Source: Phycisphaerae bacterium
GTDB lineage: Bacteria; Planctomycetota; Phycisphaerae; Sedimentisphaerales; Anaerobacaceae
Length of the DNA: 64,000 bases
NCBI GenBank assembly: GCA_012744475.1
Contig: JAAYBV010000031.1
Span: 62,001 to 126,000 of the forward strand
Direction of reading: 5' to 3'
Numbering within the stretch: the stretch's first letter is position 1; the number at the start of each line of letters is the position of its first letter. The position numbers and the translations under genes are program-made. Below the pieces are notes generated by a model. The model made no database searches and was not told the origin of the DNA. It saw nothing but the letters and a program-made list of their open reading frames with translations. Shown here piece by piece: positions 1-64,000 of this stretch.

Positions 1-1101
<1,101 letters not shown>

Positions 1102-1223
1102 TCAAAAACCCCCCTGCGTAGGCGGCCTTTGAGTCCTGTCCGGTGCGCCGACCGGAGGCGGACCCGTCAGACGCGGGGCCTCTCTCCTCCTGTTGCGGCC
1201 CCGGGCGTATCAAAGGCAGTTGT

Positions 1224-2378
1224 TTATACAGATTTTTGTCCCGTCGAGCAACAAAAATTCCCAGCCGATGGCACTTCGCGCGAGCCTGTGGAACCTCCCC
1301 CTGCGCAGCCGTCAGGCGGGTCCGGCCTTCTTCCCGCACGCGCAACAGATGCTTTGACCACCGCATGGGCAGCAAGCAGCACCCCGGTGGCCACACCCAT
1401 TGCCATGGGGCTCCCATAGCGATTACGGCCGATGACCAGGACCGCCCAGCCATACAGAATCCATTGCACAAAGTAGACGGCAGTCACGTTGCGGCTCCAG
1501 AAGCTCAGCAGGCGCAAACCGGCCGAACCGGCCCGCCGTCTCGCCAGGAGTCGGCAGAAGGACAACCAGACCAGAACAAAGCCCACCGTGGCAACCTGTG
1601 CCCCAGGCCCGTCCTGAAAGTACTGCCCAAGGTCCAACTGCCCCTCCCGAGGAAGGAAGAATGTCGCGGCCCCGACAGCAAAGAACAACGCACCGACCGC
1701 GGCGCTACGGTGGGTCACCGTGCTTTGGCCTTCCTGCGCGAGCGCATAGGGGTTGTAGACCATCCCGGCGAGAGGATAGGCAACCCAAGGAAACAGGGGA
1801 AAGAACACATCGTCTCGGTTGCCCCACAGTGCATAGACTCCGGACGGCCCGCCCCAATGCCACAGCAAGGGGGAGACGAAGGCGACAGCCGCCGCGAGAA
1901 TCGCCCACACCCATCGAAACGGCAGATATCTCCTGAGCAACGTCAAAAGGACGAACGACAGCCCGGCCATTTGCAGGATGTCGACCGCCCAGAACGATGC
2001 GAGCGGTGAAGCCGGAACCGTTGCGGACGCAATCTCCGGCCCCGTGAAGAGCGAGGGCAGCGTCGAACGCAACAGATTCAACAAATACCCTAGGGCGATC
2101 AGCTTCAACCCCCGCCGCACGCCGCGTCCGATTTTCCGGTCGGGCCGACCGAGGAAGATCCCCATGATGAACAGGAAGACCGGCGCTGCCGGCGCGCCGC
2201 CGAGCAGAAGCACGATCTTGCCGAGGACCAAGCCCTCGCCCTGCCCGGTCGCGAACAGGAGCACTGCGTGCTGAAGGACCATGAAGACGATCGCCAGACC
2301 GCGCGCCAGATCGAGAAAGACCAGTCGCTCCCGAGGCCCGGTTCGGATTTCACCCATCGACCTCTGATTCTCACACAT
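1224..2378 (-). CDS. Polytopic membrane protein, HGSNAT/DUF1624-type acyltransferase-like
   Basis: A 384-residue integral membrane protein with about ten hydrophobic helices. The first helix carries DLARGLAIVFMVLQHAV, the signature of the heparan-alpha-glucosaminide N-acetyltransferase/DUF1624 and related acyltransferase families, which move acyl groups across the membrane onto sugars. The substrate here is unknown. Other helices are seen around IVLLLGGAPAAPVFLFIMGI, FWAVDILQMAGLSFVLLTLL and VTAVYFVQWILYGWAVLVIG. The C-terminal 30 residues are polar and low complexity. ATG 2378 is used; an internal ATG seven codons later (2357) has an AGAGG just upstream and is an alternative. The downstream nifJ is on the same strand. 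An acyltransferase-3 (OafA-like) assignment is the main alternative. Confidence 0.7.
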   Translation of the reverse strand: MCENQRSMGEIRTGPRERLVFLDLARGLAIVFMVLQHAVLLFATGQGEGLVLGKIVLLLGGAPAAPVFLFIMGIFLGRPDRKIGRGVRRGLKLIALGYLLNLLRSTLPSLFTGPEIASATVPASPLASFWAVDILQMAGLSFVLLTLLRRYLPFRWVWAILAAAVAFVSPLLWHWGGPSGVYALWGNRDDVFFPLFPWVAYPLAGMVYNPYALAQEGQSTVTHRSAAVGALFFAVGAATFFLPREGQLDLGQYFQDGPGAQVATVGFVLVWLSFCRLLARRRAGSAGLRLLSFWSRNVTAVYFVQWILYGWAVLVIGRNRYGSPMAMGVATGVLLAAHAVVKASVARAGRRPDPPDGCAGGGSTGSREVPSAGNFCCSTGQKSV

Positions 2379-2415
2379 CGCCGGCCCTGAAGCTCTCCGT
2401 CTGCGGTGGAACCGG

Positions 2416-2895
2416 TCAGTCGTCCAGTCCGAACAGATCGAGCCATTGTTCGGTCTCGCCGTCGGTCAGACCGTCCGCCTTCTCCTCCGGCTCCTTCGTA
2501 GTGCGTCGGCCGCGACGAAGCTCGCCGAGCACCTGGCTCCAGAACTGATCCGACTTGATCGTGCTCGCTTTCCTGGCACTGACCGCTTGCCGCAGCCGCC
2601 GATCGCTGCTGACCACCGTCAGCCGGCGCGGCGCGGTGCTGGCGGCGACCTTCTCTTCGATCACCGTGTCCGCGTCGCTGTGGAATCCGGAGAACGCCAC
2701 GCCCAGCCGGCCGACGGCGCCGAACTCGCTCTTGTCCGGCGGGCCGGCCCCATCGAAAACCACCTCCCCCTCCTCGCCCGTCAGAGCGAAATATCGCTCC
2801 AACGTCCGGCACAGTTGAATCTCATCCGCCACGTCGGACTTGTCGCGGGCCTCATGAATCGCCCACAGCAGATTCGTTCCATCAATGATAACCAT
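2416..2895 (-). CDS. NYN-domain (YacP/Rae1-like) ribonuclease-like protein
   Basis: A 159-residue protein that opens with MVIIDGTNLLWAIHEARD, the first acidic strand of the NYN (PIN-like) nuclease fold. VVFDGAGPPDKSE and LTVVSSDRRLRQAV follow, supplying the other conserved aspartates (D at VVFDG, D at SSDRRL). FHSDADTVIEE in the middle gives a further acidic pair. YacP/Rae1 proteins of this fold cleave RNA, some on ribosomes; the target here is unknown. The C-terminal 45 residues are charged and probably flexible. A GTG start at 2925 would add ten residues without homology, so ATG 2895 was chosen, although its ribosome-binding site is weak. The stop lies 37 bp upstream of the membrane protein start, so the two may share a transcript. 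Confidence 0.75.
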   Translation of the reverse strand: MVIIDGTNLLWAIHEARDKSDVADEIQLCRTLERYFALTGEEGEVVFDGAGPPDKSEFGAVGRLGVAFSGFHSDADTVIEEKVAASTAPRRLTVVSSDRRLRQAVSARKASTIKSDQFWSQVLGELRRGRRTTKEPEEKADGLTDGETEQWLDLFGLDD

Positions 2896-2967
2896 CGTTC
2901 GTTCCGACTGAGGTGCTGCGGACACCGCAAATTGCTATGATCGGCGTTCTTGTCTCGTCGAACGCCA

Positions 2968-3366
2968 TCATGAGAGCTCGGTCGCAAGATAGTCTGCGAC
3001 ACGGCGAACAAATTCGCGGACTTGAGGTAACCACACTTGAACCTGCGAGGCATCAAATCGGACGAAGTCCACGTAGTCGCCCTCCTGGCGCCGTTCGAAC
3101 ATGTCATGAAAGACCTTCGCTGTCTCTTTGTCTATCTTCCCAGCATGTACGAAGTGCTGGTTGAACAGAGTGCGGACGCCCGTATGTCTTGATGAGGACA
3201 AGCCTTCGCTCGCCAACAATGCCGAAACCGCGTAGAAGCAAGCGTAATAGAGCCGATTCACACGCGGATTCCAACGCCCTGCCCCTGCCAGGATGCTCGC
3301 GTCCTCGATGGATTCGGATGCTCTCTGGAGACGGTATGCGACGAGTTCTCTGTCTGATATCGTCAC
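2968..3366 (-). CDS. HEPN-domain protein, probable toxin of a HEPN/MNT pair
   Basis: A 132-residue all-helical HEPN protein. Helix 2-3 contains RVNRLYYACFYAVSALLASEG, typical of the PF05168 family. RTLFNQH (R65, H71) fits the R-x4-6-H ribonuclease motif of HEPN toxins. It starts at GTG 3366, overlapping the stop of the nucleotidyltransferase gene by four bases (GTGA), with a GAGGG ribosome-binding site inside the upstream gene. In HEPN/MNT systems the HEPN protein is an RNase toxin, and the MNT partner neutralises it by binding or by adding AMP to it. Gene order (MNT first) and translational coupling fit that model. Activity is inferred. Confidence 0.85.
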   Translation of the reverse strand: MTISDRELVAYRLQRASESIEDASILAGAGRWNPRVNRLYYACFYAVSALLASEGLSSSRHTGVRTLFNQHFVHAGKIDKETAKVFHDMFERRQEGDYVDFVRFDASQVQVWLPQVREFVRRVADYLATELS

Positions 3367-3677
3367 AGCACGATTCCCTCAAGCTCCACATTCCGATGGA
3401 ACGGAGTGTTGCGATAAGGCGGAGCCATCCACTGGTCACGGCTGCGGACGATCGAGCAGAGCACCTGCCCAGTCTCCCACTCGATCTCATAGAGCCGGTG
3501 TCGAATTCGGTCCACGCGTTCGTCTCCCACGGAACCTTCCACAAGAATGAGGAAATCCCAGTCTGAAAGAGGTGTCGAACTGCCGCGCGCACGAGACCCA
3601 TAGAGGATGATCTCCGCGTCGGGCTCGACGTCACTCACGGTACACTTGACCAGCTTCAACAGGGCATCACGTTCCAT
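3363..3677 (-). CDS. MNT-type nucleotidyltransferase, probable antitoxin
   Basis: A 104-residue minimal nucleotidyltransferase. The catalytic motif GSRARGSSTPLSDWDFLILV contains GS-x10-DxD, the nucleotide- and metal-binding signature of the pol-beta superfamily. ATG 3677 is chosen because the fold begins just after it (MERDALLKLVK) and because the upstream in-frame extension to 3761 looks non-coding. Only a poor ribosome-binding site precedes the ATG. A TATAAT at 3685-3690 on the same strand would place the transcript start at the ATG, so a leaderless message is possible. It overlaps the HEPN gene by four bases. In known pairs the MNT partner silences the HEPN toxin by binding it or by AMPylation. 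Confidence 0.85.
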   Translation of the reverse strand: MERDALLKLVKCTVSDVEPDAEIILYGSRARGSSTPLSDWDFLILVEGSVGDERVDRIRHRLYEIEWETGQVLCSIVRSRDQWMAPPYRNTPFHRNVELEGIVL

Positions 3678-3684
3678 GCTCAAT

Positions 3685-3690
3685 ATTATA
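3685..3690 (-). promoter_or_regulatory. Candidate -10 box for the MNT-HEPN unit
   Basis: A perfect TATAAT lies eight bases upstream of the MNT start codon, which would give a nearly leaderless transcript. No convincing -35 box was found at 16-18 bp, so the call is weak. Confidence 0.25.
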
Positions 3691-3799
3691 GTCCAAGTCC
3701 TCGCCGCCCCCAAGCCCTTCTGCGCGGCGTGCGCCAGCCCAATAGCGGTTTGCCTGATCACGAGGGTCTTGGCCCGCAGAGAAAGCGGTTTCCCCTGTG

Positions 3800-5092
3800 T
3801 CAGTCGGCTTCGAAGCGGAGCTCGCCTCCGACGAGGGTCTTATCGACCTTGCCGCGGAGCTTCCAGCCGTGATAGGGGCAGTTGCGGCTCTTGGAGACGA
3901 ACTTGTTGACGTCCACCACCCACTCGGCATCGGGATCGATGATCGTCACATCGCCCTGGCGGCCCCGGCCCAACGTGCCCTTGTCGATCCCAATGATCCG
4001 GGCGGGGTTCAAGGTCATCAGACGGATCAGGCCGGGCCAGTCGAGAATCTTCGGATCGATCAACGCCTTGACGTACAATCCCAACGCACACTCGATGCTG
4101 GCGATCCCGAACGGCGCCGCCAGGAACTCCAGCTCCTTCTCGCTTTGCAGGTGCGGCGCGTGGTCCGTCGCCAGCGCATCGACCAGACCGTCGGCAATCG
4201 CCCCTTTGAGCGCATCGACGTCCTTCTTGCTCCGCAACGGCGGATTGACCTTGTAGTTTGTGTCGTACTCGGCGCACATCTCCTCGGTCAGCAGCAGGTG
4301 GTGCGGCGTCACCTCGCACGTCACCGGCAGCGAATCTTTCTTCGCCTGTCGAATCAGCTCCACCGAGCCGGCGGTGGAGATGTGCTGCGCGTGGTAGCGG
4401 ACGCCCGTCTTGCGAATCAGTTGGATATCACGCCACAGCATGCTCTCCTCGGCCAGGGCATCCATCCCGGGCAGGCCCAGGATTGTCGAGTAGTACCCCG
4501 CGTTCATAACCCCCTGCCCAACTATCCGGTCATCTTGGCAGTGCTGGGCGACCACACGGTCGAACATCCTGGCGTATTTGAGGGCCCGCAGCATGACGGA
4601 CACATCCTGCACGCCGTGACCGTCGTCGGTGAAACCCCTGGCGCCCGCCTCGGCCATCATGCCCATCTCGGCCAGCTCGACGCCCTCTCGCTTCTTGGTG
4701 ATCGCGCCCATCGCGTAGACGTGGGTCTTCCGCGCCTGGCGTCCCTTGCGGTGGACATATTCGATGTCGGTCTCGTTCTCGATGGTAGGGTTGGTGTTGG
4801 GCATACAGACAACCGAGGTGAACCCGGCGGCCACCGCCGCGGCCGAACCACTGGCGATGGTCTCCTCTTCCTCGTCGCCCGGCTCGCGGAAATGCACGTG
4901 GATGTCGATCAGGCCGGGAGTGACGAGCTTGCCCGTCGCATCGATGACCCGCTCGACCGATTTGGCGACGGCGCCGTTGAAACGGCCGATCTCCGCGATC
5001 TTGCCGTCGAGAATGAGCACGTCGCAGACCTCGTCGAGATTGTTGGCCGGGTCGATCACCCGTCCGTTCTTGATCAGCACATGGTCAACCAT
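3800..5092 (-). CDS. pyrC: Dihydroorotase, class I
   Basis: A 430-residue amidohydrolase that closes carbamoyl-aspartate to dihydroorotate, step three of pyrimidine synthesis. Seen: the metal motif IDIHVHFREPG (H65, H67), TSVVCMPNTNPT, the substrate loop GARGFTDDG, HCQDD, AQHIST, EVTPHHLLLT, and the metal aspartate segment ALATDHAPH. Length and motifs match the long bacterial class I enzymes, and no ligand is missing. ATG 5092 has AGGTG five bases upstream. It stands apart from pyrR-pyrB (about 7 kb away, other strand), so the pyr genes are split in this genome. About 120 bp separate its stop from the MNT start on the same strand. Confidence 0.96.
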   Translation of the reverse strand: MVDHVLIKNGRVIDPANNLDEVCDVLILDGKIAEIGRFNGAVAKSVERVIDATGKLVTPGLIDIHVHFREPGDEEEETIASGSAAAVAAGFTSVVCMPNTNPTIENETDIEYVHRKGRQARKTHVYAMGAITKKREGVELAEMGMMAEAGARGFTDDGHGVQDVSVMLRALKYARMFDRVVAQHCQDDRIVGQGVMNAGYYSTILGLPGMDALAEESMLWRDIQLIRKTGVRYHAQHISTAGSVELIRQAKKDSLPVTCEVTPHHLLLTEEMCAEYDTNYKVNPPLRSKKDVDALKGAIADGLVDALATDHAPHLQSEKELEFLAAPFGIASIECALGLYVKALIDPKILDWPGLIRLMTLNPARIIGIDKGTLGRGRQGDVTIIDPDAEWVVDVNKFVSKSRNCPYHGWKLRGKVDKTLVGGELRFEAD

Positions 5093-5412
5093 AGCGCACC
5101 TGTACCTTCACCAGCCCCGAAACGACAGAATCGTCACCCCCGCGATGGTCCGCACGCGCCGTTGGTAGTGTGCCCGCAGGGGCATGCGTATACCTGAGAA
5201 GCAGCGCCCTGCGGCGCCACTGCGAACAACGATGTCGTCGGCGTCATCCATCCACGAACTCTTCACATCCGTGCGAGCGCCCGTAGTCATACCCGAAACA
5301 AAGGAAGAAGAAAAGAGGTTTTTGCCGTGTGGCAGCCTCAAGTCCGAAGGACTTGGGGATGGTTCCCGGCATTGGCGAGCCTCCAATCGATGCGGCAGTC
5401 CGGCGGGCAGGT
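5093..5412. other. Intergenic region between pyrC and the Hsp70-like gene
   Basis: About 320 bp without a supported gene. It should carry the pyrC promoter and the end of the Hsp70-like unit. The only structure recognised is copy 1 of the dispersed hairpin repeat (5329-5362). Short open frames here have no coding character. Confidence 0.6.
5329..5362 (+). repeat. Dispersed hairpin repeat, copy 1
   Basis: A 34-bp element that begins GTGGCAGCCTCAA and ends TTGGGGATGG. The bases between form a perfect stem, AAGTCC-gaa-GGACTT. Two more copies with the same ends but different stems lie at 53593-53634 and 53682-53722 (the last inverted). It sits between genes, just past the end of the Hsp70-like unit. 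Confidence 0.75.
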
Positions 5413-7392
5413 CTATAGTTGGGCAATCTCGGAGAGGCCTTCGATCTGGGCCTCGGTGATCTCGCGAATCCGCGTCTCCATCCGGTCCTGGAGGCCGGCG
5501 GTCTCGCGGCGGAGCGTCTCTTCGAGCCGGGACTTGAACTGCTGGCGGGCCTTGGCAGTTCGCGACGGCGTCATGACGGTCTTGATGACCCACGCTGGGG
5601 CGTTCCAGTTGTCGGCCAACTCTCTGGCCTTGGTCTTGCCGTAACGGACCGCCAGAAACGCGGCCACGGCGCTGAGCAGCGCCCCGGCCAGTAGCCCGAC
5701 CGGCCCGGTCGCCACGAGGGCCGTGCCCGCCCCGCCGCAGACCATCGCGCCGACGCTGGTCGCCAGGCCCACCACGAACCAGCCGACCGTCTCCATGATT
5801 CCGCCATAGAGGTCCGGCGTCTCCGGACCGATCACGTCGCCCTGCACAGACACAAACCGGCCGTCCCCGACCGGCTTGTCGCCCACGCTCAGACCATAGG
5901 AACCAAACCAGTCGGCCAGCAGCTCGTTGAGCTGCCCGGGCAAGCCCAGACTCAACGTTCGCATCCGCCCCTCGATGATCTCCCTCAGCCGGTCCTCATC
6001 GGCCTTGACGTTCGCGGAAATCGTCTCGCGCAGGGCGCTCACCGAACCCCCCTTGTCTCGAAAGTCCTCCAGAACCGGCCGAATCGACTTGTCGAAGACT
6101 TCCGACGTCACATCCGTGGCGACATCGGAGATGTACATGCCGGTCACACGCTCGACAAGGGGACGGACCCGGTTGCGGCAGAATTGCGGAAGGTCTGCCC
6201 GCAGCGTCTCGCGCGTTCGCTCGAACTGCCTCTGCAAGGCCGGCAGGATCGCCAGTCCCTGCGCGATCACGGCGTAGGGCCGGTCACTCCGAAGCAGGCG
6301 CGATGGATCGACGCCCAGCGTCTCGGCAATGACGTCGGCGACGAAAGGCCACTGGCTGCTGCCCCCGGCCAGGACCACCAGGCTGATGTCGCCGCCCCGG
6401 ACGGCCTCGTCGGAGAATCCCTGGACGAGAGATCGCCGGAACCATTCGACCAGATCGATAGGCTCCTCGCGCTGCGTCACGCTGCGGCACCGCACGCCCA
6501 TGCCCTGGAGATGGCTCACGAGGGTCGGGCTCGGCATGTAGTGGCTCGCCCGTTCCATGAAGGCAGGCCAGTCCATGCCCCGCAGGCTGCCGCACCGACC
6601 GACGGACTTGTTGACGACCTCGGAGCGATCCCGCGCCATCGTCAGCGAGAAGAACTCTTTGACCTCGCGACACAGATACGAATGAACGTAGTAGGCGTCG
6701 CCCATTTCCTGGAGCTCCCGCAGAACGCCGGGGTTCTGTTCGCAGAACCACTGGAAGAACAGGTCGTCGAACAAGCGTCCGCCCAGCTCCATGTCGCCCC
6801 AGGAGCACGTGACACGCAGGCTCTGCAGAAAAGCGAAATCACAGGTGCCGCCGCCGAAATCGACGACGAGAATCCCCCGCTGCGCTTCCTCGGGCGAGAA
6901 GTCCTTGCGCCACAGGTGGTAGAGCAACGCCCCCTTGGGTTCGTCGAGCAGGCGGACCTGGCCGTACCCGGCCTTACGGGCAATCTCCGTGAGCGTCGTG
7001 CGGAAATCGCCCTGCGACTCGCTGGGCATCCCGAAGATCACATGCTGCTGGGCCGGATCCATCGCGATGTGCTGGCGCTGGGCTTGGGCAATCACGGTGC
7101 GAAGGAAATCGGCGGCGGTTTCGGCCGCCTCGGCGCTCTGGGCGATGTCAGGCTTGAACTGCGTGCACAGACGGTACTGCCTGCGCTCCTGGGCGGAGGC
7201 CTCTCCGAACTCGTGCAGCGCCGCCTCGCCGACGAGGGGCTCGCGGTCGCCGCGATAGAGGATGGCGGTTGGCAAGCCGTCCCGCCCGGAGCCGAAATCC
7301 ACGCCGACCGGCGCGATCTGATCGGCCGGACACTTACAGTAGTAAGAGTTCGTGGTCCCGAAGTCGATGGATAGAACGCCGTTATTGTTCAT
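5413..7392 (-). CDS. Membrane-anchored Hsp70-family ATPase
   Basis: A 659-residue protein with an actin/Hsp70-type ATPase domain: phosphate 1 loop IDFGTTNSYY (residues 9-18), phosphate 2 loop VVDFGGGTCDFAF (about 176-188) and adenosine motif VVLAGGSSQWPFV (about 336-348). After residue 400 the usual DnaK substrate-binding beta-sandwich is not recognisable. Instead there is a helical, charged region, then two hydrophobic helices at about 534-590 (WFVVGLATSVGAMVCGGAGT and GLLAGALLSAVAAFLAV), then an Arg-rich amphipathic tail. So it is a chaperone-like ATPase tethered to the membrane, of unknown client. It starts one base after the stop of the upstream membrane protein, so the two are certainly co-transcribed and probably act together. 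Confidence 0.85.
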   Translation of the reverse strand: MNNNGVLSIDFGTTNSYYCKCPADQIAPVGVDFGSGRDGLPTAILYRGDREPLVGEAALHEFGEASAQERRQYRLCTQFKPDIAQSAEAAETAADFLRTVIAQAQRQHIAMDPAQQHVIFGMPSESQGDFRTTLTEIARKAGYGQVRLLDEPKGALLYHLWRKDFSPEEAQRGILVVDFGGGTCDFAFLQSLRVTCSWGDMELGGRLFDDLFFQWFCEQNPGVLRELQEMGDAYYVHSYLCREVKEFFSLTMARDRSEVVNKSVGRCGSLRGMDWPAFMERASHYMPSPTLVSHLQGMGVRCRSVTQREEPIDLVEWFRRSLVQGFSDEAVRGGDISLVVLAGGSSQWPFVADVIAETLGVDPSRLLRSDRPYAVIAQGLAILPALQRQFERTRETLRADLPQFCRNRVRPLVERVTGMYISDVATDVTSEVFDKSIRPVLEDFRDKGGSVSALRETISANVKADEDRLREIIEGRMRTLSLGLPGQLNELLADWFGSYGLSVGDKPVGDGRFVSVQGDVIGPETPDLYGGIMETVGWFVVGLATSVGAMVCGGAGTALVATGPVGLLAGALLSAVAAFLAVRYGKTKARELADNWNAPAWVIKTVMTPSRTAKARQQFKSRLEETLRRETAGLQDRMETRIREITEAQIEGLSEIAQL

Positions 7393-7393
7393 G

Positions 7394-8380
7394 TCAGGCC
7401 GTCTCTCGTACCTTTCTGACCAGCCCGCGCTCGACCACCTTGCCCTCGAAAACGACCGGCGAGCGTTCGACGGTCACGCGGTCGCCCTCGACGATGTGAC
7501 CAAAAGTCTCGTATTTGGCGCCAAGCCCGCTGTTCCAGACGATCGTGTCCCGTGGTCGGTCGCGCTCGACGGAGAACAACGCCGGACCGTCAAGCCCCTC
7601 GAAGCCGTAGTTCTTGGCTTCCTGGATCAACTCGTCCGCTACCACCGGCAGCGACTCGGGCGGAGTCCCGTGCAGGGTGTAGATCAGCTTGCCGATCCGC
7701 TTGAAGGCGGCGTCTTTCTTCGTCGCAGGCTCCTGGCGCAAAGAGCCGTGCAGGCACAGCGTGGTCAGCGCCGGGATCGCCCAGTCCAGCCATTGCTCGA
7801 CACAGGCGCGCACGACCGCTTCGTGGTCCTTACGGGCCGGACCCGACAGAGACCTTGCATCCGACGACAAGCCGGGAAGCAGGCGCAGCAGCAGCCGCAG
7901 TCGCGACAGACGATGCACGAGGAGCACCGCCAGAAACGCGCCGGCCGGACCGCCCAACACCAACCCCAGATCGCGCATGTCATAGGCCCAGCGAAGCAGC
8001 GGCGCCAGGGTGAGCATCCCGACCGCCGCGCCAACCAACGCCGCCAGAGCGAGCGAGAAGACCTTTGTCTCGCGGCTGACCGGCGGACGCGGGATCCGCA
8101 AGGGCCTGGCGATCGCCTCGAAACCGAGCTTCAGGCCGGCCAGGGTCTGCTCGTCGAGCTCCCGCCCGCCGGTGACAATCGCCATTGTTTCGGCGCCGAA
8201 GAGATTGGCCCGCAGGACACCCAGCGCGCGGTCGCATGCCGCGTCGAAATCCCCGGTGGCCGCCGAGCCGCCCACACCCAGCGTGCGGAAGTACTCCTTC
8301 ACGGCGGTCCTGGTCGTCTCGCGGCGCGGGGCGCCCGTCGCGGCGCACACCCTGGAGATCTCCTCTTGGATATCGAGCAT
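7394..8380 (-). CDS. Membrane protein, partner of the Hsp70-like ATPase
   Basis: A 328-residue protein with no confident family. Residues 1-100 are soluble and helical. Two hydrophobic segments follow at about 104-158 (VFSLALAALVGAAVGMLTLA; LGLVLGGPAGAFLAVLLVH), then a soluble C-terminal half. Its end, VVFEGKVVERGLVRKV, resembles the C-terminal beta strands seen in GrpE-like exchange factors, but this is a weak similarity. It is the first gene of a two-gene unit with the Hsp70-like ATPase (one-base gap), which suggests a cochaperone or exchange-factor role at the membrane. That role is inferred from position, not demonstrated. ATG 8380 was used; an AGGA lies about twelve bases upstream. Confidence 0.7.
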   Translation of the reverse strand: MLDIQEEISRVCAATGAPRRETTRTAVKEYFRTLGVGGSAATGDFDAACDRALGVLRANLFGAETMAIVTGGRELDEQTLAGLKLGFEAIARPLRIPRPPVSRETKVFSLALAALVGAAVGMLTLAPLLRWAYDMRDLGLVLGGPAGAFLAVLLVHRLSRLRLLLRLLPGLSSDARSLSGPARKDHEAVVRACVEQWLDWAIPALTTLCLHGSLRQEPATKKDAAFKRIGKLIYTLHGTPPESLPVVADELIQEAKNYGFEGLDGPALFSVERDRPRDTIVWNSGLGAKYETFGHIVEGDRVTVERSPVVFEGKVVERGLVRKVRETA

Positions 8381-8526
8381 AAGACCAGCATCCTCGCGCC
8401 ACAGCCGGCACGCGACGTGAATTCTACACCGACAAACACCTGATTGACGCGCGCCATTCTACGGGATTAGACGCACAATGCCACAGGAAATTGCAGGTCA
8501 GGCTTTCGATGAGAGATGGGAAGGGC

Positions 8527-9963
8527 CTACGGCAGCGGGTCGGCGGCCGGGTCGAATGGGTCACCGCACGCAAGCCATTCACTCAGCAGGATCGCCAGAT
8601 CGGCGAAGTCGACGCAGCAGTCCCCGTTCAGGTCGCCCTGGAACTTCTGGAGACACCGGGAAATCGAGAACGGCCTGTCGCTGACGTCACAGACCTGCGG
8701 ACGGCTCCCATCGCGGACACGGAGTAGACACGTTTCCGAGTCGACCGCCGGAACCGTCCACTCGTACGCGCCTGAGCCGGCGACTTGATCGACGAACGTC
8801 CATGTCGCCCCGCCGTTGGCGGAGTACTCGATAACCACCTCGCCGATGCCGGCCCCGCCAACGGTCTGCCACTGCACCGTGCATGGTTGCGAAGCGGCGA
8901 GCCGTTGGGCTCCATTGGGATACAGCACAACCGGCCTGGGCTCAACCGTATACCCCCACACCTCCACTGGCACGTAGGGCGAAAGCAGCAAGGGATCGCC
9001 GCCCCTGCGCTCCATCCAGGTCAAAGTGACGTCCGGGCCGTCGACGGCGACCAGGATGTACCCGTAGCTTGTGACGTGAAAGAGCTGCCGAGGAACGAAG
9101 TAGCTGTTGTCGCCCCGGTAAGGCGGCTCCCACGTGTAGAATGGAGCCCCAGCGGTCGCGATGATCAACTGGTGAACGTCGTTGTCCGGCACGCCGTCGC
9201 GGTCATCCACCGCGCCGTGATCGTAGTAATGATCGTGGCCGCAGAAGTACGTGCGCCCGCCCGCGTGTTGGATGCTCTCCCAGAAGGCGTCACGCCGGGC
9301 AGGATACGCGTCGAGACAGTCATAATGATAGGTCCGAAAGGCCGGCTCGTGCCCGAAGACGAACACGTGAGGCTGCGTGTTCCGGCCGAGCCTCTCGTCC
9401 AGCCAGCTCTGGTTGACGCTGTGGACAAACCGATGCCGGAGCCCCCCATACTGGTCGAGCGCCACGATCAGCGCGTTCTTGTGCTCGAACGCGTAGGTCA
9501 TGTGCTCCTCGCCCGCGGGACTGTCGTCGGGCAGCATCAGCTCCGAATGGAGGCTGTTGCCGAACACGCGCAGCCAGCGAAGCGATTGGTTGTCGCTCGG
9601 GTCGGGTTCGACCCCAGGCTCAAGGTCCCACACATCGCCGACTTCGTGATTGCCCCGGCAGACATAGACGGGAATCCCGGCGTCGTACACCGGTCGCATG
9701 ACGGCCACCCAGTTCCACAACTGCCGCTCGAACTGCTCGGAGGCAACTTGCATGCCATGGACCAGATCGCCCGGATAGAGCAGGAAGTCCACCCCCTGCC
9801 GCACAATCTCGGCCGCCAGCTCCGCCAGAACGGGCTCGTTGACTCCGGTCAGCGCGTGCCGGCTGTCGCAGGTCACGATGAAACGCCAGCGTTCAGCCCC
9901 TCGCGTCGCCGACGCGACGAGAAGACCGAACAGCAACACGCTCAGACATCTCGCAGCATTCAT
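8527..9963 (-). CDS. Secreted calcineurin-like metallophosphoesterase with dockerin repeat
   Basis: A 478-residue protein with a signal peptide (CLSVLLFGLLVASATRGAE). The phosphoesterase motifs appear in order: FIVTCDSRH, LLYPGDLVHG, VYVCRGNHEV, VFGHEPAF and YFCGHDHYYDH. All metal ligands of the superfamily seem present, so it should be an active hydrolase outside the cytoplasm, substrate unknown. A beta-sandwich region (about 350-440) follows. The C-terminus is a dockerin/EF-hand type segment, GDLNGDCCVDFADLAILLSEW, which in this group of bacteria probably serves surface attachment or calcium binding. ATG 9963 has no strong ribosome-binding site. The neighbouring subtilase-like gene has the same strand and the same type of C-terminus. 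Confidence 0.88.
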   Translation of the reverse strand: MNAARCLSVLLFGLLVASATRGAERWRFIVTCDSRHALTGVNEPVLAELAAEIVRQGVDFLLYPGDLVHGMQVASEQFERQLWNWVAVMRPVYDAGIPVYVCRGNHEVGDVWDLEPGVEPDPSDNQSLRWLRVFGNSLHSELMLPDDSPAGEEHMTYAFEHKNALIVALDQYGGLRHRFVHSVNQSWLDERLGRNTQPHVFVFGHEPAFRTYHYDCLDAYPARRDAFWESIQHAGGRTYFCGHDHYYDHGAVDDRDGVPDNDVHQLIIATAGAPFYTWEPPYRGDNSYFVPRQLFHVTSYGYILVAVDGPDVTLTWMERRGGDPLLLSPYVPVEVWGYTVEPRPVVLYPNGAQRLAASQPCTVQWQTVGGAGIGEVVIEYSANGGATWTFVDQVAGSGAYEWTVPAVDSETCLLRVRDGSRPQVCDVSDRPFSISRCLQKFQGDLNGDCCVDFADLAILLSEWLACGDPFDPAADPLP

Positions 9964-10024
9964 GGCTTGCGATGGCGGAGATATACTCCCCTGCCGACAA
10001 AGCTGTGGCCGTCATCGGAGACGA

Positions 10025-11785
10025 TCAGTTGGTGACCGTGTCCGTGCGCCAGCCGGCCTTGCGATTGCGGTTGGCGATCAGGCTTTCCAGATCGGCGGCA
10101 TCGAGAATCCCGTCCGCGTTGATGTCACCAATCACATAGGCATCGGGCGAGGTCAGCCCGAGATGGCGGTTGGCCAGGAAGATCCGCACGTCCGCACCGT
10201 CCACAACGCCGTCGGCGTTGAGATCGTGCCACAGGATGCTCTGGAGCCCGGGCCTCTCGGCCACCGCCCAGGCCAGTCCATAGGGCTCAGACATCACCGC
10301 GGTCTGCCCGGCCCCATCGGCATACGAGACGACCAGTTCGTACACGCGGTATTCCGCAAGCATCGGGACGTGGATGTGCTCAACGTTGTCTGCCTTGCTG
10401 TCGCAACTGTCCAGCAGCAGATCGTTGCTCGAATCCTCCGGATCGATGGCCCAGACCTCGATGCGCAGGTCGCTGTCGGCGCCGGGGACGCGTTCGAACG
10501 GGAAGACCTCGCTGTAATGCCGGTTCCAGACCAGCGTGGCGGTGAGCATCCTGTCGTCCGATTCGTCCACCGTGAAGCGATAGACCTGCGGCAGTTGCGG
10601 CGTTCTATCGAGCACGTTGAGGTCCCATCCCATCGAAGGCACGCTGCCCGGCAAAGCCCGCCCGGCCGTCAGGAGCCGATACGCCCCCACCGCGTTGACC
10701 ATCCCGGCGCCCTGGACGTAATCCAGTGGTTCCTCCCGATCGTCTTCGGTCGTGAGTCGGCCCTTGTGCCAGAACGGCAGCTTGGTCGCCGAGTTCATCA
10801 GGATCGCCTTGAGGGCACAATTACCGCCGTTGGGTGAGAGGATCGGACTGAGGTTCTTGTCCATCCTTGCGGTCTGGACCAGCAGCCCGACCACCCCGGC
10901 GGTCACCGGCGTGGCGTAGCTCGACCAGTCGCCCGACATGGCGTAGCCACGATCCTCCGTCGCGTCTGCCACGAGGCAGTTGCCCGGAGCGACAATGTCC
11001 GGCTTGCAGCGGTCGTCCCCGGTCGGTCCCAGGGTCGACTGATCGGGATAGGCCAGAGCGAAGTGCATCAGGTCGGTGACGGGGTTGCCCGTCTTGACGG
11101 AGCTGACCACACCGACACCGATGGCATTGGAGCCGGCCCCTGGGTAGAGGGGCGGATCGGACGCATTCGTGCCGTTGCCGACGCTGGCGATAACGGGAAG
11201 TCCGGCATGCTCGGCCAGCGACTCAACACCCCGCGTCCACCAGTTCTCGAACTGGAACCCGAAGCTGGCGGTAACGACGTCAACAGGCGGCGCCGTCTGC
11301 GTAAACAGGTGCTGCTCGCCGAAATAGAAGTACTCGTAGACATGCCCTTCCGCCGCCGGGACCACCCCCTGGTAGAAGAACGGTCCGAGGAACGGCGTCA
11401 TTGCCTCGGCATCCTCTCCGAAAAGGATCGAGCAGACCGCGGTCGAATGAGGCGAGATGCCCGGCGCCAGCAAGCCCTTGTCGTACGAGCGGACCCTGGC
11501 GCTCTCGAAGCAGGCGTGCCGGACGTTCGGCTGGTAGTCGTTCTGGGGCTCTCCATCCTTGTACGTGACGCTGCGGCAGAGGACGCCGAAACGAACGCCC
11601 TCTCCGGTCAGAGCCGGATCGATCTGGCGCAACGCGTAGATCCCCACGTAGTCGAGACCTTGGGGCTGGAGCAGCGACGTATCCTGGGCCTGGGCCGTGC
11701 CGGCGCTCGCCAACGCGCCGACCAGCAGGCCAACGACCCATAACCTGCGAACCAGGATAGCTGTTCTGTCCACTGCTCTTCGCAT
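10025..11785 (-). CDS. Secreted subtilase-like (S8) protein with two dockerin repeats; catalytic Asp absent
   Basis: A 586-residue protein with a signal peptide (LWVVGLLVGALASAGTAQAQ). The S8 fold is clear: His motif HSTAVCSILFG, oxyanion segment VIASVGNGTN and Ser motif WSSYATPVTAGVVGLL. The first strand reads GVRFGVLCRSV, where subtilases have V-I-D-T-G, so the catalytic Asp is replaced by Cys and the triad is incomplete. Two dockerin-type EF-hand repeats end the protein: DLNADGVVDGADVRIFLANR and DINADGILDAADLESLIANR. ATG 11785 (with GGGG about ten bases upstream) is preferred to the longer frame, as the signal peptide begins there. It could be a weak or inactive protease used for binding. 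It shares strand and architecture with the phosphoesterase downstream. Confidence 0.85.
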   Translation of the reverse strand: MRRAVDRTAILVRRLWVVGLLVGALASAGTAQAQDTSLLQPQGLDYVGIYALRQIDPALTGEGVRFGVLCRSVTYKDGEPQNDYQPNVRHACFESARVRSYDKGLLAPGISPHSTAVCSILFGEDAEAMTPFLGPFFYQGVVPAAEGHVYEYFYFGEQHLFTQTAPPVDVVTASFGFQFENWWTRGVESLAEHAGLPVIASVGNGTNASDPPLYPGAGSNAIGVGVVSSVKTGNPVTDLMHFALAYPDQSTLGPTGDDRCKPDIVAPGNCLVADATEDRGYAMSGDWSSYATPVTAGVVGLLVQTARMDKNLSPILSPNGGNCALKAILMNSATKLPFWHKGRLTTEDDREEPLDYVQGAGMVNAVGAYRLLTAGRALPGSVPSMGWDLNVLDRTPQLPQVYRFTVDESDDRMLTATLVWNRHYSEVFPFERVPGADSDLRIEVWAIDPEDSSNDLLLDSCDSKADNVEHIHVPMLAEYRVYELVVSYADGAGQTAVMSEPYGLAWAVAERPGLQSILWHDLNADGVVDGADVRIFLANRHLGLTSPDAYVIGDINADGILDAADLESLIANRNRKAGWRTDTVTN

Positions 11786-11998
11786 CACAAGACCCCGGAC
11801 GTGGCTCGGACCGCTCTCCCGCACGCCATCACGCCCCCAGTATCCAGCCTCCCTTGCTGACTGCTGCGCCCTCCCGGCAACTGGCTTTATGATAGCAGAA
11901 ACCCACCTCGTTTTCAAGCAAATTCCAGCTCCGCCGGCCAGCATACCCCCCTCCGCCAGCACTGCCGGGGCGGATTGCGAAAACTGCTGGCATCGCTC

Positions 11999-12027
11999 TT
12001 GCGTTGGCGCGCCTCCGCTGGTATATT
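11999..12027 (+). promoter_or_regulatory. Candidate sigma-70 promoter of pyrR-pyrB
   Basis: TTGCGT at 11999-12004, a 17-bp spacer, then TATATT at 12022-12027. The predicted start near 12034 leaves a leader of only about 30 nt before the pyrR start, too short for a PyrR-type anti-antiterminator/terminator leader. Confidence 0.5.
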
Positions 12028-12063
12028 GCCTCCAACAACCGCGTGGAACCGGATTCAGAGTGG

Positions 12064-12600
12064 ATGGCCGCTATGAAGGTGATCCTGGACGCCGAGCAGA
12101 TCGACAAGACCCTCCGCCGCCTGGCGGAGGAGATCGCCGCCCAGACTTCTCGCGCTGACGATCCGGTGATTATCGGAATTCGCAGCCGGGGCGAGATACT
12201 TGCCGAGCGCCTGGCGGAGCATCTGTCCCGGCGGCTGAACCACCCGGTCCCGTGCGGCACCCTCGATATCACGCTCTACCGTGACGATCTCAACGCGCCC
12301 CAGAGCGCCGACCAGCCCCTGGTGCGAACGACAGAAATCGGCTTTGCCCTCGACGACAAGACCGTCATCCTGGTCGATGATGTGCTCTACACCGGCCGTT
12401 CGGTCCGGGCGGCATTATCGGCCCTGATCGATCTGGGCCGGCCCAAGGCCATCCGCCTGGCGGTCCTCGTCGAACGGGAGGGAAGGGAGTTCCCCATCCA
12501 GGCCGATTATACCGGCTATAAGGCCGAGGTCCGGCCCGGGCAGTTCGTCCAGGTCAACCTCATCGAGTCGGACGGAAGAGACGAGGTTGTAGTCGAGTAG
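12064..12600 (+). CDS. pyrR: Bifunctional pyr regulatory protein / uracil phosphoribosyltransferase
   Basis: A 178-residue phosphoribosyltransferase. The PRPP-binding loop VILVDDVLYTGRSVRAA is intact, and PVIIGIRSRGEILAERLAEH and GTLDITLYRDDL are typical of PyrR. PyrR proteins bind pyr mRNA leaders in response to UMP in some bacteria and also make UMP from uracil. ATG 12064 is chosen; ATG 12073 (KVILDAEQID follows) is an equal alternative, and neither has a strong ribosome-binding site. It is the first gene of a two-gene unit with pyrB (five bases between them). A good promoter ends 36 bases upstream, with no visible attenuator hairpin, so regulation may differ from the Bacillus model. Confidence 0.93.
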   Translation: MAAMKVILDAEQIDKTLRRLAEEIAAQTSRADDPVIIGIRSRGEILAERLAEHLSRRLNHPVPCGTLDITLYRDDLNAPQSADQPLVRTTEIGFALDDKTVILVDDVLYTGRSVRAALSALIDLGRPKAIRLAVLVEREGREFPIQADYTGYKAEVRPGQFVQVNLIESDGRDEVVVE

Positions 12601-12605
12601 AGACC

Positions 12606-13637
12606 ATGAGCCGCATCCTCAACATCGTGGAGCGACACACCCACCACAGCTCCAGGCGACAGCACAGTATGACTATGGCGATCATGCGAAAAGGCAAGCA
12701 GTTCAGATGGCAGCGCAAGCACCTGATCGGTCTGCGGGACCTCAGCGCCGAGGAGATCCACTACATCCTCGACACCGCCCAGGGCTTCGAACAGATCAGC
12801 ACGCGCTCGGTGAAGAAGGCTCCTCCCCTGCGAGGCAAGGTGGTCGTCAATCTGTTCTTCGAGGACAGCACGCGCACGCGGACCAGCTTCGCTCTGGCCG
12901 CCAGCCGGCTCAGCGCCGACGTCGTGGAGTTCACGATGAAGAACAGCTCCGTCAGCAAGGGGGAGACGCTGCTGGACACCGCGCGGAACCTTGAATCGAT
13001 GGGCGTCGACATCGTCGTGATCCGTCACAACGCTGCCGGGGCGCCGAAGCTGCTCAGCCGGAACATCAACGCCTGTGTCGTCAACGCCGGCGACGGCTAC
13101 TGCGAGCACCCCACCCAGGCCCTGCTCGACGTCTACACCATCCGCCAGATGAAAGGCTCGCTCGAAGGGCTCAAGATCGCCATCGTGGGCGACATCTCCC
13201 ATTCGCGCGTCGCCCGCAGCGACATGTGGGCGATGACGAAGCTGGGCGCCGAGGTCACGCTGGTCGGGCCGCCCACGCTCATGCCCGCGGACGTCGGCCG
13301 GCTGCCGGTGAACACCAGCTACTCGCTCGACGAGGTGATCGAGAAGGTCGACGTGATCAACATGCTGCGCATCCAGTTCGAGCGGCTGGGCGGCAACCCC
13401 TTCCCCTCGATCCGCGAATACTCGCGGTACTTCGGCCTGACCGTCGAGCGGATGCAACGAGCCAAGCCGGACATCGTGGTCATGCATCCCGGCCCGATCA
13501 ACCGCGGCGTCGAAATGGAGAGCGAGGTCGCCGACGGCACGAACAGCGTCATCCTCCGCCAGGTCACCAACGGCCTGGCCGTCCGCATGGCCGTCCTGTT
13601 CCTCGTCAACCAAGCCGCCGCTGAAACCCCCGCGTGA
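12606..13637 (+). CDS. pyrB: Aspartate carbamoyltransferase, catalytic chain
   Basis: Joins carbamoyl phosphate and aspartate in the second step of pyrimidine synthesis. Seen: the carbamoyl-phosphate loop STRTRTSF near residue 88, HNAAGAPKLL, HPTQALLDVYTI, a hinge and domain II with IAIVGDISHSRVARSD, and MHPGPINRGVE near 293. Catalytic residues are all present and the 343-residue length is about 30 above average. The first 26 residues are a His/Arg-rich extension, so ATG 12684 (MRKGKQFRWQRKHL) may be the true start. It lies five bases after pyrR and is surely co-transcribed. No pyrI regulatory chain is in the window. Confidence 0.95.
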   Translation: MSRILNIVERHTHHSSRRQHSMTMAIMRKGKQFRWQRKHLIGLRDLSAEEIHYILDTAQGFEQISTRSVKKAPPLRGKVVVNLFFEDSTRTRTSFALAASRLSADVVEFTMKNSSVSKGETLLDTARNLESMGVDIVVIRHNAAGAPKLLSRNINACVVNAGDGYCEHPTQALLDVYTIRQMKGSLEGLKIAIVGDISHSRVARSDMWAMTKLGAEVTLVGPPTLMPADVGRLPVNTSYSLDEVIEKVDVINMLRIQFERLGGNPFPSIREYSRYFGLTVERMQRAKPDIVVMHPGPINRGVEMESEVADGTNSVILRQVTNGLAVRMAVLFLVNQAAAETPA

Positions 13638-13748
13638 CAGCGTTAGCGCAGGCAGCAGTCTGTTCGAGTGCGCTCTGTGTAGGGTCTGCCCTCTACGCGC
13701 CACGCCGGTCGGTTCGCCAGTTCCCCATGTCCGTGCGTCGGTACCTTC

Positions 13749-14945
13749 TTACCTGCGCACGTCCAGGCAAATCAGATCGCCGGCCGCGTTGCGGACGAAG
13801 AGCCGTCCGTCGGCCAGAGCCGGCGCCGACCAACAACGCCCGGCGAGAATCTTGACCTCGGCAACGGACCTGTAGGCGTTGCCGGTCGCCTCGACGATCC
13901 GAAGCGTCCCGTCTTCCTGAAGCACGATCAATCTCTCGTCTGCCAGGATGAGCGACCCCAAGCCGATCTTGGGACTCGACCAGCGAACCTCGCCCGTCCG
14001 CCAGTCCAGGCACCGCAACTGCTTGTCATCGAAACCGAACAGCAAGCTCTTCCAGAGGACGCAATTGCTCAGATACGTTCTCATGTTCTTGCTGCGCCAG
14101 ACTTCGGCGGGCAAGCCGGTCGAAAGGTCGAAAAGCGCGCAGCCCACCCCATGGCCGCTTGATACGAACAGCCTGCCGTCGGAAACGATTACGTCGGAGG
14201 CGTTTTGGTCCCACGTGGTCCGCCAGGGGATCTTCCAACGAACATGGCCATCGGCGATCTGGGCCGCCACAACCTCATGGCCGCTGACGAACGCGAAGCA
14301 GGGCTGTCGATCAATCTCCAAGCGCACGGGCGAGGAGTATCCCGAGTAGCCGGGGCCGTTGTCCCAGAGTATCTTGCCGGTGAGCTTGTCGACCGCCAGA
14401 CCCGCCGTGCCCACGGGGAGGATAAGCCGGTCGTCGGCAACGAGGAGGGAGCCAGCGTACCCCCACCAGACGTGGTAGTCGGCATCGGTCCTCGGCGGCG
14501 GCTCGAACTTGGCCGACCAGACCACCTCGCCGCTCTCGGCGTCCAGGCAAAAGCAGTGGCCGAACTTGCTGACGGTATAGACCCGGCCATCCTCGACCTG
14601 CGGCGTGGCCATCGGACCACCTTCATACGCTTTCGGTTCGAGCGGACAGGGGTAAGAGTGCTTCCACAACTCACGGCCCGTCTCCGCATCCAGGCAGAAG
14701 ACCGTGTCAGTGTTGTCGCGATTGCCCAACGTGTAGGCGCGAGAGCCGCTGACGGAGACGCACGAAAAACCGGTTCCCACCGCGCCTTTCCAGAGCACAC
14801 GGGGACCATTCTCCGTCCATGCCCAATTCAGACCGGTCTCCGGCGAAATCCCATTCCGTGCCGGTCCGCGCCAACCGGGCCAGTCGGCGGCCCAGGCCGG
14901 AACGCAAATCAGCAACACACAGACAGGGGAACAAGATACTCGCAC
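13749..14945 (-). CDS. Secreted PQQ-type beta-propeller protein
   Basis: A 398-residue protein with a short signal peptide (VCVLLICVPAWAADW) followed by DWPGWRGPARNGISPE, a common opening of planctomycete propeller proteins. Blades with the PQQ-repeat pattern recur: FCLDAETGRELWKHSY, FCLDAESGEVVWSAKF, AVDKLTGKILWDNG, RCLDWRTGEVRWSSP, and LICLDVRR at the end. These repeats build an eight-bladed fold that may bind a quinone cofactor or serve as a scaffold (BamB-like); no catalytic residue identifies an enzyme. The start is GTG 14945 with AGGAG six to seven bases upstream. It is convergent with pyrB, which ends about 110 bp away. Confidence 0.85.
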   Translation of the reverse strand: MRVSCSPVCVLLICVPAWAADWPGWRGPARNGISPETGLNWAWTENGPRVLWKGAVGTGFSCVSVSGSRAYTLGNRDNTDTVFCLDAETGRELWKHSYPCPLEPKAYEGGPMATPQVEDGRVYTVSKFGHCFCLDAESGEVVWSAKFEPPPRTDADYHVWWGYAGSLLVADDRLILPVGTAGLAVDKLTGKILWDNGPGYSGYSSPVRLEIDRQPCFAFVSGHEVVAAQIADGHVRWKIPWRTTWDQNASDVIVSDGRLFVSSGHGVGCALFDLSTGLPAEVWRSKNMRTYLSNCVLWKSLLFGFDDKQLRCLDWRTGEVRWSSPKIGLGSLILADERLIVLQEDGTLRIVEATGNAYRSVAEVKILAGRCWSAPALADGRLFVRNAAGDLICLDVRR

Positions 14946-15115
14946 GACTTTCTCCTGGACGGCGGTACCTGGACCGCCGAGCGATGGACTCTGCTCTTCT
15001 CAAACACACTGAGTCGGGCAATTCAACGGAGACGCAACCACCCCAGGAACAAACGGCAACTGCCACTACCCCATGCGGACAATGCACCCATCCTGCCCGA
15101 CCACTACCCGCCCGA

Positions 15116-15360
15116 TTATACGCTCAAACCCCCACCCGTCCAGTTCTCGATTCCCAGACCCTGGATTCTCCGAAACTCCTTTTCATTGTTCGTCACGAGG
15201 ATCAGATGGCGCGATTTGGCCTGCGCCGCCAGCAACAGGTCCATCGGTCCGATTGGTCTTCCTTTCGATTCCAGCGAGGCCCGAATCTGCCCATACTCGG
15301 CGCAGGCCGAGTCATCGAAGTCTAGAAGGAACAGGAATTCCAACAGCGCGCCCCTTTGGC
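15116..15360 (-). pseudogene. Remnant of a VapC-type PIN-domain toxin (C-terminal half)
   Basis: The reading frame gives RGALLEFLFLLDFDDSACAE, then YGQIRASLESKGRPIGPMDL, LLAAQAKSRHLILVTNNEKE and FRRIQGLGIENW. This is the C-terminal half of a VapC ribonuclease, with the PIGPMDLLLAAQA and LVTNNEKEF motifs intact. The N-terminal half with the first catalytic aspartate (LLDTN) is absent: upstream in frame there is only sequence overlapping the end of the DUF3795 gene. No vapB antitoxin is next to it. It is best read as a decayed toxin gene whose 5' part was lost. Confidence 0.7.
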
Positions 15361-15380
15361 CCTTCCCGTTTCCCCGGCTG

Positions 15381-15731
15381 CTACTCGTGTCGGGTGCGGC
15401 GGAGGGTTTCCAGGTTGGCTTTGGCGGGCGGGACCTGGTCGAGGAACTTGCTGATGGTTGCACAACCGTAGTCGTCGCAGAGGGCGCAGCTCTTGACGTG
15501 CCGTTCCAGGCCGCACTTGCGGATCTCGCACTCGCCGCAATGGCCGATGTGCGGGCCCTTGACCTTCAAGCAGCCCACGCAGTTGACCTGCTCGGGCGGA
15601 ATCTCGACGCCGAACTGCTTGGACCACTCTGCAGCGGTCTTCGTTCGCAGGGCCTGGTCGTCGGTCTGGTGGGCGATCAAAGCGGGACATGTCGCACAGT
15701 CCAATCCGCACATCGCAAACATCTTCGCCAT
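15381..15731 (-). CDS. DUF3795 cysteine-rich protein
   Basis: A 116-residue protein with eleven cysteines. Seen: MCGLDCATCPALIAH at the start, NCVGCLKVKGPHIGHCGECE, IRKCGLERHVKSCALCDDYG, then CATISKFLDQVPPAK. The spacing is that of DUF3795, a small putative zinc-binding family of unknown function. ATG 15731 has GGGAG seven bases upstream. A second member of the family is at 50709-51074. It ends about 20 bp before the vapC remnant, so the join between them may mark the deletion that truncated the toxin gene. Confidence 0.8.
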   Translation of the reverse strand: MAKMFAMCGLDCATCPALIAHQTDDQALRTKTAAEWSKQFGVEIPPEQVNCVGCLKVKGPHIGHCGECEIRKCGLERHVKSCALCDDYGCATISKFLDQVPPAKANLETLRRTRHE

Positions 15732-15923
15732 GTCTATCTCCCTTCATAGCTCCGGAACCGGCCCGGAGCAGCCACACTGCCCTTGATGACCCTCCGCCAA
15801 TCCACAGTCCATTGTAGAGCCACGCCAGCGGCAAGGCAATTGCCCTTTCCATGAAACCCGGCCCTGAAATACTACACGTTCGTCTGGACTCGGCGCAGGG
15901 GGAGAATACAAGGCGCGGGCATC

Positions 15924-15951
15924 TTGACGTGCCGGCGGCCCAGCGTATACT
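15924..15951 (+). promoter_or_regulatory. Candidate sigma-70 promoter of aroA
   Basis: TTGACG at 15924-15929 and TATACT at 15946-15951 with a 16-bp spacer, each five of six matches to consensus. The predicted start lies about 36 bases before the aroA ATG. Confidence 0.6.
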
Positions 15952-15994
15952 GGCGGGTCGACTCGCTTTGACTGACTTCGGTAGAGAGGTGACC

Positions 15995-17275
15995 ATGCAA
16001 CTTGTCTCCAGAAGATCGCGACTGCGCGGCAGCGTTCTGATCCCCGCGTCGAAATCTCATACGATCCGTGCCGTAGCCATCGCCGCGCTGGCCGAGGGCC
16101 AGAGCCTCATCCGCAACCCCCTGTTCTCGGGCGACAGCGAGGCGGCGGTGCGGTGCTACCGCGCGCTGGGCGCCGAGATCGACACGAGCCAGGAGAACGT
16201 CTGGAAGGTCACGGGCGTCGGCGGTCGCATCGTCCCGCCGCAGGAAGCCATCGACGTGCTCAACAGCGGCACGACCCTGCGAATCGCGATGGGTTCGGCT
16301 GCCTTGGCCGAGCCCGGCCGAAGCACCACCTTCACCGGCGACGACCAGATCCAGACCCGCCCGGTCGGGCCACTGATGGACGCCTTGCAGGACCTCGGAG
16401 CCAAGTGCGTCAGTCTCAAGGGCAACGGCAAGGCCCCCGTCCAGGTCCGGGGCGGCCTGAAAGGCGGCCATACCTCCATCGAGGCCAAGACCAGCCAGTA
16501 CCTCAGCAGTCTGCTGATGTGCACCCCTCTGGCGCCGAAAGACAGCGAGATCGACGTGACCCTGCTCAACGAGCCGGGCTATGCACGGATGACTTTGGAC
16601 TGGCTCGACAAACAAGGCATCGTCTATGAGAACGACCGCATGCGCCGCTTCCACATCAAAGGCGGCCAGCGCTACCAGGCGTACCACCTGCCGGTGCCCG
16701 CCGATTTCTCCAGTGCCACGTTCTTCCTCTGCGCCGGTGCCCTGTTCGGCGACCGGGTCACACTCCGAGGTCTGGATTTTGCCGACAGCCAACCCGACAA
16801 GGCGGTGGTGGACTACCTGCGGGCCATGGGCGCCGACATCGCCGTCGACTCCGACGGCATCACCGTCAGGGCCGGCTCGCTCAAGGGTGTCGAAATCGAC
16901 ATGAACGCAACGCCCGACGCCCTGCCCGCGGTGGCCGTGACCGCCGCCTACGCCGAGGGGACCACTCGGCTGGTCAACGTCCCCCAGGCGCGGGTGAAGG
17001 AAACCGATCGCATCGCGTGCATGGCCCAGGAGCTGGCCAAGATGGGCGCCAGGGTCGAGGAATTGCCTGACGGCCTGGTCGTGCACCACAGCAAACTGAA
17101 AGCTGCGCGCCTGGACGGGCGGGGCGACCACCGCATCGTGATGGCGCTTTCGCTGGCCGCGATGGGGCTCAACGAGCCCTGCACGATCGATACGGCCGAG
17201 GCCATCGCGGTGACCTTCCCGGAGTTCGTGAACCTGATGCGGTCCATCGGGGCCGACATGAAGCTCCTCGCCTGA
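15995..17275 (+). CDS. aroA: 3-phosphoshikimate 1-carboxyvinyltransferase (EPSP synthase)
   Basis: A 426-residue shikimate-pathway enzyme that transfers the enolpyruvyl group of PEP to shikimate-3-phosphate. Seen: PASKSHTIRAVAIAALAEG at the start, the PEP-side motif LNSGTTLRIAMG, the phosphoshikimate segment TSQYLSSLLM, RVKETDRIACMAQELAKMG and GDHRIVMALSLAAMG. Length and motifs are standard and no active-site residue is missing. ATG 15995 has an excellent GAGAGG ribosome-binding site; an upstream in-frame ATG at 15851 precedes the promoter and was rejected. The aroC-like gene follows about 220 bp downstream on the same strand. Confidence 0.96.
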   Translation: MQLVSRRSRLRGSVLIPASKSHTIRAVAIAALAEGQSLIRNPLFSGDSEAAVRCYRALGAEIDTSQENVWKVTGVGGRIVPPQEAIDVLNSGTTLRIAMGSAALAEPGRSTTFTGDDQIQTRPVGPLMDALQDLGAKCVSLKGNGKAPVQVRGGLKGGHTSIEAKTSQYLSSLLMCTPLAPKDSEIDVTLLNEPGYARMTLDWLDKQGIVYENDRMRRFHIKGGQRYQAYHLPVPADFSSATFFLCAGALFGDRVTLRGLDFADSQPDKAVVDYLRAMGADIAVDSDGITVRAGSLKGVEIDMNATPDALPAVAVTAAYAEGTTRLVNVPQARVKETDRIACMAQELAKMGARVEELPDGLVVHHSKLKAARLDGRGDHRIVMALSLAAMGLNEPCTIDTAEAIAVTFPEFVNLMRSIGADMKLLA

Positions 17276-17327
17276 CGGCGCCCCGGCCCAACCGTATGGA
17301 CCGACCAGGGCCGCCGGCCGCCCGTAG

Positions 17328-17347
17328 GGGCGAATCATGATTCGCCC
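17328..17347. repeat. Perfect 20-bp palindrome (REP-like)
   Basis: GGGCGAATCA followed by TGATTCGCCC, a perfect palindrome 52 bases after aroA. It may be a REP-type element or a transcription end for aroA; no T-run follows it. Confidence 0.55.
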
Positions 17348-17498
17348 GCACCGCGGGCATTGTTCCAAGGGCATACGAGCGTCTCTGTCCCCAACCCATC
17401 CGAACAGGTGAACGCATTGCAGGTGCGCTTGCTTTGCGACGCCGGAGATTGTAAGATCAGTTTTATATCATGGAGTCGACTTGGAAAGGGGATTCGGA

Positions 17499-18827
17499 AT
17501 GCTTGGATGTCACCTTGGACGCAACTTTCAACTGACTGTCGCAGGCGGCTCATACCAGGAAGGGCTCGCCAGCACTATCCAGGGTGTCCCGCCGGGACTG
17601 CTCTTGAGCGAGCAGGAAATCTACGGCGATCTGCTGCTGAGGAAACCCGGCGCCGATGAGCTGAGCAGCCCGCGGAAGGAGCCGGACCTGCCGGTCATCT
17701 ACGCAGGCGTCAACGCCGCCGACACGATCGAGAACGCCGGCAACAAGAACCACACCAACGGCACCCCTCTGGTGATCCTGATCCCGAATCTGGACCGGCA
17801 CTTCATCCACATCAAGCAATACCAGGACACGAACCGCACGCCGCGACCGGGGCACGCCTCCTACGCGAGCTTTGTGAAGTACGGCCCGGACGACGACGCA
17901 ATCGGCGCGGGCATCTTCAGCGGCCGGTACACCTCGATGATCGTCGCGGCCGGCTCCGTCGCCAAGACCGTGCTGCGAAAGTGCGGGATCGAAGTCTTCG
18001 CCTACATCAAGGAGATCGCGGGCGTCCGATGCCCCGAAGTGCCTTACGAGCAGGCGCTGCAATCCTGCGACCGCTACAAAGCGATGCGGCACGCCCTGGA
18101 CCCGTTCTACCAGGAGGTGTACGTCAAAGGCCGCATCAACATGGATATGCGCTTCCTCGAAAAAGCGGCGGTCCTGGCCCAGATCGAGCAGGAGATCGAC
18201 GCCATCCGCGACAGAGCCCCCAAGATGAGCCACCAGGAGGTCCGCGACAGATACGGCGTCCACGAGGTCGTCAACTGCCCCGACATCGACGCCGGACAGG
18301 CCATGCTCGATGCCTGCCACAGGATCTCGGCCGGGGGTGACTCGGCCGGCGGGTTGGTCGAAGTCGTCGTCCTCGGCGCCCCCATCGGGCTGGGTGAGCC
18401 TGTCTTCAGCAAGCTGGACGCCGAACTGGGACGCATGCTGGGCATCGGCGCGGTCAAGGGCGTCGAGATCGGGGCCGGCTTCGCGGTCAAGGACATGACC
18501 GGCTATCAGAACAACGACCAGATGCGGTCCGTCGACGGCAAGGTGGTCTTCGAGTCCAACAACGCCGGCGGCATCACCGGCGGCCTTACCACGGGCCAGC
18601 CCATCGTCGCGCGTCTGGCGGTCAAGCCGACGCCCACGATCGACAAGGCCCAGAAGACAATCGACAAGTACACACAGGAGAACACGCAACTGGCGGCCAT
18701 CACGCGACGGGACGCGACGATCGTCGGCCGGATCTGGCCGGTCGCGGAAAGCTACACCGCCCTGGTCATCCTGGACCACCTGATCATGCACTACGGCTAT
18801 CAGGCCCTCAAGGCCAGGGTCAAATAG
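17499..18827 (+). CDS. Divergent chorismate-synthase homologue lacking both catalytic histidines
   Basis: A 442-residue AroC-fold protein. Family marks are clear: RPGHASYASFVKYG, RKCGIEVFAYIKEI, VPPGLLLSEQEI, GLGEPVFSKLDAELGRML, AVKGVEIGAGF, ESNNAGGITGGLTTGQPIVA and KPTPTI. Chorismate synthase uses FMN to turn EPSP into chorismate. Two signatures are changed: G-E-S-H-G near the start reads GGSYQ (His to Tyr), and G-R-H-D-P near the end reads TRRDA (His to Arg); ARET reads GRYT. These histidines are catalytic in known enzymes. About 80 extra residues lie in the middle (about 190-270). ATG 17499 has AAAGGGG seven bases upstream. It follows aroA, which suggests a shikimate-pathway role, but its activity is in doubt. 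Confidence 0.85.
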   Translation: MLGCHLGRNFQLTVAGGSYQEGLASTIQGVPPGLLLSEQEIYGDLLLRKPGADELSSPRKEPDLPVIYAGVNAADTIENAGNKNHTNGTPLVILIPNLDRHFIHIKQYQDTNRTPRPGHASYASFVKYGPDDDAIGAGIFSGRYTSMIVAAGSVAKTVLRKCGIEVFAYIKEIAGVRCPEVPYEQALQSCDRYKAMRHALDPFYQEVYVKGRINMDMRFLEKAAVLAQIEQEIDAIRDRAPKMSHQEVRDRYGVHEVVNCPDIDAGQAMLDACHRISAGGDSAGGLVEVVVLGAPIGLGEPVFSKLDAELGRMLGIGAVKGVEIGAGFAVKDMTGYQNNDQMRSVDGKVVFESNNAGGITGGLTTGQPIVARLAVKPTPTIDKAQKTIDKYTQENTQLAAITRRDATIVGRIWPVAESYTALVILDHLIMHYGYQALKARVK

Positions 18828-18856
18828 CCTTCACAGGCACACCTCAAACAGCAACG

Positions 18857-18887
18857 GGCCGCTGCGATGACTTCCATCGCGGCGGCC
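18857..18887 (+). terminator. Candidate terminator hairpin after the aroC-like gene
   Basis: A 13-bp stem with one G-U pair (GGCCGCTGCGATG / CATCGCGGCGGCC) and a five-base loop, 30 bases after the stop codon. No clear T-run follows. Confidence 0.5.
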
Positions 18888-18950
18888 TGCGTCGTTTCGC
18901 ACGGTACGGCCAAGTTCCTGGCGTCACACGACGGCTTGCGGGGGCGCAAA

Positions 18951-18982
18951 ACTTAGCCCCGGCAAAATGGCCGGGGCTAAGT
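18951..18982. repeat. Perfect 13-bp inverted repeat, REP-like or terminator
   Basis: Arms ACTTAGCCCCGGC and GCCGGGGCTAAGT with a six-base loop AAAATG, 34 bases past the end of the giant surface-protein gene and downstream of the aroC-like gene. It could end transcription from either side. Confidence 0.55.
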
Positions 18983-19016
18983 GGAATCCTTGTGTTCGAC
19001 ACCGAGCCGAGGCCTG

Positions 19017-22000
19017 CTACCCTCCGGCAACCGCACCCGCACCGCCATCGGCGGCATTCTGCTGCTCTTCCAGGGGCGTCTGATCCGGTCTGGCGATCGC
19101 CGGGACCCAGTCCGACCACGCGGTCATATTGCCCGAGGCGTCACGAGCCCGCACGCGGAAGTGCAGTCCCTGATTAGCCCTGCCGATGAGAACCCGGTAG
19201 ATCGGCTCGGTCTGCCAGCCACTGTTGAACTCGGAACGCTCTTGGCACTCGAAGTAGTACAGGACCACGCCGCTGTCGTCGGTGGCAGTCACCGCCATCA
19301 TTTCCACATAGTTGTCGAACGGCGTAGCTCTGTTGGAACCGTCGAAGTCATACTCGCGCGGCAGACCGTTCGGGTCGAACGCCATCGGGTCTGGCGTCGG
19401 CGCCGTCTGGTCGGCCGGGATCGCGGTGGTGAAGCAGCTCCAGGCCGAGAACGGGGTTTCGTTCTGGTTGGCCGACATGTCCCTGGCCCTGACGCGGTAG
19501 CAGTAGGTCATGCCCGGAGCCAGGTTGACATCGGTGTAGGTGTTCGTGTTGATCCAGCCGCTGTCGTTGGCGCCCGGCGTGTTCGTGTCGAAGAAGTACT
19601 GCACGCCGTTGTCGTCGAACGCCTCGGTCGCGACCATCGTGATCGTCTGCGACGTCACCGCCGCGTTCGGCAGAATGTACGGCTCGGGATACGGAGCCAG
19701 CGTATCGACGTTGCCGGCGTAACGGACCCGCGAGAACCCGGTCTCGTTGCCCAGCCCGTCGCGCGCCTTGACGCGGTAGCCGTACTGCCGGTTGCTCGAC
19801 AGACCCGTGTCGGTGTAGACCCGGCTGCTCTGCCATCCGCTGCTGTGGCCGCCGCCGCTGACGTTCTCGAAGTAATACTCGACCGGCCAGCCCCACGCGT
19901 CCACCGCCTCTTTGGCGACCATCCGCGCCGAACCACCGTCCAGACTCGGCAGGGATTCCCACTCGGCCGGATCCGGCTCGGGCGGCGTCGTATCCTGGAC
20001 CAGCCAGCAGTCCGCCAGCACCGCCAGGTCGCGGGCCGTCACGGTCGAATCGAACGTGAAGTCCGCCTGATCGCACCACCCGTTGGCCTCGGAGCAATTC
20101 TCATCGAGCCAGCTCGTCGCGAAGGCGGCGAAGTCCTTGAAGTCGATGATCCCGTCGAAGACCAGATCGCAGAACTTGCACGGTTCCATGAACGGATAGT
20201 GGTAACCCATGTCCACGCGGCCCGTATCCGGGACGTGGTCGGTGCGGGTCGTGGAGCGTGACATGCCCACGTTGCCGGCGAAGTCGCTGCCAGCGTCGAC
20301 GGCCGGACTCTGCCGCGACTGACCCGCGCCGCGACTGCTCAGGTAAAACTCGCCGAGCATGCCACTGACGAAGATCGGGTCGGCGTGGATGATGCCCTCG
20401 CCATAGGTCAGCGTGCAACCCGTGTCCACCCAGATATCGTTGGGTCCGACGCGGATGTCACTGTACGAGACGTTCAGCACGCCGCACAGCGGATCGAGAT
20501 CGAACCCGCTGCCGACCGCCAGTTCGCCGCCCAGGCGGGCCGAGTTGCCCCAGAGAATCGAATCGACCACCGTCGCTTCGCTGAGATACCCGCAGAAGAT
20601 CGCGCCGCCCAACCCGGTGTTGTTCGGGTCTGCGGGCGTGCCCGGGGCGCCGTTGGTCACGAATGTGCAGTTGCGAATCGTCGGCTCGGCGTACCAGTTC
20701 GTCGAGATGCCGCCGCCGTCGCGGAAGGCGCGGTTGTTGCGGATCAGGCAGTTGACGATCTGCGTGAAGTTCTGGCCGCGCAGATAGACCGCACCGCCGG
20801 AGCCGTCGGACAGGTTGCCCGCGAGGTTGCAGTCCTCGATCAGGGCGCTGGCCGAAGAGATCAGCAGACCGCCGCCGATCGGCACAATCGTATCGTCGTT
20901 CGGATCGTCCACATCGGTGACCGCCCGGTTGTTCCAGACGAAGCTGCCGGCCACACCGATCGAGCCGCCCATGCCAGCCAGAGCACCGCCGCGGAGGGCC
21001 GTGTTGGCGGTCACGTTGCAGTCGATGACGCTGACGCCGGCGTTGATGACGTAGATGCCGCCGCCGGTGTCGGCTTCGTTGTCGACGAAGTTGCAGTCGA
21101 CAAAGGTCAGGTTGGCCGTGCCTTCGGCCGCGACACCGCCGCCAAAGCCGATGTACGGATCGAGACGGAAGTTCGGGTCCTGTCCGGCCGTCGTCGGGGA
21201 CGCGATGTTGTCCTCGAACGTGCAGTCGGTGAAGGTCACAATCGTTTCGGCCGCACAGTAGACACCGCCGCCGTACGACGGAATCTGGAACGGAATCAGC
21301 GGCTCGATGTTCCGACCGGCGTCGCCGGCGACACCGCCCTGGCCGCTCATGCCGCCGTAGGAGCGGTTGCCCCGAATGACGCACGAGACGAACTCGGCGC
21401 TGCTGTACTGGTCGATGTAGACGCCGCCGCCGTAACCGGAGTACCACCGGTAGTCACCGAAGTACGATCCGCCGCTGCCGATGATCCCGGTGGCCGGCGA
21501 GTACGGCTGCGTGCCATACGCGGACTCGATATCGGCCGCGTAGTCCCACAGCCAGGTCCGCCACAGTTCCTGCGTGGCCGTCTCCGCGCCGAGACCGGCG
21601 GGATTGATGTCGACCATCACCGGAGGCGTGTAGTTGCCGCCGTAGTTCGGCAGACCGCCGCCGTCGGAGAAGCTGCCGCCGTTGCCGCCGTTACCGCCCT
21701 GGACCGCGTTGTTCTCGATCAGGCAGTTGACAAACTTGGGACTCGTGTTGGTCGCGCAGTAGATGGCGCCACCGCGAGCCCAGCCGCCCCAGCCGCCGCG
21801 GCCGGCGTTAGTCGTCTCGTCGGCGTCCACGCCCGCGCCACCGTCACCGGCGACGACGATGTTGTTGCGGAAGACGCAGTTCTTGACCACCGGCGCCGCG
21901 CCCGGCAGCATGATCATGGCGGCGCCTTGGATCGGCGCGCCGTCCTCGCCGTTGGGATGTCCGGTCTCGCGATCGCCGTCGCCGCCGTCGGCCGCATTGC

Positions 22001-25000
22001 CGCCGCAGTTCTGAATCGTGAAGCCGTTCAAGACGGTGTTGCGATTGGCGCCCGGCCCGAACAGCACGCCGAGGTTGTTCCACTGGTTGTTGGGAACCGC
22101 ACTGAGACCGTCGATGATCGTCGCGGCCACAACCGCCGGATCGTCCGGATTTCTGGACGTGACCGTCACGGGCTTGTCGATGATCAGGGCGATGGCCTCA
22201 TAGCCACTGTAGTAGGTGCCCGGATCGACCATGATCGTGTCGCCTTCTCCGGCGGCCGTCACGGCGTCCTGGATTCGCGGATAGTCGCCCGGCACAGTGA
22301 TCACGCGCGACCGGCGCTTCTCGAATGTCACCGTCACGTGCCGATCCTGCGTCAGGGTCACGGTGTTGGTCAACGTGGTCAGCGTGTCGTCGTCGGTGCC
22401 GGTCCACTGGGCCACCCTCCACCCTTCCTCGGGCGTCGCGACGAGCCGCACGACGTTGTCGGCCGCCCCGGCATACGCCACAGAGAACGCCGGACTGACC
22501 GAGCCGTGAATAAGACCGTCCACATCGCTGGCCAGCGCTTCGGCCGTCAGGGTGAACAGGGTCACGCCTTCGGCATAGTGGTAGCCCATGTCGACCGTGT
22601 TGGCGTCGGCCACGCCGTCGGTTCGGGTCGTGCGATCCGCCAGATCGATGCCCCTGGCTTCGGCCGGACCGCTTCCGACGTCAACCGCCGGACTCTGCCG
22701 ACCCTGGCCCGACGCCGTCTGGCTCAGGTAGTAGCCCGCGATGAACAGCGGGTCCTCCCCGATGTTGCCGCTGGCCTCGTCCCAGACGCCCGTCTCAGCG
22801 TCCCACCCGGGCAGCCTCGACAGGTCCGAAACATAGATCGACGGCGCCACCTGATTGAGCACCTGTACAGCCTCCAGCAGGGTCGCCCCTAAAGTCATGG
22901 CACTGCTCGCGTGGAGCATGGCGCCGCCCGTGCCGCCGGCCAAAGCGCCGAAGTACAGCGGCGTCACCGGGTCGTTCCCGATTTGGACGGAGAAGATGCG
23001 CTTGCTCGGCGTCTGCGAGGCCGCTCCCACCACGTCGCCGAGCGTGTAGCCGGCGACCGGTTCGGGATCGTGCGGAGCCGCGTCCCCGATCAGCAGGATG
23101 ACGCGGTCGACCGGGCCGCTGCGCCAGCCGCCCAGGGCGGTCCCGTCGATCGTGCTCATCAGCGCCGAGTAGACCGACTCTGTCACAGTGTCGCCGCCGG
23201 CGCCCTCAGGCGTGCCGAGGGTGTTGATGCCGTTGTACACGCGAGTCGCGTCCGTCGTGAACGGCACGACGGCGCGGAACGTGTAGTCCGTCGTCGCACC
23301 GACGCCCGTCTCGTTGAAATCTTTGAAGTCCACCACCGCCATGCGGTAGTCCTGCACATCCGTCGCGATCTGGGCGAGCACCTGGGCCGCCGCCGCTTTC
23401 ACCGCGGCGATGCTGGCGGTCATGCTGTCCGTCGTGTCGAAGACAAAGACCAGGTCCAGGGCCGAGCTTTCGCTGGTTCCCGGCGCGACGTTGGACTGGA
23501 TGTTGCTGTTCTGGATGTGCAGCGTGGACGGCCGAGGCCCATACTCGAAGCCGTTGGTCACGGCAATCTGCGAGCCATAGTAGATGCTCGAGTTGCCCCA
23601 GACGATCGAATCGACCAGCACGGCGTTCGCGTCGTAGCCGACGAACAGACCGCCGCCGTAGGACGCTCCGAAGGCGCCGCTGACGAAGTTGTCGGCGATG
23701 GTGCAGTTGGACAGGAACGGCTCGTTGTACCAGTTGACCGAGACACCGCCGCCGTCGCGACCGGCGCTGTTGCCGGTGATCAGGCAGTTGTGCAGCCGCG
23801 GCGCGGTTTCCAGACTCTGGTCGGAACCGCCGAAGTACAGACCACCACCGGAGGTCGAGGACCGGTTGCCCTCGAAGATGCTGTCGAAAATTTCCAGCGG
23901 GGAGTCAAGGGCACAGACTCCGCCGCCCCAGCTTGTCACGCCGGCGAACGGCTGGTTCGGATCACCCGTCGAGTTGGGGTCGATCGTGGACTGGAGGGCC
24001 CGGTTGGCCGTCAACCTGGCTTCGCTCACCGTCCCGGTCGAATCGACTGCATACAGGCCGCCGCCGTGGTACGCCACGTTGTCGCTGATGTTGCAGTCGA
24101 TCACCTTGATGGACGAGTTGGACGACCAGATGGCGCCTCCGACCGCCGAAGAGCTGTCGGTGATCGTGCAGCGGATGAAGGTCGCGGCACAGTCATTCTC
24201 GACGGCGATGGCGCCGCCGTAGCTGACGTAGATATCGTCCGGCTCGGTCACAGTGTTCGTGTCGCCGGTGTTGTTGGTGAAGACGCAGCCGACGAATTCC
24301 GGAGAGCTGGCATTGCCGACGTACACCGCGCCGCCGAAGTTCTCGATATCGATGTTCCTGTCCGGCAGAGGCCATGGGGTACCACCCACGCCGCTGACGC
24401 CGCCAAAGGCATGGTTGTCGGTGAAGTTGCAGTCGACGAACCGAGGCGAGCTGTAGTACTCGATGTAGACCGCGCCGCCATGGCCGCTGTACTTCCAGTA
24501 ATCGTCATAGTAGGGGCGCGGGTCCCGCATGATCGTCTCGGACGAATAGCCGTAGATGTTGCCGTCCTTGTCGAAGAAGCCCCATTCCCAGCCATCCCAC
24601 CAACTCAGTATGCTCTGTTCGATCGCTTCGCCCAGCATCAGGTTGCCACCACGCCCGCTGATGGCGTTCTGGACGCTGTTCCCGCCATTGCCACCGTTGC
24701 CGCCGATGGCCCGGCAATTCTCGAAGAGGCAGTTCTCAAAGAGCGGATCGCTGTTGAAGCCGACGTACACGGCGCCGCCATAGGCCCAACCCGCCCAGCC
24801 GCCGTCGTAACCATTGGGGTGCACGTCCTGGATGCCGCCCGATCCGGTTCCGCCGTTGCCGCCGGTGATGCTGCAATCCACGAATCGGCAGTTGCGAATG
24901 GTCGGAGAGGCTTCGTAGATCGTCATTGTGCCGCCGATCAGACCGGAACCGTATGCCCCGTCATGCGGCGCCCCTGCGATTGCGTCGCCATCAAGCCCGT

Positions 25001-28000
25001 TGGCGCCGACCCAGTTCACGTCGCCGATGGTGATGCCTTCGATGATGGTGTCGGGCCCGACGTCGTATATCTCGAACTGATACCGCCGCAGCATCGTGCT
25101 GGCCACCACCTCCGGATCGTCGGGGTTGGCGCCCGTCAGCGTGATGCTCTTGCCACTGATTCGAATGATGCCCCATGGGTAGACGCTCGTGGCCACCGGC
25201 GCGTACACTCCACTCGGCAGGAGCACGACGTCCCCGTCTTCGGCGGCGTCGATCGCATGCTGAATCGTGGTGTACTCCGGCGCACTGCCGACGACGATGG
25301 TCCTGGGCTGCTCGAATTCGACGGTAACGTGCCGGTCCGGCCCAATGATCACGGTGTTGGCCGCGTCCTTCGAAGCGTCGTCGGTCGTCCCGGCCCACTG
25401 CGCGATGCGCCAGCCCGATTCTGGCCTGCCCATGATCGGCACGGCGGTTCCGGCGTAGTACTCGCCGCTGGTCGGCTCGATCGTGCCGTGACCGCCGATC
25501 ACCTCGGCCGTCAGTTTGTACTTGGGCATGTCCGTGTGATCCGGGAAGTGGAAACCAACGTCCACCACACCAACGTCCCCTTCGCCGTCACTGCGTGTCG
25601 TCAGCTCGGAAAGCCCGAGGGCCTCGGCAAGGCCATTGCCGGTGTCGACGGCGGGGCTGTTGGCATCCTGACCGGCCACCGTCTGACTCAGGTAGTAGGC
25701 TCCGAGCGGACCATCGGTGAACAGCGGATCGCCCTCGGTATTTGTCACGTCGAGCTCCGGCCCGGCTACCGTGGTCGTTACCTTCGAGGCACTGTCGTAG
25801 AGACCGAAGTCTCCGTCGGCGTTCTGGTGGAACAGGCTGTGGGTCACGATCGAGTTGGCGAAATCGATCTCCGCAATGGCACGGTTGTTGTTGTTCTCGA
25901 AAATCGAATTGCCGACCGTCACATCCGAATCCCAGTCACAGTAGATCGCGCCGCCGAGCCGCTCGGCCTGGTTCTGGGCAAACGTACTGTTGGTGATCGT
26001 GGGTGTCGCAAACAACCCGCTCGAGACGGCGCCGCCGTGGCGATTGGCGCTGTTGCCCATGAACAGACAGTTCTTGACGACGTGATCGACGTAGCCGCCG
26101 TAGAAGCTCAGGGCGCCGCCGGTTCCGTTGACTCCATCGGCCCGGTTGTAGCCGAACATGCAGTTCTCGATGGTCGCGTTCGTGGCGGCGCAGACCATAC
26201 CGCCACCGACGTCCACGCCGACACCAGGCTCGTCCTTCTCGAAGTGACCTCGGTTCAGGTAATAGACATTGTACGAAATGAGATCGTATGGATCAGTCAA
26301 CAAGAGACCGCTGATCAACTCGTTGACCTGCGTGTCGGCCATCGGCGGTACGCCGCTGCCGCCCAGGGCAACGTTGCCGCCGACGCCACCACCGGTCAGC
26401 TTCACCGTGCCGGCGGTCAGGAACAGGCCGCCGCCGCTCTTGGCCCGGTTGTTCAGGAAGTAGCAATCGTTGATGCGGGCGTCGAAATCCTCGAAGTGCA
26501 GAGCCCCGCCCTGGCTGTAGAAGCCGCCGACCGCTTCGTTGCCGCCGAAGGAGCAGCGATCGAGGCCCAACTGCAGGACATACGGGCTCTCCGGATCGCC
26601 CGTGTTGAGATAAGCATCGATGGCGCCGCCGCTCTCACCGGCCTTGTTGCCCGAGAACGAACAGCCGCTGAATTCCGCATGGCTGAGCAAACGCACGGCG
26701 CCGCCGCTGCCGGTAGCTTCATTGCTGTAGAACTGGCAATCGCGCAACATCACGTTCGTGCAGAGCGGTCCGACAAAGAGCGCGCCACCCGTGTAGTCCG
26801 GCGTCTCGATACCACTGATGCTGATGTGGTCGTCTACAATGACGTACAAGCCGAAGAAGCGTGGATCGGCGTTTTCTCCATCCGCCCGGTTCTGGCGGAA
26901 CACGCACTGATTGGCGTCCACAACACCATACCCGGCGTGGTAGACGGCGCTGCTGGCGTTGCCCGAGAACTCGCAGCGCTCGACGCTGATAGTGTCCTCG
27001 TAATCGGCGAAGATGGCGCCGCCAGGCATGTAAATGCGCAGCTCATCCTGTTGCGCGCCGGCGGCCAGGAGCGTGGTCGTCAGGTATCCGTTGTAGGCCA
27101 GGTTATTGGTGAATGTGCAATTCACGAATTTCGGAGTAGCGCCGTTCTGATAGACCGCGCCACCCACCACCGTCCCACCGGGCATCACGTCACCGACGTC
27201 GCCGGGGCCCGCGGGGTTCGGATACGGGTCGCTCAGATCGCTGCCGGGACCGTCCATGCCCGGAATGCCGGGCACGCCCGTCACAGCGTGGTTGTTGGCG
27301 AACACGCAGTCATTGAACACCGCGTCGCTGCCGTTTTCACAGTAAACGGCGCCGCCGTGGCCGTCGCCAAGGGCGTTGCCGGCATCGCCACCCCAGCTCT
27401 CCCAACTACTGCCGTCGTTCGGATTGCTGCCGTTGCCGCCGTCGCCACCCATACCGCCTCGCGCGGCGCAGTTGCGAATGGTGCAGTTGATGAAGGTCGG
27501 TCTGCTGCCGCTCAGGCAGGCGACGGCGCCACCGTAGCTGTCGCCGGAGCCGGTGCCACCATGACCGCCCCAGTAGCCCTTCACGTCCGAACCCTGCGGA
27601 ATCGCGTAGCCGTCCAGGCCGTTGCCGCCCTGGGCCGCGACGACCATGCAGTCCTCGATCACGCAATTCAAGAACGTCGGAGAACTGCCGTTCGTGCAGA
27701 GGATCGCCCCGCCGTAGCCGGTGCCGCTGGCACTGGTGCCCGAAGGCATTTCGATGGGCGGCTCCTGCTCATCCGGGTTGTACTCCAGGATCGGACGACC
27801 GTTCGGATTCACACCGCCGGTGACACCGACCGAGCCAATCCAGTAGGCGTTGCGGATCGTGATGCCGGCGATGACGCAATCGGCTGTCTCACCGCTGTGG
27901 AAGTAGAACGCCCGTTTGCGTCTGAAACGTGCACCCTCGCAATCGATGATGGTGCTGGCCACCGAGTTCGGATCGTTCGGATCGACCGACATCAGGCGGA

Positions 28001-31000
28001 TATTCTTGTTTTGCAGATCGATGCCCTGGGGGCTGCTGATGTAGTGAGTGCCCTCGCTCAGGATGATGTTGGTGTCGCCCGGGCTGGCCGCCAGGATCGC
28101 TTCTTCGATCGTGCGGAACTCCGAGGGCACCAGGATGTTGCGGGTGACGTTCTTCTCGAACTCGACGATGACGTACTGGTCGCCGGTATCCATCGTCACG
28201 GTGTTGGTGTTGCGGTTCCAGGACGGGTCGTTGTCGGTGCCGATCCACTGACGGACGCGATAGCCTTCCTGCGGATGGGCGGTGAGGGTGACCCGTTCGA
28301 ACTCGTGGTAGTAGCCGCCCGTCGGGGTGACGGTCCCGTGACCGCCGACGACCGTGACCTCCAGTTTGTAGCGTCCCTGTCCGGCGTAGTGGAAGCCCAT
28401 GTCCACCGTGCCGGCATCGGGCGCGCCATCGGTGCGCGTGGTCGCGCCGGCCAGGCCGAGTTGGCTTGCCAGGGCGCTGCCGGCATCGACGGCGGGACTG
28501 TCCTGACCCTGTCCGGCCGCGATCTGGCTGAGGAAGTACGATTCGACGAACAGCGGATCGGATTCGATGTTGCCGTCGAGCCAATTGAGGGTCCGGCCCG
28601 ACTCGATGTGCAGGCCGAGACGTCCGCCTTGAATGTCACTGTACGAGACCGTCAGCGTCGCGGGCCGCTGGATGTAGACCGGATCGCTGTCGCTGCCGAT
28701 CGAAATCTGCGAGCCCAGAACCGCCACATTGTTCCACAGGATGCTGTTGATCAGCTTGGTGTTGCTGCTGTGCGAAGCGACCAGGCCACCGCCCTTGCCT
28801 CGGGTGCTGAAGAAGTTGGGATCGTAGGCGAAGTTCTCGACGATGGTGCAGTTCTCGATCGTCGGGGCCGCGAACCAGTGCGAGGCGATGCCGCCGCCGT
28901 CGACGGTCGCGGTGTTGGCCTTGACCAGGCAGTTCTTCAAAGTCGGCGTGTAGGGATCGCCGCCGAAGTAGACGCCGCCGCCGGAGCCGAGCGTCGTGTT
29001 CTCGCTGATGAAGCAGTTCTCAATCAGCGCATCGGACGACCAGCAGACCAGACCGCCGCCGGCCCCCAGACCGGTGCTTCGCGACTCGGGCACGTCCGGA
29101 GGCGTGAACGGGTTGTTCGGATCGAACAGCGAGTTCGGATCGTTCGGATCGGGCCAGACGTCCTGAGGAGGCCACGTGCTCTGATCGTTCGGGTCCATCG
29201 GAGGCGCCGGGACGAAGACGATGTACTGCGGCCCGGTCGCCTGGTTGCCACGAATGCTGCAATTCTCGATCGCCGGCGCGCCGCGGCTCCAGTACAGACC
29301 GCCGCCTTCGACTGCGGTGTTGCCGCGAATCACGCAGTTGGAAACCTGCACGTCGGCGCCCTGGCCGTACCAGTACAAACCGCCGCCGTAGCCGGCCTGG
29401 TTGTCGGTGAACTGGCTGTTGCGCAGGTTCAGCGTGCTGCCGTTGTAGTAGTCGGAGGCGTCCTCGTCCCAGATGCCGCCGCCGAACAGACCGCCGCCAT
29501 ACCCCTCGTCGTCCTCGGTGCGGTTGTCGCTGAACGTACAATCGTTGACGTCGAGCTTGCACTCGTAGCTGAGGAACAGACCGCCTCCGTTGACAGCCGC
29601 CTCGTTGTCGAAATACCGACAGCCATTGAGCGTGATCGCGCCGCCGACCTCGAAGGCCTGACCGCCGCCATAGAGGGCGGAGGTGTTGCCTTCGATCGTG
29701 CAGCGAGTCAGTTCGGCCGTGCAGTCGTTGGCGTAGTACTCGCCGCCGCCGCTATCGGCCTCGATGAGGTTGCCGCTGATCGTGGTATCGGTCAGCCTCG
29801 CGACGCAGTTCGCCAGGTAGACGTTGGCGCCGCCGTAGTTGGTGGTGAAGCTGCGAAGGACGATACCGGCGCTGCCGGCACCACCGGCCGCCCCATCGGT
29901 CCCGCCCGCGCCACCGGCGCCGCCTTCGCCCGCGGGATCGCCATCACCGCCGCTGCCACCAGCGCCACCGGCGCCGCCCGGGCTGCCGCCGGCGCCCCCG
30001 GCGCCACCGGCCCCACCGGCGTACGAAAGCGTCGGCACCGTCCACAGGGCCGAGCAGCCACTGATCGCGGTGTCGTAGATCTGAATGTCGCACTCCTCGG
30101 CGAAGAAGATCGCTCCGGCCCAGGACCGCAGACCGTTGATGCCCATCGGGCCACCGGCGCCACCAGCGCCACCATTGGCGCCGACGCCGTCGGTCCCGGC
30201 CTGGCCGTCCTGACCGTCGTTTTCACCGCTGCCTGCGGTGCCGCCCTCGGCCGCAACGCCGCCGCTGCCGCCAGCACCGCCCGCACCACCGGGGCCGCCG
30301 GCATTGCCGAGGCCCTGGAGCGTTTCACAATCGATGATCGTGCAGTACCGAATCGTCGGCCGGCAGTTGGCGCCGAAGTACATAGCGCCGCCCAGGGCTT
30401 CGCCACCGTCGCCGCCCTTGCCGCCTGCGCCGCCGGCCCCACCGGCGCCGCCATTGCCGCCATTGCCGCCGTTGCCGCCATTGCCGCCGTTGCCGTCGGT
30501 GCCGTCATTGATGCCGGGACCGCCGTTCTGGCCGTCCTGGCCCTGTTGGCCGTCGCCACCGTCGCCGCCGGCCGCTCCATCCTGGCCGGTACCGCCGAAG
30601 CCGCCGGTGCCGCCGAGGGCCTTGCAGTTGCGAATCGTCACGTGGAGAATCGTCGGCGCACAGTTCGGGTCGAAGTAGAACGCGCCGCCGTACCCGTTGC
30701 CGCCGCGACCGCCTTCGAGGCCGGGCGCACCATCGGCGCCGGCCGCGCCGTCCGCGCCGCTGGCGCCATCGGCGCCGTCAGTGCCGTCGATGCCGTTGAC
30801 CGGTGCTTCCGGGTCTCGCGGATCGGGATTGGGTTCCGCGGGGTCTTCCAGCGCCTCGGCCGCATCAGCCGGATCCGCCGGCGCCGCAGGCGGAGCCGGG
30901 GCCGCCGGCGGAGCGCTGGCGTCTTCGCCGTTGCGCCCCTGCGCGACACAGTTCTCGATAATCAGGTTGGACAGAGTCGGACTGCTGCCGTTGAAGCAGG

Positions 31001-33914
31001 CGATGGCGCCGCCGAGGGCGTCCTCGCCGGGCGCGCCGTTGCCACCACTGCTGTTGGGCGTATTCGGATCGAACACTGCCGAACCATTGCGAATCGTGAA
31101 GCCGTCCACCACCGAATCGGCCCCTTCGCCGCTCTGGAAGACGAACACGCGGCCCAACTGGGCGGCGTCGAGGATCGTCGTCGCCACGCAGTTCGGATCG
31201 TCCGGATGCTCGCTGGCCACCGTGATGGCCTTGCCCTGGAAGTCGATCGAGTTGACCCGGTGGATGCCGGCGCCGACGACGATCTTGTCGCCGTGGTCGC
31301 TGGCGGCGTTGACCGCCTCATGGATGGACCGGTACTGCCCGGGCACGTGCAGGCTCTTGGGCTGCCGGAAGCTGACAATGACTTCTTTGTTGCCGTCGAC
31401 CGTCACCTGGTTGGCGTTGGTCCACAGCGTGTCGTCGTCAGTCCCCTGCCACTGATCCACGATGTAGCCCGAGGCGGGCGAGGCGACCAGATCGATCACC
31501 GTCCCGTCGGGGTAAACTTGCCCGCGACGATGTTCCGGACTGACGGAGCCGTTGCCGCCGGCGACCGTGATCCGCAACTCGTACATCGGGATTCTCTCGA
31601 AGACCGCGATCACGCTGATCGGCCCCAACACCGGCAGCGCGATCGTCGCTTCCGGCTCGATCATCTCGCCGGTCGTCAGCAGCCACTGTTTCAGGCGGTA
31701 GCCCTCGACCGGCTGAGCGGTCAGTTGGAGAATGGAAAATTCGCGGAACGAGCCGCCGTTGGGATCGACCGTGCCGCCAATCTCGTCGGGGACGGGAGCG
31801 GCGTCGGCGTCGACCGTCATCAGCGTGAGGTTCAGCGGGAACAGGCGGGCCGTTGTGACACTGTAGTGGGCGCCCATATCGACCGCACCGGCATCCAGAC
31901 CACCGTCCGTTCGCGTGGTTCTGGCGGCCAGGGAGGCGCCGACGTTGGGATCGCTCGCATCGAGGCAGGGACTGTCGACCAACTGCCCGGCCTCGATCTG
32001 ACTGAGGTAGAAGGAACCGAGCGGACCGGCGATCAGCAGTGGATCAACGGAAATGTTGCCTTCGCCCGCGTCACCATCTTCCACACAGGAATAGGAGGCG
32101 AAGCAGTTGAGCAGGTCGTCTCCGTTGCCCCACAGGATGCAGTTCGTGATCGTGGGATTGGATTGTCCCGAGCACCAGATGCCGCCGTCCCCGGGCGGGT
32201 TCTCATCGACGGCGATGGTGCAGTTCGTGATCGAGGGCGAGGAATCTTCGAGGTCGAACTGCCCGCTTCCGCTGGCCGCGGAGTTGTTCGTCACGAAGCA
32301 GTTGAACAGCGTCGGGTTGGCGTTGTAGCAGGCCATGCCGCCGCCGAGATTCATAGAGCTATTATTGCGGATAGTGCAATGGGTGATCGTGGGCGATCCG
32401 TCCTCGCAGTTGATGCCGCCGCCCAGGCCGTCCTGGGCCAGGACCTCGTTGTTCTGGATGATCGTGTCGATGATGGTGGGCGAGCCGCCGAAGCAGTCGA
32501 TGCCGCCGCCGTAGTACTGGGCCTGGTTGTCGGTGATGACGCAGCGGTCGATGGTCGGAGAAGCCTCCTCGATGCGAACGCCGCCGCCGTATTCGGCGAC
32601 GCCCCAGCCGATTGTCAGACCGCGCAAGACGGTGTCGGGGCCTTCGGCGTTGGCGAAGGTCACGATGGAGCCGTCCTGGCCGGAGACGCCGATGATGAAG
32701 GTCGTTTCCGGATAGAGATTCGGATCGTCGGGATTCTCGACGTTGCCGCTGCGCAGCGTGACGGCCTTGCCTTTGAAATCGATGCGTTCTTTGTAAACCG
32801 TGTTGCCCGTGGCGAGCGTCTCGGCGATGATCACGTCCCCATCGTTGGCGTCATCGATGGCCGCCTGGATGGTCGAGTAGAAATTCGTCAGGTCGCGCGT
32901 ATTGACGACGCGTCCGGCCTGGCCGGTGGGGGCCGCCGTCAGGGCTGCAACGAGGTTGAGCCGCCCTTGCGAGGCGGTCAGACCGGCCAGAACCTTGTCC
33001 GTGGTCTGCATCAGCGCGTGCTTGACCTGGAGAGCCGACAGATCCGGATTCTGCGCAAACAACATCGCCGCCGCACGGGCGACTTCGGAAGCCGCCGCGC
33101 CCGAGCCGCCGGCCTCGTCGGCCGTGGACCCCAGGTCCACGTTGCTGCGCCCATAGTTCGCTGACCAGGACGGTTCGCCGGCCTCGTTCGTGGCCAGGAC
33201 GCTGATGATGTTGTACGAATCATAACCGGCCGGATAGACCGGCGTCACATCGATGTTGCGGGACTCATCGCCGGCCGCCACCACGAACAGCACGCCTTCT
33301 TCTCCGGCGGCCTCGATGGCGTCCCTGAGACTCTCACTGTAGTCCGAACCAGTCCAGGAGATGTGGATGACTTTGGCGCCCGCTGCCACGGCCTGCTCGA
33401 TCGCGGCCACCGCCGCGTCCACACTCACCCCATCGGCGCCGCCGATGTCCAGAGACGTCACCGCGACATCCGCATCGCCCGAGACCGCGGCGGCAAGAGA
33501 ATAACCATAAACCGGCTCGGCATACAGAACGTCCTGGCAAGCCGTGAACTTCACCATCGCATCGGCAACCGAAACGCCATCGGGCAGCGACACCGTCGCC
33601 AGACCCGTCACCAGACCGTCGTATTCGCTCTCTACAGACGCACCTTCCACCACCGCATCGCAAATCGCGTTGCGCACAGCTTGTTTCGTCAGTGGACCCA
33701 CCAGCTCTGAGCAGGTCGAGGACGGGCCGTCCCCGTCGACGAAACGGACCAGCAGTTGCTGAGATCCGTTCGCGGTCCCGCCGCCGTCGATCGCGTCCGA
33801 CAAGGGAAAGGACAAGTCGTTTGCCGTTGCCAACCCCATCCCGGCGCAAAGAATCAGCACCGAGCCAATCAGCAACCGCCAGTTGCCTGGTCGCTCCTGC
33901 ATCTGCTTTTTCAT
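19017..33914 (-). CDS. Giant secreted beta-helix protein (4,965 residues) with pseudo-subtilase, VWA, dockerin-like and FN3-like domains
   Basis: Signal peptide at 1-32. Residues about 48-335 form a subtilase-like domain (HISWTG, LFVVAAGDE, YPAGYDSYNIISVLAT) with no HGTH motif; the Ser motif reads GSGAAASEVAR, so it is inactive. Five parallel beta-helix modules begin near 336, 851, 1925, 2872 and 3868, each opening with a TIQxAIxxAxxGD-like motif and made of GGGIxC/SPTIxNCxI repeats. Modules 1-4 end with a DPLFxxxYxLSQ segment and a divergent InlB-repeat-like WxGTDxD domain. Module 2 has a collagen-like Gly-rich stretch (about 995-1360). A von Willebrand A domain (about 3484-3703, metal site FDTTDSM) sits in the end segment of module 4. 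A dockerin-like segment (about 4576-4642) and three FN3-like domains close it. ATG 33914 has GGAAG upstream. The secretin gene precedes it by 108 bp. Confidence 0.9.
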   Translation of the reverse strand: MKKQMQERPGNWRLLIGSVLILCAGMGLATANDLSFPLSDAIDGGGTANGSQQLLVRFVDGDGPSSTCSELVGPLTKQAVRNAICDAVVEGASVESEYDGLVTGLATVSLPDGVSVADAMVKFTACQDVLYAEPVYGYSLAAAVSGDADVAVTSLDIGGADGVSVDAAVAAIEQAVAAGAKVIHISWTGSDYSESLRDAIEAAGEEGVLFVVAAGDESRNIDVTPVYPAGYDSYNIISVLATNEAGEPSWSANYGRSNVDLGSTADEAGGSGAAASEVARAAAMLFAQNPDLSALQVKHALMQTTDKVLAGLTASQGRLNLVAALTAAPTGQAGRVVNTRDLTNFYSTIQAAIDDANDGDVIIAETLATGNTVYKERIDFKGKAVTLRSGNVENPDDPNLYPETTFIIGVSGQDGSIVTFANAEGPDTVLRGLTIGWGVAEYGGGVRIEEASPTIDRCVITDNQAQYYGGGIDCFGGSPTIIDTIIQNNEVLAQDGLGGGINCEDGSPTITHCTIRNNSSMNLGGGMACYNANPTLFNCFVTNNSAASGSGQFDLEDSSPSITNCTIAVDENPPGDGGIWCSGQSNPTITNCILWGNGDDLLNCFASYSCVEDGDAGEGNISVDPLLIAGPLGSFYLSQIEAGQLVDSPCLDASDPNVGASLAARTTRTDGGLDAGAVDMGAHYSVTTARLFPLNLTLMTVDADAAPVPDEIGGTVDPNGGSFREFSILQLTAQPVEGYRLKQWLLTTGEMIEPEATIALPVLGPISVIAVFERIPMYELRITVAGGNGSVSPEHRRGQVYPDGTVIDLVASPASGYIVDQWQGTDDDTLWTNANQVTVDGNKEVIVSFRQPKSLHVPGQYRSIHEAVNAASDHGDKIVVGAGIHRVNSIDFQGKAITVASEHPDDPNCVATTILDAAQLGRVFVFQSGEGADSVVDGFTIRNGSAVFDPNTPNSSGGNGAPGEDALGGAIACFNGSSPTLSNLIIENCVAQGRNGEDASAPPAAPAPPAAPADPADAAEALEDPAEPNPDPRDPEAPVNGIDGTDGADGASGADGAAGADGAPGLEGGRGGNGYGGAFYFDPNCAPTILHVTIRNCKALGGTGGFGGTGQDGAAGGDGGDGQQGQDGQNGGPGINDGTDGNGGNGGNGGNGGNGGAGGAGGAGGKGGDGGEALGGAMYFGANCRPTIRYCTIIDCETLQGLGNAGGPGGAGGAGGSGGVAAEGGTAGSGENDGQDGQAGTDGVGANGGAGGAGGPMGINGLRSWAGAIFFAEECDIQIYDTAISGCSALWTVPTLSYAGGAGGAGGAGGSPGGAGGAGGSGGDGDPAGEGGAGGAGGTDGAAGGAGSAGIVLRSFTTNYGGANVYLANCVARLTDTTISGNLIEADSGGGEYYANDCTAELTRCTIEGNTSALYGGGQAFEVGGAITLNGCRYFDNEAAVNGGGLFLSYECKLDVNDCTFSDNRTEDDEGYGGGLFGGGIWDEDASDYYNGSTLNLRNSQFTDNQAGYGGGLYWYGQGADVQVSNCVIRGNTAVEGGGLYWSRGAPAIENCSIRGNQATGPQYIVFVPAPPMDPNDQSTWPPQDVWPDPNDPNSLFDPNNPFTPPDVPESRSTGLGAGGGLVCWSSDALIENCFISENTTLGSGGGVYFGGDPYTPTLKNCLVKANTATVDGGGIASHWFAAPTIENCTIVENFAYDPNFFSTRGKGGGLVASHSSNTKLINSILWNNVAVLGSQISIGSDSDPVYIQRPATLTVSYSDIQGGRLGLHIESGRTLNWLDGNIESDPLFVESYFLSQIAAGQGQDSPAVDAGSALASQLGLAGATTRTDGAPDAGTVDMGFHYAGQGRYKLEVTVVGGHGTVTPTGGYYHEFERVTLTAHPQEGYRVRQWIGTDNDPSWNRNTNTVTMDTGDQYVIVEFEKNVTRNILVPSEFRTIEEAILAASPGDTNIILSEGTHYISSPQGIDLQNKNIRLMSVDPNDPNSVASTIIDCEGARFRRKRAFYFHSGETADCVIAGITIRNAYWIGSVGVTGGVNPNGRPILEYNPDEQEPPIEMPSGTSASGTGYGGAILCTNGSSPTFLNCVIEDCMVVAAQGGNGLDGYAIPQGSDVKGYWGGHGGTGSGDSYGGAVACLSGSRPTFINCTIRNCAARGGMGGDGGNGSNPNDGSSWESWGGDAGNALGDGHGGAVYCENGSDAVFNDCVFANNHAVTGVPGIPGMDGPGSDLSDPYPNPAGPGDVGDVMPGGTVVGGAVYQNGATPKFVNCTFTNNLAYNGYLTTTLLAAGAQQDELRIYMPGGAIFADYEDTISVERCEFSGNASSAVYHAGYGVVDANQCVFRQNRADGENADPRFFGLYVIVDDHISISGIETPDYTGGALFVGPLCTNVMLRDCQFYSNEATGSGGAVRLLSHAEFSGCSFSGNKAGESGGAIDAYLNTGDPESPYVLQLGLDRCSFGGNEAVGGFYSQGGALHFEDFDARINDCYFLNNRAKSGGGLFLTAGTVKLTGGGVGGNVALGGSGVPPMADTQVNELISGLLLTDPYDLISYNVYYLNRGHFEKDEPGVGVDVGGGMVCAATNATIENCMFGYNRADGVNGTGGALSFYGGYVDHVVKNCLFMGNSANRHGGAVSSGLFATPTITNSTFAQNQAERLGGAIYCDWDSDVTVGNSIFENNNNRAIAEIDFANSIVTHSLFHQNADGDFGLYDSASKVTTTVAGPELDVTNTEGDPLFTDGPLGAYYLSQTVAGQDANSPAVDTGNGLAEALGLSELTTRSDGEGDVGVVDVGFHFPDHTDMPKYKLTAEVIGGHGTIEPTSGEYYAGTAVPIMGRPESGWRIAQWAGTTDDASKDAANTVIIGPDRHVTVEFEQPRTIVVGSAPEYTTIQHAIDAAEDGDVVLLPSGVYAPVATSVYPWGIIRISGKSITLTGANPDDPEVVASTMLRRYQFEIYDVGPDTIIEGITIGDVNWVGANGLDGDAIAGAPHDGAYGSGLIGGTMTIYEASPTIRNCRFVDCSITGGNGGTGSGGIQDVHPNGYDGGWAGWAYGGAVYVGFNSDPLFENCLFENCRAIGGNGGNGGNSVQNAISGRGGNLMLGEAIEQSILSWWDGWEWGFFDKDGNIYGYSSETIMRDPRPYYDDYWKYSGHGGAVYIEYYSSPRFVDCNFTDNHAFGGVSGVGGTPWPLPDRNIDIENFGGAVYVGNASSPEFVGCVFTNNTGDTNTVTEPDDIYVSYGGAIAVENDCAATFIRCTITDSSSAVGGAIWSSNSSIKVIDCNISDNVAYHGGGLYAVDSTGTVSEARLTANRALQSTIDPNSTGDPNQPFAGVTSWGGGVCALDSPLEIFDSIFEGNRSSTSGGGLYFGGSDQSLETAPRLHNCLITGNSAGRDGGGVSVNWYNEPFLSNCTIADNFVSGAFGASYGGGLFVGYDANAVLVDSIVWGNSSIYYGSQIAVTNGFEYGPRPSTLHIQNSNIQSNVAPGTSESSALDLVFVFDTTDSMTASIAAVKAAAAQVLAQIATDVQDYRMAVVDFKDFNETGVGATTDYTFRAVVPFTTDATRVYNGINTLGTPEGAGGDTVTESVYSALMSTIDGTALGGWRSGPVDRVILLIGDAAPHDPEPVAGYTLGDVVGAASQTPSKRIFSVQIGNDPVTPLYFGALAGGTGGAMLHASSAMTLGATLLEAVQVLNQVAPSIYVSDLSRLPGWDAETGVWDEASGNIGEDPLFIAGYYLSQTASGQGRQSPAVDVGSGPAEARGIDLADRTTRTDGVADANTVDMGYHYAEGVTLFTLTAEALASDVDGLIHGSVSPAFSVAYAGAADNVVRLVATPEEGWRVAQWTGTDDDTLTTLTNTVTLTQDRHVTVTFEKRRSRVITVPGDYPRIQDAVTAAGEGDTIMVDPGTYYSGYEAIALIIDKPVTVTSRNPDDPAVVAATIIDGLSAVPNNQWNNLGVLFGPGANRNTVLNGFTIQNCGGNAADGGDGDRETGHPNGEDGAPIQGAAMIMLPGAAPVVKNCVFRNNIVVAGDGGAGVDADETTNAGRGGWGGWARGGAIYCATNTSPKFVNCLIENNAVQGGNGGNGGSFSDGGGLPNYGGNYTPPVMVDINPAGLGAETATQELWRTWLWDYAADIESAYGTQPYSPATGIIGSGGSYFGDYRWYSGYGGGVYIDQYSSAEFVSCVIRGNRSYGGMSGQGGVAGDAGRNIEPLIPFQIPSYGGGVYCAAETIVTFTDCTFEDNIASPTTAGQDPNFRLDPYIGFGGGVAAEGTANLTFVDCNFVDNEADTGGGIYVINAGVSVIDCNVTANTALRGGALAGMGGSIGVAGSFVWNNRAVTDVDDPNDDTIVPIGGGLLISSASALIEDCNLAGNLSDGSGGAVYLRGQNFTQIVNCLIRNNRAFRDGGGISTNWYAEPTIRNCTFVTNGAPGTPADPNNTGLGGAIFCGYLSEATVVDSILWGNSARLGGELAVGSGFDLDPLCGVLNVSYSDIRVGPNDIWVDTGCTLTYGEGIIHADPIFVSGMLGEFYLSSRGAGQSRQSPAVDAGSDFAGNVGMSRSTTRTDHVPDTGRVDMGYHYPFMEPCKFCDLVFDGIIDFKDFAAFATSWLDENCSEANGWCDQADFTFDSTVTARDLAVLADCWLVQDTTPPEPDPAEWESLPSLDGGSARMVAKEAVDAWGWPVEYYFENVSGGGHSSGWQSSRVYTDTGLSSNRQYGYRVKARDGLGNETGFSRVRYAGNVDTLAPYPEPYILPNAAVTSQTITMVATEAFDDNGVQYFFDTNTPGANDSGWINTNTYTDVNLAPGMTYCYRVRARDMSANQNETPFSAWSCFTTAIPADQTAPTPDPMAFDPNGLPREYDFDGSNRATPFDNYVEMMAVTATDDSGVVLYYFECQERSEFNSGWQTEPIYRVLIGRANQGLHFRVRARDASGNMTAWSDWVPAIARPDQTPLEEQQNAADGGAGAVAGG
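22820..23470 (-). other. Von Willebrand A domain inside beta-helix module 4
   Basis: Part of the giant gene. It starts LDLVFVFDTTDSMTASIA with a MIDAS-type D-x-T-x-S, continues YRMAVVDFKDFNETG and DRVILLIGDAAPHDPEP, and ends near VLNQVAPSIYV. It separates the NIQSN strand from the DPLF segment, which are near neighbours in the other modules. Confidence 0.8.
29835..30950 (-). repeat. Collagen-like Gly-rich coding repeats in module 2
   Basis: Low-complexity part of the giant gene that encodes blocks such as GADGASGADGAAGADG and GGNGGNGGNGGAGGAGG between beta-helix rungs. On the complementary strand it appears as runs of CCGCCATTG and related units. Confidence 0.75.
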
Positions 33915-34022
33915 ATGTCTACTTCCGTTTTTGCTATGCCTGAATCCGTAGAACTGCATCGTATGGGGAATTGCTCCCGCGTCATAGACCCCACGTGCCA
34001 TCGGTTTTCCGATCACAAGCTG

Positions 34023-37000
34023 TCAGTACCGGAACTCGTCGACGATGCCGGCCTCCAGGGCGGCCAGCGCGTCCGCCTCGCGCTCTTCCTGCAGGATGAT
34101 GGTCGGCTTGACCAGGATCAGCAGGATCTTGTTGTCCCGGATCGTGCTGCGATTCGAGAACAGCCGCCCGACCAGCGGGATCTTGCTCAGCACCGGAACC
34201 CCTACTTCTTTGTCGACCTCGGCCGTGATCTTGTGACCGCCCAGCAGCAGGGTGCCGCCGTCCGGGACGCTGACGCGCGTCATGACGGTCGAGGCTTCGG
34301 TCTCCGGGACTGTGACCTGATACTCCACAGTCTGGATCTCTCCGCCGCCGCCGTCGGTGGTCCCCTCGTCGTTGTCGACGATCGCCTCGACGTCGTGCGT
34401 CCGGAATCGGAGCAGGTCGTTCTGGAGTGTCACGATATTCAACAGCACGTTCTTCTTATCCTTGGTGATCGTCGGGCTGATAGCGAGGTTGCTTCCGACA
34501 AACACCAGGCCGATGTTCTGGTAGATGCCCTGCGTCGTGCTCGTGGCGCCGGTTCCGCCGACGGCGGAACTCTCCGTCACGTCCGGCGGCAGAGCATAGG
34601 TCACCGTGTTGTTCAACGAGAAGGTCGCCGACTCGCCGCTGAGCACCGTCACCTTGGGCGCCACCAGCGCCTTGGAATCGGTCCGGGCCTGCGTGGCTCG
34701 CAGCAGGAAGCTCACCTGCAAGTCGTCGAGGACGGAACCATATCCACCGGTCAACCCGGCCGCCGGCGCCATCGTCAGCGCGCCCAGACTGCCCGGAACC
34801 TTCGTCGAGGAGTCCGGCGCCGCCGCCGTATACGAATCCTGGGTCACCGTCATCAGGCCCCACCTGCCGCCGAAGTTGTAGCTGAAGTCGACGTCCAGCC
34901 CGACGTCCTCCAGGAAGTTTTCACTGACCACGAGGAACCGCGCCTCGATCGAAACCTGATGGCCGAGCGCCGTGCGGAGCTGATCGAGCAGGGTCGCGAT
35001 CTGCTGGTGCACTTCGGGGGTCTGATAGACCGCCAGCTTCTTGGGCGACTGCGTCGGGTAGACCATGATCGTGCCTTCCCCGGTGTCGCTCAGCTCGTAC
35101 CAGCTCAACGGGTCGATGCTTTCCTGGATGAGCTGCCGGAGGCTCTGGGCCATCATGACACTCGCATAGCCGCCGCCACCCATCATGCCGCCGCCGCCCA
35201 TGCCGCCGCCCATGCCGCCGCCCATGCCGCCCATGCCCATGCCACCCATGCCGCCGCCCATGCCACCCATGCCGCCGCCCATGCCGCCCATGCCCATGCC
35301 GCCCATGCCCATGCCGCCCATGCCGCCGCCCATCATGCCGCCGCCCATGCCGCCACCCATCATGCCGCCACCCATCATGCCGCCGCCCATGCCGCCGCCG
35401 CCCATCATGCCGCCGCCCATGCCGCCGCCACCCATCATGCCGCCGCCGCCCATGCCACCACCGCCGCCGCCCTGGTCGCTCCCGCCGCCGCCCTGGGGCA
35501 TGCCCATCATCGTGCCCATCATGCCCATCATCATGCCCATCATCAGGCCCTGCATGCCGCCGTAGTTGGCCGGCTCGCCGACGAGGTCGGTAATGTCATA
35601 GACGCGGGTTTCCATCTGCTGCGTGGGCAGGGAGTCTTCGGTTCCCACCGTCACCACGCCCTTGTTGACCACATAGTCCACAGGAGAGAACGCCGTGGCC
35701 GGCGTGATGGCGCGCATCAGGTTCTCCAGGGCGATGCCCAGTCTGACCTTGGGCAGCCCGTCCATGTCGATCCTCGTGCTCGGTTCGATCTCCGCGTTGT
35801 CATAGAGGTCGCGCCAGAGAACGACAATGCTCAGCGGAGGCTCCACCGAGCTGCGGATGATCTCGATCGCCTCGCTCAGCGGCATCTCCGGGGTCAGCGC
35901 CGACAGGTCGACAATCGACTCGAGCTGCTGATAAACCCGCATGCTCTCCGGGTCCAGCCCGATCGGCTCGTCCGGTTTGCGCCGCTCGGAGATCTCCCGC
36001 CAATTCTTCGGATACGTGACTTCCTCCGCGTAAGGAATCCCTGACTCGGCCGTCTTCATGAAGATGTCCGCACGCTGCCGGTTGTATTCCTTGTCCAGCG
36101 CGATCTGCTTGCGCATGTAGATCATGTCTTCGAGTTGCTGCTTGAGCGTCAGGGCGTCATCGTGAAGCGGATCGATGACCAGGATGCTCTCGACCTGTCC
36201 CAGGGCCGCCTCATACCGCTGCTGCTTCCAGTAGGCCTTGGCCCGCGTCATCAGCTCGTCGATCCTCTGCTGACGGTCCGCTTCCGCCTGCTCACGTAAC
36301 CGCGCCTGGTCCTCGATGGCCTCCAGACGCTTCTGCTCGGCCAGTTGCTTGTCCCGTTCGACTTTCGCCTGGGCGATGGATTCCAGGACGCCGCCCAGAC
36401 GACTGCTGTGCAGTCTGTGCAGGTCGTCGCCGAGATGGAGCTGGTTCTGATTGACGAGGCGCTGGGCCTCGTCGATCGGCTCGCGGGCCTGCTCGAACTG
36501 CCCCTGGGCCATGAACGTCTGCGCGCGGTTGACCGCGTCGTTGACCACCGCCTCCATGTGACTGCGGATGATGTTCCTTCGCCGGTTGATGACCTCGATG
36601 AAGCCACCCTGGGAGTCGCTCGCCACAGGCGCTGCGGTTGCCAGAGGCACCTCGACCGCCATGGGCGCTGCGGTCGTCAGGGGCTCGCTCGTCACGACCG
36701 TTTGCGTCAGGGTCGTGGTCTGGAGGTTCTGTGCCGCGGCCTGGAGCCGGTCGATGGTCGCGATGTAGTCCTCAGGTCGCCTGCCTTCGGGCGCCGAGAA
36801 CAAACCGCTCTGTGCGACTTCGACGAATCCGGCGCGCGCCTCATCCAGTTCGCCCTGCGAATAGAGTTCCCAACTGCGGTTGTACAGTTGCTCGATGCGC
36901 TGCCTCTCGCTCTGGGGCTGTCCGACTGTCGGGTAGACCGCCGGCATGCCCGCCAGGCTGTACGACGCCGACGGGGGCGCTCCTGCGGCCGCCAGCGTGA

Positions 37001-37769
37001 TCGGCTCTGTGGAACCGGCGCCCTGCGAGGCGCCGTCCATGTCCTGGAGATACCCCTGGATCGTCTGCGTCATCGGCGCCGGCATCAAACCGCTGTCCAG
37101 GACCTTGGAGAACCCGGCCCTGGCAGTGTCGTAGTCACCAGCGTGATACGCCTTGACGCTCTGATAGTACACATCGGCGATGTGGGTCTTGAACCGGTCG
37201 AGGGCTTCCCCGGCGCGGGACTCGGTTGCCGGCGGATTTACCGGCTCGGCCGACGCCACAAGGGTTTGTCCGGCCGGATCGATGTCACTGGCGCCCGTCC
37301 CGGCCAGCCGAATGCTCTCGGCGACCTCGGCGCGCTCTGTTTCCGTAAGAAACTGGCTGTTCGTCAGGGCCAGGAGGTTTGCACGCCCTGTCGCCGACTG
37401 GCCGTTGGCAAGCTGCTCTTCGCCGGCCTGCTTGGCCTCCAGCGCGCGACGGCGCTCGATCGCCGCCAGGCCCGCCTTCTCCAGCATCGAATCCAGCTTG
37501 CGTCGCTCCAGAGGCTCCAGGAACTCGCCGTAACCCTGCGCCATCTGGAAGGTCTTTTCCGCTTCGATGTAGTAGCCGCGTTCGTATTGCTCGGTCCCGA
37601 CGCGCATGAAGTATTGCACCAAATGGCGCATCATGCCGTCATCATTCCCCGCTCCGCTCTGCGCCGGGCTCACCTGGGCAATGGCCGCTGCCGAAAGCAA
37701 GATCGATGCCAGGATGATCGACACGGACCCTCCCCGCAGAGACTTAGCGAATACACTTGGCCTGTCCAA
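34023..37769 (-). CDS. Secretin (type II/III secretion family) with long periplasmic N-terminus and Met/Gly-rich linker
   Basis: A 1,248-residue outer-membrane channel protein. Signal peptide, then helical TPR-like repeats (EQYERGYYIEAEKTFQMAQ; AYHAGDYDTARAGFSKVL; LYSQGELDEARAGFVEVA; AYWKQQRYEAALGQVESI) up to about 540. A secretin N-domain (LSEAIEIIRSSVEPPLSIVV) follows. Residues about 737-865 are almost pure Gly and Met. The secretin core runs from about 880 and ends with the signature VPDGGTLLLGGHKITAEVDK, VGVPVLSKIPLVGRLFSNRS and DNKILLILVKPTII. The start is TTG 37769, supported by a perfect AGGAGG seven bases upstream. The giant surface-protein gene follows 108 bp downstream on the same strand, so this channel may export it; that link is inferred. 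No other secretion component is in the window. Confidence 0.92.
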   Translation of the reverse strand: MDRPSVFAKSLRGGSVSIILASILLSAAAIAQVSPAQSGAGNDDGMMRHLVQYFMRVGTEQYERGYYIEAEKTFQMAQGYGEFLEPLERRKLDSMLEKAGLAAIERRRALEAKQAGEEQLANGQSATGRANLLALTNSQFLTETERAEVAESIRLAGTGASDIDPAGQTLVASAEPVNPPATESRAGEALDRFKTHIADVYYQSVKAYHAGDYDTARAGFSKVLDSGLMPAPMTQTIQGYLQDMDGASQGAGSTEPITLAAAGAPPSASYSLAGMPAVYPTVGQPQSERQRIEQLYNRSWELYSQGELDEARAGFVEVAQSGLFSAPEGRRPEDYIATIDRLQAAAQNLQTTTLTQTVVTSEPLTTAAPMAVEVPLATAAPVASDSQGGFIEVINRRRNIIRSHMEAVVNDAVNRAQTFMAQGQFEQAREPIDEAQRLVNQNQLHLGDDLHRLHSSRLGGVLESIAQAKVERDKQLAEQKRLEAIEDQARLREQAEADRQQRIDELMTRAKAYWKQQRYEAALGQVESILVIDPLHDDALTLKQQLEDMIYMRKQIALDKEYNRQRADIFMKTAESGIPYAEEVTYPKNWREISERRKPDEPIGLDPESMRVYQQLESIVDLSALTPEMPLSEAIEIIRSSVEPPLSIVVLWRDLYDNAEIEPSTRIDMDGLPKVRLGIALENLMRAITPATAFSPVDYVVNKGVVTVGTEDSLPTQQMETRVYDITDLVGEPANYGGMQGLMMGMMMGMMGTMMGMPQGGGGSDQGGGGGGMGGGGMMGGGGMGGGMMGGGGMGGGMMGGGMMGGGMGGGMMGGGMGGMGMGGMGMGGMGGGMGGMGGGMGGMGMGGMGGGMGGGMGGGGMMGGGGYASVMMAQSLRQLIQESIDPLSWYELSDTGEGTIMVYPTQSPKKLAVYQTPEVHQQIATLLDQLRTALGHQVSIEARFLVVSENFLEDVGLDVDFSYNFGGRWGLMTVTQDSYTAAAPDSSTKVPGSLGALTMAPAAGLTGGYGSVLDDLQVSFLLRATQARTDSKALVAPKVTVLSGESATFSLNNTVTYALPPDVTESSAVGGTGATSTTQGIYQNIGLVFVGSNLAISPTITKDKKNVLLNIVTLQNDLLRFRTHDVEAIVDNDEGTTDGGGGEIQTVEYQVTVPETEASTVMTRVSVPDGGTLLLGGHKITAEVDKEVGVPVLSKIPLVGRLFSNRSTIRDNKILLILVKPTIILQEEREADALAALEAGIVDEFRY
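35177..35480 (-). repeat. Met/Gly-coding low-complexity repeat within the secretin gene
   Basis: About 300 bp of imperfect CCGCCCATG-type units (read on + strand) that encode GMMGGGM/GGMGMGG. Such a tract is prone to slippage and length change between strains. Confidence 0.9.
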
Positions 37770-37876
37770 AACCTAACCTCCTGCCTGTAAAAACATCACC
37801 CTCTTACGGAAAACCTGCTACAATCGTTGGTTGCTCAAACCTCCAGTTCGAAGGATAAGGTCAGAAAGACTACCCT

Positions 37877-37905
37877 AATCTATTAAAATAGCGGATTTTT
37901 TGCAA
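37877..37905 (-). promoter_or_regulatory. Candidate promoter of the secretin-giant protein unit
   Basis: On the minus strand TTGCAA, a 17-bp spacer and TAGATT, each four of six matches, in the only AT-rich stretch between the two divergent genes. The leader would be about 100 nt. Confidence 0.3.
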
Positions 37906-38026
37906 GGGAAAAATTATACCCCAGTCCCTTTAGCCGATAAAAACTGACCCCTTGAGGGTGAAACCGCCACGCGGCGGCCCAAGGACCGGAAAATGCGTGA
38001 CACGAAAACCAGGGGTGATAGGAAAC

Positions 38027-38869
38027 ATGGGAAACACTCACAAAACAGGTGAGACGAGCGAGGCCAAGACGCCCCGCAACGCTCTGATTCTGGCCGTCGA
38101 AACCTCCAGTCGCGTCGGTTCGGTTGCCCTGGCGTCGGGCTCGGAACTGCTGGGCCAGGCCACCTTCACCGCCCCGATGCAGCACAGCGCCGAAATCATG
38201 CCCGCCATCGTCGAACTCCTGCACCGCTCGAGCCGCAGTCCCTTGGACCTCGAACAGGTGCACATCTCCATCGGTCCGGGCAGCTTCACCGGCCTTCGCA
38301 TCGCGGTCGCGGCCGCCAAGGCGATGCACCTGGCCAACGGGACCCGGATCGTCGCCGTCGACTCCCTCGACGCCATCGCCGCCAACGTGAAGGACGCGCC
38401 CGTCGACGAGGCGTTTCAGTCTATTTCGCAAGAATCCCACATCCTGCGCCTGGCCACGCTTCTCGACGCCAAGCGGGGCCAGTTCTTCACCGCGGTCTAC
38501 GAATACCAACGGCAGGACCATGAGCCTCCGCCCGAGGATGCGTCTGACCTGATCCCCGCTCCTGCCGGCGGCTGGTGGCGCAAAACGCTGCCGGATTGTC
38601 TTCTGACGGCCGACGAGCTGCTCGACCGCTTCGCGACGCCCGACTATCCACTCCTCGTCGCTGGAGACGGACTGCTCTACCACCAGGACCGCTTTCAGGG
38701 CCGGGCCGCCCGCATTCTCGACGAACGCTACTGGAGCCCCCGCGCCGAGAGCGTCCACCTGCTGGGCTGCCGGAAGGCCGCCACCGGCCGATTCTCAGAC
38801 CCGCTGACCCTCGTGCCCTTCTACCTGCGGGGGCCCGAAGTCACACTGCGCAAGTCCGCTCATGCCTGA
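38027..38869 (+). CDS. tsaB: tRNA threonylcarbamoyladenosine biosynthesis protein TsaB
   Basis: A 280-residue member of the Gcp/YeaZ ASKHA family. TsaB pairs with TsaD (and TsaE) to form t6A37 on ANN-decoding tRNAs in the cytoplasm. Seen: LAVETSSRVGSVALA, MQHSAEIMPAIVELLHRS, the signature VHISIGPGSFTGLRIAVAAA, then GTRIVAVDSLDAIAANV. The C-terminal half is longer than in E. coli and variable, as is usual. ATG 38027 is chosen (AGGA five bases upstream); an upstream extension to 37952 is Arg/Lys-rich with no homology. It is divergent from the secretin gene and alone on its strand. tsaD and tsaE are not in the window. Confidence 0.92.
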   Translation: MGNTHKTGETSEAKTPRNALILAVETSSRVGSVALASGSELLGQATFTAPMQHSAEIMPAIVELLHRSSRSPLDLEQVHISIGPGSFTGLRIAVAAAKAMHLANGTRIVAVDSLDAIAANVKDAPVDEAFQSISQESHILRLATLLDAKRGQFFTAVYEYQRQDHEPPPEDASDLIPAPAGGWWRKTLPDCLLTADELLDRFATPDYPLLVAGDGLLYHQDRFQGRAARILDERYWSPRAESVHLLGCRKAATGRFSDPLTLVPFYLRGPEVTLRKSAHA

Positions 38870-38968
38870 CCGGATCGATCCTCCGCGCGAGGGCTCTGAC
38901 TGCCCCGGTTGAATCCTCAACGGGCCACGTCACTGGGACGGCAGCACGGAGACAGGGCAAGCCTCGAT

Positions 38969-38987
38969 CAAATATATAAGATATTTG
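38969..38987. repeat. AT-rich inverted repeat upstream of the RRM gene
   Basis: CAAATAT and ATATTTG separated by five bases, in otherwise GC-rich DNA, about 140 bases before the RRM start. It may be part of a promoter, an operator or a tsaB 3' structure; no function can be assigned. Confidence 0.4.
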
Positions 38988-39129
38988 TTCCTTTCTCGTC
39001 CGTTTTCTGGTATATGCAACGGCGCAATATTGGGCATCCCTCGTGGATTCGACTGCAGCTTCAACACCGGGCGACGTTGGCCGGAATGCCCCCGACGAAT
39101 TCTTGCGATGCAACAGAAAGGACGGTCAC

Positions 39130-39567
39130 ATGAACATCTATGTGGGCAATCTGGCCACGAGCGTCACCGAAGACGAGCTGCGTGAGGCATTTGCCGCCTT
39201 CGGAACCGTGGCGTCCGTGAAGATCGTTCGCGACGGCTCTACCGGCGAGTCGCGTGGGTTTGGATTCGTGACCATGCCGACGGAGGAGGAGGCCAAGGCG
39301 GCGGTCGAACAGATGAACGAGCACGATCTCAAGGGCCAGGCGCTGAAAGTAGAGCCCGGACACAGCCGCACCGGCTCTCCCGGATTCGGAGGCGGTCGTC
39401 CGGCAGGCCGGCCCGGCGGACATTCCGGCGGCAGACCCGGAGGTCGTCCTGGCGGCAGACCCGGTGGCCGGCCCGGCGGTCGACCTGGAGGCAGACCCGG
39501 CGGCAGGCCCGGCGGTCGCCCTGGCGGCTCGGACAGAGGTCCGTCCCGCGGACGCGGCTCCATGTAG
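39130..39567 (+). CDS. RRM-domain RNA-binding protein with Gly/Arg/Pro tail
   Basis: A 145-residue protein with one RRM at residues 1-80: RNP2 MNIYVGNLATSVTEDELREA and RNP1 ESRGFGFVTM are both standard. The tail (about 85-145) repeats GGRPGGRPGG about ten times, comparable to the Gly-rich tails of bacterial cold-inducible RRM proteins and eukaryotic GRPs. Such proteins bind single-stranded RNA; cold induction is known in cyanobacterial relatives and is only suggested here. ATG 39130 has AAAGGA about eight bases upstream. Codons of the tail are repetitive at the DNA level too. A strong hairpin at 39580-39611 ends the gene. Confidence 0.93.
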   Translation: MNIYVGNLATSVTEDELREAFAAFGTVASVKIVRDGSTGESRGFGFVTMPTEEEAKAAVEQMNEHDLKGQALKVEPGHSRTGSPGFGGGRPAGRPGGHSGGRPGGRPGGRPGGRPGGRPGGRPGGRPGGRPGGSDRGPSRGRGSM

Positions 39568-39579
39568 CAAAAACCCAAT

Positions 39580-39611
39580 CCGCCGGCGCCGCCCTCAGCA
39601 GGCGCCGGCGG
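39580..39611 (+). terminator. Strong hairpin after the RRM gene
   Basis: A perfect 11-bp GC stem (CCGCCGGCGCC / GGCGCCGGCGG) with a ten-base loop, 13 bases after the stop codon. No T-run follows. Confidence 0.6.
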
Positions 39612-40216
39612 CTGCCCAACAAGTCGCACCCACACAGTCGCATCGGCAGAATCGATAGCCCGTCGTCTGCGGTCCACTCAAAGCCCGGCAGGTGTTGTGG
39701 TCTGCGCAAGATGCACATGCGCCCCGTGGCATGCCTGCCCACGTGGCACGTCCACCCCCTGACGCAATCCCCCCGCCCCCGACAAGACATGTCATTCCTG
39801 ATCTGAGGAGATTCTTGCTCCAAGGCGTGCGATCTGGTACAAATGAAGGTTGTTGGGAAGGGTTCCTGAGGACGTGGCGCTGGTTCAGGGCCGTGAGGGG
39901 CAGTTGGCCGACTGAGCCGGCAAACGGCCAGCGGGCCTCAACCGGTTGGAGGCCGTCTTCGATGTGTTCTGCCTCGCATGAAAGCAGGACCGGGGGCGCA
40001 GAATGCGGAGCTTCCTCGCATCATGGCCGGTCCCTGTTCATTCCATCATTCGCACACCCGTCGGAGAGAGGCAGTGTGTTCTCACGACCTTCCGTCGAGC
40101 CCTGTATCCCAGGAGAACATCGACCTCGGCGACAGCCTGTTGCCGGGGTGGCCCATTGCGGCACGTTGCCGGAGGATGCGTTGCAGACGTCGACCGTTGT
40201 CTGAAGGAGGACGAAC
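39612..40216. other. Long intergenic region before the LamG protein gene
   Basis: About 600 bp in which no gene, known riboswitch or repeat was recognised. It presumably holds the promoter and a long leader of the LamG gene, whose AAGGAGG ribosome-binding site is at 40204-40210. Open frames in it lack coding character. Confidence 0.5.
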
Positions 40217-43114
40217 ATGTGCAAGAGACTGATTTGGTGTGTGGTTCCATTTGTGGTGCTGGGTCCGGCCGCGTTGGCGATGGCCTTCGACGCAGGGCCT
40301 CAACCTGAGCTTATCGGATGGTGGCCGCTTGACGAGGTCACCGGGGTCACCGCCCATGACCAGAGTGGCAACGGAAACGACGGCACTCTCGTCAATGGCC
40401 CGGTGTGGGCCGTCGGGATAACGGATGGCGCGCTGCAATTCGATGGCGTGGATGATCACGTTGTGGTGGGAACCACGGGACAGCCGAGCGATACATTCAC
40501 CTTTGGCGCGTGGCTGAAGACATCGGCGACACACGAACTCGATGCGCAGGCCGCCTCCGGGACCGTCGGGGTGAACAACCAGAGGTACGCCTTCGATCCG
40601 CGCCACGGAGGAGATCTGAACGCCGGCGCGGGACTGTCTGTCGGAACGAATGGCGTGGCCGTCTACGAGCACGGAAGCAACTACATGCCTGCCACAGCAG
40701 CCTATCCGACCGACTTGGGAGAGGACTGGAACCACGTCATGGTGGTCTACGTGGATAAGCAGCCCACGATCTTCCTGAACGGCGTCGCCGTCCACACAGG
40801 CGTCCGGTCGACAAGAGAGATCGTGTATGCGCCGATCCAATTCGGGGGCATGGCCTATGGCTACTTCCAGGGCCTGATGGATGACGTTCGCATCTACAAC
40901 CGGGCGCTGACGCCGCAGGAAGTCCGGATCATCATGACCGGCTACACCGGAAAGACGGCGTTCAATCCGCAGCCCGCCGACGAGGCGGTCGACGTGGCCA
41001 GAGACGTGGTCCTGCGTTGGGACCCGGCGAAAGCCGCCACGACGCGCGATGTCTACTTTGGAACGGCCTTTGACGATGTCAACGATGCCAGCCGGGCCAA
41101 CCCGATGGGAGTGCTTCTGAGCCAGGGACAGGCGGAAACCGCCTACACCCCGCCGGACATGCTCGATTTCGGAACGACCTACTACTGGCGAATCGATGAG
41201 ATCAACGCGCCGCCGGACAGCACAATCTTCAAAGGCGACGTCTGGAGCTTCACGACCGAGCCGGTGGGCTACCCGATCGAAGGCGTCGTCGCGACCAGCA
41301 ACGGGAATTTCGAGCCGGCCGCCGGACCGCAGAACACCGTCAATGGCTCCGGGCTCAACGCCGACGATCTGCACTCGACCGAAAGCGCCGACATGTGGCT
41401 GGCGATGCCCGGCGCCGAGCCTCTGTACATCCAGTATGAGTTCGATCGCCTCTACAAGCTCCACGAGCTTCTGGTCTGGAACTACAACGTCCAGTTCGAG
41501 CCGGTGCTCGGCTTCGGGCTTAAAGACGTCACGATCGAGTATTCCCAGAACGGCGCCGACTGGACCGCTCTCGGTGACGTGGAGTTCGCGCAAGCGACCG
41601 CAAAGGGGGACTACGCGGCCAACACCGTCGTCGATCTGCAGGGCGTCGCCGCAAGATTCATCCGCCTGACCGTCAACAGCGGCTGGGGCGCCATGGGTCA
41701 GTTCGGACTCAGCGAAGTCCGCTTCTTCTACATTCCCGTCCAGGCCAGAGAGCCGCAACCGGCCGACGGCGCCGTGGACGTGGACGTCCAGAGCGCTCTG
41801 AGCTGGCGCGGCGGTCGTGACGCGGTCTCGCACGAAGTGTATCTCGGCACCGACGCCGAGGCGCTCGCGCCGGCCGGCGCTGTCAGCGGCAACACCTATG
41901 CCCCCGGCGCGCTGAATCTCGCCACCACGTACTACTGGCAGGTCAACGCGATGCAGCAGGACGAGTCGTGGGACGGCGCGATCTGGAGCTTCACGACGCA
42001 GGAGCACATCGTCGTCGACGACTTCGAGAGCTACACGGACAACATCGACGCCGGTGAGACGATCTTTGACACCTGGATCGACGGCTGGGTCAACGAGACC
42101 GGCTCGACGGTCGGCCACCTGGAGGCTCCGTTTGCCGAGCAGGCCATCGTCCGAAGCGGCCGTCAGTCCATGCCTCTGTACTATGACAACACCGCCGCCA
42201 CCTATTCGGAGACGACTGTGAATGTCGCCGATCTGCAGGTTGGTCAGGACTGGACGCAGCATGGCGTTGAGGCCCTGACACTGCACTTCTATGGCGATCC
42301 GGACAACGCGGCCCAGCAGATGTACGTGAAGATCGACGGCGCCAAGGTTCCATACGACGGCGAGGCGGACGACCTGAAACAGACGCTGTGGCGTCCGTGG
42401 AGCATCAACCTAGCCGATCTGGCCGTAAACCTCCGCAGTGTCACGGAGCTGAGCATCGGATTCGATCGCATCGGGGCAACGGGCGGCACGGGCGTGGTCT
42501 ACTTCGACGATATCCAGCTCGACTCCGCGACATCTGCGGCGGGCGCTTTTTCCGTCCATCCGTGGACCGGCGATGAAGATTCGAGGATCAGCAGCGACAA
42601 GGTCTATACGCACACCGGAAAATTCAGCGGTGAAGGAACCGATGGCGAACCGTTCCTGGCGGGCAACGGCGTCTATTTCGAGCGCGATACGGATCGCTCC
42701 GGGACGAACTGGACGTTGAGCGGACCGGCGACAAACGTCTTCGACACCAGCAACCCGGTCAACGTCACCGGTGACGGCGCGGCCCTGGTGAGGGGATTCT
42801 TCTACGGCGACCAGGACGGCAACCATCCCGTGCTCACCCTGACCGGCCTGGCGCCCGGCACGCTATATATCACGACGTTCTACACGGTCGGGTACGGCGG
42901 GGCCGGAGGGCGATTCACGGACGTCACCCCCGGCGACAATCCACGCAATCCGACGCGCATCGATCAGAACGGCGCCGGCTCCGGCAATGGACAGCTCATT
43001 ACGTATATGTACACCGCCACCGGGACCGAAATGAGCTTCACGTTCGACGCTCTCGTGACGGGCGATTCGTGGCACCATTACGCGTTCTCGAACGAGGTCG
43101 CAAGCTCGAATTAG
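40217..43114 (+). CDS. Secreted multidomain LamG / FN3-like / discoidin protein
   Basis: A 965-residue surface protein. Signal peptide at 1-23. A LamG-like concanavalin domain (about 30-250) starts LIGWWPLDEVTGVTAHDQSG and ends FQGLMDDVRIYNRALTPQEV. FN3-like units at about 255-350 and 505-590 share PxPADxAVDV...TTYYWxxxxx...WSFTT. Between them is a discoidin (F5/8C-type) domain (about 360-500) with VNGSGLNADDLHS and LVWNYNVQFE. Residues 595-760 form a beta-sandwich beginning VDDFESYTDN, probably sugar-binding, and a last domain runs to the end. No catalytic motif is seen, so it is likely a carbohydrate-binding or adhesive surface protein. The ATG has AAGGAGG six bases upstream. It stands alone, closed by the hairpin at 43145-43186. 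Confidence 0.87.
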   Translation: MCKRLIWCVVPFVVLGPAALAMAFDAGPQPELIGWWPLDEVTGVTAHDQSGNGNDGTLVNGPVWAVGITDGALQFDGVDDHVVVGTTGQPSDTFTFGAWLKTSATHELDAQAASGTVGVNNQRYAFDPRHGGDLNAGAGLSVGTNGVAVYEHGSNYMPATAAYPTDLGEDWNHVMVVYVDKQPTIFLNGVAVHTGVRSTREIVYAPIQFGGMAYGYFQGLMDDVRIYNRALTPQEVRIIMTGYTGKTAFNPQPADEAVDVARDVVLRWDPAKAATTRDVYFGTAFDDVNDASRANPMGVLLSQGQAETAYTPPDMLDFGTTYYWRIDEINAPPDSTIFKGDVWSFTTEPVGYPIEGVVATSNGNFEPAAGPQNTVNGSGLNADDLHSTESADMWLAMPGAEPLYIQYEFDRLYKLHELLVWNYNVQFEPVLGFGLKDVTIEYSQNGADWTALGDVEFAQATAKGDYAANTVVDLQGVAARFIRLTVNSGWGAMGQFGLSEVRFFYIPVQAREPQPADGAVDVDVQSALSWRGGRDAVSHEVYLGTDAEALAPAGAVSGNTYAPGALNLATTYYWQVNAMQQDESWDGAIWSFTTQEHIVVDDFESYTDNIDAGETIFDTWIDGWVNETGSTVGHLEAPFAEQAIVRSGRQSMPLYYDNTAATYSETTVNVADLQVGQDWTQHGVEALTLHFYGDPDNAAQQMYVKIDGAKVPYDGEADDLKQTLWRPWSINLADLAVNLRSVTELSIGFDRIGATGGTGVVYFDDIQLDSATSAAGAFSVHPWTGDEDSRISSDKVYTHTGKFSGEGTDGEPFLAGNGVYFERDTDRSGTNWTLSGPATNVFDTSNPVNVTGDGAALVRGFFYGDQDGNHPVLTLTGLAPGTLYITTFYTVGYGGAGGRFTDVTPGDNPRNPTRIDQNGAGSGNGQLITYMYTATGTEMSFTFDALVTGDSWHHYAFSNEVASSN

Positions 43115-43144
43115 CCGCACGGTCGATGCCGTGGAGTTATACGA

Positions 43145-43186
43145 GTTGAGGGCCCGTACCGCCTCAAACGGGTACGGGCCCCCAAC
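43145..43186 (+). terminator. Terminator hairpin after the LamG gene
   Basis: Two 16-base arms (GTTGAGGGCCCGTACC and GGTACGGGCCCCCAAC) pair with one mismatch around a ten-base loop, 30 bases after the stop codon. Confidence 0.65.
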
Positions 43187-43421
43187 TGAAATCGCAAGGA
43201 GGGGGCGTTGACGCTTGCAGGAGAGCATGCGGATCAGGATGAGTAGCGGTGACCTTTCTCACGTTCATCCCCCATGCGGATTCGGTGTCTGACGCGCCGT
43301 CGACGATTGCCCCCACCATCCGCGCGTGCAGTTGACAGCAATCGACCGTTCCGGTAGTGTGCGGACAGTCCGTCGCCTGCAACGATCGGCCGATGATGGC
43401 ACCAGACATGGAGTGCGCTGT
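43187..43421. other. Intergenic region before the secreted unknown gene
   Basis: With the hairpin at 43145-43186 this belongs to a 307-bp gap. No further structure was recognised apart from GGAG about eight bases before the next start. Confidence 0.4.
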
Positions 43422-44561
43422 ATGATCGCCCCTCGCAAAAGCCTTGTCCGCGTCGACGCTTCCCTGATATGGTTGCTGATCGCGCTGCCCGGCGCCGCAG
43501 CGGCTGGCGACAATCCGGCGGATGGTCGTCCGTGGGTCCGCGTCGTCGAAAGCGACACTCGGATCGAGATCGAAACCGACCTGCTGGCCGCCGCCATCCC
43601 GAAAAAGGAACCCAGGCACTGGATGACCGGTATCGAAAAAGGCTCGTTCCTCGACAAAGCCACCGGATTCCGCGAGGTCGGTGATGGTCTTATGGTTGTT
43701 GACTGGCTGATGGAGGCAGGCAGCGACGAGGCCTGGAGCGACCAGGTCATCGCCCCGGACGGCCACGGCGTCGGCCGGTACGCCTGGTACACGAACGAGA
43801 CCGATCCGGCTCAGCGAGAATACGCGCGCATGGCTCACGGCACCAGCCATCGCAAGCGCATGGTCGAGGGACCTCAGCTCTGTCACCGGATGAAACCCGT
43901 TCAACCGGAGATCCTCCGCGGCAAGGACTTCGTCGCCGTCAAGACCACCTATCGCTTCGAGTATGCCGCGCCCGGCCGGCGGCCCGGCTCGCTCTGGACG
44001 CAACTGATCGTCTTTCCCCGAGGCGTCCGCTACTTCCTGTTGATGGACCGGATCGATACCGTCAACGAGTCAAACGAGATGTTTCTGCGCAACGATACAC
44101 CGGGCTGCATCCGCCACCAGGGCGGCGATACGTTCAGCGAAGTTTACCTCAGTTATCTGAACGATTCTCGGGGACTGCGCATTCCGGCGGACGAGTTTTT
44201 CACCCCCTTTCCGCCCGATGAGAAGTTCGGCTATCGCCGCGATACACACCCCTGTCCAGAGCACTTCATCCGAGCCTACCGCTTGCGCGACGGTGCGACG
44301 GGCAGGGATGGACCCTGGCTGGCCGGCATGACCTTGGAGCCGTCGGTGGTCTACGAAGCCTGGTGCAGCCAGCGGCCCGGGGGGATCATCGTCATGATTG
44401 AGGAGATCCATGGCCGCCCGACTCGCCCCGGCCAATCGTTCAGCGCCGCCCACATCGTCGGGTACTTCGACACGATCGAGGAGATGCACGACCTGTACCG
44501 CCGCCATCAGGGCCACACCGCCCTGACCGCCGACCCTTCGGGCTGGCGACTGCAAGAATGA
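43422..44561 (+). CDS. Secreted protein of unknown function
   Basis: A 379-residue protein that I do not recognise. It has a signal peptide (VDASLIWLLIALPGAAAAGD), then a mostly beta sequence: WVRVVESDTRIEIETDLLAA, TTYRFEYAAPGRRPGSLWTQ, LIVFPRGVRYFLLMDRIDTV and DTFSEVYLSYLNDSRG. It ends with GQSFSAAHIVGYFDTIEEMH. Alternating strands and conserved-looking aromatic/acidic residues suggest a galactose-mutarotase-like or other beta-sandwich fold, but this is a guess. ATG 43422 is chosen (GGAG upstream, signal peptide begins there). The two amidohydrolases follow about 275 bp downstream on the same strand and could act on the same substrate. Confidence 0.75.
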   Translation: MIAPRKSLVRVDASLIWLLIALPGAAAAGDNPADGRPWVRVVESDTRIEIETDLLAAAIPKKEPRHWMTGIEKGSFLDKATGFREVGDGLMVVDWLMEAGSDEAWSDQVIAPDGHGVGRYAWYTNETDPAQREYARMAHGTSHRKRMVEGPQLCHRMKPVQPEILRGKDFVAVKTTYRFEYAAPGRRPGSLWTQLIVFPRGVRYFLLMDRIDTVNESNEMFLRNDTPGCIRHQGGDTFSEVYLSYLNDSRGLRIPADEFFTPFPPDEKFGYRRDTHPCPEHFIRAYRLRDGATGRDGPWLAGMTLEPSVVYEAWCSQRPGGIIVMIEEIHGRPTRPGQSFSAAHIVGYFDTIEEMHDLYRRHQGHTALTADPSGWRLQE

Positions 44562-44835
44562 TTCGAGCAGTGAGGTGTGGGTCTGGGCCTCTGCCTGGCG
44601 TGGCGCTCTTCTGGGCTTACCGCTCTGAAGGACAGGCTCGGAACGGACTCGGGATCAGGCCTTTCAATAATCATCAGGAGAATACCGGCCGGCCGGTGCG
44701 GCTGGATCGAGGCACGATGAGCTTGTCGAACCGGCGGATGGCCGAAGGCCGTCGCGGCTTGCCGTCCTGCGGGAGGCCGTTATCATAGGACCGGTTGTTC
44801 GAACAGGACAGGGCAGGGACTGGAGGAAGAAGAAG

Positions 44836-45780
44836 ATGACCGTCCCCCAGATGGCGCCAGGTGCGCGGGCACGTCCGCAGCGCATGTCGCGACGAACGCT
44901 GTTGAAGAGTTCCGCCGCGGTGACCATCGCGATGGCGATGCCGGCGCCGGCCTCGGCAAGTCAGGCCGCCGGGCAGCCTGTCCAAAGTGCATCGGGCGGC
45001 CCGCTGGGCGCAGGCAAAGTCATCGACTGTCACGCGCACCTGACGCATCACAGCCGTTCGACCTGGGAGGCGGATGACCGCAAGCTCGTCGATGCGGCGG
45101 ACAAGCTGGGGATCGATCAATTGTGCTGCTCGGTTCTCACGCCCCGCCGACCGGCGACCCCCGACGGCTTTCGCGAGTGCAATCAGTGGACAGCCGACGG
45201 GATGCGCCGGTTTCCCGGCCGGGTGCTGGGCTACTGTTACGTCGACCCGGGCTGTGGCCGCGAGGCGCTGGAGGAAATCCGCCGGTGTGTGGCAGATCGT
45301 GGATTCATGGGCATCAAACTCTACAACGAGCACACCTGCACCGACCCGGTAGTCTTCCCCATCGTGGAGCTGGCGATCGAGCTGGGCGTGCCGATCCTGC
45401 ACCACGCGAGTCATTCGCACTACTTCGTGGAGGACCAGCCGCAGATGTCCGACGCCGGGCATCTTGCGGAACTTGCCCGGCGCTATCCCGAGGCCATGCT
45501 CATCTGCGCCCACATCACCGGCGGCGGCGACTGGGAGTGGGCGGTTAAGGCTGCACGACACGCGCCGAACCTCTTTCTCGACACCAGCGGCAGCGTCACC
45601 GACGAAGGCTCTGTCGAGATGGCCGTATCCGTGGTGGGCGCAGAGCGGGTCCTGTTCGGCTGCGACTCGTCCATGACCGCCGGCGTCGGCAAGATCCGCG
45701 CGGCCGACCTGCGCAGGCAGGACAAAGAGAAGGTCCTGGGCGGGAACATGCAAAGGCTGTTGGGGAGGCGGAAATCATGA
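44836..45780 (+). CDS. Tat-exported amidohydrolase (PF04909 type)
   Basis: A 314-residue TIM-barrel hydrolase. The N-terminus carries a twin-arginine signal, MSRRTLLKSSAAVTIAMAMP, so it is probably exported folded. The metal motif KVIDCHAHLTHH (HxH) is present, then GFMGIKLYNEH, VPILHHASHSHYF (metal His), LICAHITGGGDWEW (metal His) and VLFGCDSSM (catalytic Asp). All usual ligands of the amidohydrolase-2 family seem in place. The substrate is unknown. ATG 44836 has GGAGGAAG upstream. Its stop overlaps the start of the second amidohydrolase by four bases (ATGA), so the two are translationally coupled. Confidence 0.85.
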   Translation: MTVPQMAPGARARPQRMSRRTLLKSSAAVTIAMAMPAPASASQAAGQPVQSASGGPLGAGKVIDCHAHLTHHSRSTWEADDRKLVDAADKLGIDQLCCSVLTPRRPATPDGFRECNQWTADGMRRFPGRVLGYCYVDPGCGREALEEIRRCVADRGFMGIKLYNEHTCTDPVVFPIVELAIELGVPILHHASHSHYFVEDQPQMSDAGHLAELARRYPEAMLICAHITGGGDWEWAVKAARHAPNLFLDTSGSVTDEGSVEMAVSVVGAERVLFGCDSSMTAGVGKIRAADLRRQDKEKVLGGNMQRLLGRRKS

Positions 45781-46553
45781 TCGTGGATGTGAATGCCTAC
45801 CTCGGCCATTTCGCGTTCCGTCGGCTGCGGCACAACACCTCTGAGTCGCTGCTCGCCCTGATGGACGCCAGGCGAATCGACAAGGCGGTCGTCTCCAGCG
45901 CCGCGGCCATCACCTACCGTAACGCCCAGGCGGGCAATGAGGAGTTGGCCGGCGAGATCCAGAGCCATCGGGATCGGTTGATTCCCTTTGCCGTCATCAA
46001 TCCGTTCTATGCCGGCTGGCGGGATGACCTGAAGACATGCCACGAGGATTTCGGCATGACGGGCCTGCGTCTCTATCCCAAGTGGCACAACTACACGCTC
46101 TGCGGTCCGCATTGCGAGGAGCTTCTGACTGCCGCAACCGACCGAGGCATGGTCATCTCGATTCCCCTTCGCGTGGAGGACAACCGCCAGAGAAGCTGGC
46201 TGCTGAACGTTCCCGACATACCCCTGGCGGAAATTGTCGGGCTGGTGAAGGCCCATCCAGAAGCGCGCTTCGTGCTACTCAACGGCGCCGGCTACACTGG
46301 GTCGCCCCTGGGCCGAAAGGACAGCGGCCTGCCGGCCAACTACGTCATCGAGCTGTCCCGACTCAGCGCGGTGATGGCCAACGAACTGGGGCGACTGATC
46401 GCCGACCTCGGCGCCGACCGCGTCGTCTTCGGAACCGGCATGCCCTTCAACTACCCCGACCCCGCCCTGCTGAAGCTGGAAGTGCTGGACGCCACCGAAG
46501 CGGACAAGGAGAGGATCCGGGGGCGGAACGCCGCGCAATGGTTGCGGCTGTAG
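45777..46553 (+). CDS. Amidohydrolase-like protein lacking the HxH metal motif
   Basis: A 258-residue paralogue of the upstream enzyme with no signal peptide. The fold is recognisable: VDVNAYLGHFAFRRL, GMTGLRLYPKWHNY, LLTAATDRGMVISIPLRVED, EARFVLLNGAGYTG and DRVVFGTGMPFNYPDP. Metal ligands are eroded: the HxH site reads VNAYL (Asn and Tyr in place of His), the strand-5 His is a Pro-Leu-Arg segment, and the strand-6 His is Asn. The last Asp position is Gly-Met. It may be a non-catalytic or differently acting partner. It overlaps the upstream gene by four bases. Confidence 0.75.
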   Translation: MIVDVNAYLGHFAFRRLRHNTSESLLALMDARRIDKAVVSSAAAITYRNAQAGNEELAGEIQSHRDRLIPFAVINPFYAGWRDDLKTCHEDFGMTGLRLYPKWHNYTLCGPHCEELLTAATDRGMVISIPLRVEDNRQRSWLLNVPDIPLAEIVGLVKAHPEARFVLLNGAGYTGSPLGRKDSGLPANYVIELSRLSAVMANELGRLIADLGADRVVFGTGMPFNYPDPALLKLEVLDATEADKERIRGRNAAQWLRL

Positions 46554-46586
46554 CAAACGCGCCAGGCAAGGACCAGTTTTGCGGCT

Positions 46587-47747
46587 CTACTGCTGCCCGA
46601 GGAGCCGGGGCAACTCGGCCTGGAGCGCGCCCCAGGGGCTGAACTTGCCGGCGACGTTGCCGTTGGGATCGATCACGACCGTGGTCGGCCACTGATCGAC
46701 GCCGTACGCATCGTGCAGGCCTCCCCAGTTGGGGCCCCGGTCGAGGCCAACCGGGAACGGCAGGTCCCGCCGACCCCAGTAGAGTTGATGCGCTTCGACC
46801 AGCTTGGCGTCCAGTTCCGCCACCGTCGCGACGGAGTTGTCATGTACGCCGATGATGACGACCCCCTGCTCGGCGTACATGTCGTGCAACTCCATCAGTT
46901 GCGGCATGGTCTGCAGGCATGGACGACTCCAACTGCCCCAGAAGACCAGGACCACGACGTTCCCGCGCAGACTCAGCAATTCGAGCGGCGGCTGGCCTCT
47001 CCACTCGACGATTTCCTTCAAGGGCGGCGCCGCCTGCCCATACAGCTCGGCCAGCTTCGTCGGCGCCAGATCAATCACGCCTCCGTCCAGCTCGCGCTGA
47101 TCGGTCTCGATCCGCAACTCCCAACGCACGCGCTGCGTCTCGATGCCGGCCGGTCCCTCGCCGACGCACTCCAGCTCATACCGGCCGCTCGGCAGCAGGA
47201 ACTCGTACCGTCCCCGCTCCGAGACGAAGTACATCAGCAGCCGCTCGCGCGAGTCGTACAGGAAGGCCACGGTTTTCGACAGCGGATAGCCCAATCGATC
47301 GAAGCCCCGACTGGTTAACTGTCCATGCACGCGACAGGCCGGCTCCAGGCGGATGTCCACCCGGCTGCCCGTGCTGCCTTCGAGCACCTGTTTGTAGCCG
47401 GCCCATCCACGGGACTCATAGAGCGCGTAGAAATTCCGATGATCCGCATCTTCGCCGGTCAGCGTGATCTGTCCCTGCGCATCGGAAACAAAGGGCCAGG
47501 AGCGCTGCTGCCCGCGCAGCCACATCACGATCGTCTGCGGGGGATGGCCCTGGCTGTCTTCGAAGACGTTCAGTCCTGTGCCGACCTTCGCGCCGGACAG
47601 GGAAATGCCGTCGGGCGCGACGGCACGGAGCACGAGCTTCTTCTCCGCCAGGACGCCCTGCTCGGCCGCAGCCGCCTGCACCGCTGCCGGGGCGACCGTC
47701 CAGGCCGCCATGAACAGAGCCGCAATCGCCGCTCGCCTCCGATTCAT
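46587..47747 (-). CDS. Secreted TlpA/redoxin-like protein with one active-site cysteine
   Basis: A 386-residue protein with a signal peptide (AIAALFMAAWTVAPAAVQA). Residues about 30-230 form a beta-rich region of carboxypeptidase-like repeats (CRVHGQLTSRGFDRLGYPLS; PSGRYELECVGEGPAG). The C-terminal third is a thioredoxin fold: VVVLVFWGSWSRPCLQTMPQ, GVVIIGVHDNS, GVDQWPTTVVIDPNGNVAGK. The site reads S-R-P-C where TlpA proteins have C-x-x-C, so only the second cysteine remains and normal disulfide exchange is not expected. ATG 47747 is chosen because the signal peptide begins there. It is convergent with the amidohydrolases and stands alone. The TlpA protein at 49914 has the intact motif. Confidence 0.82.
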   Translation of the reverse strand: MNRRRAAIAALFMAAWTVAPAAVQAAAAEQGVLAEKKLVLRAVAPDGISLSGAKVGTGLNVFEDSQGHPPQTIVMWLRGQQRSWPFVSDAQGQITLTGEDADHRNFYALYESRGWAGYKQVLEGSTGSRVDIRLEPACRVHGQLTSRGFDRLGYPLSKTVAFLYDSRERLLMYFVSERGRYEFLLPSGRYELECVGEGPAGIETQRVRWELRIETDQRELDGGVIDLAPTKLAELYGQAAPPLKEIVEWRGQPPLELLSLRGNVVVLVFWGSWSRPCLQTMPQLMELHDMYAEQGVVIIGVHDNSVATVAELDAKLVEAHQLYWGRRDLPFPVGLDRGPNWGGLHDAYGVDQWPTTVVIDPNGNVAGKFSPWGALQAELPRLLGQQ

Positions 47748-48500
47748 AACTGTGCAATCCCAATCCCTATGACGCAGAATGCCAAGGGCACGTGCCACGT
47801 CGGTGATAAGGTCCGATATGTGACATTCGCCCGGCGGTCGCGCAGGCCGCAACCACAGGGTCCATGACCCACCTCCTCCGGGCGGCCTTTCTCGCAACCG
47901 ACAACCTAATTATACTATCGGTATTAAACAGGTGTCCCCACAAGTGCATATTCCGTTTTTGCGGCAGCAAATCACTTGCGCCGGCAGGGGAAATCGCGTT
48001 CCTCAATCGACAACCGACGTGACAAAAGTCACAACACCAGCCATCGCCCCCTGCGGCGCAGAACGCGTCCTGACGGGGGCATAGCTCGCGTGCCGACCGT
48101 CGTCCGGTAATAATCGGATTGACACTGCAGAACCTGTCTCTTGCCCGACCGTCCCGCGCGTACCACAGACAGGTGGTGACGCGGAGCGTGCCGCGCGTTG
48201 CATTCAGGAGTCGTTGGGGGGGGCTGTTCGCCTCGAAGCGATCAGCCCGGAACGGTGTACGTTCCGGCCAGGACCTTGTCGAGCACCGGATGCGCACGCA
48301 GAGATCGCGGATGTCCTGCCGCATGGAATGTCGTCTCGCCGCAGACCAATCACCAGTTTCCGGTTGCTGTCCGGTGATCCCACCAATACACTCATTGCCC
48401 GGATAGAAGCATGGGGCCCCAGACGCAAACCCCAGTTCTCACGAGGCCTGCACTTTGGTCACCCGGATGACGCCCGCATCCGAAGAAGAGAAGAAACGGA
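47748..48500. other. Intergenic region with a redoxin 3'-end relic
   Basis: About 750 bp without an intact gene. A relic of a redoxin 3' end lies near 48240-48310. An AT-rich patch (47906-47935) is a possible promoter zone for the redoxin gene on the minus strand. Short open frames look non-coding. Confidence 0.5.
48240..48310 (-). pseudogene. Relic of a TlpA-like gene 3' end
   Basis: On the minus strand one frame reads GHPRSLRAHPVLDKVLAGTY, then TVPG and stop. The intact TlpA gene ends GHPMDNLGDVLDKVLAGTYT plus TAG. A 32-base block (48255-48286) is identical to 49927-49958. Upstream the frame is closed, so only the tail of a second redoxin gene survives. Confidence 0.5.
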
Positions 48501-49871
48501 ATGTCGATCACCCGATTGCTTGGAACCATGTGGCGGGTCGGCCGGGAGGAACGGCTCAGCCGTTGTCGAATGCTCGAGGTGCAGAAGCTCCGCTTGCGCC
48601 GCCTTCTCGAACACGTCCTGTCCCATTCGACCTTTTACCGGACCTATTATCGAACGTATGGGATCACCGCTGATAAGCTCGACGGGCTTGAGCTGAGACA
48701 TCTTCCACCCATCGACAAGCAGATCGTCATGGAACACTTCGACGCGCTGGTCTGCGATCCGGCGATCACGCGAGCGGGTATCGAGCGATTCCTGCACGAC
48801 TGTGACGACCCCGGTGTCCGCTACAAAGGAGTGTATCACGTCATGCACACCTCGGGTTCGACCGGGCAGCCGGCCCTGTTTGTCTACGGTGCCGGAGACT
48901 GGCGCATCGCCCAAGCCCTCGTGGGGACGCGCGTCCTCAGATATCGGCCCACTCTTGGACGAATTCGATACGCATTTCTCGTCAAGAGCTGCGGGCACTA
49001 CGCCGGAATCCAACTCGCCCAAAGCGCTTCGCGTCTCGGCTTCAAGCGGTTGGTCCTGTCGATCGATGACCCGATCGACCGGACGCTGGAGCGGTTGCAG
49101 CGGTTTCAACCCCATCTGCTGGGTGGCTATCCTTCCGGACTCGCCATGCTGGCCGAACAACAGCTCCAGGGCAACCTGCGCATCCTACCGAGGAAGATCA
49201 TCGCATCGGGTGAACATCTGGACCGCGGTGCCCGGGCACTCATCGAATCCGCATTCGCGACCCGTCCGGTCAATCTCTACGCCGCCAGCGAATCGCTTGC
49301 CTTCGGCGCATCGTGTCCGCACCACAAGGGAATCCACCTGTTTGATGACTGGCACTGCTTCGAAATCGACGGGGCGCCAGGCGGTGCGCGGGGGCGCCTG
49401 ACGCTGACCAACCTCTACAACTACACGCAACCGCTGATTCGCTACGAAATGACCGATGAGATCGAACTGGCCGACACACCGTGTCCGTGCGGATGGCCTT
49501 TTCTGCTGGCGAAGGATGTCACAGGGCGAACCGAAGAGAGGCTATGGTTCGAGAAGGCGGATGGAACCCGCGATTGCATTCATCCCGCGGTTATCGCCAC
49601 CCTGTACACGCCGGGTCTGGCGAAACTCCAGGCCGTCCAGACCGGACCGCGAGAGCTGCTCTTACGCCTCAAGACCACCGGAAGATCCGAAGAGATCATT
49701 TTGCAGGTTAAGAGGGAAGTGGCCAAAGCGCTGCGTCAGAAACACCTCGACCGGGATATCTCCATTCGAACGGAGATCGTCGATGAGATTCCAAACGATC
49801 CGGGCACGGGCAAGTACAAACTCGTCGTTCCTTACCCCCCTGCCAAGCTCCCCGCTGGGAACACGCCGTAG
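48501..49871 (+). CDS. Phenylacetate-CoA ligase-like (PaaK/CapK) adenylating enzyme
   Basis: A 456-residue protein of the ANL superfamily branch that includes PaaK, CapK and coenzyme F390 synthetase. Seen: LRRLLEHVLSHSTFYRTYYR, LPPIDKQIVMEHFD, the ATP loop VMHTSGSTGQPALF near 114, LGGYPSGLAMLAEQ, and SGEHLDRGARALIES. NLYAASESLAFG and LTLTNLYNYTQPLIRYEMTD come next, then the C-terminal hinge VTGRTEERLWF. These enzymes activate a carboxylate with ATP, often for CoA or polysaccharide ligation; the substrate is unknown. GTGKYKLVV at the end is typical. ATG 48501 follows a purine-rich GAAACGGA. It is convergent with the TlpA lipoprotein, 42 bp away. Confidence 0.85.
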   Translation: MSITRLLGTMWRVGREERLSRCRMLEVQKLRLRRLLEHVLSHSTFYRTYYRTYGITADKLDGLELRHLPPIDKQIVMEHFDALVCDPAITRAGIERFLHDCDDPGVRYKGVYHVMHTSGSTGQPALFVYGAGDWRIAQALVGTRVLRYRPTLGRIRYAFLVKSCGHYAGIQLAQSASRLGFKRLVLSIDDPIDRTLERLQRFQPHLLGGYPSGLAMLAEQQLQGNLRILPRKIIASGEHLDRGARALIESAFATRPVNLYAASESLAFGASCPHHKGIHLFDDWHCFEIDGAPGGARGRLTLTNLYNYTQPLIRYEMTDEIELADTPCPCGWPFLLAKDVTGRTEERLWFEKADGTRDCIHPAVIATLYTPGLAKLQAVQTGPRELLLRLKTTGRSEEIILQVKREVAKALRQKHLDRDISIRTEIVDEIPNDPGTGKYKLVVPYPPAKLPAGNTP

Positions 49872-49913
49872 CATGCTCCGAAGGTCGCCCTGCGGATGCC
49901 GCAATCAAGGCGA

Positions 49914-50540
49914 TCAACCTGCGGTCGTGTACGTTCCGGCCAGGACCTTGTCGAGCACGTCGCCCAGGTTGTCCATGGGATGACCGAGCCAGACGACTTT
50001 GCCAGCGGCGTCGACGACAAAGGCGGTGGGAATGCCGCCCTGGCCGAACGCCGTCATGTAGCCATCCACCACCTTGCCCGCGATATCGACCGCCACGTTG
50101 TAGGCCATCTGGTCGCCCTGGTCGGCCACGAACGGTTTTACGGTGGCAACGTCCTCATTCGAGACGCCGACGAACACCACGCGATCGGCGTACTTCTTCG
50201 CCAGCTCGGTCAGATGGGGAATGCTCTTGCGGCACGGCGGGCACCACGTCGCCCAGAACTCCACGACGTACACCTTGCCCGGCGCGATGGTCACGGGAGA
50301 ACCCTTGATCCAGGTCAGTCCGGTCAGCGGGTAGGCAGCGTCGCCGAGTTTGGTGGGAACGGCGGCCATCACCGTCTGAGCGGCCTGCGAACCCATCTCA
50401 GCGGTTGCCTCCGGCGCCGCTGCGGCAGGAGCCGATGGGGTCTGTTCCGGGTTCTGGTTCGCCTGCGTGCCGTCGTCCTTCTTGCCGCAACCTGCCAGAA
50501 CCGCCAAAGACAATAGGATTATGCCGATCTGCGTTTTCAT
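49914..50540 (-). CDS. TlpA-family thiol-disulfide lipoprotein
   Basis: A 208-residue lipoprotein: lipobox LAVLAGC (Cys18), a Pro/Ala/Glu-rich linker (20-60), then a thioredoxin fold with FWATWCPPCRKSIPHLTE (intact CxxC), RVVFVGVSNEDVAT, and the cis-Pro segment GIPTAFVVDAAGKVVWLGHP. It probably reduces disulfides at the outer face of the cytoplasmic membrane. ATG 50540 with AGGA seven bases upstream is better than the TTG one codon earlier. Its last 14 codons contain the 32-bp block also found at 48255-48286. It is convergent with the PaaK-like gene. Confidence 0.92.
   Translation of the reverse strand: MKTQIGIILLSLAVLAGCGKKDDGTQANQNPEQTPSAPAAAAPEATAEMGSQAAQTVMAAVPTKLGDAAYPLTGLTWIKGSPVTIAPGKVYVVEFWATWCPPCRKSIPHLTELAKKYADRVVFVGVSNEDVATVKPFVADQGDQMAYNVAVDIAGKVVDGYMTAFGQGGIPTAFVVDAAGKVVWLGHPMDNLGDVLDKVLAGTYTTAG
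49927..49958 (-). repeat. 32-bp block shared with 48255-48286
   Basis: An identical 32-base stretch that encodes VLDKVLAGTY in the TlpA gene; the other copy is in the intergenic relic 1.7 kb to the left, in the same orientation. Confidence 0.85.
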
Positions 50541-50708
50541 CAATCATCCTTTCGCCAGTTATCGAGAATCCGGTCGTATCGCATCATGGGGCCCTATTGG
50601 GCCTCACACTATGTTAGCCGTTCCCGTCTGCATACGCCATCCCCTCGCCCAAGTTCGGCCGCCTCAGCATCGAAGTCGGCGCGTCCGTACCTCGACGCGG
50701 CGAACGGG

Positions 50709-51074
50709 TCAGAGTCGGCTCCGAATGTCGTCGAGAGCCGCTTTGGCGCCCGGATCGGTCAGAAACAGCTTCTCCAGGGCATCGCACGGATACTCCGCGC
50801 AGTGAGCGCACGTGGAGCAGCCTCTCTGCCGCGCGCATTTTCGGATCTCGCACTTGGCGCAGCCGGAAAACAGACGTCCCGAGGCGACCCGGCATCCATC
50901 GCAGTCGGTGACGTCCTCGGGTTTCAGAACCATGCCGTAATGCTCGCTGGCGAGCTTCGCGATCCGGATTCTCTGCTCCGTCTGTTCCGCCGGGTCCGTC
51001 TCTCTCGTCGCCACATGGATTGGGCAGCCACCACATCGCAGTCCACAATACCCCATCAAGTCAGGTGTTTCCAT
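50709..51074 (-). CDS. DUF3795 cysteine-rich protein
   Basis: A 121-residue relative of the protein at 15381. Seen: MGYCGLRCGGCPIHVATRET, VTDCDGCRVASGRLFSGCAK, CEIRKCARQRGCSTCAHCAE and YPCDALEKLFL. About twelve cysteines in pairs suggest zinc binding; the function of the family is unknown. ATG 51074 (METPDLMGYCG) is preferred to an upstream TTG, as homology begins there, though the ribosome-binding site is weak. The downstream TlpA gene on the same strand is about 170 bp away. Confidence 0.8.
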   Translation of the reverse strand: METPDLMGYCGLRCGGCPIHVATRETDPAEQTEQRIRIAKLASEHYGMVLKPEDVTDCDGCRVASGRLFSGCAKCEIRKCARQRGCSTCAHCAEYPCDALEKLFLTDPGAKAALDDIRSRL

Positions 51075-51318
51075 ATCCGCTTCTACCGGCACAACCGGTC
51101 CTTCCACGCGGTTCCCCAAGGTCTCAACGATTCGAGCAGCGACGTCTCACGCACACAGTAGCGTCCGCCCTCCCACAGGTCAATCAGACTCCATGCCCTT
51201 ACGGGCACACGGCGACCGGATTCCTGTAACGCGGGCGGACGGGACCCGTCTATCCGGACAGCGTCTGTGGTGCGATGCAACCGGGAACGCCTGTCCCAAA
51301 CATGCTGGGAGGTCCACA

Positions 51319-52407
51319 ATGGTCAAAACCCTTTCTCTCGGCCTGCTGCTGCCGACGTTGCTCCTGGCCGGCGCGGGACGCGACGCCGACCAATACGTCC
51401 GCATCGAGCGGCTCAGCGACCGGGTGGTACTGGCCCACTGGATCGGGCCCGACCGCCTGTGTCATCTTGTCGGAATCCAATCGCAGAAGGGCCTGGTGCT
51501 CATCGATACGGAGATGTCGCCACGGACCACAACGCCGATCAAGGAGCGGATCGATCGCGAGTTCGGACGAACCGATTGGGCGTACGTCATCAACACGCAC
51601 GGCCACCACGCCGGCGGCAACGGCGCCTTCCGGGACGTCCCTGTCGTCGCTCACGAGAATCTCGCGGCGGAGATTCAGTGGAGGATCGACGTGCAGACAG
51701 ACCCTCAGCGCAAGCGCCAGGCCATCGACGAGGCCGCCCAGATCGTCACGACCCTGCGGGACAACCTGCGTCAGGTCGGAGGCAACCGCGCCCATGCCCG
51801 CCTGATGCACGGTGAGATCCGATTCTGGGAGCTGTACGTCGAGGACCTTGAGGAAGGCTATGAGGTGCTCAGACCCACGCTGACGTTCGCCGACCGGCAC
51901 ACGCTGAACCTGGGCGACGTCACGCTGGAGCTGATCTTCTTCGGCAAGGGACACAGCGACTCCGACACCCTGGTCTACATGCCGCAGGAGGGCCTGCTGT
52001 TCACCGGCGCGATCGCCTATCAGCGGGGCCAACTGCCCGAAATCAGCGACGAATCGCAGATTGAAGACGTGCGGCGTTCGATCGCGGTGCTCGACGAGTT
52101 CCTCGATCCGAGCGTGGCGGTCCGGCGGGTCCTGCCCTCGCACAGCCGGCCCCTGCAAAGGAAGGACCTCGTCCCGATCCGCGACTACTATCAGAAGATG
52201 CTGGCCGGAGTCCGCGCAGCGCAGCGAGAAGGACTGACCATCGAGCAGGCCGCCGAGCGTCTGGCCCAGCGAAAGGTGTTCCGCGCGTTCCTGGAGCCGC
52301 CGCCGGGCCATTGGCTCTACGGCCTGCACGACCGCAACCTGCGAAACCTCTGGCGCATCTGCCAACAGGAATCGCGGCCCGCCGGGGCGATGCAAACAAA
52401 GAACTGA
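51319..52407 (+). CDS. Metallo-beta-lactamase-fold hydrolase, paralogue 1, altered metal motif
   Basis: A 362-residue secreted protein (LSLGLLLPTLLLAGAGRDA signal) of the MBL superfamily. Seen: VGIQSQKGLVLIDTEMSP, WAYVINTHGHHAGGNGAF, TFADRHTLNLGDVTLELIFF, GKGHSDSDTLVYMPQ (metal His) and LLFTGAIAYQRG, then a C-terminal helical tail. The signature H-x-H-x-D-H-x-G-G-N is shortened to H-G-H-H-A-G-G-N, so two residues including the metal-binding Asp are gone. The rest of the site is present. ATG 51319 has GGGAGG seven bases upstream. The next gene is a close paralogue 32 bp downstream, so this is a tandem duplication and one unit. Confidence 0.85.
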   Translation: MVKTLSLGLLLPTLLLAGAGRDADQYVRIERLSDRVVLAHWIGPDRLCHLVGIQSQKGLVLIDTEMSPRTTTPIKERIDREFGRTDWAYVINTHGHHAGGNGAFRDVPVVAHENLAAEIQWRIDVQTDPQRKRQAIDEAAQIVTTLRDNLRQVGGNRAHARLMHGEIRFWELYVEDLEEGYEVLRPTLTFADRHTLNLGDVTLELIFFGKGHSDSDTLVYMPQEGLLFTGAIAYQRGQLPEISDESQIEDVRRSIAVLDEFLDPSVAVRRVLPSHSRPLQRKDLVPIRDYYQKMLAGVRAAQREGLTIEQAAERLAQRKVFRAFLEPPPGHWLYGLHDRNLRNLWRICQQESRPAGAMQTKN

Positions 52408-52439
52408 AACGACACATCGACATTTGACGGAGGCGCAAG

Positions 52440-53525
52440 ATGACCACGGCGATTCAGATCGGTTTGCTGCTGCCATTGCTGATGGGCGGTGCGGGACGCG
52501 ATGCGACCGAGCATGTCCGCATCGAGCGGCTCAGCGACCGCGCGCTCCTGGCCTACTGGATCGGGACCGGGCGATGCAACCTGACTGCGATCCAGTCGCA
52601 GAAGGGCCTGGCGATCATCGACACCGAGATGTCGCCGCGGATCATGGCGCCGATCAAGGAACGGATTGAGCGGGAATTCGGACGCCGCGACTGGGCGTAC
52701 GTCATCAACACGCACGCGCACATGCACCACGCCGGAGGCAATTGCCTCTTCAAAGACGCCGTGGTCGTCGGCCACGCGAACCTGCCCGACGACATGCAAT
52801 GGCTCATCAACAGGCAGACCGACCCCGTCCGCAAGCGTCAGACCCTCGACAACGCCGAGCGGACCCTCCAGACCCTGCAAGACAACATGCGCCAGTTCGG
52901 AGGCAACCGCGCGAACGCACGCATGATCCGCGGCGAAACCCGGTTCTGGAGACTGTTCATCCAGGACATGCAGGAAGGCCATGAGATCGTCAAGCCCACG
53001 CTGACGTTCGCCGACCGGCACACGCTCGACCTGGGCGATGTCACGCTGGAGATGGTCTTCTATGGCAAGGGACACAGCCCCTCCGATATCGTGATCTATA
53101 TCCCGCAGGAGAAGCTGCTGGTCACCGGCGCGATCGCCTACCAGCGGGACCACCTGCCCGAGATCGGCGAGCAGTCGCAGATGGAGGACGTGCAGCGATT
53201 CCTCGCGGTGCTCGACGAATTCATCGCTCCCGATGTCCCCATCCGTCGCATCATCCCTTCGCACAGCACGCCGCTGCAGAAGAAGGACCTCGTCCCGATC
53301 CGCGCCTACTACCAAAGGCTGCTGGCAGGCGTCCGGGCCGCCCAGCGCGAGGGCCTGACCCTGGAGCAGGCGTCGCAGCGTCTGGTGCAATCAAGAGAGT
53401 TCCGCACCTATCTGGAGCCCCCGCCCGGCCACTGGCTCTACCGCGGCCACAACCGCAATCTGCGAAACCTCTGGCGCATCTGCCTGGACGAAGCGCAACA
53501 GAGCACAACTCAAGCGAAGGACTGA
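52440..53525 (+). CDS. Metallo-beta-lactamase-fold hydrolase, paralogue 2, HxHxHH motif
   Basis: A 361-residue paralogue of the preceding gene, similar along its whole length (for example FADRHTLDLGDVTLEMVFYG, LVTGAIAYQRDHLPEIGEQS, LEPPPGHWLYRGHNRNLRNL). The metal motif reads INTHAHMHHAGGN, i.e. H-x-H-x-H-H in place of H-x-H-x-D-H: the full length is kept but the Asp is His. The distal ligand GKGHSPSD is present. The N-terminus (IGLLLPLLMGGAGRDATE) looks like a short signal peptide. ATG 52440 has GGAGG upstream. The substrate is unknown; some relatives with this architecture are annotated as alkylsulfatase- or lactonase-like, which is not shown here. Confidence 0.85.
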   Translation: MTTAIQIGLLLPLLMGGAGRDATEHVRIERLSDRALLAYWIGTGRCNLTAIQSQKGLAIIDTEMSPRIMAPIKERIEREFGRRDWAYVINTHAHMHHAGGNCLFKDAVVVGHANLPDDMQWLINRQTDPVRKRQTLDNAERTLQTLQDNMRQFGGNRANARMIRGETRFWRLFIQDMQEGHEIVKPTLTFADRHTLDLGDVTLEMVFYGKGHSPSDIVIYIPQEKLLVTGAIAYQRDHLPEIGEQSQMEDVQRFLAVLDEFIAPDVPIRRIIPSHSTPLQKKDLVPIRAYYQRLLAGVRAAQREGLTLEQASQRLVQSREFRTYLEPPPGHWLYRGHNRNLRNLWRICLDEAQQSTTQAKD

Positions 53526-53592
53526 AGCCCATGCGGGTGAGCACCCTCGTTCGCCTCCGGAATCGCAGTGTGTGAGAGTCTCTTCGTCCAGG

Positions 53593-53634
53593 GTGGCAGC
53601 CTCAAACGGTAGCGCAGCGGACGTTTGGGGATGG
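53593..53634 (+). repeat. Dispersed hairpin repeat, copy 2
   Basis: 42 bp with the same ends as copy 1 (GTGGCAGCCTCAA ... TTGGGGATGG). The inner stem is AAACG / CGTTT around a 13-base loop. Confidence 0.75.
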
Positions 53635-53681
53635 CGGACCTGCCTGCCGAAACGATCGCAGAAGGTCGCACATGCATCGAA

Positions 53682-53722
53682 CCATCCCCAATCCCGATGT
53701 GCATCGGGATTGAGGCTGCCAC
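53682..53722 (-). repeat. Dispersed hairpin repeat, copy 3 (inverted)
   Basis: 41 bp on the minus strand with the same ends. The inner stem is AATCCCGATG / CATCGGGATT around a short CA-containing loop. The stem sequence differs from both other copies but still pairs perfectly. Confidence 0.75.
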
Positions 53723-53899
53723 CCACGCGTCAGGGTATCGGGACACATCCAGGAAGCGACCCTCGCCTTTGTCGCTTGCCTTTGATCGGGACTTGGGACA
53801 TAATGGTACCGATCCGGAGGCGTGGGACGTCTTGTAGCCACGCGGACCAGAAGCGAAGTCACCTGGAGTGGGAGCGAAGCATCCAGTGCGGAGGCCAGG

Positions 53900-55735
53900 A
53901 TGAAACGAACAGACCTGACGTGGGCGGCGATCCTGGTATTGCTGATCGCCGCCACCGTGTACGAGATGCCGCAGATCATGGGTGCGTTGCGAGGTCTGCG
54001 GAACATGTTCATCATCGACGCCAAGGGTCACGTCACGTGGGTCCTGCCCGACCGCCTCGTGGCGTTGGATCCCGAGGCGGGTGACATTCTTCGATACCAC
54101 CTCAACACGCGTCTCTCAGAGGATGCGCCTGCGGAGCTTCGCCGACTGGTGCAGAAGTATCCCGAGAACCAGCATCTCCTGTCCCGGTTAGCCGAAGCGA
54201 CAGTATGGAGTGAGCCCAACCAGTCGGAGGAAACCCTGGCGATGGTGGATCGGCTCCGGATGATGGACCCGAACAACGCCTACTACCGGTATCTGCGAGG
54301 CTGGGTCCTCCTGACCACACCTCCTGGAGAGGAACATCCCGACGAAGCCTTGCAGGAATTCGCGTTGGGACACGATCTGCCTCGATTGACTCTGCCTTAC
54401 GTCCAGTACAAACCACGCGTGGATCGCCTGGCCGAGGTGGCCCATCTGGGCCAATTCGATCGACCGATCATCCGGCCGTTCTATCGAGATATGCCTGTGG
54501 GCACTACCACTCTATCCTATAGCGAGATTGTGCGTATCGCGTCGCTGCGCAGTCCGACCGACTCGACAGAACATGCCCTCGACCGTGCCTTTCAAGACGC
54601 CTATCGTCGCCAGATCGACTCGATGGCGCGCATCGCTGAGCGTGCCATGGCGAACGCCTGCGACGTGGATTCACTGCAGAGCGCCGCCGAACTGGCCAAG
54701 GACGTCGAAGAAACGAGGCTCCGGGAAGTGGATCTGACCGAAACCGAAGCCTGGCAGGCCCGCCTGAGACTGAGCCAGGCTATCGCCTGTGACTATGAAC
54801 ATCGGCCTTGGGACTCGGACGGCCGGCGAATCGAGAAGATTTTCCTGTCGGTGCTCTCATGGGCCATACTGATAGGCAGCTTCCTGCATACTCTCTACCA
54901 TCGATGGCGCGGCACGTCACGCGTCTCGCTGGAGCCCAAAGCGTTCAGCGCCATCGGGGCGGGTCTGGCGATTCTGGTCTGTCTGTTGGCGTTCTTGACG
55001 TTCTACCGAGCGCCGCAGAGTAGATTGTTCCTGCCGTCCTTGACGGATATGCTCTGGTTCATAGTCCTGCTCTTGTGGGTTTTCGGTGCGTGCGGTCTGG
55101 CGAGGGTCGCCGGCATGACTCATCCGCCTCAGCGGAGGCGGTGGGTGATCGGATTCGGGCTCCTTGTCATCAATGGCGCTGTCCTGCTGCTGATCGCCAA
55201 CAGCCGGTTCCTCTGGACGCGGACGTTCGCGGGATGGTCCGAGCATGTCGACGTCTTCGTCGCGTGGCTGATCTTCTGCCTGCTGCTCTGGCTCGGGGCC
55301 GGCCGGCGGGCGCTGGTCTTCGGTCGGTACCATCGCATGTTCGCGGTTGGGGTGGTTGTATCATGGGTCGGATTCCTGTTGGCCTTTGATCTGGCCGGCG
55401 CAGCATGGCGCTGTGAGAGCCGCGTCTACGCAGAACCGCTTTCGATCTGCGGCCCGCTTCCCGCTGCGACGGAAGAGACGTACAATCGCGTCATTCGCGA
55501 TGCGCCGCCTCCGAGGTATCGAGGGAGCGACCCGAATGCGCTGCCCGAGTACGTCCGGTACATGACCCCGGCGGATTTCGAGGCCTTCCTGGCCAGACGG
55601 CGCGCCGAAGGGCGTCCTCTGAGCCGGTCGCAGATTGACGACCTGACGTACCGATTGGCCCGCGACCTGCGCCCGATCATCGAAAAGGAGAGTGAACTGC
55701 TGAACGCCGCAGCACCGTCGCCGCCCTCCTCGTAG
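53900..55735 (+). CDS. Polytopic membrane protein of unknown function
   Basis: A 611-residue protein that I cannot place. One helix at the N-terminus (WAAILVLLIAATVYEM), a long extracytoplasmic helical region (about 40-310) with TPR-like spacing (LVQKYPENQHLLSRLAEATV; PNNAYYRYLRGWVLLTTPPG), then about six more helices between 320 and 520 (IFLSVLSWAILIGSFLHTL; AIGAGLAILVCLLAFLTF; MLWFIVLLLWVFGACGL; VIGFGLLVINGAVLLLIA; VFVAWLIFCLLLWLGA; MFAVGVVVSWVGFLLAFDLA). A soluble tail ends SPPSS. ATG 53900 has GGAGG upstream. It is convergent with the small membrane protein at 55806. Confidence 0.75.
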   Translation: MKRTDLTWAAILVLLIAATVYEMPQIMGALRGLRNMFIIDAKGHVTWVLPDRLVALDPEAGDILRYHLNTRLSEDAPAELRRLVQKYPENQHLLSRLAEATVWSEPNQSEETLAMVDRLRMMDPNNAYYRYLRGWVLLTTPPGEEHPDEALQEFALGHDLPRLTLPYVQYKPRVDRLAEVAHLGQFDRPIIRPFYRDMPVGTTTLSYSEIVRIASLRSPTDSTEHALDRAFQDAYRRQIDSMARIAERAMANACDVDSLQSAAELAKDVEETRLREVDLTETEAWQARLRLSQAIACDYEHRPWDSDGRRIEKIFLSVLSWAILIGSFLHTLYHRWRGTSRVSLEPKAFSAIGAGLAILVCLLAFLTFYRAPQSRLFLPSLTDMLWFIVLLLWVFGACGLARVAGMTHPPQRRRWVIGFGLLVINGAVLLLIANSRFLWTRTFAGWSEHVDVFVAWLIFCLLLWLGAGRRALVFGRYHRMFAVGVVVSWVGFLLAFDLAGAAWRCESRVYAEPLSICGPLPAATEETYNRVIRDAPPPRYRGSDPNALPEYVRYMTPADFEAFLARRRAEGRPLSRSQIDDLTYRLARDLRPIIEKESELLNAAAPSPPSS

Positions 55736-55805
55736 GACGCAATGATCTCGTCGTCGGACGTCCTCTGCTTCCCTGGGAATCGACGGCTTCGCAGTCCGGA
55801 TCTGG

Positions 55806-56375
55806 TCACTTCTCGTCTTCATACGGGACGTCTTTCATTTCGGCTGCGAATTCGTCCGTCACGGGCTCGACGCCCGCCGCGACACCTGAAGGCGCCCCGG
55901 CGCCGCCGGCGGCCCGCTGCTTCGACCCGCCCGACCACCGCCAGTACGGCTCGTACGCCAGATCGTATGCCTTCTGGTGGTCCTGGCGGTCCTTGGATTC
56001 GAGCAGGGCAAACCACGCTTCGACCTGCTCGCCCGTGCACGTGGACAGGTACATCTTCTGGACCTCCGGAATGACGTGGAAGACCGGATGTCCCGACCCG
56101 CAGGACCAGCGTCGGGTGAACGCCCGCCACTCAAACGTGCACGAGGACTTCTTCCAGTCGTGTTCGTGTCCCGGATGCGCCGCCAGATACCATTGGGAGC
56201 ACTCGTTGGGCGTCTCGGTCACCCTTTCTATGCCCCAATACGTCTCGACGGTCTTGTTGAGCCGGCATCGAAGACACGTGTAGTGCCTGCGCGTGTACGG
56301 GGTCAGCAGGCACAGGACACCCAAAACTACGAGCACGCCGACGCCGATCAGGATTCGCCGCTTCCTTCGTCTCAT
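55806..56375 (-). CDS. Single-span membrane protein of unknown function
   Basis: A 189-residue protein with an Arg/Lys-rich start and one helix (ILIGVGVLVVLGVLCLLTPY), then an extracytoplasmic domain with YTCLRCRLNKTVETYWGIER and WSCGSGHPVFHVIPEVQKMY. The CLRC and other paired cysteines suggest a zinc ribbon or disulfides. The tail is Ala/Gly-rich. I do not recognise a family. ATG 56375 is used (GGAGG about eleven bases upstream); a GTG at 56393 would add six residues. It is alone on its strand and convergent with 53900-55735. Confidence 0.7.
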   Translation of the reverse strand: MRRRKRRILIGVGVLVVLGVLCLLTPYTRRHYTCLRCRLNKTVETYWGIERVTETPNECSQWYLAAHPGHEHDWKKSSCTFEWRAFTRRWSCGSGHPVFHVIPEVQKMYLSTCTGEQVEAWFALLESKDRQDHQKAYDLAYEPYWRWSGGSKQRAAGGAGAPSGVAAGVEPVTDEFAAEMKDVPYEDEK

Positions 56376-56616
56376 GTCCGCCAGGTCCTCCACACGCTCT
56401 GGTGTCCGCTTTACCGCCGTTTCGCGAAAGACATCTCACCCATATCATAACTGCGGCAACAAGGCGGATCAAGCCCAATCGCGTGCGTCTGACTCCTGAT
56501 GCCGGCGAGGAGTCTCGGGACAAGGCCCGTTTCAGACGCCCAGAGCGGAATCCCGAGCCATCCACGAGCGGAAGCGGTTCCCAGGCAATCCGATGCCATC
56601 GGCCGGCTTAGCCCGA

Positions 56617-58149
56617 TCACTCGGCCAGGAGATAGGCCACCGCATTGCGGAAGACTTTGAGCCCTTCGGGCGTGAGGTTCAGCTCGCCCTGCGTGGTGGT
56701 CATCTGCATCCACGTGACGGGATCGGTGTACTGAATCTCCTGTGTGCCGGCCGACAACAACATGCGCTTGCCGCCCGCATACTGGCCTGCGCCTTCGTAG
56801 AACTCCACTCCCGCGTCCCATTCGGCGATCCACCCCATGTCCAGTGACACCGGCCTGGCGATCAGGCGTCCATTGCCCATCCAGGTGCCTCCAATGAAAG
56901 AGGTGATTCCTGAGCCCACACTCGGATCGATCATTTCGACGATGGCGATGGAATCCTCCCAGCTGTAGGGATCGAGCGAGATCATTTCCACGTTGCTGAA
57001 GATCGGATGCCACGGCCTGACCGCTTCGAGGTAGACCTCCGTCGTATCGTTGCTCGTCGCCTCGGTATTGACCCATTCCCATCGAATGTTGCGCGCAAAG
57101 TAAGGGTTCAGCAGCAGCATTGGCGTCGTCAGCGAGTTCCATTGTGTCGGCTCGTCGCCATCGTCGTAGTATTCGCTCCAGCAGATGCGGCTGATGACAA
57201 TCAGGTCGGCCGCGTTCAACTCGGCGATCTTCTCTGCACTCAGGCTGAGCCAGTAGTCCGGCCGGACGTCCACGGAATGCCCATCAGCAAGGAGCTGCGT
57301 CTCCAACGCATGGTCATCTCGCAGGCCATCGAGATTCCAGTCGATGCCTTGCGTGACCAGGATGATGTTGGCGCCACCGAGCAGATAACGGATGGCGTTG
57401 TGCAGCATCTGCCGGCCCTCGGGCGTCAGGTTGAATTCGGCCCGGCGGGAATCGTCCACGCGCTGTGTGCCCGCGCAGAAGAGCATGCGTTTGCCTGCGG
57501 CGAACTGGCCGGCGCCGTCGTAGAACTCCACGCCGGTATCCCACTCGGCGATCCAGCCCAGTTCCGCCCCCAACGTCTTGGCGATCAGGTGGCCGTTGCC
57601 CATGTCCATCGTGCCGATGAACGAGGTCAACCTGGTGCCGATGGTCGGGTCGACAACCTCGACGATGTTGGCGGGACCGCCTCGATGGAGGGGCATCAGT
57701 TCGACATCGCGAAAGATGGGATGATCCGGGTCCAGCGCCTCGACGTGGGTGCAGGCGGTGTCGCTGGGGACCGTCTCGGAACGGACCCAGTTCCAGCGAG
57801 TGTCGCGAGCGAAATAGGGGCTCATCAGCAGCACCGGAGTCGTCACCGAATTCCATTGTGTCGGCTCGTAGCCATCGCTGTAGAGGGCGCTGTCGGTCAG
57901 GCGGCTGACGATGACCAGGTCGGCCGCATTCAACTCCGCGATGCGCTGCGAATCCAGGTCCTCCCACAAGTTGCGGCGGATGTCCACGGAATGCCCTTCC
58001 GCCACCAGCCAGTCGATCAACCCCTGGTCGTCGGCCACGCCGTCCAGGTCTCGGTCGATGTTCTCCGAGACCACGATGACGTCGGCCGCCGGCACGACCG
58101 ACCCCTGCCACAGAATCAGGACGCTCAGTATCAATGCGCATCTCTTCAT
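56617..58149 (-). CDS. Secreted protein made of two tandem homologous domains
   Basis: A 510-residue protein with a signal peptide (CALILSVLILWQGSVVPAAD). Residues about 23-260 and 262-510 are copies of one domain. Unit 1 has DVIVVSENIDRDLDGVADDQ, IAELNAADLVIVSRLTDSAL, YEPTQWNSVTTPVLLMSPYF and GWIAEWDTGVEFYDGAGQFA. Unit 2 has NIILVTQGIDWNLDGLRDDH, IAELNAADLIVISRICWSEY, EPTQWNSLTTPMLLLNPYF and GWIAEWDAGVEFYEGAGQYA. The pattern (Rossmann-like strand, then an acidic DxDxDGxxDD loop) suggests a ThuA/glutamine-amidotransferase-like fold with a calcium-type loop; function unknown. ATG 58149 has GGAGAGG upstream. It follows the sigma-factor unit by 111 bp. Confidence 0.8.
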   Translation of the reverse strand: MKRCALILSVLILWQGSVVPAADVIVVSENIDRDLDGVADDQGLIDWLVAEGHSVDIRRNLWEDLDSQRIAELNAADLVIVSRLTDSALYSDGYEPTQWNSVTTPVLLMSPYFARDTRWNWVRSETVPSDTACTHVEALDPDHPIFRDVELMPLHRGGPANIVEVVDPTIGTRLTSFIGTMDMGNGHLIAKTLGAELGWIAEWDTGVEFYDGAGQFAAGKRMLFCAGTQRVDDSRRAEFNLTPEGRQMLHNAIRYLLGGANIILVTQGIDWNLDGLRDDHALETQLLADGHSVDVRPDYWLSLSAEKIAELNAADLIVISRICWSEYYDDGDEPTQWNSLTTPMLLLNPYFARNIRWEWVNTEATSNDTTEVYLEAVRPWHPIFSNVEMISLDPYSWEDSIAIVEMIDPSVGSGITSFIGGTWMGNGRLIARPVSLDMGWIAEWDAGVEFYEGAGQYAGGKRMLLSAGTQEIQYTDPVTWMQMTTTQGELNLTPEGLKVFRNAVAYLLAE

Positions 58150-58260
58150 GGTTCCTCTCCTTTCTGTAGGATTCACCGGTTCGTCAGGCTGAAAGAACGG
58201 CAGGAGAAACACTCCGCAGCGGTCGCCCATGACGCGGATGAAATCATCAGCCTGGCGTTC

Positions 58261-59646
58261 CTACCGGGATGTCTGGCTCTGATCGATCTTCTCGAAGACC
58301 ATCGGCGCGCCGCCCTCATCATGCCAACTGCCCTGGGGGTAGATTTGTCCGCGGTCGAGGACCAGACGGCCTTCGCCGTCGATCTCTCCCCGGTACATTT
58401 CCCGCATCCCAGTTTCGATGAATATGTACCTGGTCGCCAGTGTCCACGGCGCCGCGACCTTGGTCATGGGTGCGTCGCGATCCGACCACTTCCTCATGAG
58501 CAGTTCAGTCTTGCTCTCCGGGCGGATCTCAACCTTCTGAATCTCACCCGGTGTCACCGCCCGCCACGGCCCCAGAAAGATCGCTTCCGGTATGGGGTCC
58601 ACCAGCACGGAGTTCACATCCACGAGTCCATCAATCTTCAAACGCTCGGCGATGCGCCGGATTTCGTTGGCAACACGCTGGGCCTGACCGACACCGGCCC
58701 GGTCATACTCGATGCGGAATGTCAACGGGACGTTCTTCGGCATCGTGAGGCGCCACAGGATGTGCTGAGCGAGGTCATCGGGCTCGACCCGTCCCGTCAC
58801 GAGGGTCTTCTTATCGAGCCCGTCCGGACGCCTCACAGGCGCCGGATAGAAGGTCCGGATCTGACCGTCCCTCACAAAGAAGGACGCCTCCCCCGTCCCC
58901 CTCCACGTGATCGCGTCGATATGAAGCTCAACCTCCATCTGCGCGTTCGTCTCCATGGCCAGCGCCATGATCTTGCGACGCAGGTCTTCCGCGACACTCC
59001 GATTGGGGGGATCATAGTACAGGTCAAATCGCATGGGCCTCCGCCGCCTGTCCGTCAACTGCTTGCGAATGTAGGTCAACGTCTCCTCCCCCGTCAGCAC
59101 GCCAAGCGAATCCCAGCGACAATTGGCCCAGTATTCGGAAAAACCCTTGAGAGTATCGAGCGCATGCACACCCTGATCGAGCACGACCAGGTGCAGCCAC
59201 GTGCTGAGATCGTCCACTTCTCGGGTCTCGAACGCATAACGGGGCATGATGCCCATGACCTCTCGCAGGCCCGCCAGCGCGATCGCGCGTTTCGATTCCA
59301 GTTCAGCGGCGGCCAAAACCATCTCCTGCCTCAATTCCTCCGGCCCCGCCAGTTGTGTCAACCTCGTCTCGAGCTGCTCGATCTGGCGGTCCAGCAGTTT
59401 GATCCTCGCGTAGGCCTCCGATACAGCCCGTGTGATCGCCCACATATCCTCCGGGCAGCCTTGGGCATAGCGCGAATGGTAGCTCTCCATCGCGGCCCGA
59501 ATCAACTCGCCGAGTTCCGGGTCGTCCACACTTCGAACCCGCGTCAGCATATCCGACGTCGGCTCGCCCCCCACGGCCATCAATGCCGGCAGTAGCAGGA
59601 CACTCACACACAAAACTCGTATCATTCTGCTATCTCGTCCTCGCAT
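58261..59646 (-). CDS. Secreted coiled-coil protein of unknown function in the sigma-factor unit
   Basis: A 461-residue protein with a signal peptide (MIRVLCVSVLLLPALMAVGG). Residues about 50-150 are helical and coiled-coil-like (ARIKLLDRQIEQLETRLTQL; AELESKRAIALAGLREVM). The rest is mixed alpha/beta with two similar-looking segments (RFDLYYDPPNRSVAEDLRRK; TFRIEYDRAGVGQAQRVANE). No family is recognised. ATG 59646 has GGGAG nine bases upstream and starts three bases after the putative anti-sigma stop; ATG 59625 is an alternative. It is surely transcribed with the sigma and anti-sigma genes and may be a sensor or output of that system. Confidence 0.75.
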   Translation of the reverse strand: MRGRDSRMIRVLCVSVLLLPALMAVGGEPTSDMLTRVRSVDDPELGELIRAAMESYHSRYAQGCPEDMWAITRAVSEAYARIKLLDRQIEQLETRLTQLAGPEELRQEMVLAAAELESKRAIALAGLREVMGIMPRYAFETREVDDLSTWLHLVVLDQGVHALDTLKGFSEYWANCRWDSLGVLTGEETLTYIRKQLTDRRRRPMRFDLYYDPPNRSVAEDLRRKIMALAMETNAQMEVELHIDAITWRGTGEASFFVRDGQIRTFYPAPVRRPDGLDKKTLVTGRVEPDDLAQHILWRLTMPKNVPLTFRIEYDRAGVGQAQRVANEIRRIAERLKIDGLVDVNSVLVDPIPEAIFLGPWRAVTPGEIQKVEIRPESKTELLMRKWSDRDAPMTKVAAPWTLATRYIFIETGMREMYRGEIDGEGRLVLDRGQIYPQGSWHDEGGAPMVFEKIDQSQTSR

Positions 59647-59649
59647 GAT

Positions 59650-60225
59650 TCAGTCTCCCAGAGATTGCGCCAGGATCGTCTGCACACCGGCGCGCTGCCG
59701 TTCCGAGGGCGTCGAAGCCGTCGCATCGGCTCTCGCGTCCTCCCCTTTCCGTGGCGAATCCGGAAGTGCTGCCACGGCGTCCAGCAGATTCCTGGATCGC
59801 TGAGCAACCGCCGGTTCCGCATCGCCAACTCCCCCCACATCGTCGGGTGGCATCAGTCGCCCGGCGCGGTCGTACGCCAGGGCCACTCGATCCTCCATAC
59901 CCAACTGCTCGAAGAGCCGGGCTGCCTTCAGCCACGTCACTAATTCAGCCGGCACCGAGACCGACCCGCCTTCAATCACCACACCCGGCCCACTTGCGGG
60001 CAACGGGCCACGCGACGTCACTGAAGAGCGGCCGAGAAGGAACGATGCGACCGCAATGAAGACGGCCGCGGCGCTGAGGGCAGCGAGACGCCATCGACTG
60101 TGACTCTGCCGGACGCGGGCCAGCGCCGCCGTGGATTCGAGAAGCACTCTCGCGCGGAACGCCTGGCCGGGTGGACTGCCCGAAAAGGCTCGTTCGAGAA
60201 GATCGTCGATGTCGTGGTTTTCCAT
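59650..60225 (-). CDS. Putative anti-sigma factor, single transmembrane helix
   Basis: A 191-residue protein: a short cytoplasmic N-terminal part (IDDLLERAFSGSPPGQAFRA), one helix at about 45-65 (LAALSAAAVFIAVASFLLG) and an extracytoplasmic part that is Ala/Asp-rich. No zinc-binding HxxxCxxC motif of the ZAS family is seen, so the anti-sigma call rests on topology and on its place 14 bp after the ECF sigma gene. ATG 60225 has AGGGGG eight bases upstream. Loss of the ZAS motif means it may use another fold or have another role. Confidence 0.65.
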   Translation of the reverse strand: MENHDIDDLLERAFSGSPPGQAFRARVLLESTAALARVRQSHSRWRLAALSAAAVFIAVASFLLGRSSVTSRGPLPASGPGVVIEGGSVSVPAELVTWLKAARLFEQLGMEDRVALAYDRAGRLMPPDDVGGVGDAEPAVAQRSRNLLDAVAALPDSPRKGEDARADATASTPSERQRAGVQTILAQSLGD

Positions 60226-60239
60226 GTTGCGACCCCCTG

Positions 60240-60779
60240 CTACCTTTCGTCCTGCATCGATTCATAAATCGGGGCGAATCGGTCCCTCGCCCTCCGCAGC
60301 AGGGACTCGATCGCCTCGATACTTCGGCCGTGGGCCTCGGCCATTTCCTTCAGAGTCAGCCGCTCGAGATACTTCTCTTCGAGAACGCGGCGGTACTCGA
60401 ACGGCAGTCGGGCCAGGACTTCGTGAACCACCATCTGCGGCTCGGCGCGTCCATCCGACCCGTCCTCCTCCTGCCGTGGCAATGCCTCCCGGACACGGCG
60501 ACGCCGTTCCCTGGCGACGAGGGCCAAGTGGCGATTCTGGGCGATTCCATAGAGCCAGGCGCGAAAGCTCGCCTGGTCCGGCCGGAAACGGCGGATACGC
60601 CGGGCCGCGACGACGAACACCTGTTGGGAGACCTCTTCCGCCTGGTCCCGTCGGCCGCCCGTCAGCGTCAGGCAGAACCGGTACACCGCATCGAAATGCC
60701 AGTCAAAGAGCTGCCGCCACGCCTGCTGACTGCCATGGCAGGCGCCGTCAATGACAAGTCTCTCGGCGTCCCCATCCAC
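60240..60779 (-). CDS. ECF-type RNA polymerase sigma factor
   Basis: A 179-residue sigma factor. Region 2: WRQLFDWHFDAVYRFCLTL, DQAEEVSQQVFVVAARRIRR and RAWLYGIAQNRHLALVARE. Region 4: LPFEYRRVLEEKYLERLTLK and EMAEAHGRSIEAIESLLRRA. It recruits RNA polymerase to its own regulon. The start is GTG 60779 with GGGAG nine bases upstream; no ATG fits the frame nearby. It leads a unit of sigma, putative anti-sigma and a secreted protein, which is the classic arrangement of a surface-signalling module, usually self-activated. Confidence 0.92.
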   Translation of the reverse strand: MDGDAERLVIDGACHGSQQAWRQLFDWHFDAVYRFCLTLTGGRRDQAEEVSQQVFVVAARRIRRFRPDQASFRAWLYGIAQNRHLALVARERRRRVREALPRQEEDGSDGRAEPQMVVHEVLARLPFEYRRVLEEKYLERLTLKEMAEAHGRSIEAIESLLRRARDRFAPIYESMQDER

Positions 60780-61160
60780 TCATCGGCTCCCAAGTTCAAG
60801 GCCACGGCCCTCCATGCCGTTTCCGCACTCTATTCTCATCTGACGCACCAAATCCGTCGCGATTTGCATAGAATACCCGCAGATTCTCCTTCGGTCTCGT
60901 GATATGTGAACGCAAGGCCGGACCGTCAGCGGTCCCCAGTCTCCCTCCTCGGGAGGGCGGGCCGACTCGGTGCCCCGCCCCAAGCGCGCACTGGAAAAAG
61001 AAAGGCGGCCAAGGGGGTGGGAATGAAAACGCTCCCCAATAGAGACGCGCGCGCCCCTTGGCCATTTTGATAGCGTGTGACGGGGACGCAATGTGGACGC
61101 AAAAATCCGCAAGAATCGAAAATTTCTTTCCGGATTGTCACGGCCCACCTGGCGCGGGCG
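60780..61160. other. Intergenic region upstream of the sigma-factor unit
   Basis: About 380 bp without a gene. It should hold the (possibly self-activated) promoter of the sigma unit and the end of the HNH/AP2 gene. A long-loop inverted repeat is at 61007-61063; nothing else was recognised. Confidence 0.5.
60990..61063 (-). terminator. Candidate terminator of the HNH/AP2 gene
   Basis: On the minus strand GGCCAAGGGG (61054-61063) and CCCCTTGGCC (61007-61016) pair around a long loop, and the second arm is followed by GCCTTTCTTTTT. It is about 100 bases after the stop codon. The loop is unusually long, so the call is tentative. Confidence 0.35.
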
Positions 61161-61949
61161 TCAGGCCGCCGTCGTCCGATGTCGCGACAGCGTCCCGGAC
61201 GCCCTGCTGCACAGCGTGATCCGCCCGGCCAGCGAGACGATCCGTTTGGCCGTCTCGCGCAGCTCGGGGAAGTTCAGGTACGCGAACTCGCCTTGAAGCT
61301 CCATCGCCTTGCGGTCCCGCGCCTTGGCCGCCGCCACCGGGTCGTCGAACTCGCCGATGTGAATCGTATGGCCGTGGAAGCCGATCGCGGCCTGGTACTT
61401 GCGGTCGCGCTTGTGGTACATCACGCCCACATACTGCGACGTGCCGCCGCGCGGCCGGCTGTTGTAGCTGTTCTGCGCCTTCGTGCAGATCCGCAGATTG
61501 CTCTTGCGGTTGTTCAGCCCGTTGCCGTCGATGTGATCGACCACCATGTCGTCCGGGGCGTTCATGATGACCCGGTGCATCACGATGTGCCTGCCCTTCT
61601 CCCGTCGGTACGCGTATTCGACCTTGCCGCTGCGTACCAGCGTCCATTTGTGCTTGCTCAGCTCCGCGAAGTCGTCGGCGTCCACGATCGCGTACCTGCC
61701 GCGCGTCAGGGGGATGTAGCGGACGTCGTCGCTGGCCGGTTCCGGCGGCGCTTCCCGCCGGCCCTTGGGCCACCGCCGCGGCCGATAATTCCGGCAGACC
61801 CCGCCCGCGCAGACCTCCGTCATCACCCCCGGCGACGCCACGTGGTTGAAACACAGCCACAGACCCGGAAACCGCGTCAGAATCACCCGCAGCCACCGGC
61901 TCGTCGGCTTCGTCGCATACACGCAATTCGCACAACACCGCTTGTCCAT
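61161..61949 (-). CDS. HNH endonuclease with AP2 DNA-binding domain
   Basis: A 262-residue homing-type nuclease. Residues 1-60 hold cysteine pairs (CCANCVYA; CAGGVCRNY), possibly a zinc ribbon. The middle is an HNH nuclease: MHRVIMNAPDDMVVDHIDGN, then GLNNRKSNLRICTKAQNSYN. The C-terminal part is an AP2 domain: SQYVGVMYHKRDRKYQAAIG and HTIHIGEFDDPVAAAKARDR, ending FAYLNFPEL. HNH-AP2 proteins are mobile-element nucleases known from phages and bacteria. ATG 61949 has an excellent GGAGG; the frame continues upstream through short tandem repeats and was cut there. It is likely a free-standing mobile gene. Confidence 0.88.
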   Translation of the reverse strand: MDKRCCANCVYATKPTSRWLRVILTRFPGLWLCFNHVASPGVMTEVCAGGVCRNYRPRRWPKGRREAPPEPASDDVRYIPLTRGRYAIVDADDFAELSKHKWTLVRSGKVEYAYRREKGRHIVMHRVIMNAPDDMVVDHIDGNGLNNRKSNLRICTKAQNSYNSRPRGGTSQYVGVMYHKRDRKYQAAIGFHGHTIHIGEFDDPVAAAKARDRKAMELQGEFAYLNFPELRETAKRIVSLAGRITLCSRASGTLSRHRTTAA

Positions 61950-61967
61950 CGTAACCTCCGCAATTCG

Positions 61968-61996
61968 TGTCTCGTCGCTCGTATCTCGTATCTCGC
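61968..61996 (-). repeat. GAGATAC-rich repeat, left flank
   Basis: On the minus strand it reads CGAGATACGAGATACGAG and ends ACGAGACAC. A related copy in the opposite orientation is at 63279-63300, so the two flank the nuclease/methyltransferase-stub segment. Confidence 0.55.
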
Positions 61997-62031
61997 CGCT
62001 CGCGATCCGCACCCCGCGCCTCGCCAACCTC

Positions 62032-62078
62032 CAACCGACAACTGATAACTGGCAACTGACAACTGACAACTGACAACC
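62032..62078. repeat. Heptameric tandem repeat (CAACTGA)n
   Basis: About 5.5 copies of a 7-base unit, with two variant units at the left end. It lies 85-130 bases upstream of the HNH/AP2 start. Confidence 0.85.
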
Positions 62079-62281
62079 GTGTTTCTGTCTATACTGAACA
62101 AAGCACAGCCTCCCGTCAACCAAAAAATCTGCCCTTCCGCCGGAATTCTTTTGCCTCCCACCGGCCGCCTGCCCACCGGGACCTTGCTCCCCGTGCGAAC
62201 GTGAAGTATCATGGCCCGGAGTAGCGCATAACGCATCGGCGTGGTGCCCACGAGGCACGAGGACGGAGCAGTTGCCAGCGG

Positions 62282-62380
62282 ATGGTCAGAGTGGTTGATA
62301 TCTTTGCAGGTCCGGGAGGGTTGGGTGAGGGATTCTCGGCGTCTCAAATCCCAGCGAAAGGGATCCTCTATGCCTGCTGA
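62282..62380 (+). pseudogene. 5' stub of a C5-cytosine DNA methyltransferase
   Basis: A 32-codon frame that begins MVRVVDIFAGPGGLGEGFSA and stops soon after at ILYAC. This is motif I (SAM-binding DIFAGPGGLGEGF) at the exact N-terminal position it has in C5-cytosine DNA methyltransferases. Everything after motif I, including the catalytic PCQ motif, is missing. The stop overlaps the start of the HNH nuclease by eleven bases. The likely history is a deletion that removed the rest of the methyltransferase. It is too short to be active. Confidence 0.75.
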
Positions 62381-63203
62381 GCGAAGGGAATGGTCGGACG
62401 CCGAACTGCTGGTCACATTTCGATTGTATTGTCGAACGGCCTTCGGACGGCTACACCAGCACAATCCTGAAATCATCCGACTTGCTGAACTCATTGGTCG
62501 AACCTCCTCCGCCGTGGCGATGAAAGCCTGCAATTTCGCCAGTCTCGATCCGCAGCAGCAGGTTCGCGGGATCAAGGCACTTGGCAATGTCAGTCGGGCC
62601 GACCGGGAATTGTGGGAAGCCTTCCGCAACGATTCAGAAGCTGTCGCGCAAGAAGCCGAAGCAGCTTACGCCACCCTGATCGGAAAGGACGTCGAAGACC
62701 ACATCCCGGAGCTTGGCTGCACGGAGATGGATGCCGCCCGAACACTTTCGGCAGCGAAACGCAAGGTTGTCGACGAGTTCAAGATGCCCGATGGAACAAC
62801 GGAACGGGATGCTGTAGTAAAAACACGGCGTGTTCAGTCTTTCTTTCGCGCGACTGTTTTGGCTTCATATGATGGGCGTTGCGCCCTGACAGGTCTGGCG
62901 ATTCCCGAACTACTCAACGCCAGTCATATCATCCCGTGGAGCGTGGATGAGAAGCGCCGCGCCGACCCGTGTAATGGCATTTGTCTCAACGCCTTCCACG
63001 ACCGTGTCTTCGACCGTGGACTGATTTCGTTCGATGAGAACCTTTGTGTGATCGTCTCGCCAATCGTCGGAGAGTTGGGAGAATGCGATATCCATCGCCA
63101 GCAGCTTCTCGGCATTTCGGGTCGGCTCTTGCGCGTCCCGGAACGCTTTCAGCCGGACACAGCAGCGTTGGATTACCACAGGAAGAATGTCTTCAGACGA
63201 TGA
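62370..63203 (+). CDS. HNH restriction-type endonuclease
   Basis: A 277-residue protein. The N-terminal part starts REWSDAELLVTFRLYCRTAF and AELIGRTSSAVAMKACNFAS, a helical DNA-binding-like domain. The C-terminal part is an HNH nuclease of the HNH_2 type: YDGRCALTGLAIPELLNASH, IIPWSVDEKRRADPCNGICL and NAFHDRVFDRGLISFDENL, with all expected His and Asn residues. ATG 62370 has AAAGGGA upstream. It directly follows a C5-methyltransferase stub and precedes a D12 adenine methyltransferase, which fits a restriction-modification locus. A restriction function is inferred from this context. Confidence 0.85.
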   Translation: MPAERREWSDAELLVTFRLYCRTAFGRLHQHNPEIIRLAELIGRTSSAVAMKACNFASLDPQQQVRGIKALGNVSRADRELWEAFRNDSEAVAQEAEAAYATLIGKDVEDHIPELGCTEMDAARTLSAAKRKVVDEFKMPDGTTERDAVVKTRRVQSFFRATVLASYDGRCALTGLAIPELLNASHIIPWSVDEKRRADPCNGICLNAFHDRVFDRGLISFDENLCVIVSPIVGELGECDIHRQQLLGISGRLLRVPERFQPDTAALDYHRKNVFRR

Positions 63204-63648
63204 ATCCTTCGCCCCAAAGCCTTCGTCGACCGATTCCTGTAAACCATCCCCCCCGCCGGGCTGCGGTGCCACGAGCCCCGAGATTCGAGATACGAGACAC
63301 CCGGCCTTTGCCCCCCGCCGGACCGCGCCATTCCCGCCTCTACGCTTCTGCCCATCTACGCTCCGACCCAGCGCCCCCGCCTCTGCGGTTCTACCCTCGC
63401 CCTGAACCGGACACCTTTGACTCCTCCCGAAATCGGGCGTCTGGCACGTCCGAGAATTGCCTGCCTTTGCCTGTCCAGCGGTCCGGTCAGGTTGAAGGAC
63501 TTTGTTGAAAAAGTGAGGTCTTTCAGTACTTTCGCTTATAGCATCCGCCACCCCGGCCGATAAGTAGTGATGAGAGGGCATGTTCCCAAGCAGAATCCCG
63601 ACATGGGAGCGATAAGCTTGCCCTCGTCTCATTCGGCGGACACAAACC
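63204..63648. other. Intergenic region before the adenine methyltransferase
   Basis: About 445 bp. It contains the right-flank repeat 63279-63300 and an AT-richer patch around 63500-63545 (TTGTTGAAAAAGTG ... TTATAGC) that may hold the methyltransferase promoter. No gene was recognised. Confidence 0.45.
63279..63300 (+). repeat. GAGATAC-rich repeat, right flank
   Basis: Reads CGAGATTCGAGATACGAG and ends ACAC on the plus strand, the opposite orientation to the left-flank copy at 61968-61996. Confidence 0.55.
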
Positions 63649-64000
63649 ATGACGCGGAGTTGCACAACAAGCCAGCAAGAGACGAGCCATTGGACAAAGG
63701 TGCCAATCCGCTACCCCGGTGGCAAACAACGCTTCCTTGCCCAGATTGTCACTCACCTGCCTCGCGTAGGTGAGATCACCGGGCGATTCGTCGAGCCCTT
63801 TTTGGGGGGCGGTGCGGTGTTCTTCGCGCTCCAACCCAAACCGTCTTTGCTCAATGACAAGAACGCGGAACTCATCGACCTGTATCGCGGTATCCGCCAC
63901 AACCCTCAGGAAGTATGGCGTCTCTTCAGCGAATACCCATCTGGCAAGCGCGCCTACTACGAGATACGCAAACAGATGCCGCGTTCGTGGGGCGTGGTTG
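63649..64000 (+). CDS. D12-class N6-adenine DNA methyltransferase, N-terminal part
   Basis: The first 117 codons of a Dam-like (MethyltransfD12) enzyme; the gene runs off the right edge. Seen: IRYPGGKQRFLAQIVTHLP at about 20-38, the SAM-binding motif GRFVEPFLGGGAVFFALQP, and LLNDKNAELIDLYRGIRHNP, typical motif-X, -I and -II features. The catalytic DPPY motif would lie beyond the edge. ATG 63649 is the only ATG in the open frame; an in-frame GTG at codon 18 is possible. It probably protects DNA from the HNH nuclease upstream, which would make a type II restriction-modification system; that pairing is inferred. Confidence 0.88.
   Translation, partial: MTRSCTTSQQETSHWTKVPIRYPGGKQRFLAQIVTHLPRVGEITGRFVEPFLGGGAVFFALQPKPSLLNDKNAELIDLYRGIRHNPQEVWRLFSEYPSGKRAYYEIRKQMPRSWGVV

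Follow-up and report, generated by a model that had tools for sequence, protein, structure and literature searches.

A clade of chorismate synthase homologues with tyrosine at the His17 position in Planctomycetota and other bacteria

The gene located downstream of aroA in the analyzed window (the whole 64,000-nt stretch of a contig assigned to a Phycisphaerae bacterium) encodes a chorismate synthase homologue, called here the variant, in which one of the two mechanistic histidines of the family is replaced by tyrosine. Judged from sequence and genome content, the variant very probably represents a distinct subfamily of working chorismate synthases with a rebuilt phosphate-side active site and not a decayed paralogue. 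Chorismate is the precursor of aromatic amino acids, and chorismate synthase (AroC), a flavoenzyme found in textbooks, has an unusual non-redox mechanism and is a drug target. The canonical enzyme forms tetramers, and its two invariant histidines were reportedly the subject of work by Kitzing et al. in 2004. The features discussed below are collected in Table 1.

Table 1. Positions of the variant gene, the upstream aroA gene and selected segments of the variant in the window.
Feature	Position	Strand	Remarks
aroA (EPSP synthase, makes the presumed substrate)	15998..17275	+	directly upstream of the variant, same strand
aroC variant (divergent chorismate synthase)	17499..18827	+	442 aa plus stop; PF01264 and TIGR00033 profile matches
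GGSYQ, residues 16-20	17544..17558	+	Tyr19 in place of the family His17; Ser18 unchanged
10-aa insertion, residues 72-81	17712..17741	+	from alignment with E. coli AroC
HFIHI, residues 101-105	17799..17813	+	two histidines specific to the clade (His101, His104) and a 3-aa insertion; possible substitute acid
RPGH, residues 116-119	17844..17855	+	family His106 kept
FSGRYT, residues 140-145	17916..17933	+	SSARET-type loop with Tyr144 for Glu; Ser and Arg unchanged
Main mid-protein insertion, residues 185-227 and 233-256	18051..18266	+	67 extra residues relative to E. coli; predicted helical
TRRD, residues 402-405	18702..18713	+	catalytic Asp367 kept; GRHD histidine replaced by Arg404

Sequence and predicted structure of the variant

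In profile searches, the variant protein exceeded the cut-offs of PF01264 (310.9 bits, cut-off 27) and TIGR00033 (310.9 bits, cut-off 212.2), so automatic annotation would name the gene aroC. The score with the NCBI equivalog model NF003793 fell just short of the cut-off (314.3 vs. 321) and that with NF009113 (150.6) did not reach the cut-off of 799. The comparisons were based on 32 variants and 18 canonical rows, with alignment A1 holding 27 of the 32 variants and alignment A2 holding 47 rows, i.e., the window protein and 46 of the 80 named-genome loci, which were the best 80 of 215 confirmed stretches. Since M1, G3 and C4 were invariant across A2, translation very likely starts at the ATG at 17499. 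An AlphaFold model obtained with the window protein and 46 loci had a mean pLDDT of 75.8 and a pTM of 0.83, with residues 106-137 below a pLDDT of 50. The comparison of this model (mf88cce07a359) with solved structures revealed the chorismate synthase fold: solved chorismate synthases were the top matches (20 entries, Z 26.5-31.4, 247-348 residues) and the next unrelated chain had a Z of 3.9.

The alignment with E. coli AroC bore out the initial annotation of this open reading frame as a chorismate synthase homologue with GGSYQ in place of GESHG and TRRDA (residues 402-406) in place of GRHDP. The accompanying claim that both catalytic histidines were replaced did not hold, because the mechanistic pair consists of His17, described as the acid that protonates the phosphate on departure, and His106, located near the flavin (excerpts of PMC7144000 and PMC2386126), and does not include the GRHDP histidine. 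Only His17 (Neurospora numbering used in the literature; H19 in E. coli AroC) was lost, the position being occupied by Tyr in all 32 variants and by His in all 18 canonical rows. The motifs aligned unambiguously in these rows, which rules out an alignment shift that would restore His17. All of the 20 additional canonical loci from the phylum also had His at this position (17 by pattern, 3 by alignment) and no GGSHG-type intermediate was seen in the variant and canonical samples examined. His106 (H119 of the variant), the residue that protonates the flavin, and Asp367 (D405) were kept in all 32 variants and in all 47 rows of A2. Asp367, which acts through water and is described as the base for flavin N5 (excerpt of PMC3509576), is the catalytic residue of the GRHDP motif, the histidine of which varies among canonical AroC proteins (ERSD/ERAD in L167, L169, L170 and L193; GRFD in L191 and L192). 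The ERSD-type proteins (L167, L169, L170 and L193) resemble the variant in having Asp without the GRHD histidine, but their GESHG motif, hence the His17 position, is intact.

The variant shares with canonical AroC (PF01264, TIGR00033; E. coli K-12) the fold, His106, Asp367, the RPGH, GGITGG-type and KPT motifs and the presumed reaction. In addition to Tyr for His17, it differs by Gly for the Glu two residues before, Gln for the following Gly, RYT for RET, TRRD for GRHD and the extra H101 and H104, which were invariant in 47 of 47 rows. The family residues Ser18, Ser141 and Arg143 were also kept, and Glu130 was replaced by Tyr144. The canonical L050 protein has the FSGR form of the loop in common with the variant, but retains GESHG and GRHD. 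The surplus of residues, initially put at about 80, was confirmed, as the variant (442 aa) is 81 residues longer than E. coli AroC (361 aa). Seven insertions were identified relative to the latter, at residues 72-81 (10 aa), 101-103 (3 aa), 135 (1 aa), 185-227 (43 aa), 233-256 (24 aa), 347-350 (4 aa) and 391 (1 aa), which sum to 86 aa and, minus a few gaps, give the 81 extra residues. L194 (G399), a canonical AroC with GESHG and GRHDP, had different insertions of its own, so inserts arise elsewhere in the chorismate synthase family too.

Both SYQ and RPGH were found in all 80 loci from named genomes, with GGSYQ in 79 and GASYQ in L074. The motifs HFxHI, RPGHAS, FSGRY and TRRD likewise did not vary among the 47 rows of A2. 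The presence of TRRD was judged from the 32-variant and 47-row alignments; the RRD pattern in the 80 loci often matched other sites of the protein. The same motif set was present in the deep members L155-L159 (62-67% identity). L074 and L138 were found in one metagenome-assembled genome (JACZKQ01, MAG49) carrying two different variant genes, one of them with GASYQ, which may represent a real duplication or a mixed bin.

It might be argued that the variant works as an ordinary chorismate synthase and that its changed His17 position says little about the mechanism, this residue never having been essential. The replacement of the other, flavin-side histidine by alanine in the Neurospora enzyme is described as costing about 20-fold, compared with 300-600-fold for the loss of Asp367 (excerpt of PMC3509576), and arginines were considered possible proton donors in a 2025 study (excerpt of PMC12697075). 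This explanation is judged unlikely: His17 was unchanged in every canonical sequence examined, and the variant clade has fixed Tyr along with further residues of its own, a pattern indicating a coupled change rather than neutrality.

Occurrence of the variant and canonical forms

A search of the window's own genome confirmed the suggestion that a canonical aroC might lie elsewhere. The second AroC was an AroK-AroC fusion (L001, contig C116) with a chorismate synthase domain which, unlike the variant, has canonical GESHG, RPGH and GRHDP motifs and is preceded by an N-terminal shikimate kinase domain. Among 61 relatives, including this genome, the variant was found in 47, as the only form in 37 and with a canonical homologue in 10, the latter being only a 94-aa fragment in G003. 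Eight relatives had only the canonical form and six, all less than 90% complete, had no AroC. When the analysis was confined to the 32 near-complete relatives (completeness of 90% or more, contamination of 5% or less), 17 had the variant only, 7 had both forms, 8 had the canonical form only and none was without AroC.

A chorismate-binding enzyme was present in all 61 relatives. EPSP synthase scored over the cut-off in 53 of them, including all 17 near-complete genomes with the variant only, and aroB (PF01761) was detected in 45, including 14 of these 17. Five near-complete genomes (G008, G015, G016, G034 and G042) showed no PF01761 (AroB) match, yet EPSP synthase and chorismate users were present. 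The aroB-less genomes perhaps use another route to 3-dehydroquinate.

The variant was found in 15 of the 393 genomes that made up the phylum sample. The PF01264 recheck of 13 of these carriers (G000 and G044 had already been scanned among the relatives) revealed the variant only in 12 and both forms in 1. A further 17 genomes, reached through named loci, were picked for their diverse labels (Omnitrophota, Lentisphaerae, Fibrobacter, Chitinispirillaceae, Planctomycetota and others). Fifteen of them had the variant only, G453 also had a canonical copy and G452 a second, 164-aa fragment; EPSP synthase over the cut-off and chorismate-binding enzymes were present in all 17. The sets overlap, with G035 and G046 belonging to both the relatives and the phylum sample and at least four of the picked genomes met in other sets, as recognized by coordinates (G444=G041, G456=G020, G457=G382 and G458=G027). 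Within the single genus g42, G046 and G382 had the variant only and G050 and G054 the canonical form only.

The canonical AroC of the relatives was mostly fused behind a shikimate kinase domain, as judged by Pfam for L001 and L071, by blastp for L070, L079 and L082 and by length for L035-L038 and L040-L049. Another domain arrangement was encoded by L039:1228-2529 (-), where AroC was accompanied by a C-terminal chorismate mutase type II domain (PF01817, 30.5 bits, cut-off 27), an apparent AroC-chorismate mutase fusion.

Between the changed mechanism and the new role initially proposed for the gene, the frequent lack of any other AroC homologue in near-complete carriers that have EPSP synthase and chorismate-using enzymes favors the former. 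The synthesis of chorismate by the variant is the simplest account, since the variant is often the sole candidate between EPSP synthase and the chorismate users and since both forms interchange among close relatives.

Gene neighborhood, selection and phylogeny

The position of the variant right after aroA, pointed out in the initial annotation, was verified in the window and examined in the 72 of the 80 named-genome loci that had at least 1300 nt upstream and were thus usable. The end of aroA was located no more than 300 nt upstream of the variant in 37 loci and farther away, within 7 kb, in 15; aroA was absent upstream in 20. At L108, aroA adjoined the variant on the opposite strand. No tight shikimate operon was found at L097, where aroA was about 5.4 kb upstream and the neighbors were PEPCK, SAICAR synthetase, GreA, a transporter, AIR carboxylase and an aminotransferase. 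The canonical AroC gene directly preceded the variant in 5 of the 80 loci, with the order aroA, AroK-AroC, variant in the four that were not cut by a contig end. A putative AroA-variant fusion suggested by a 1224-aa open frame (G330, L155) was rejected: by eye, its N-terminal stretch did not resemble AroA and probably reflects the chance absence of stop codons in GC-rich DNA.

Upstream of aroA in the window, two open reading frames at 12004-13637 (+) were named by eye as pyrR and pyrB, and the same pair was noticed near the variant at several other loci, often on the opposite strand. The region 19017-34016 (-) is occupied by one open reading frame of 4999 codons with glycine-rich repeated segments, which, judged by eye from the translation, seemingly encodes a giant secreted surface protein.

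In the window's genus, dN/dS values amounted to 0.08-0.16 for five variant pairs vs. 0.085-0.106 for four canonical pairs. By this measure, purifying selection acts on the two forms to a similar degree within the genus, so neither is decaying where both occur. The low dN/dS, together with the invariant motifs, rules out a pseudogene.

These data also bear on the possibility that the variant catalyzes a related but different reaction, e.g., with another EPSP-like substrate in a side pathway, and that the genomes with the variant only make chorismate by an unknown route. Such a function would suit the joint change of several active-site motifs, the maintenance of both forms in the window's genome and in 6 other near-complete relatives, each form being under purifying selection in the genus, and the loci without aroA upstream. 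It is nevertheless quite improbable, since the variant was the sole AroC homologue in more than half of the near-complete relatives (17 of 32), all with EPSP synthase and chorismate users, the two forms alternated within one genus and adjacency to aroA was common. In addition, we know of no unrelated chorismate synthase. A role as a catalytically dead paralogue, serving the tetrameric canonical enzyme in a structural or regulatory capacity, would agree with the loss of the leaving-group acid and, as a mixed oligomer, with the canonical gene directly before the variant at the five loci mentioned, but is highly improbable, as most carriers have no canonical partner and a dead subunit would not need the invariant His106 and catalytic Asp.

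A tree was built from 35 variants and 29 canonical sequences (E. coli included) chosen out of more available. The 35 variants formed one clade (support 100/100), the stem of which had a length of about 2 changes per site. L050 (G039, canonical) was the nearest outside row, with a sister support of 90/87. This placement is unsure and the join may be false because both branches are long. Three clusters with other labels were nested inside the planctomycete variants: the Lentisphaerae-labelled L125, L130 and L131 (support 100/100), the Fibrobacter/Chitinispirillaceae-labelled L106, L134 and L144 (100/97) and the Omnitrophota/Ratteibacteria-labelled L097 and L115 (100/95). Such a topology fits gene transfer. 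Some taxon labels, such as Candidatus Kuenenia for L105 and Actinomycetes for L108, may be wrong, because all 80 named carrier records are, by title, metagenome-assembled.

Proposed function and significance

Acting as a chorismate synthase, the variant would follow the classical enzyme in binding EPSP together with reduced FMN and in forming chorismate by phosphate elimination. With the flavin-side residues kept and the phosphate side rebuilt, the flavin chemistry would probably be unchanged and the acid for the departing phosphate different. This acid could be Tyr19 itself, which is placed in the vacated His17 position, or else the relocated His101/His104 or Arg404, which are the other clade-specific candidate donors. 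Genome content implies that the variant must convert EPSP to chorismate in carriers without another AroC homologue. In the window's genome, it would be a second, selectively maintained isozyme beside the canonical AroK-AroC fusion.

Several observations count against a chorismate synthase function of the variant. The canonical AroC in the window's genome is intact, so the variant is not needed for chorismate there, and His17 is described as invariant in addition to its role as the phosphate acid. Further points are the 20 of 72 loci without upstream aroA, the narrowly missed NF003793 cut-off and the lack of aroB in 3 of the 17 near-complete genomes with the variant only.

A farther-reaching interpretation, slightly favored by us, is that the clade represents a second natural catalytic solution. 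It would perform the anti-1,4-elimination without His17, using Tyr19 or the His101/His104 pair in the new loop as the acid, would be found in Planctomycetota, with Lentisphaerae, Fibrobacterota and Omnitrophota having acquired it by gene transfer, and would have displaced the classical enzyme several times.

The chorismate synthase family is already known and the genomes are public; the clade lacking His17 is set outside the canonical class, the variant not being placed there because the His17 feature was looked for and Tyr was found instead. No description of a functional chorismate synthase clade without His17 was found in the open-licence literature searched. A plain aroC annotation conceals the rebuilt active site. 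A natural, apparently sole-source enzyme with Tyr at the His17 position would offer a ready-made test of the phosphate-acid assignment and could show whether an acid is needed at all and, if so, which one. As far as the sequences indicate, the bacteria of a widespread group appear to obtain chorismate through a rebuilt synthase in which the supposedly invariant histidine has been replaced by tyrosine.
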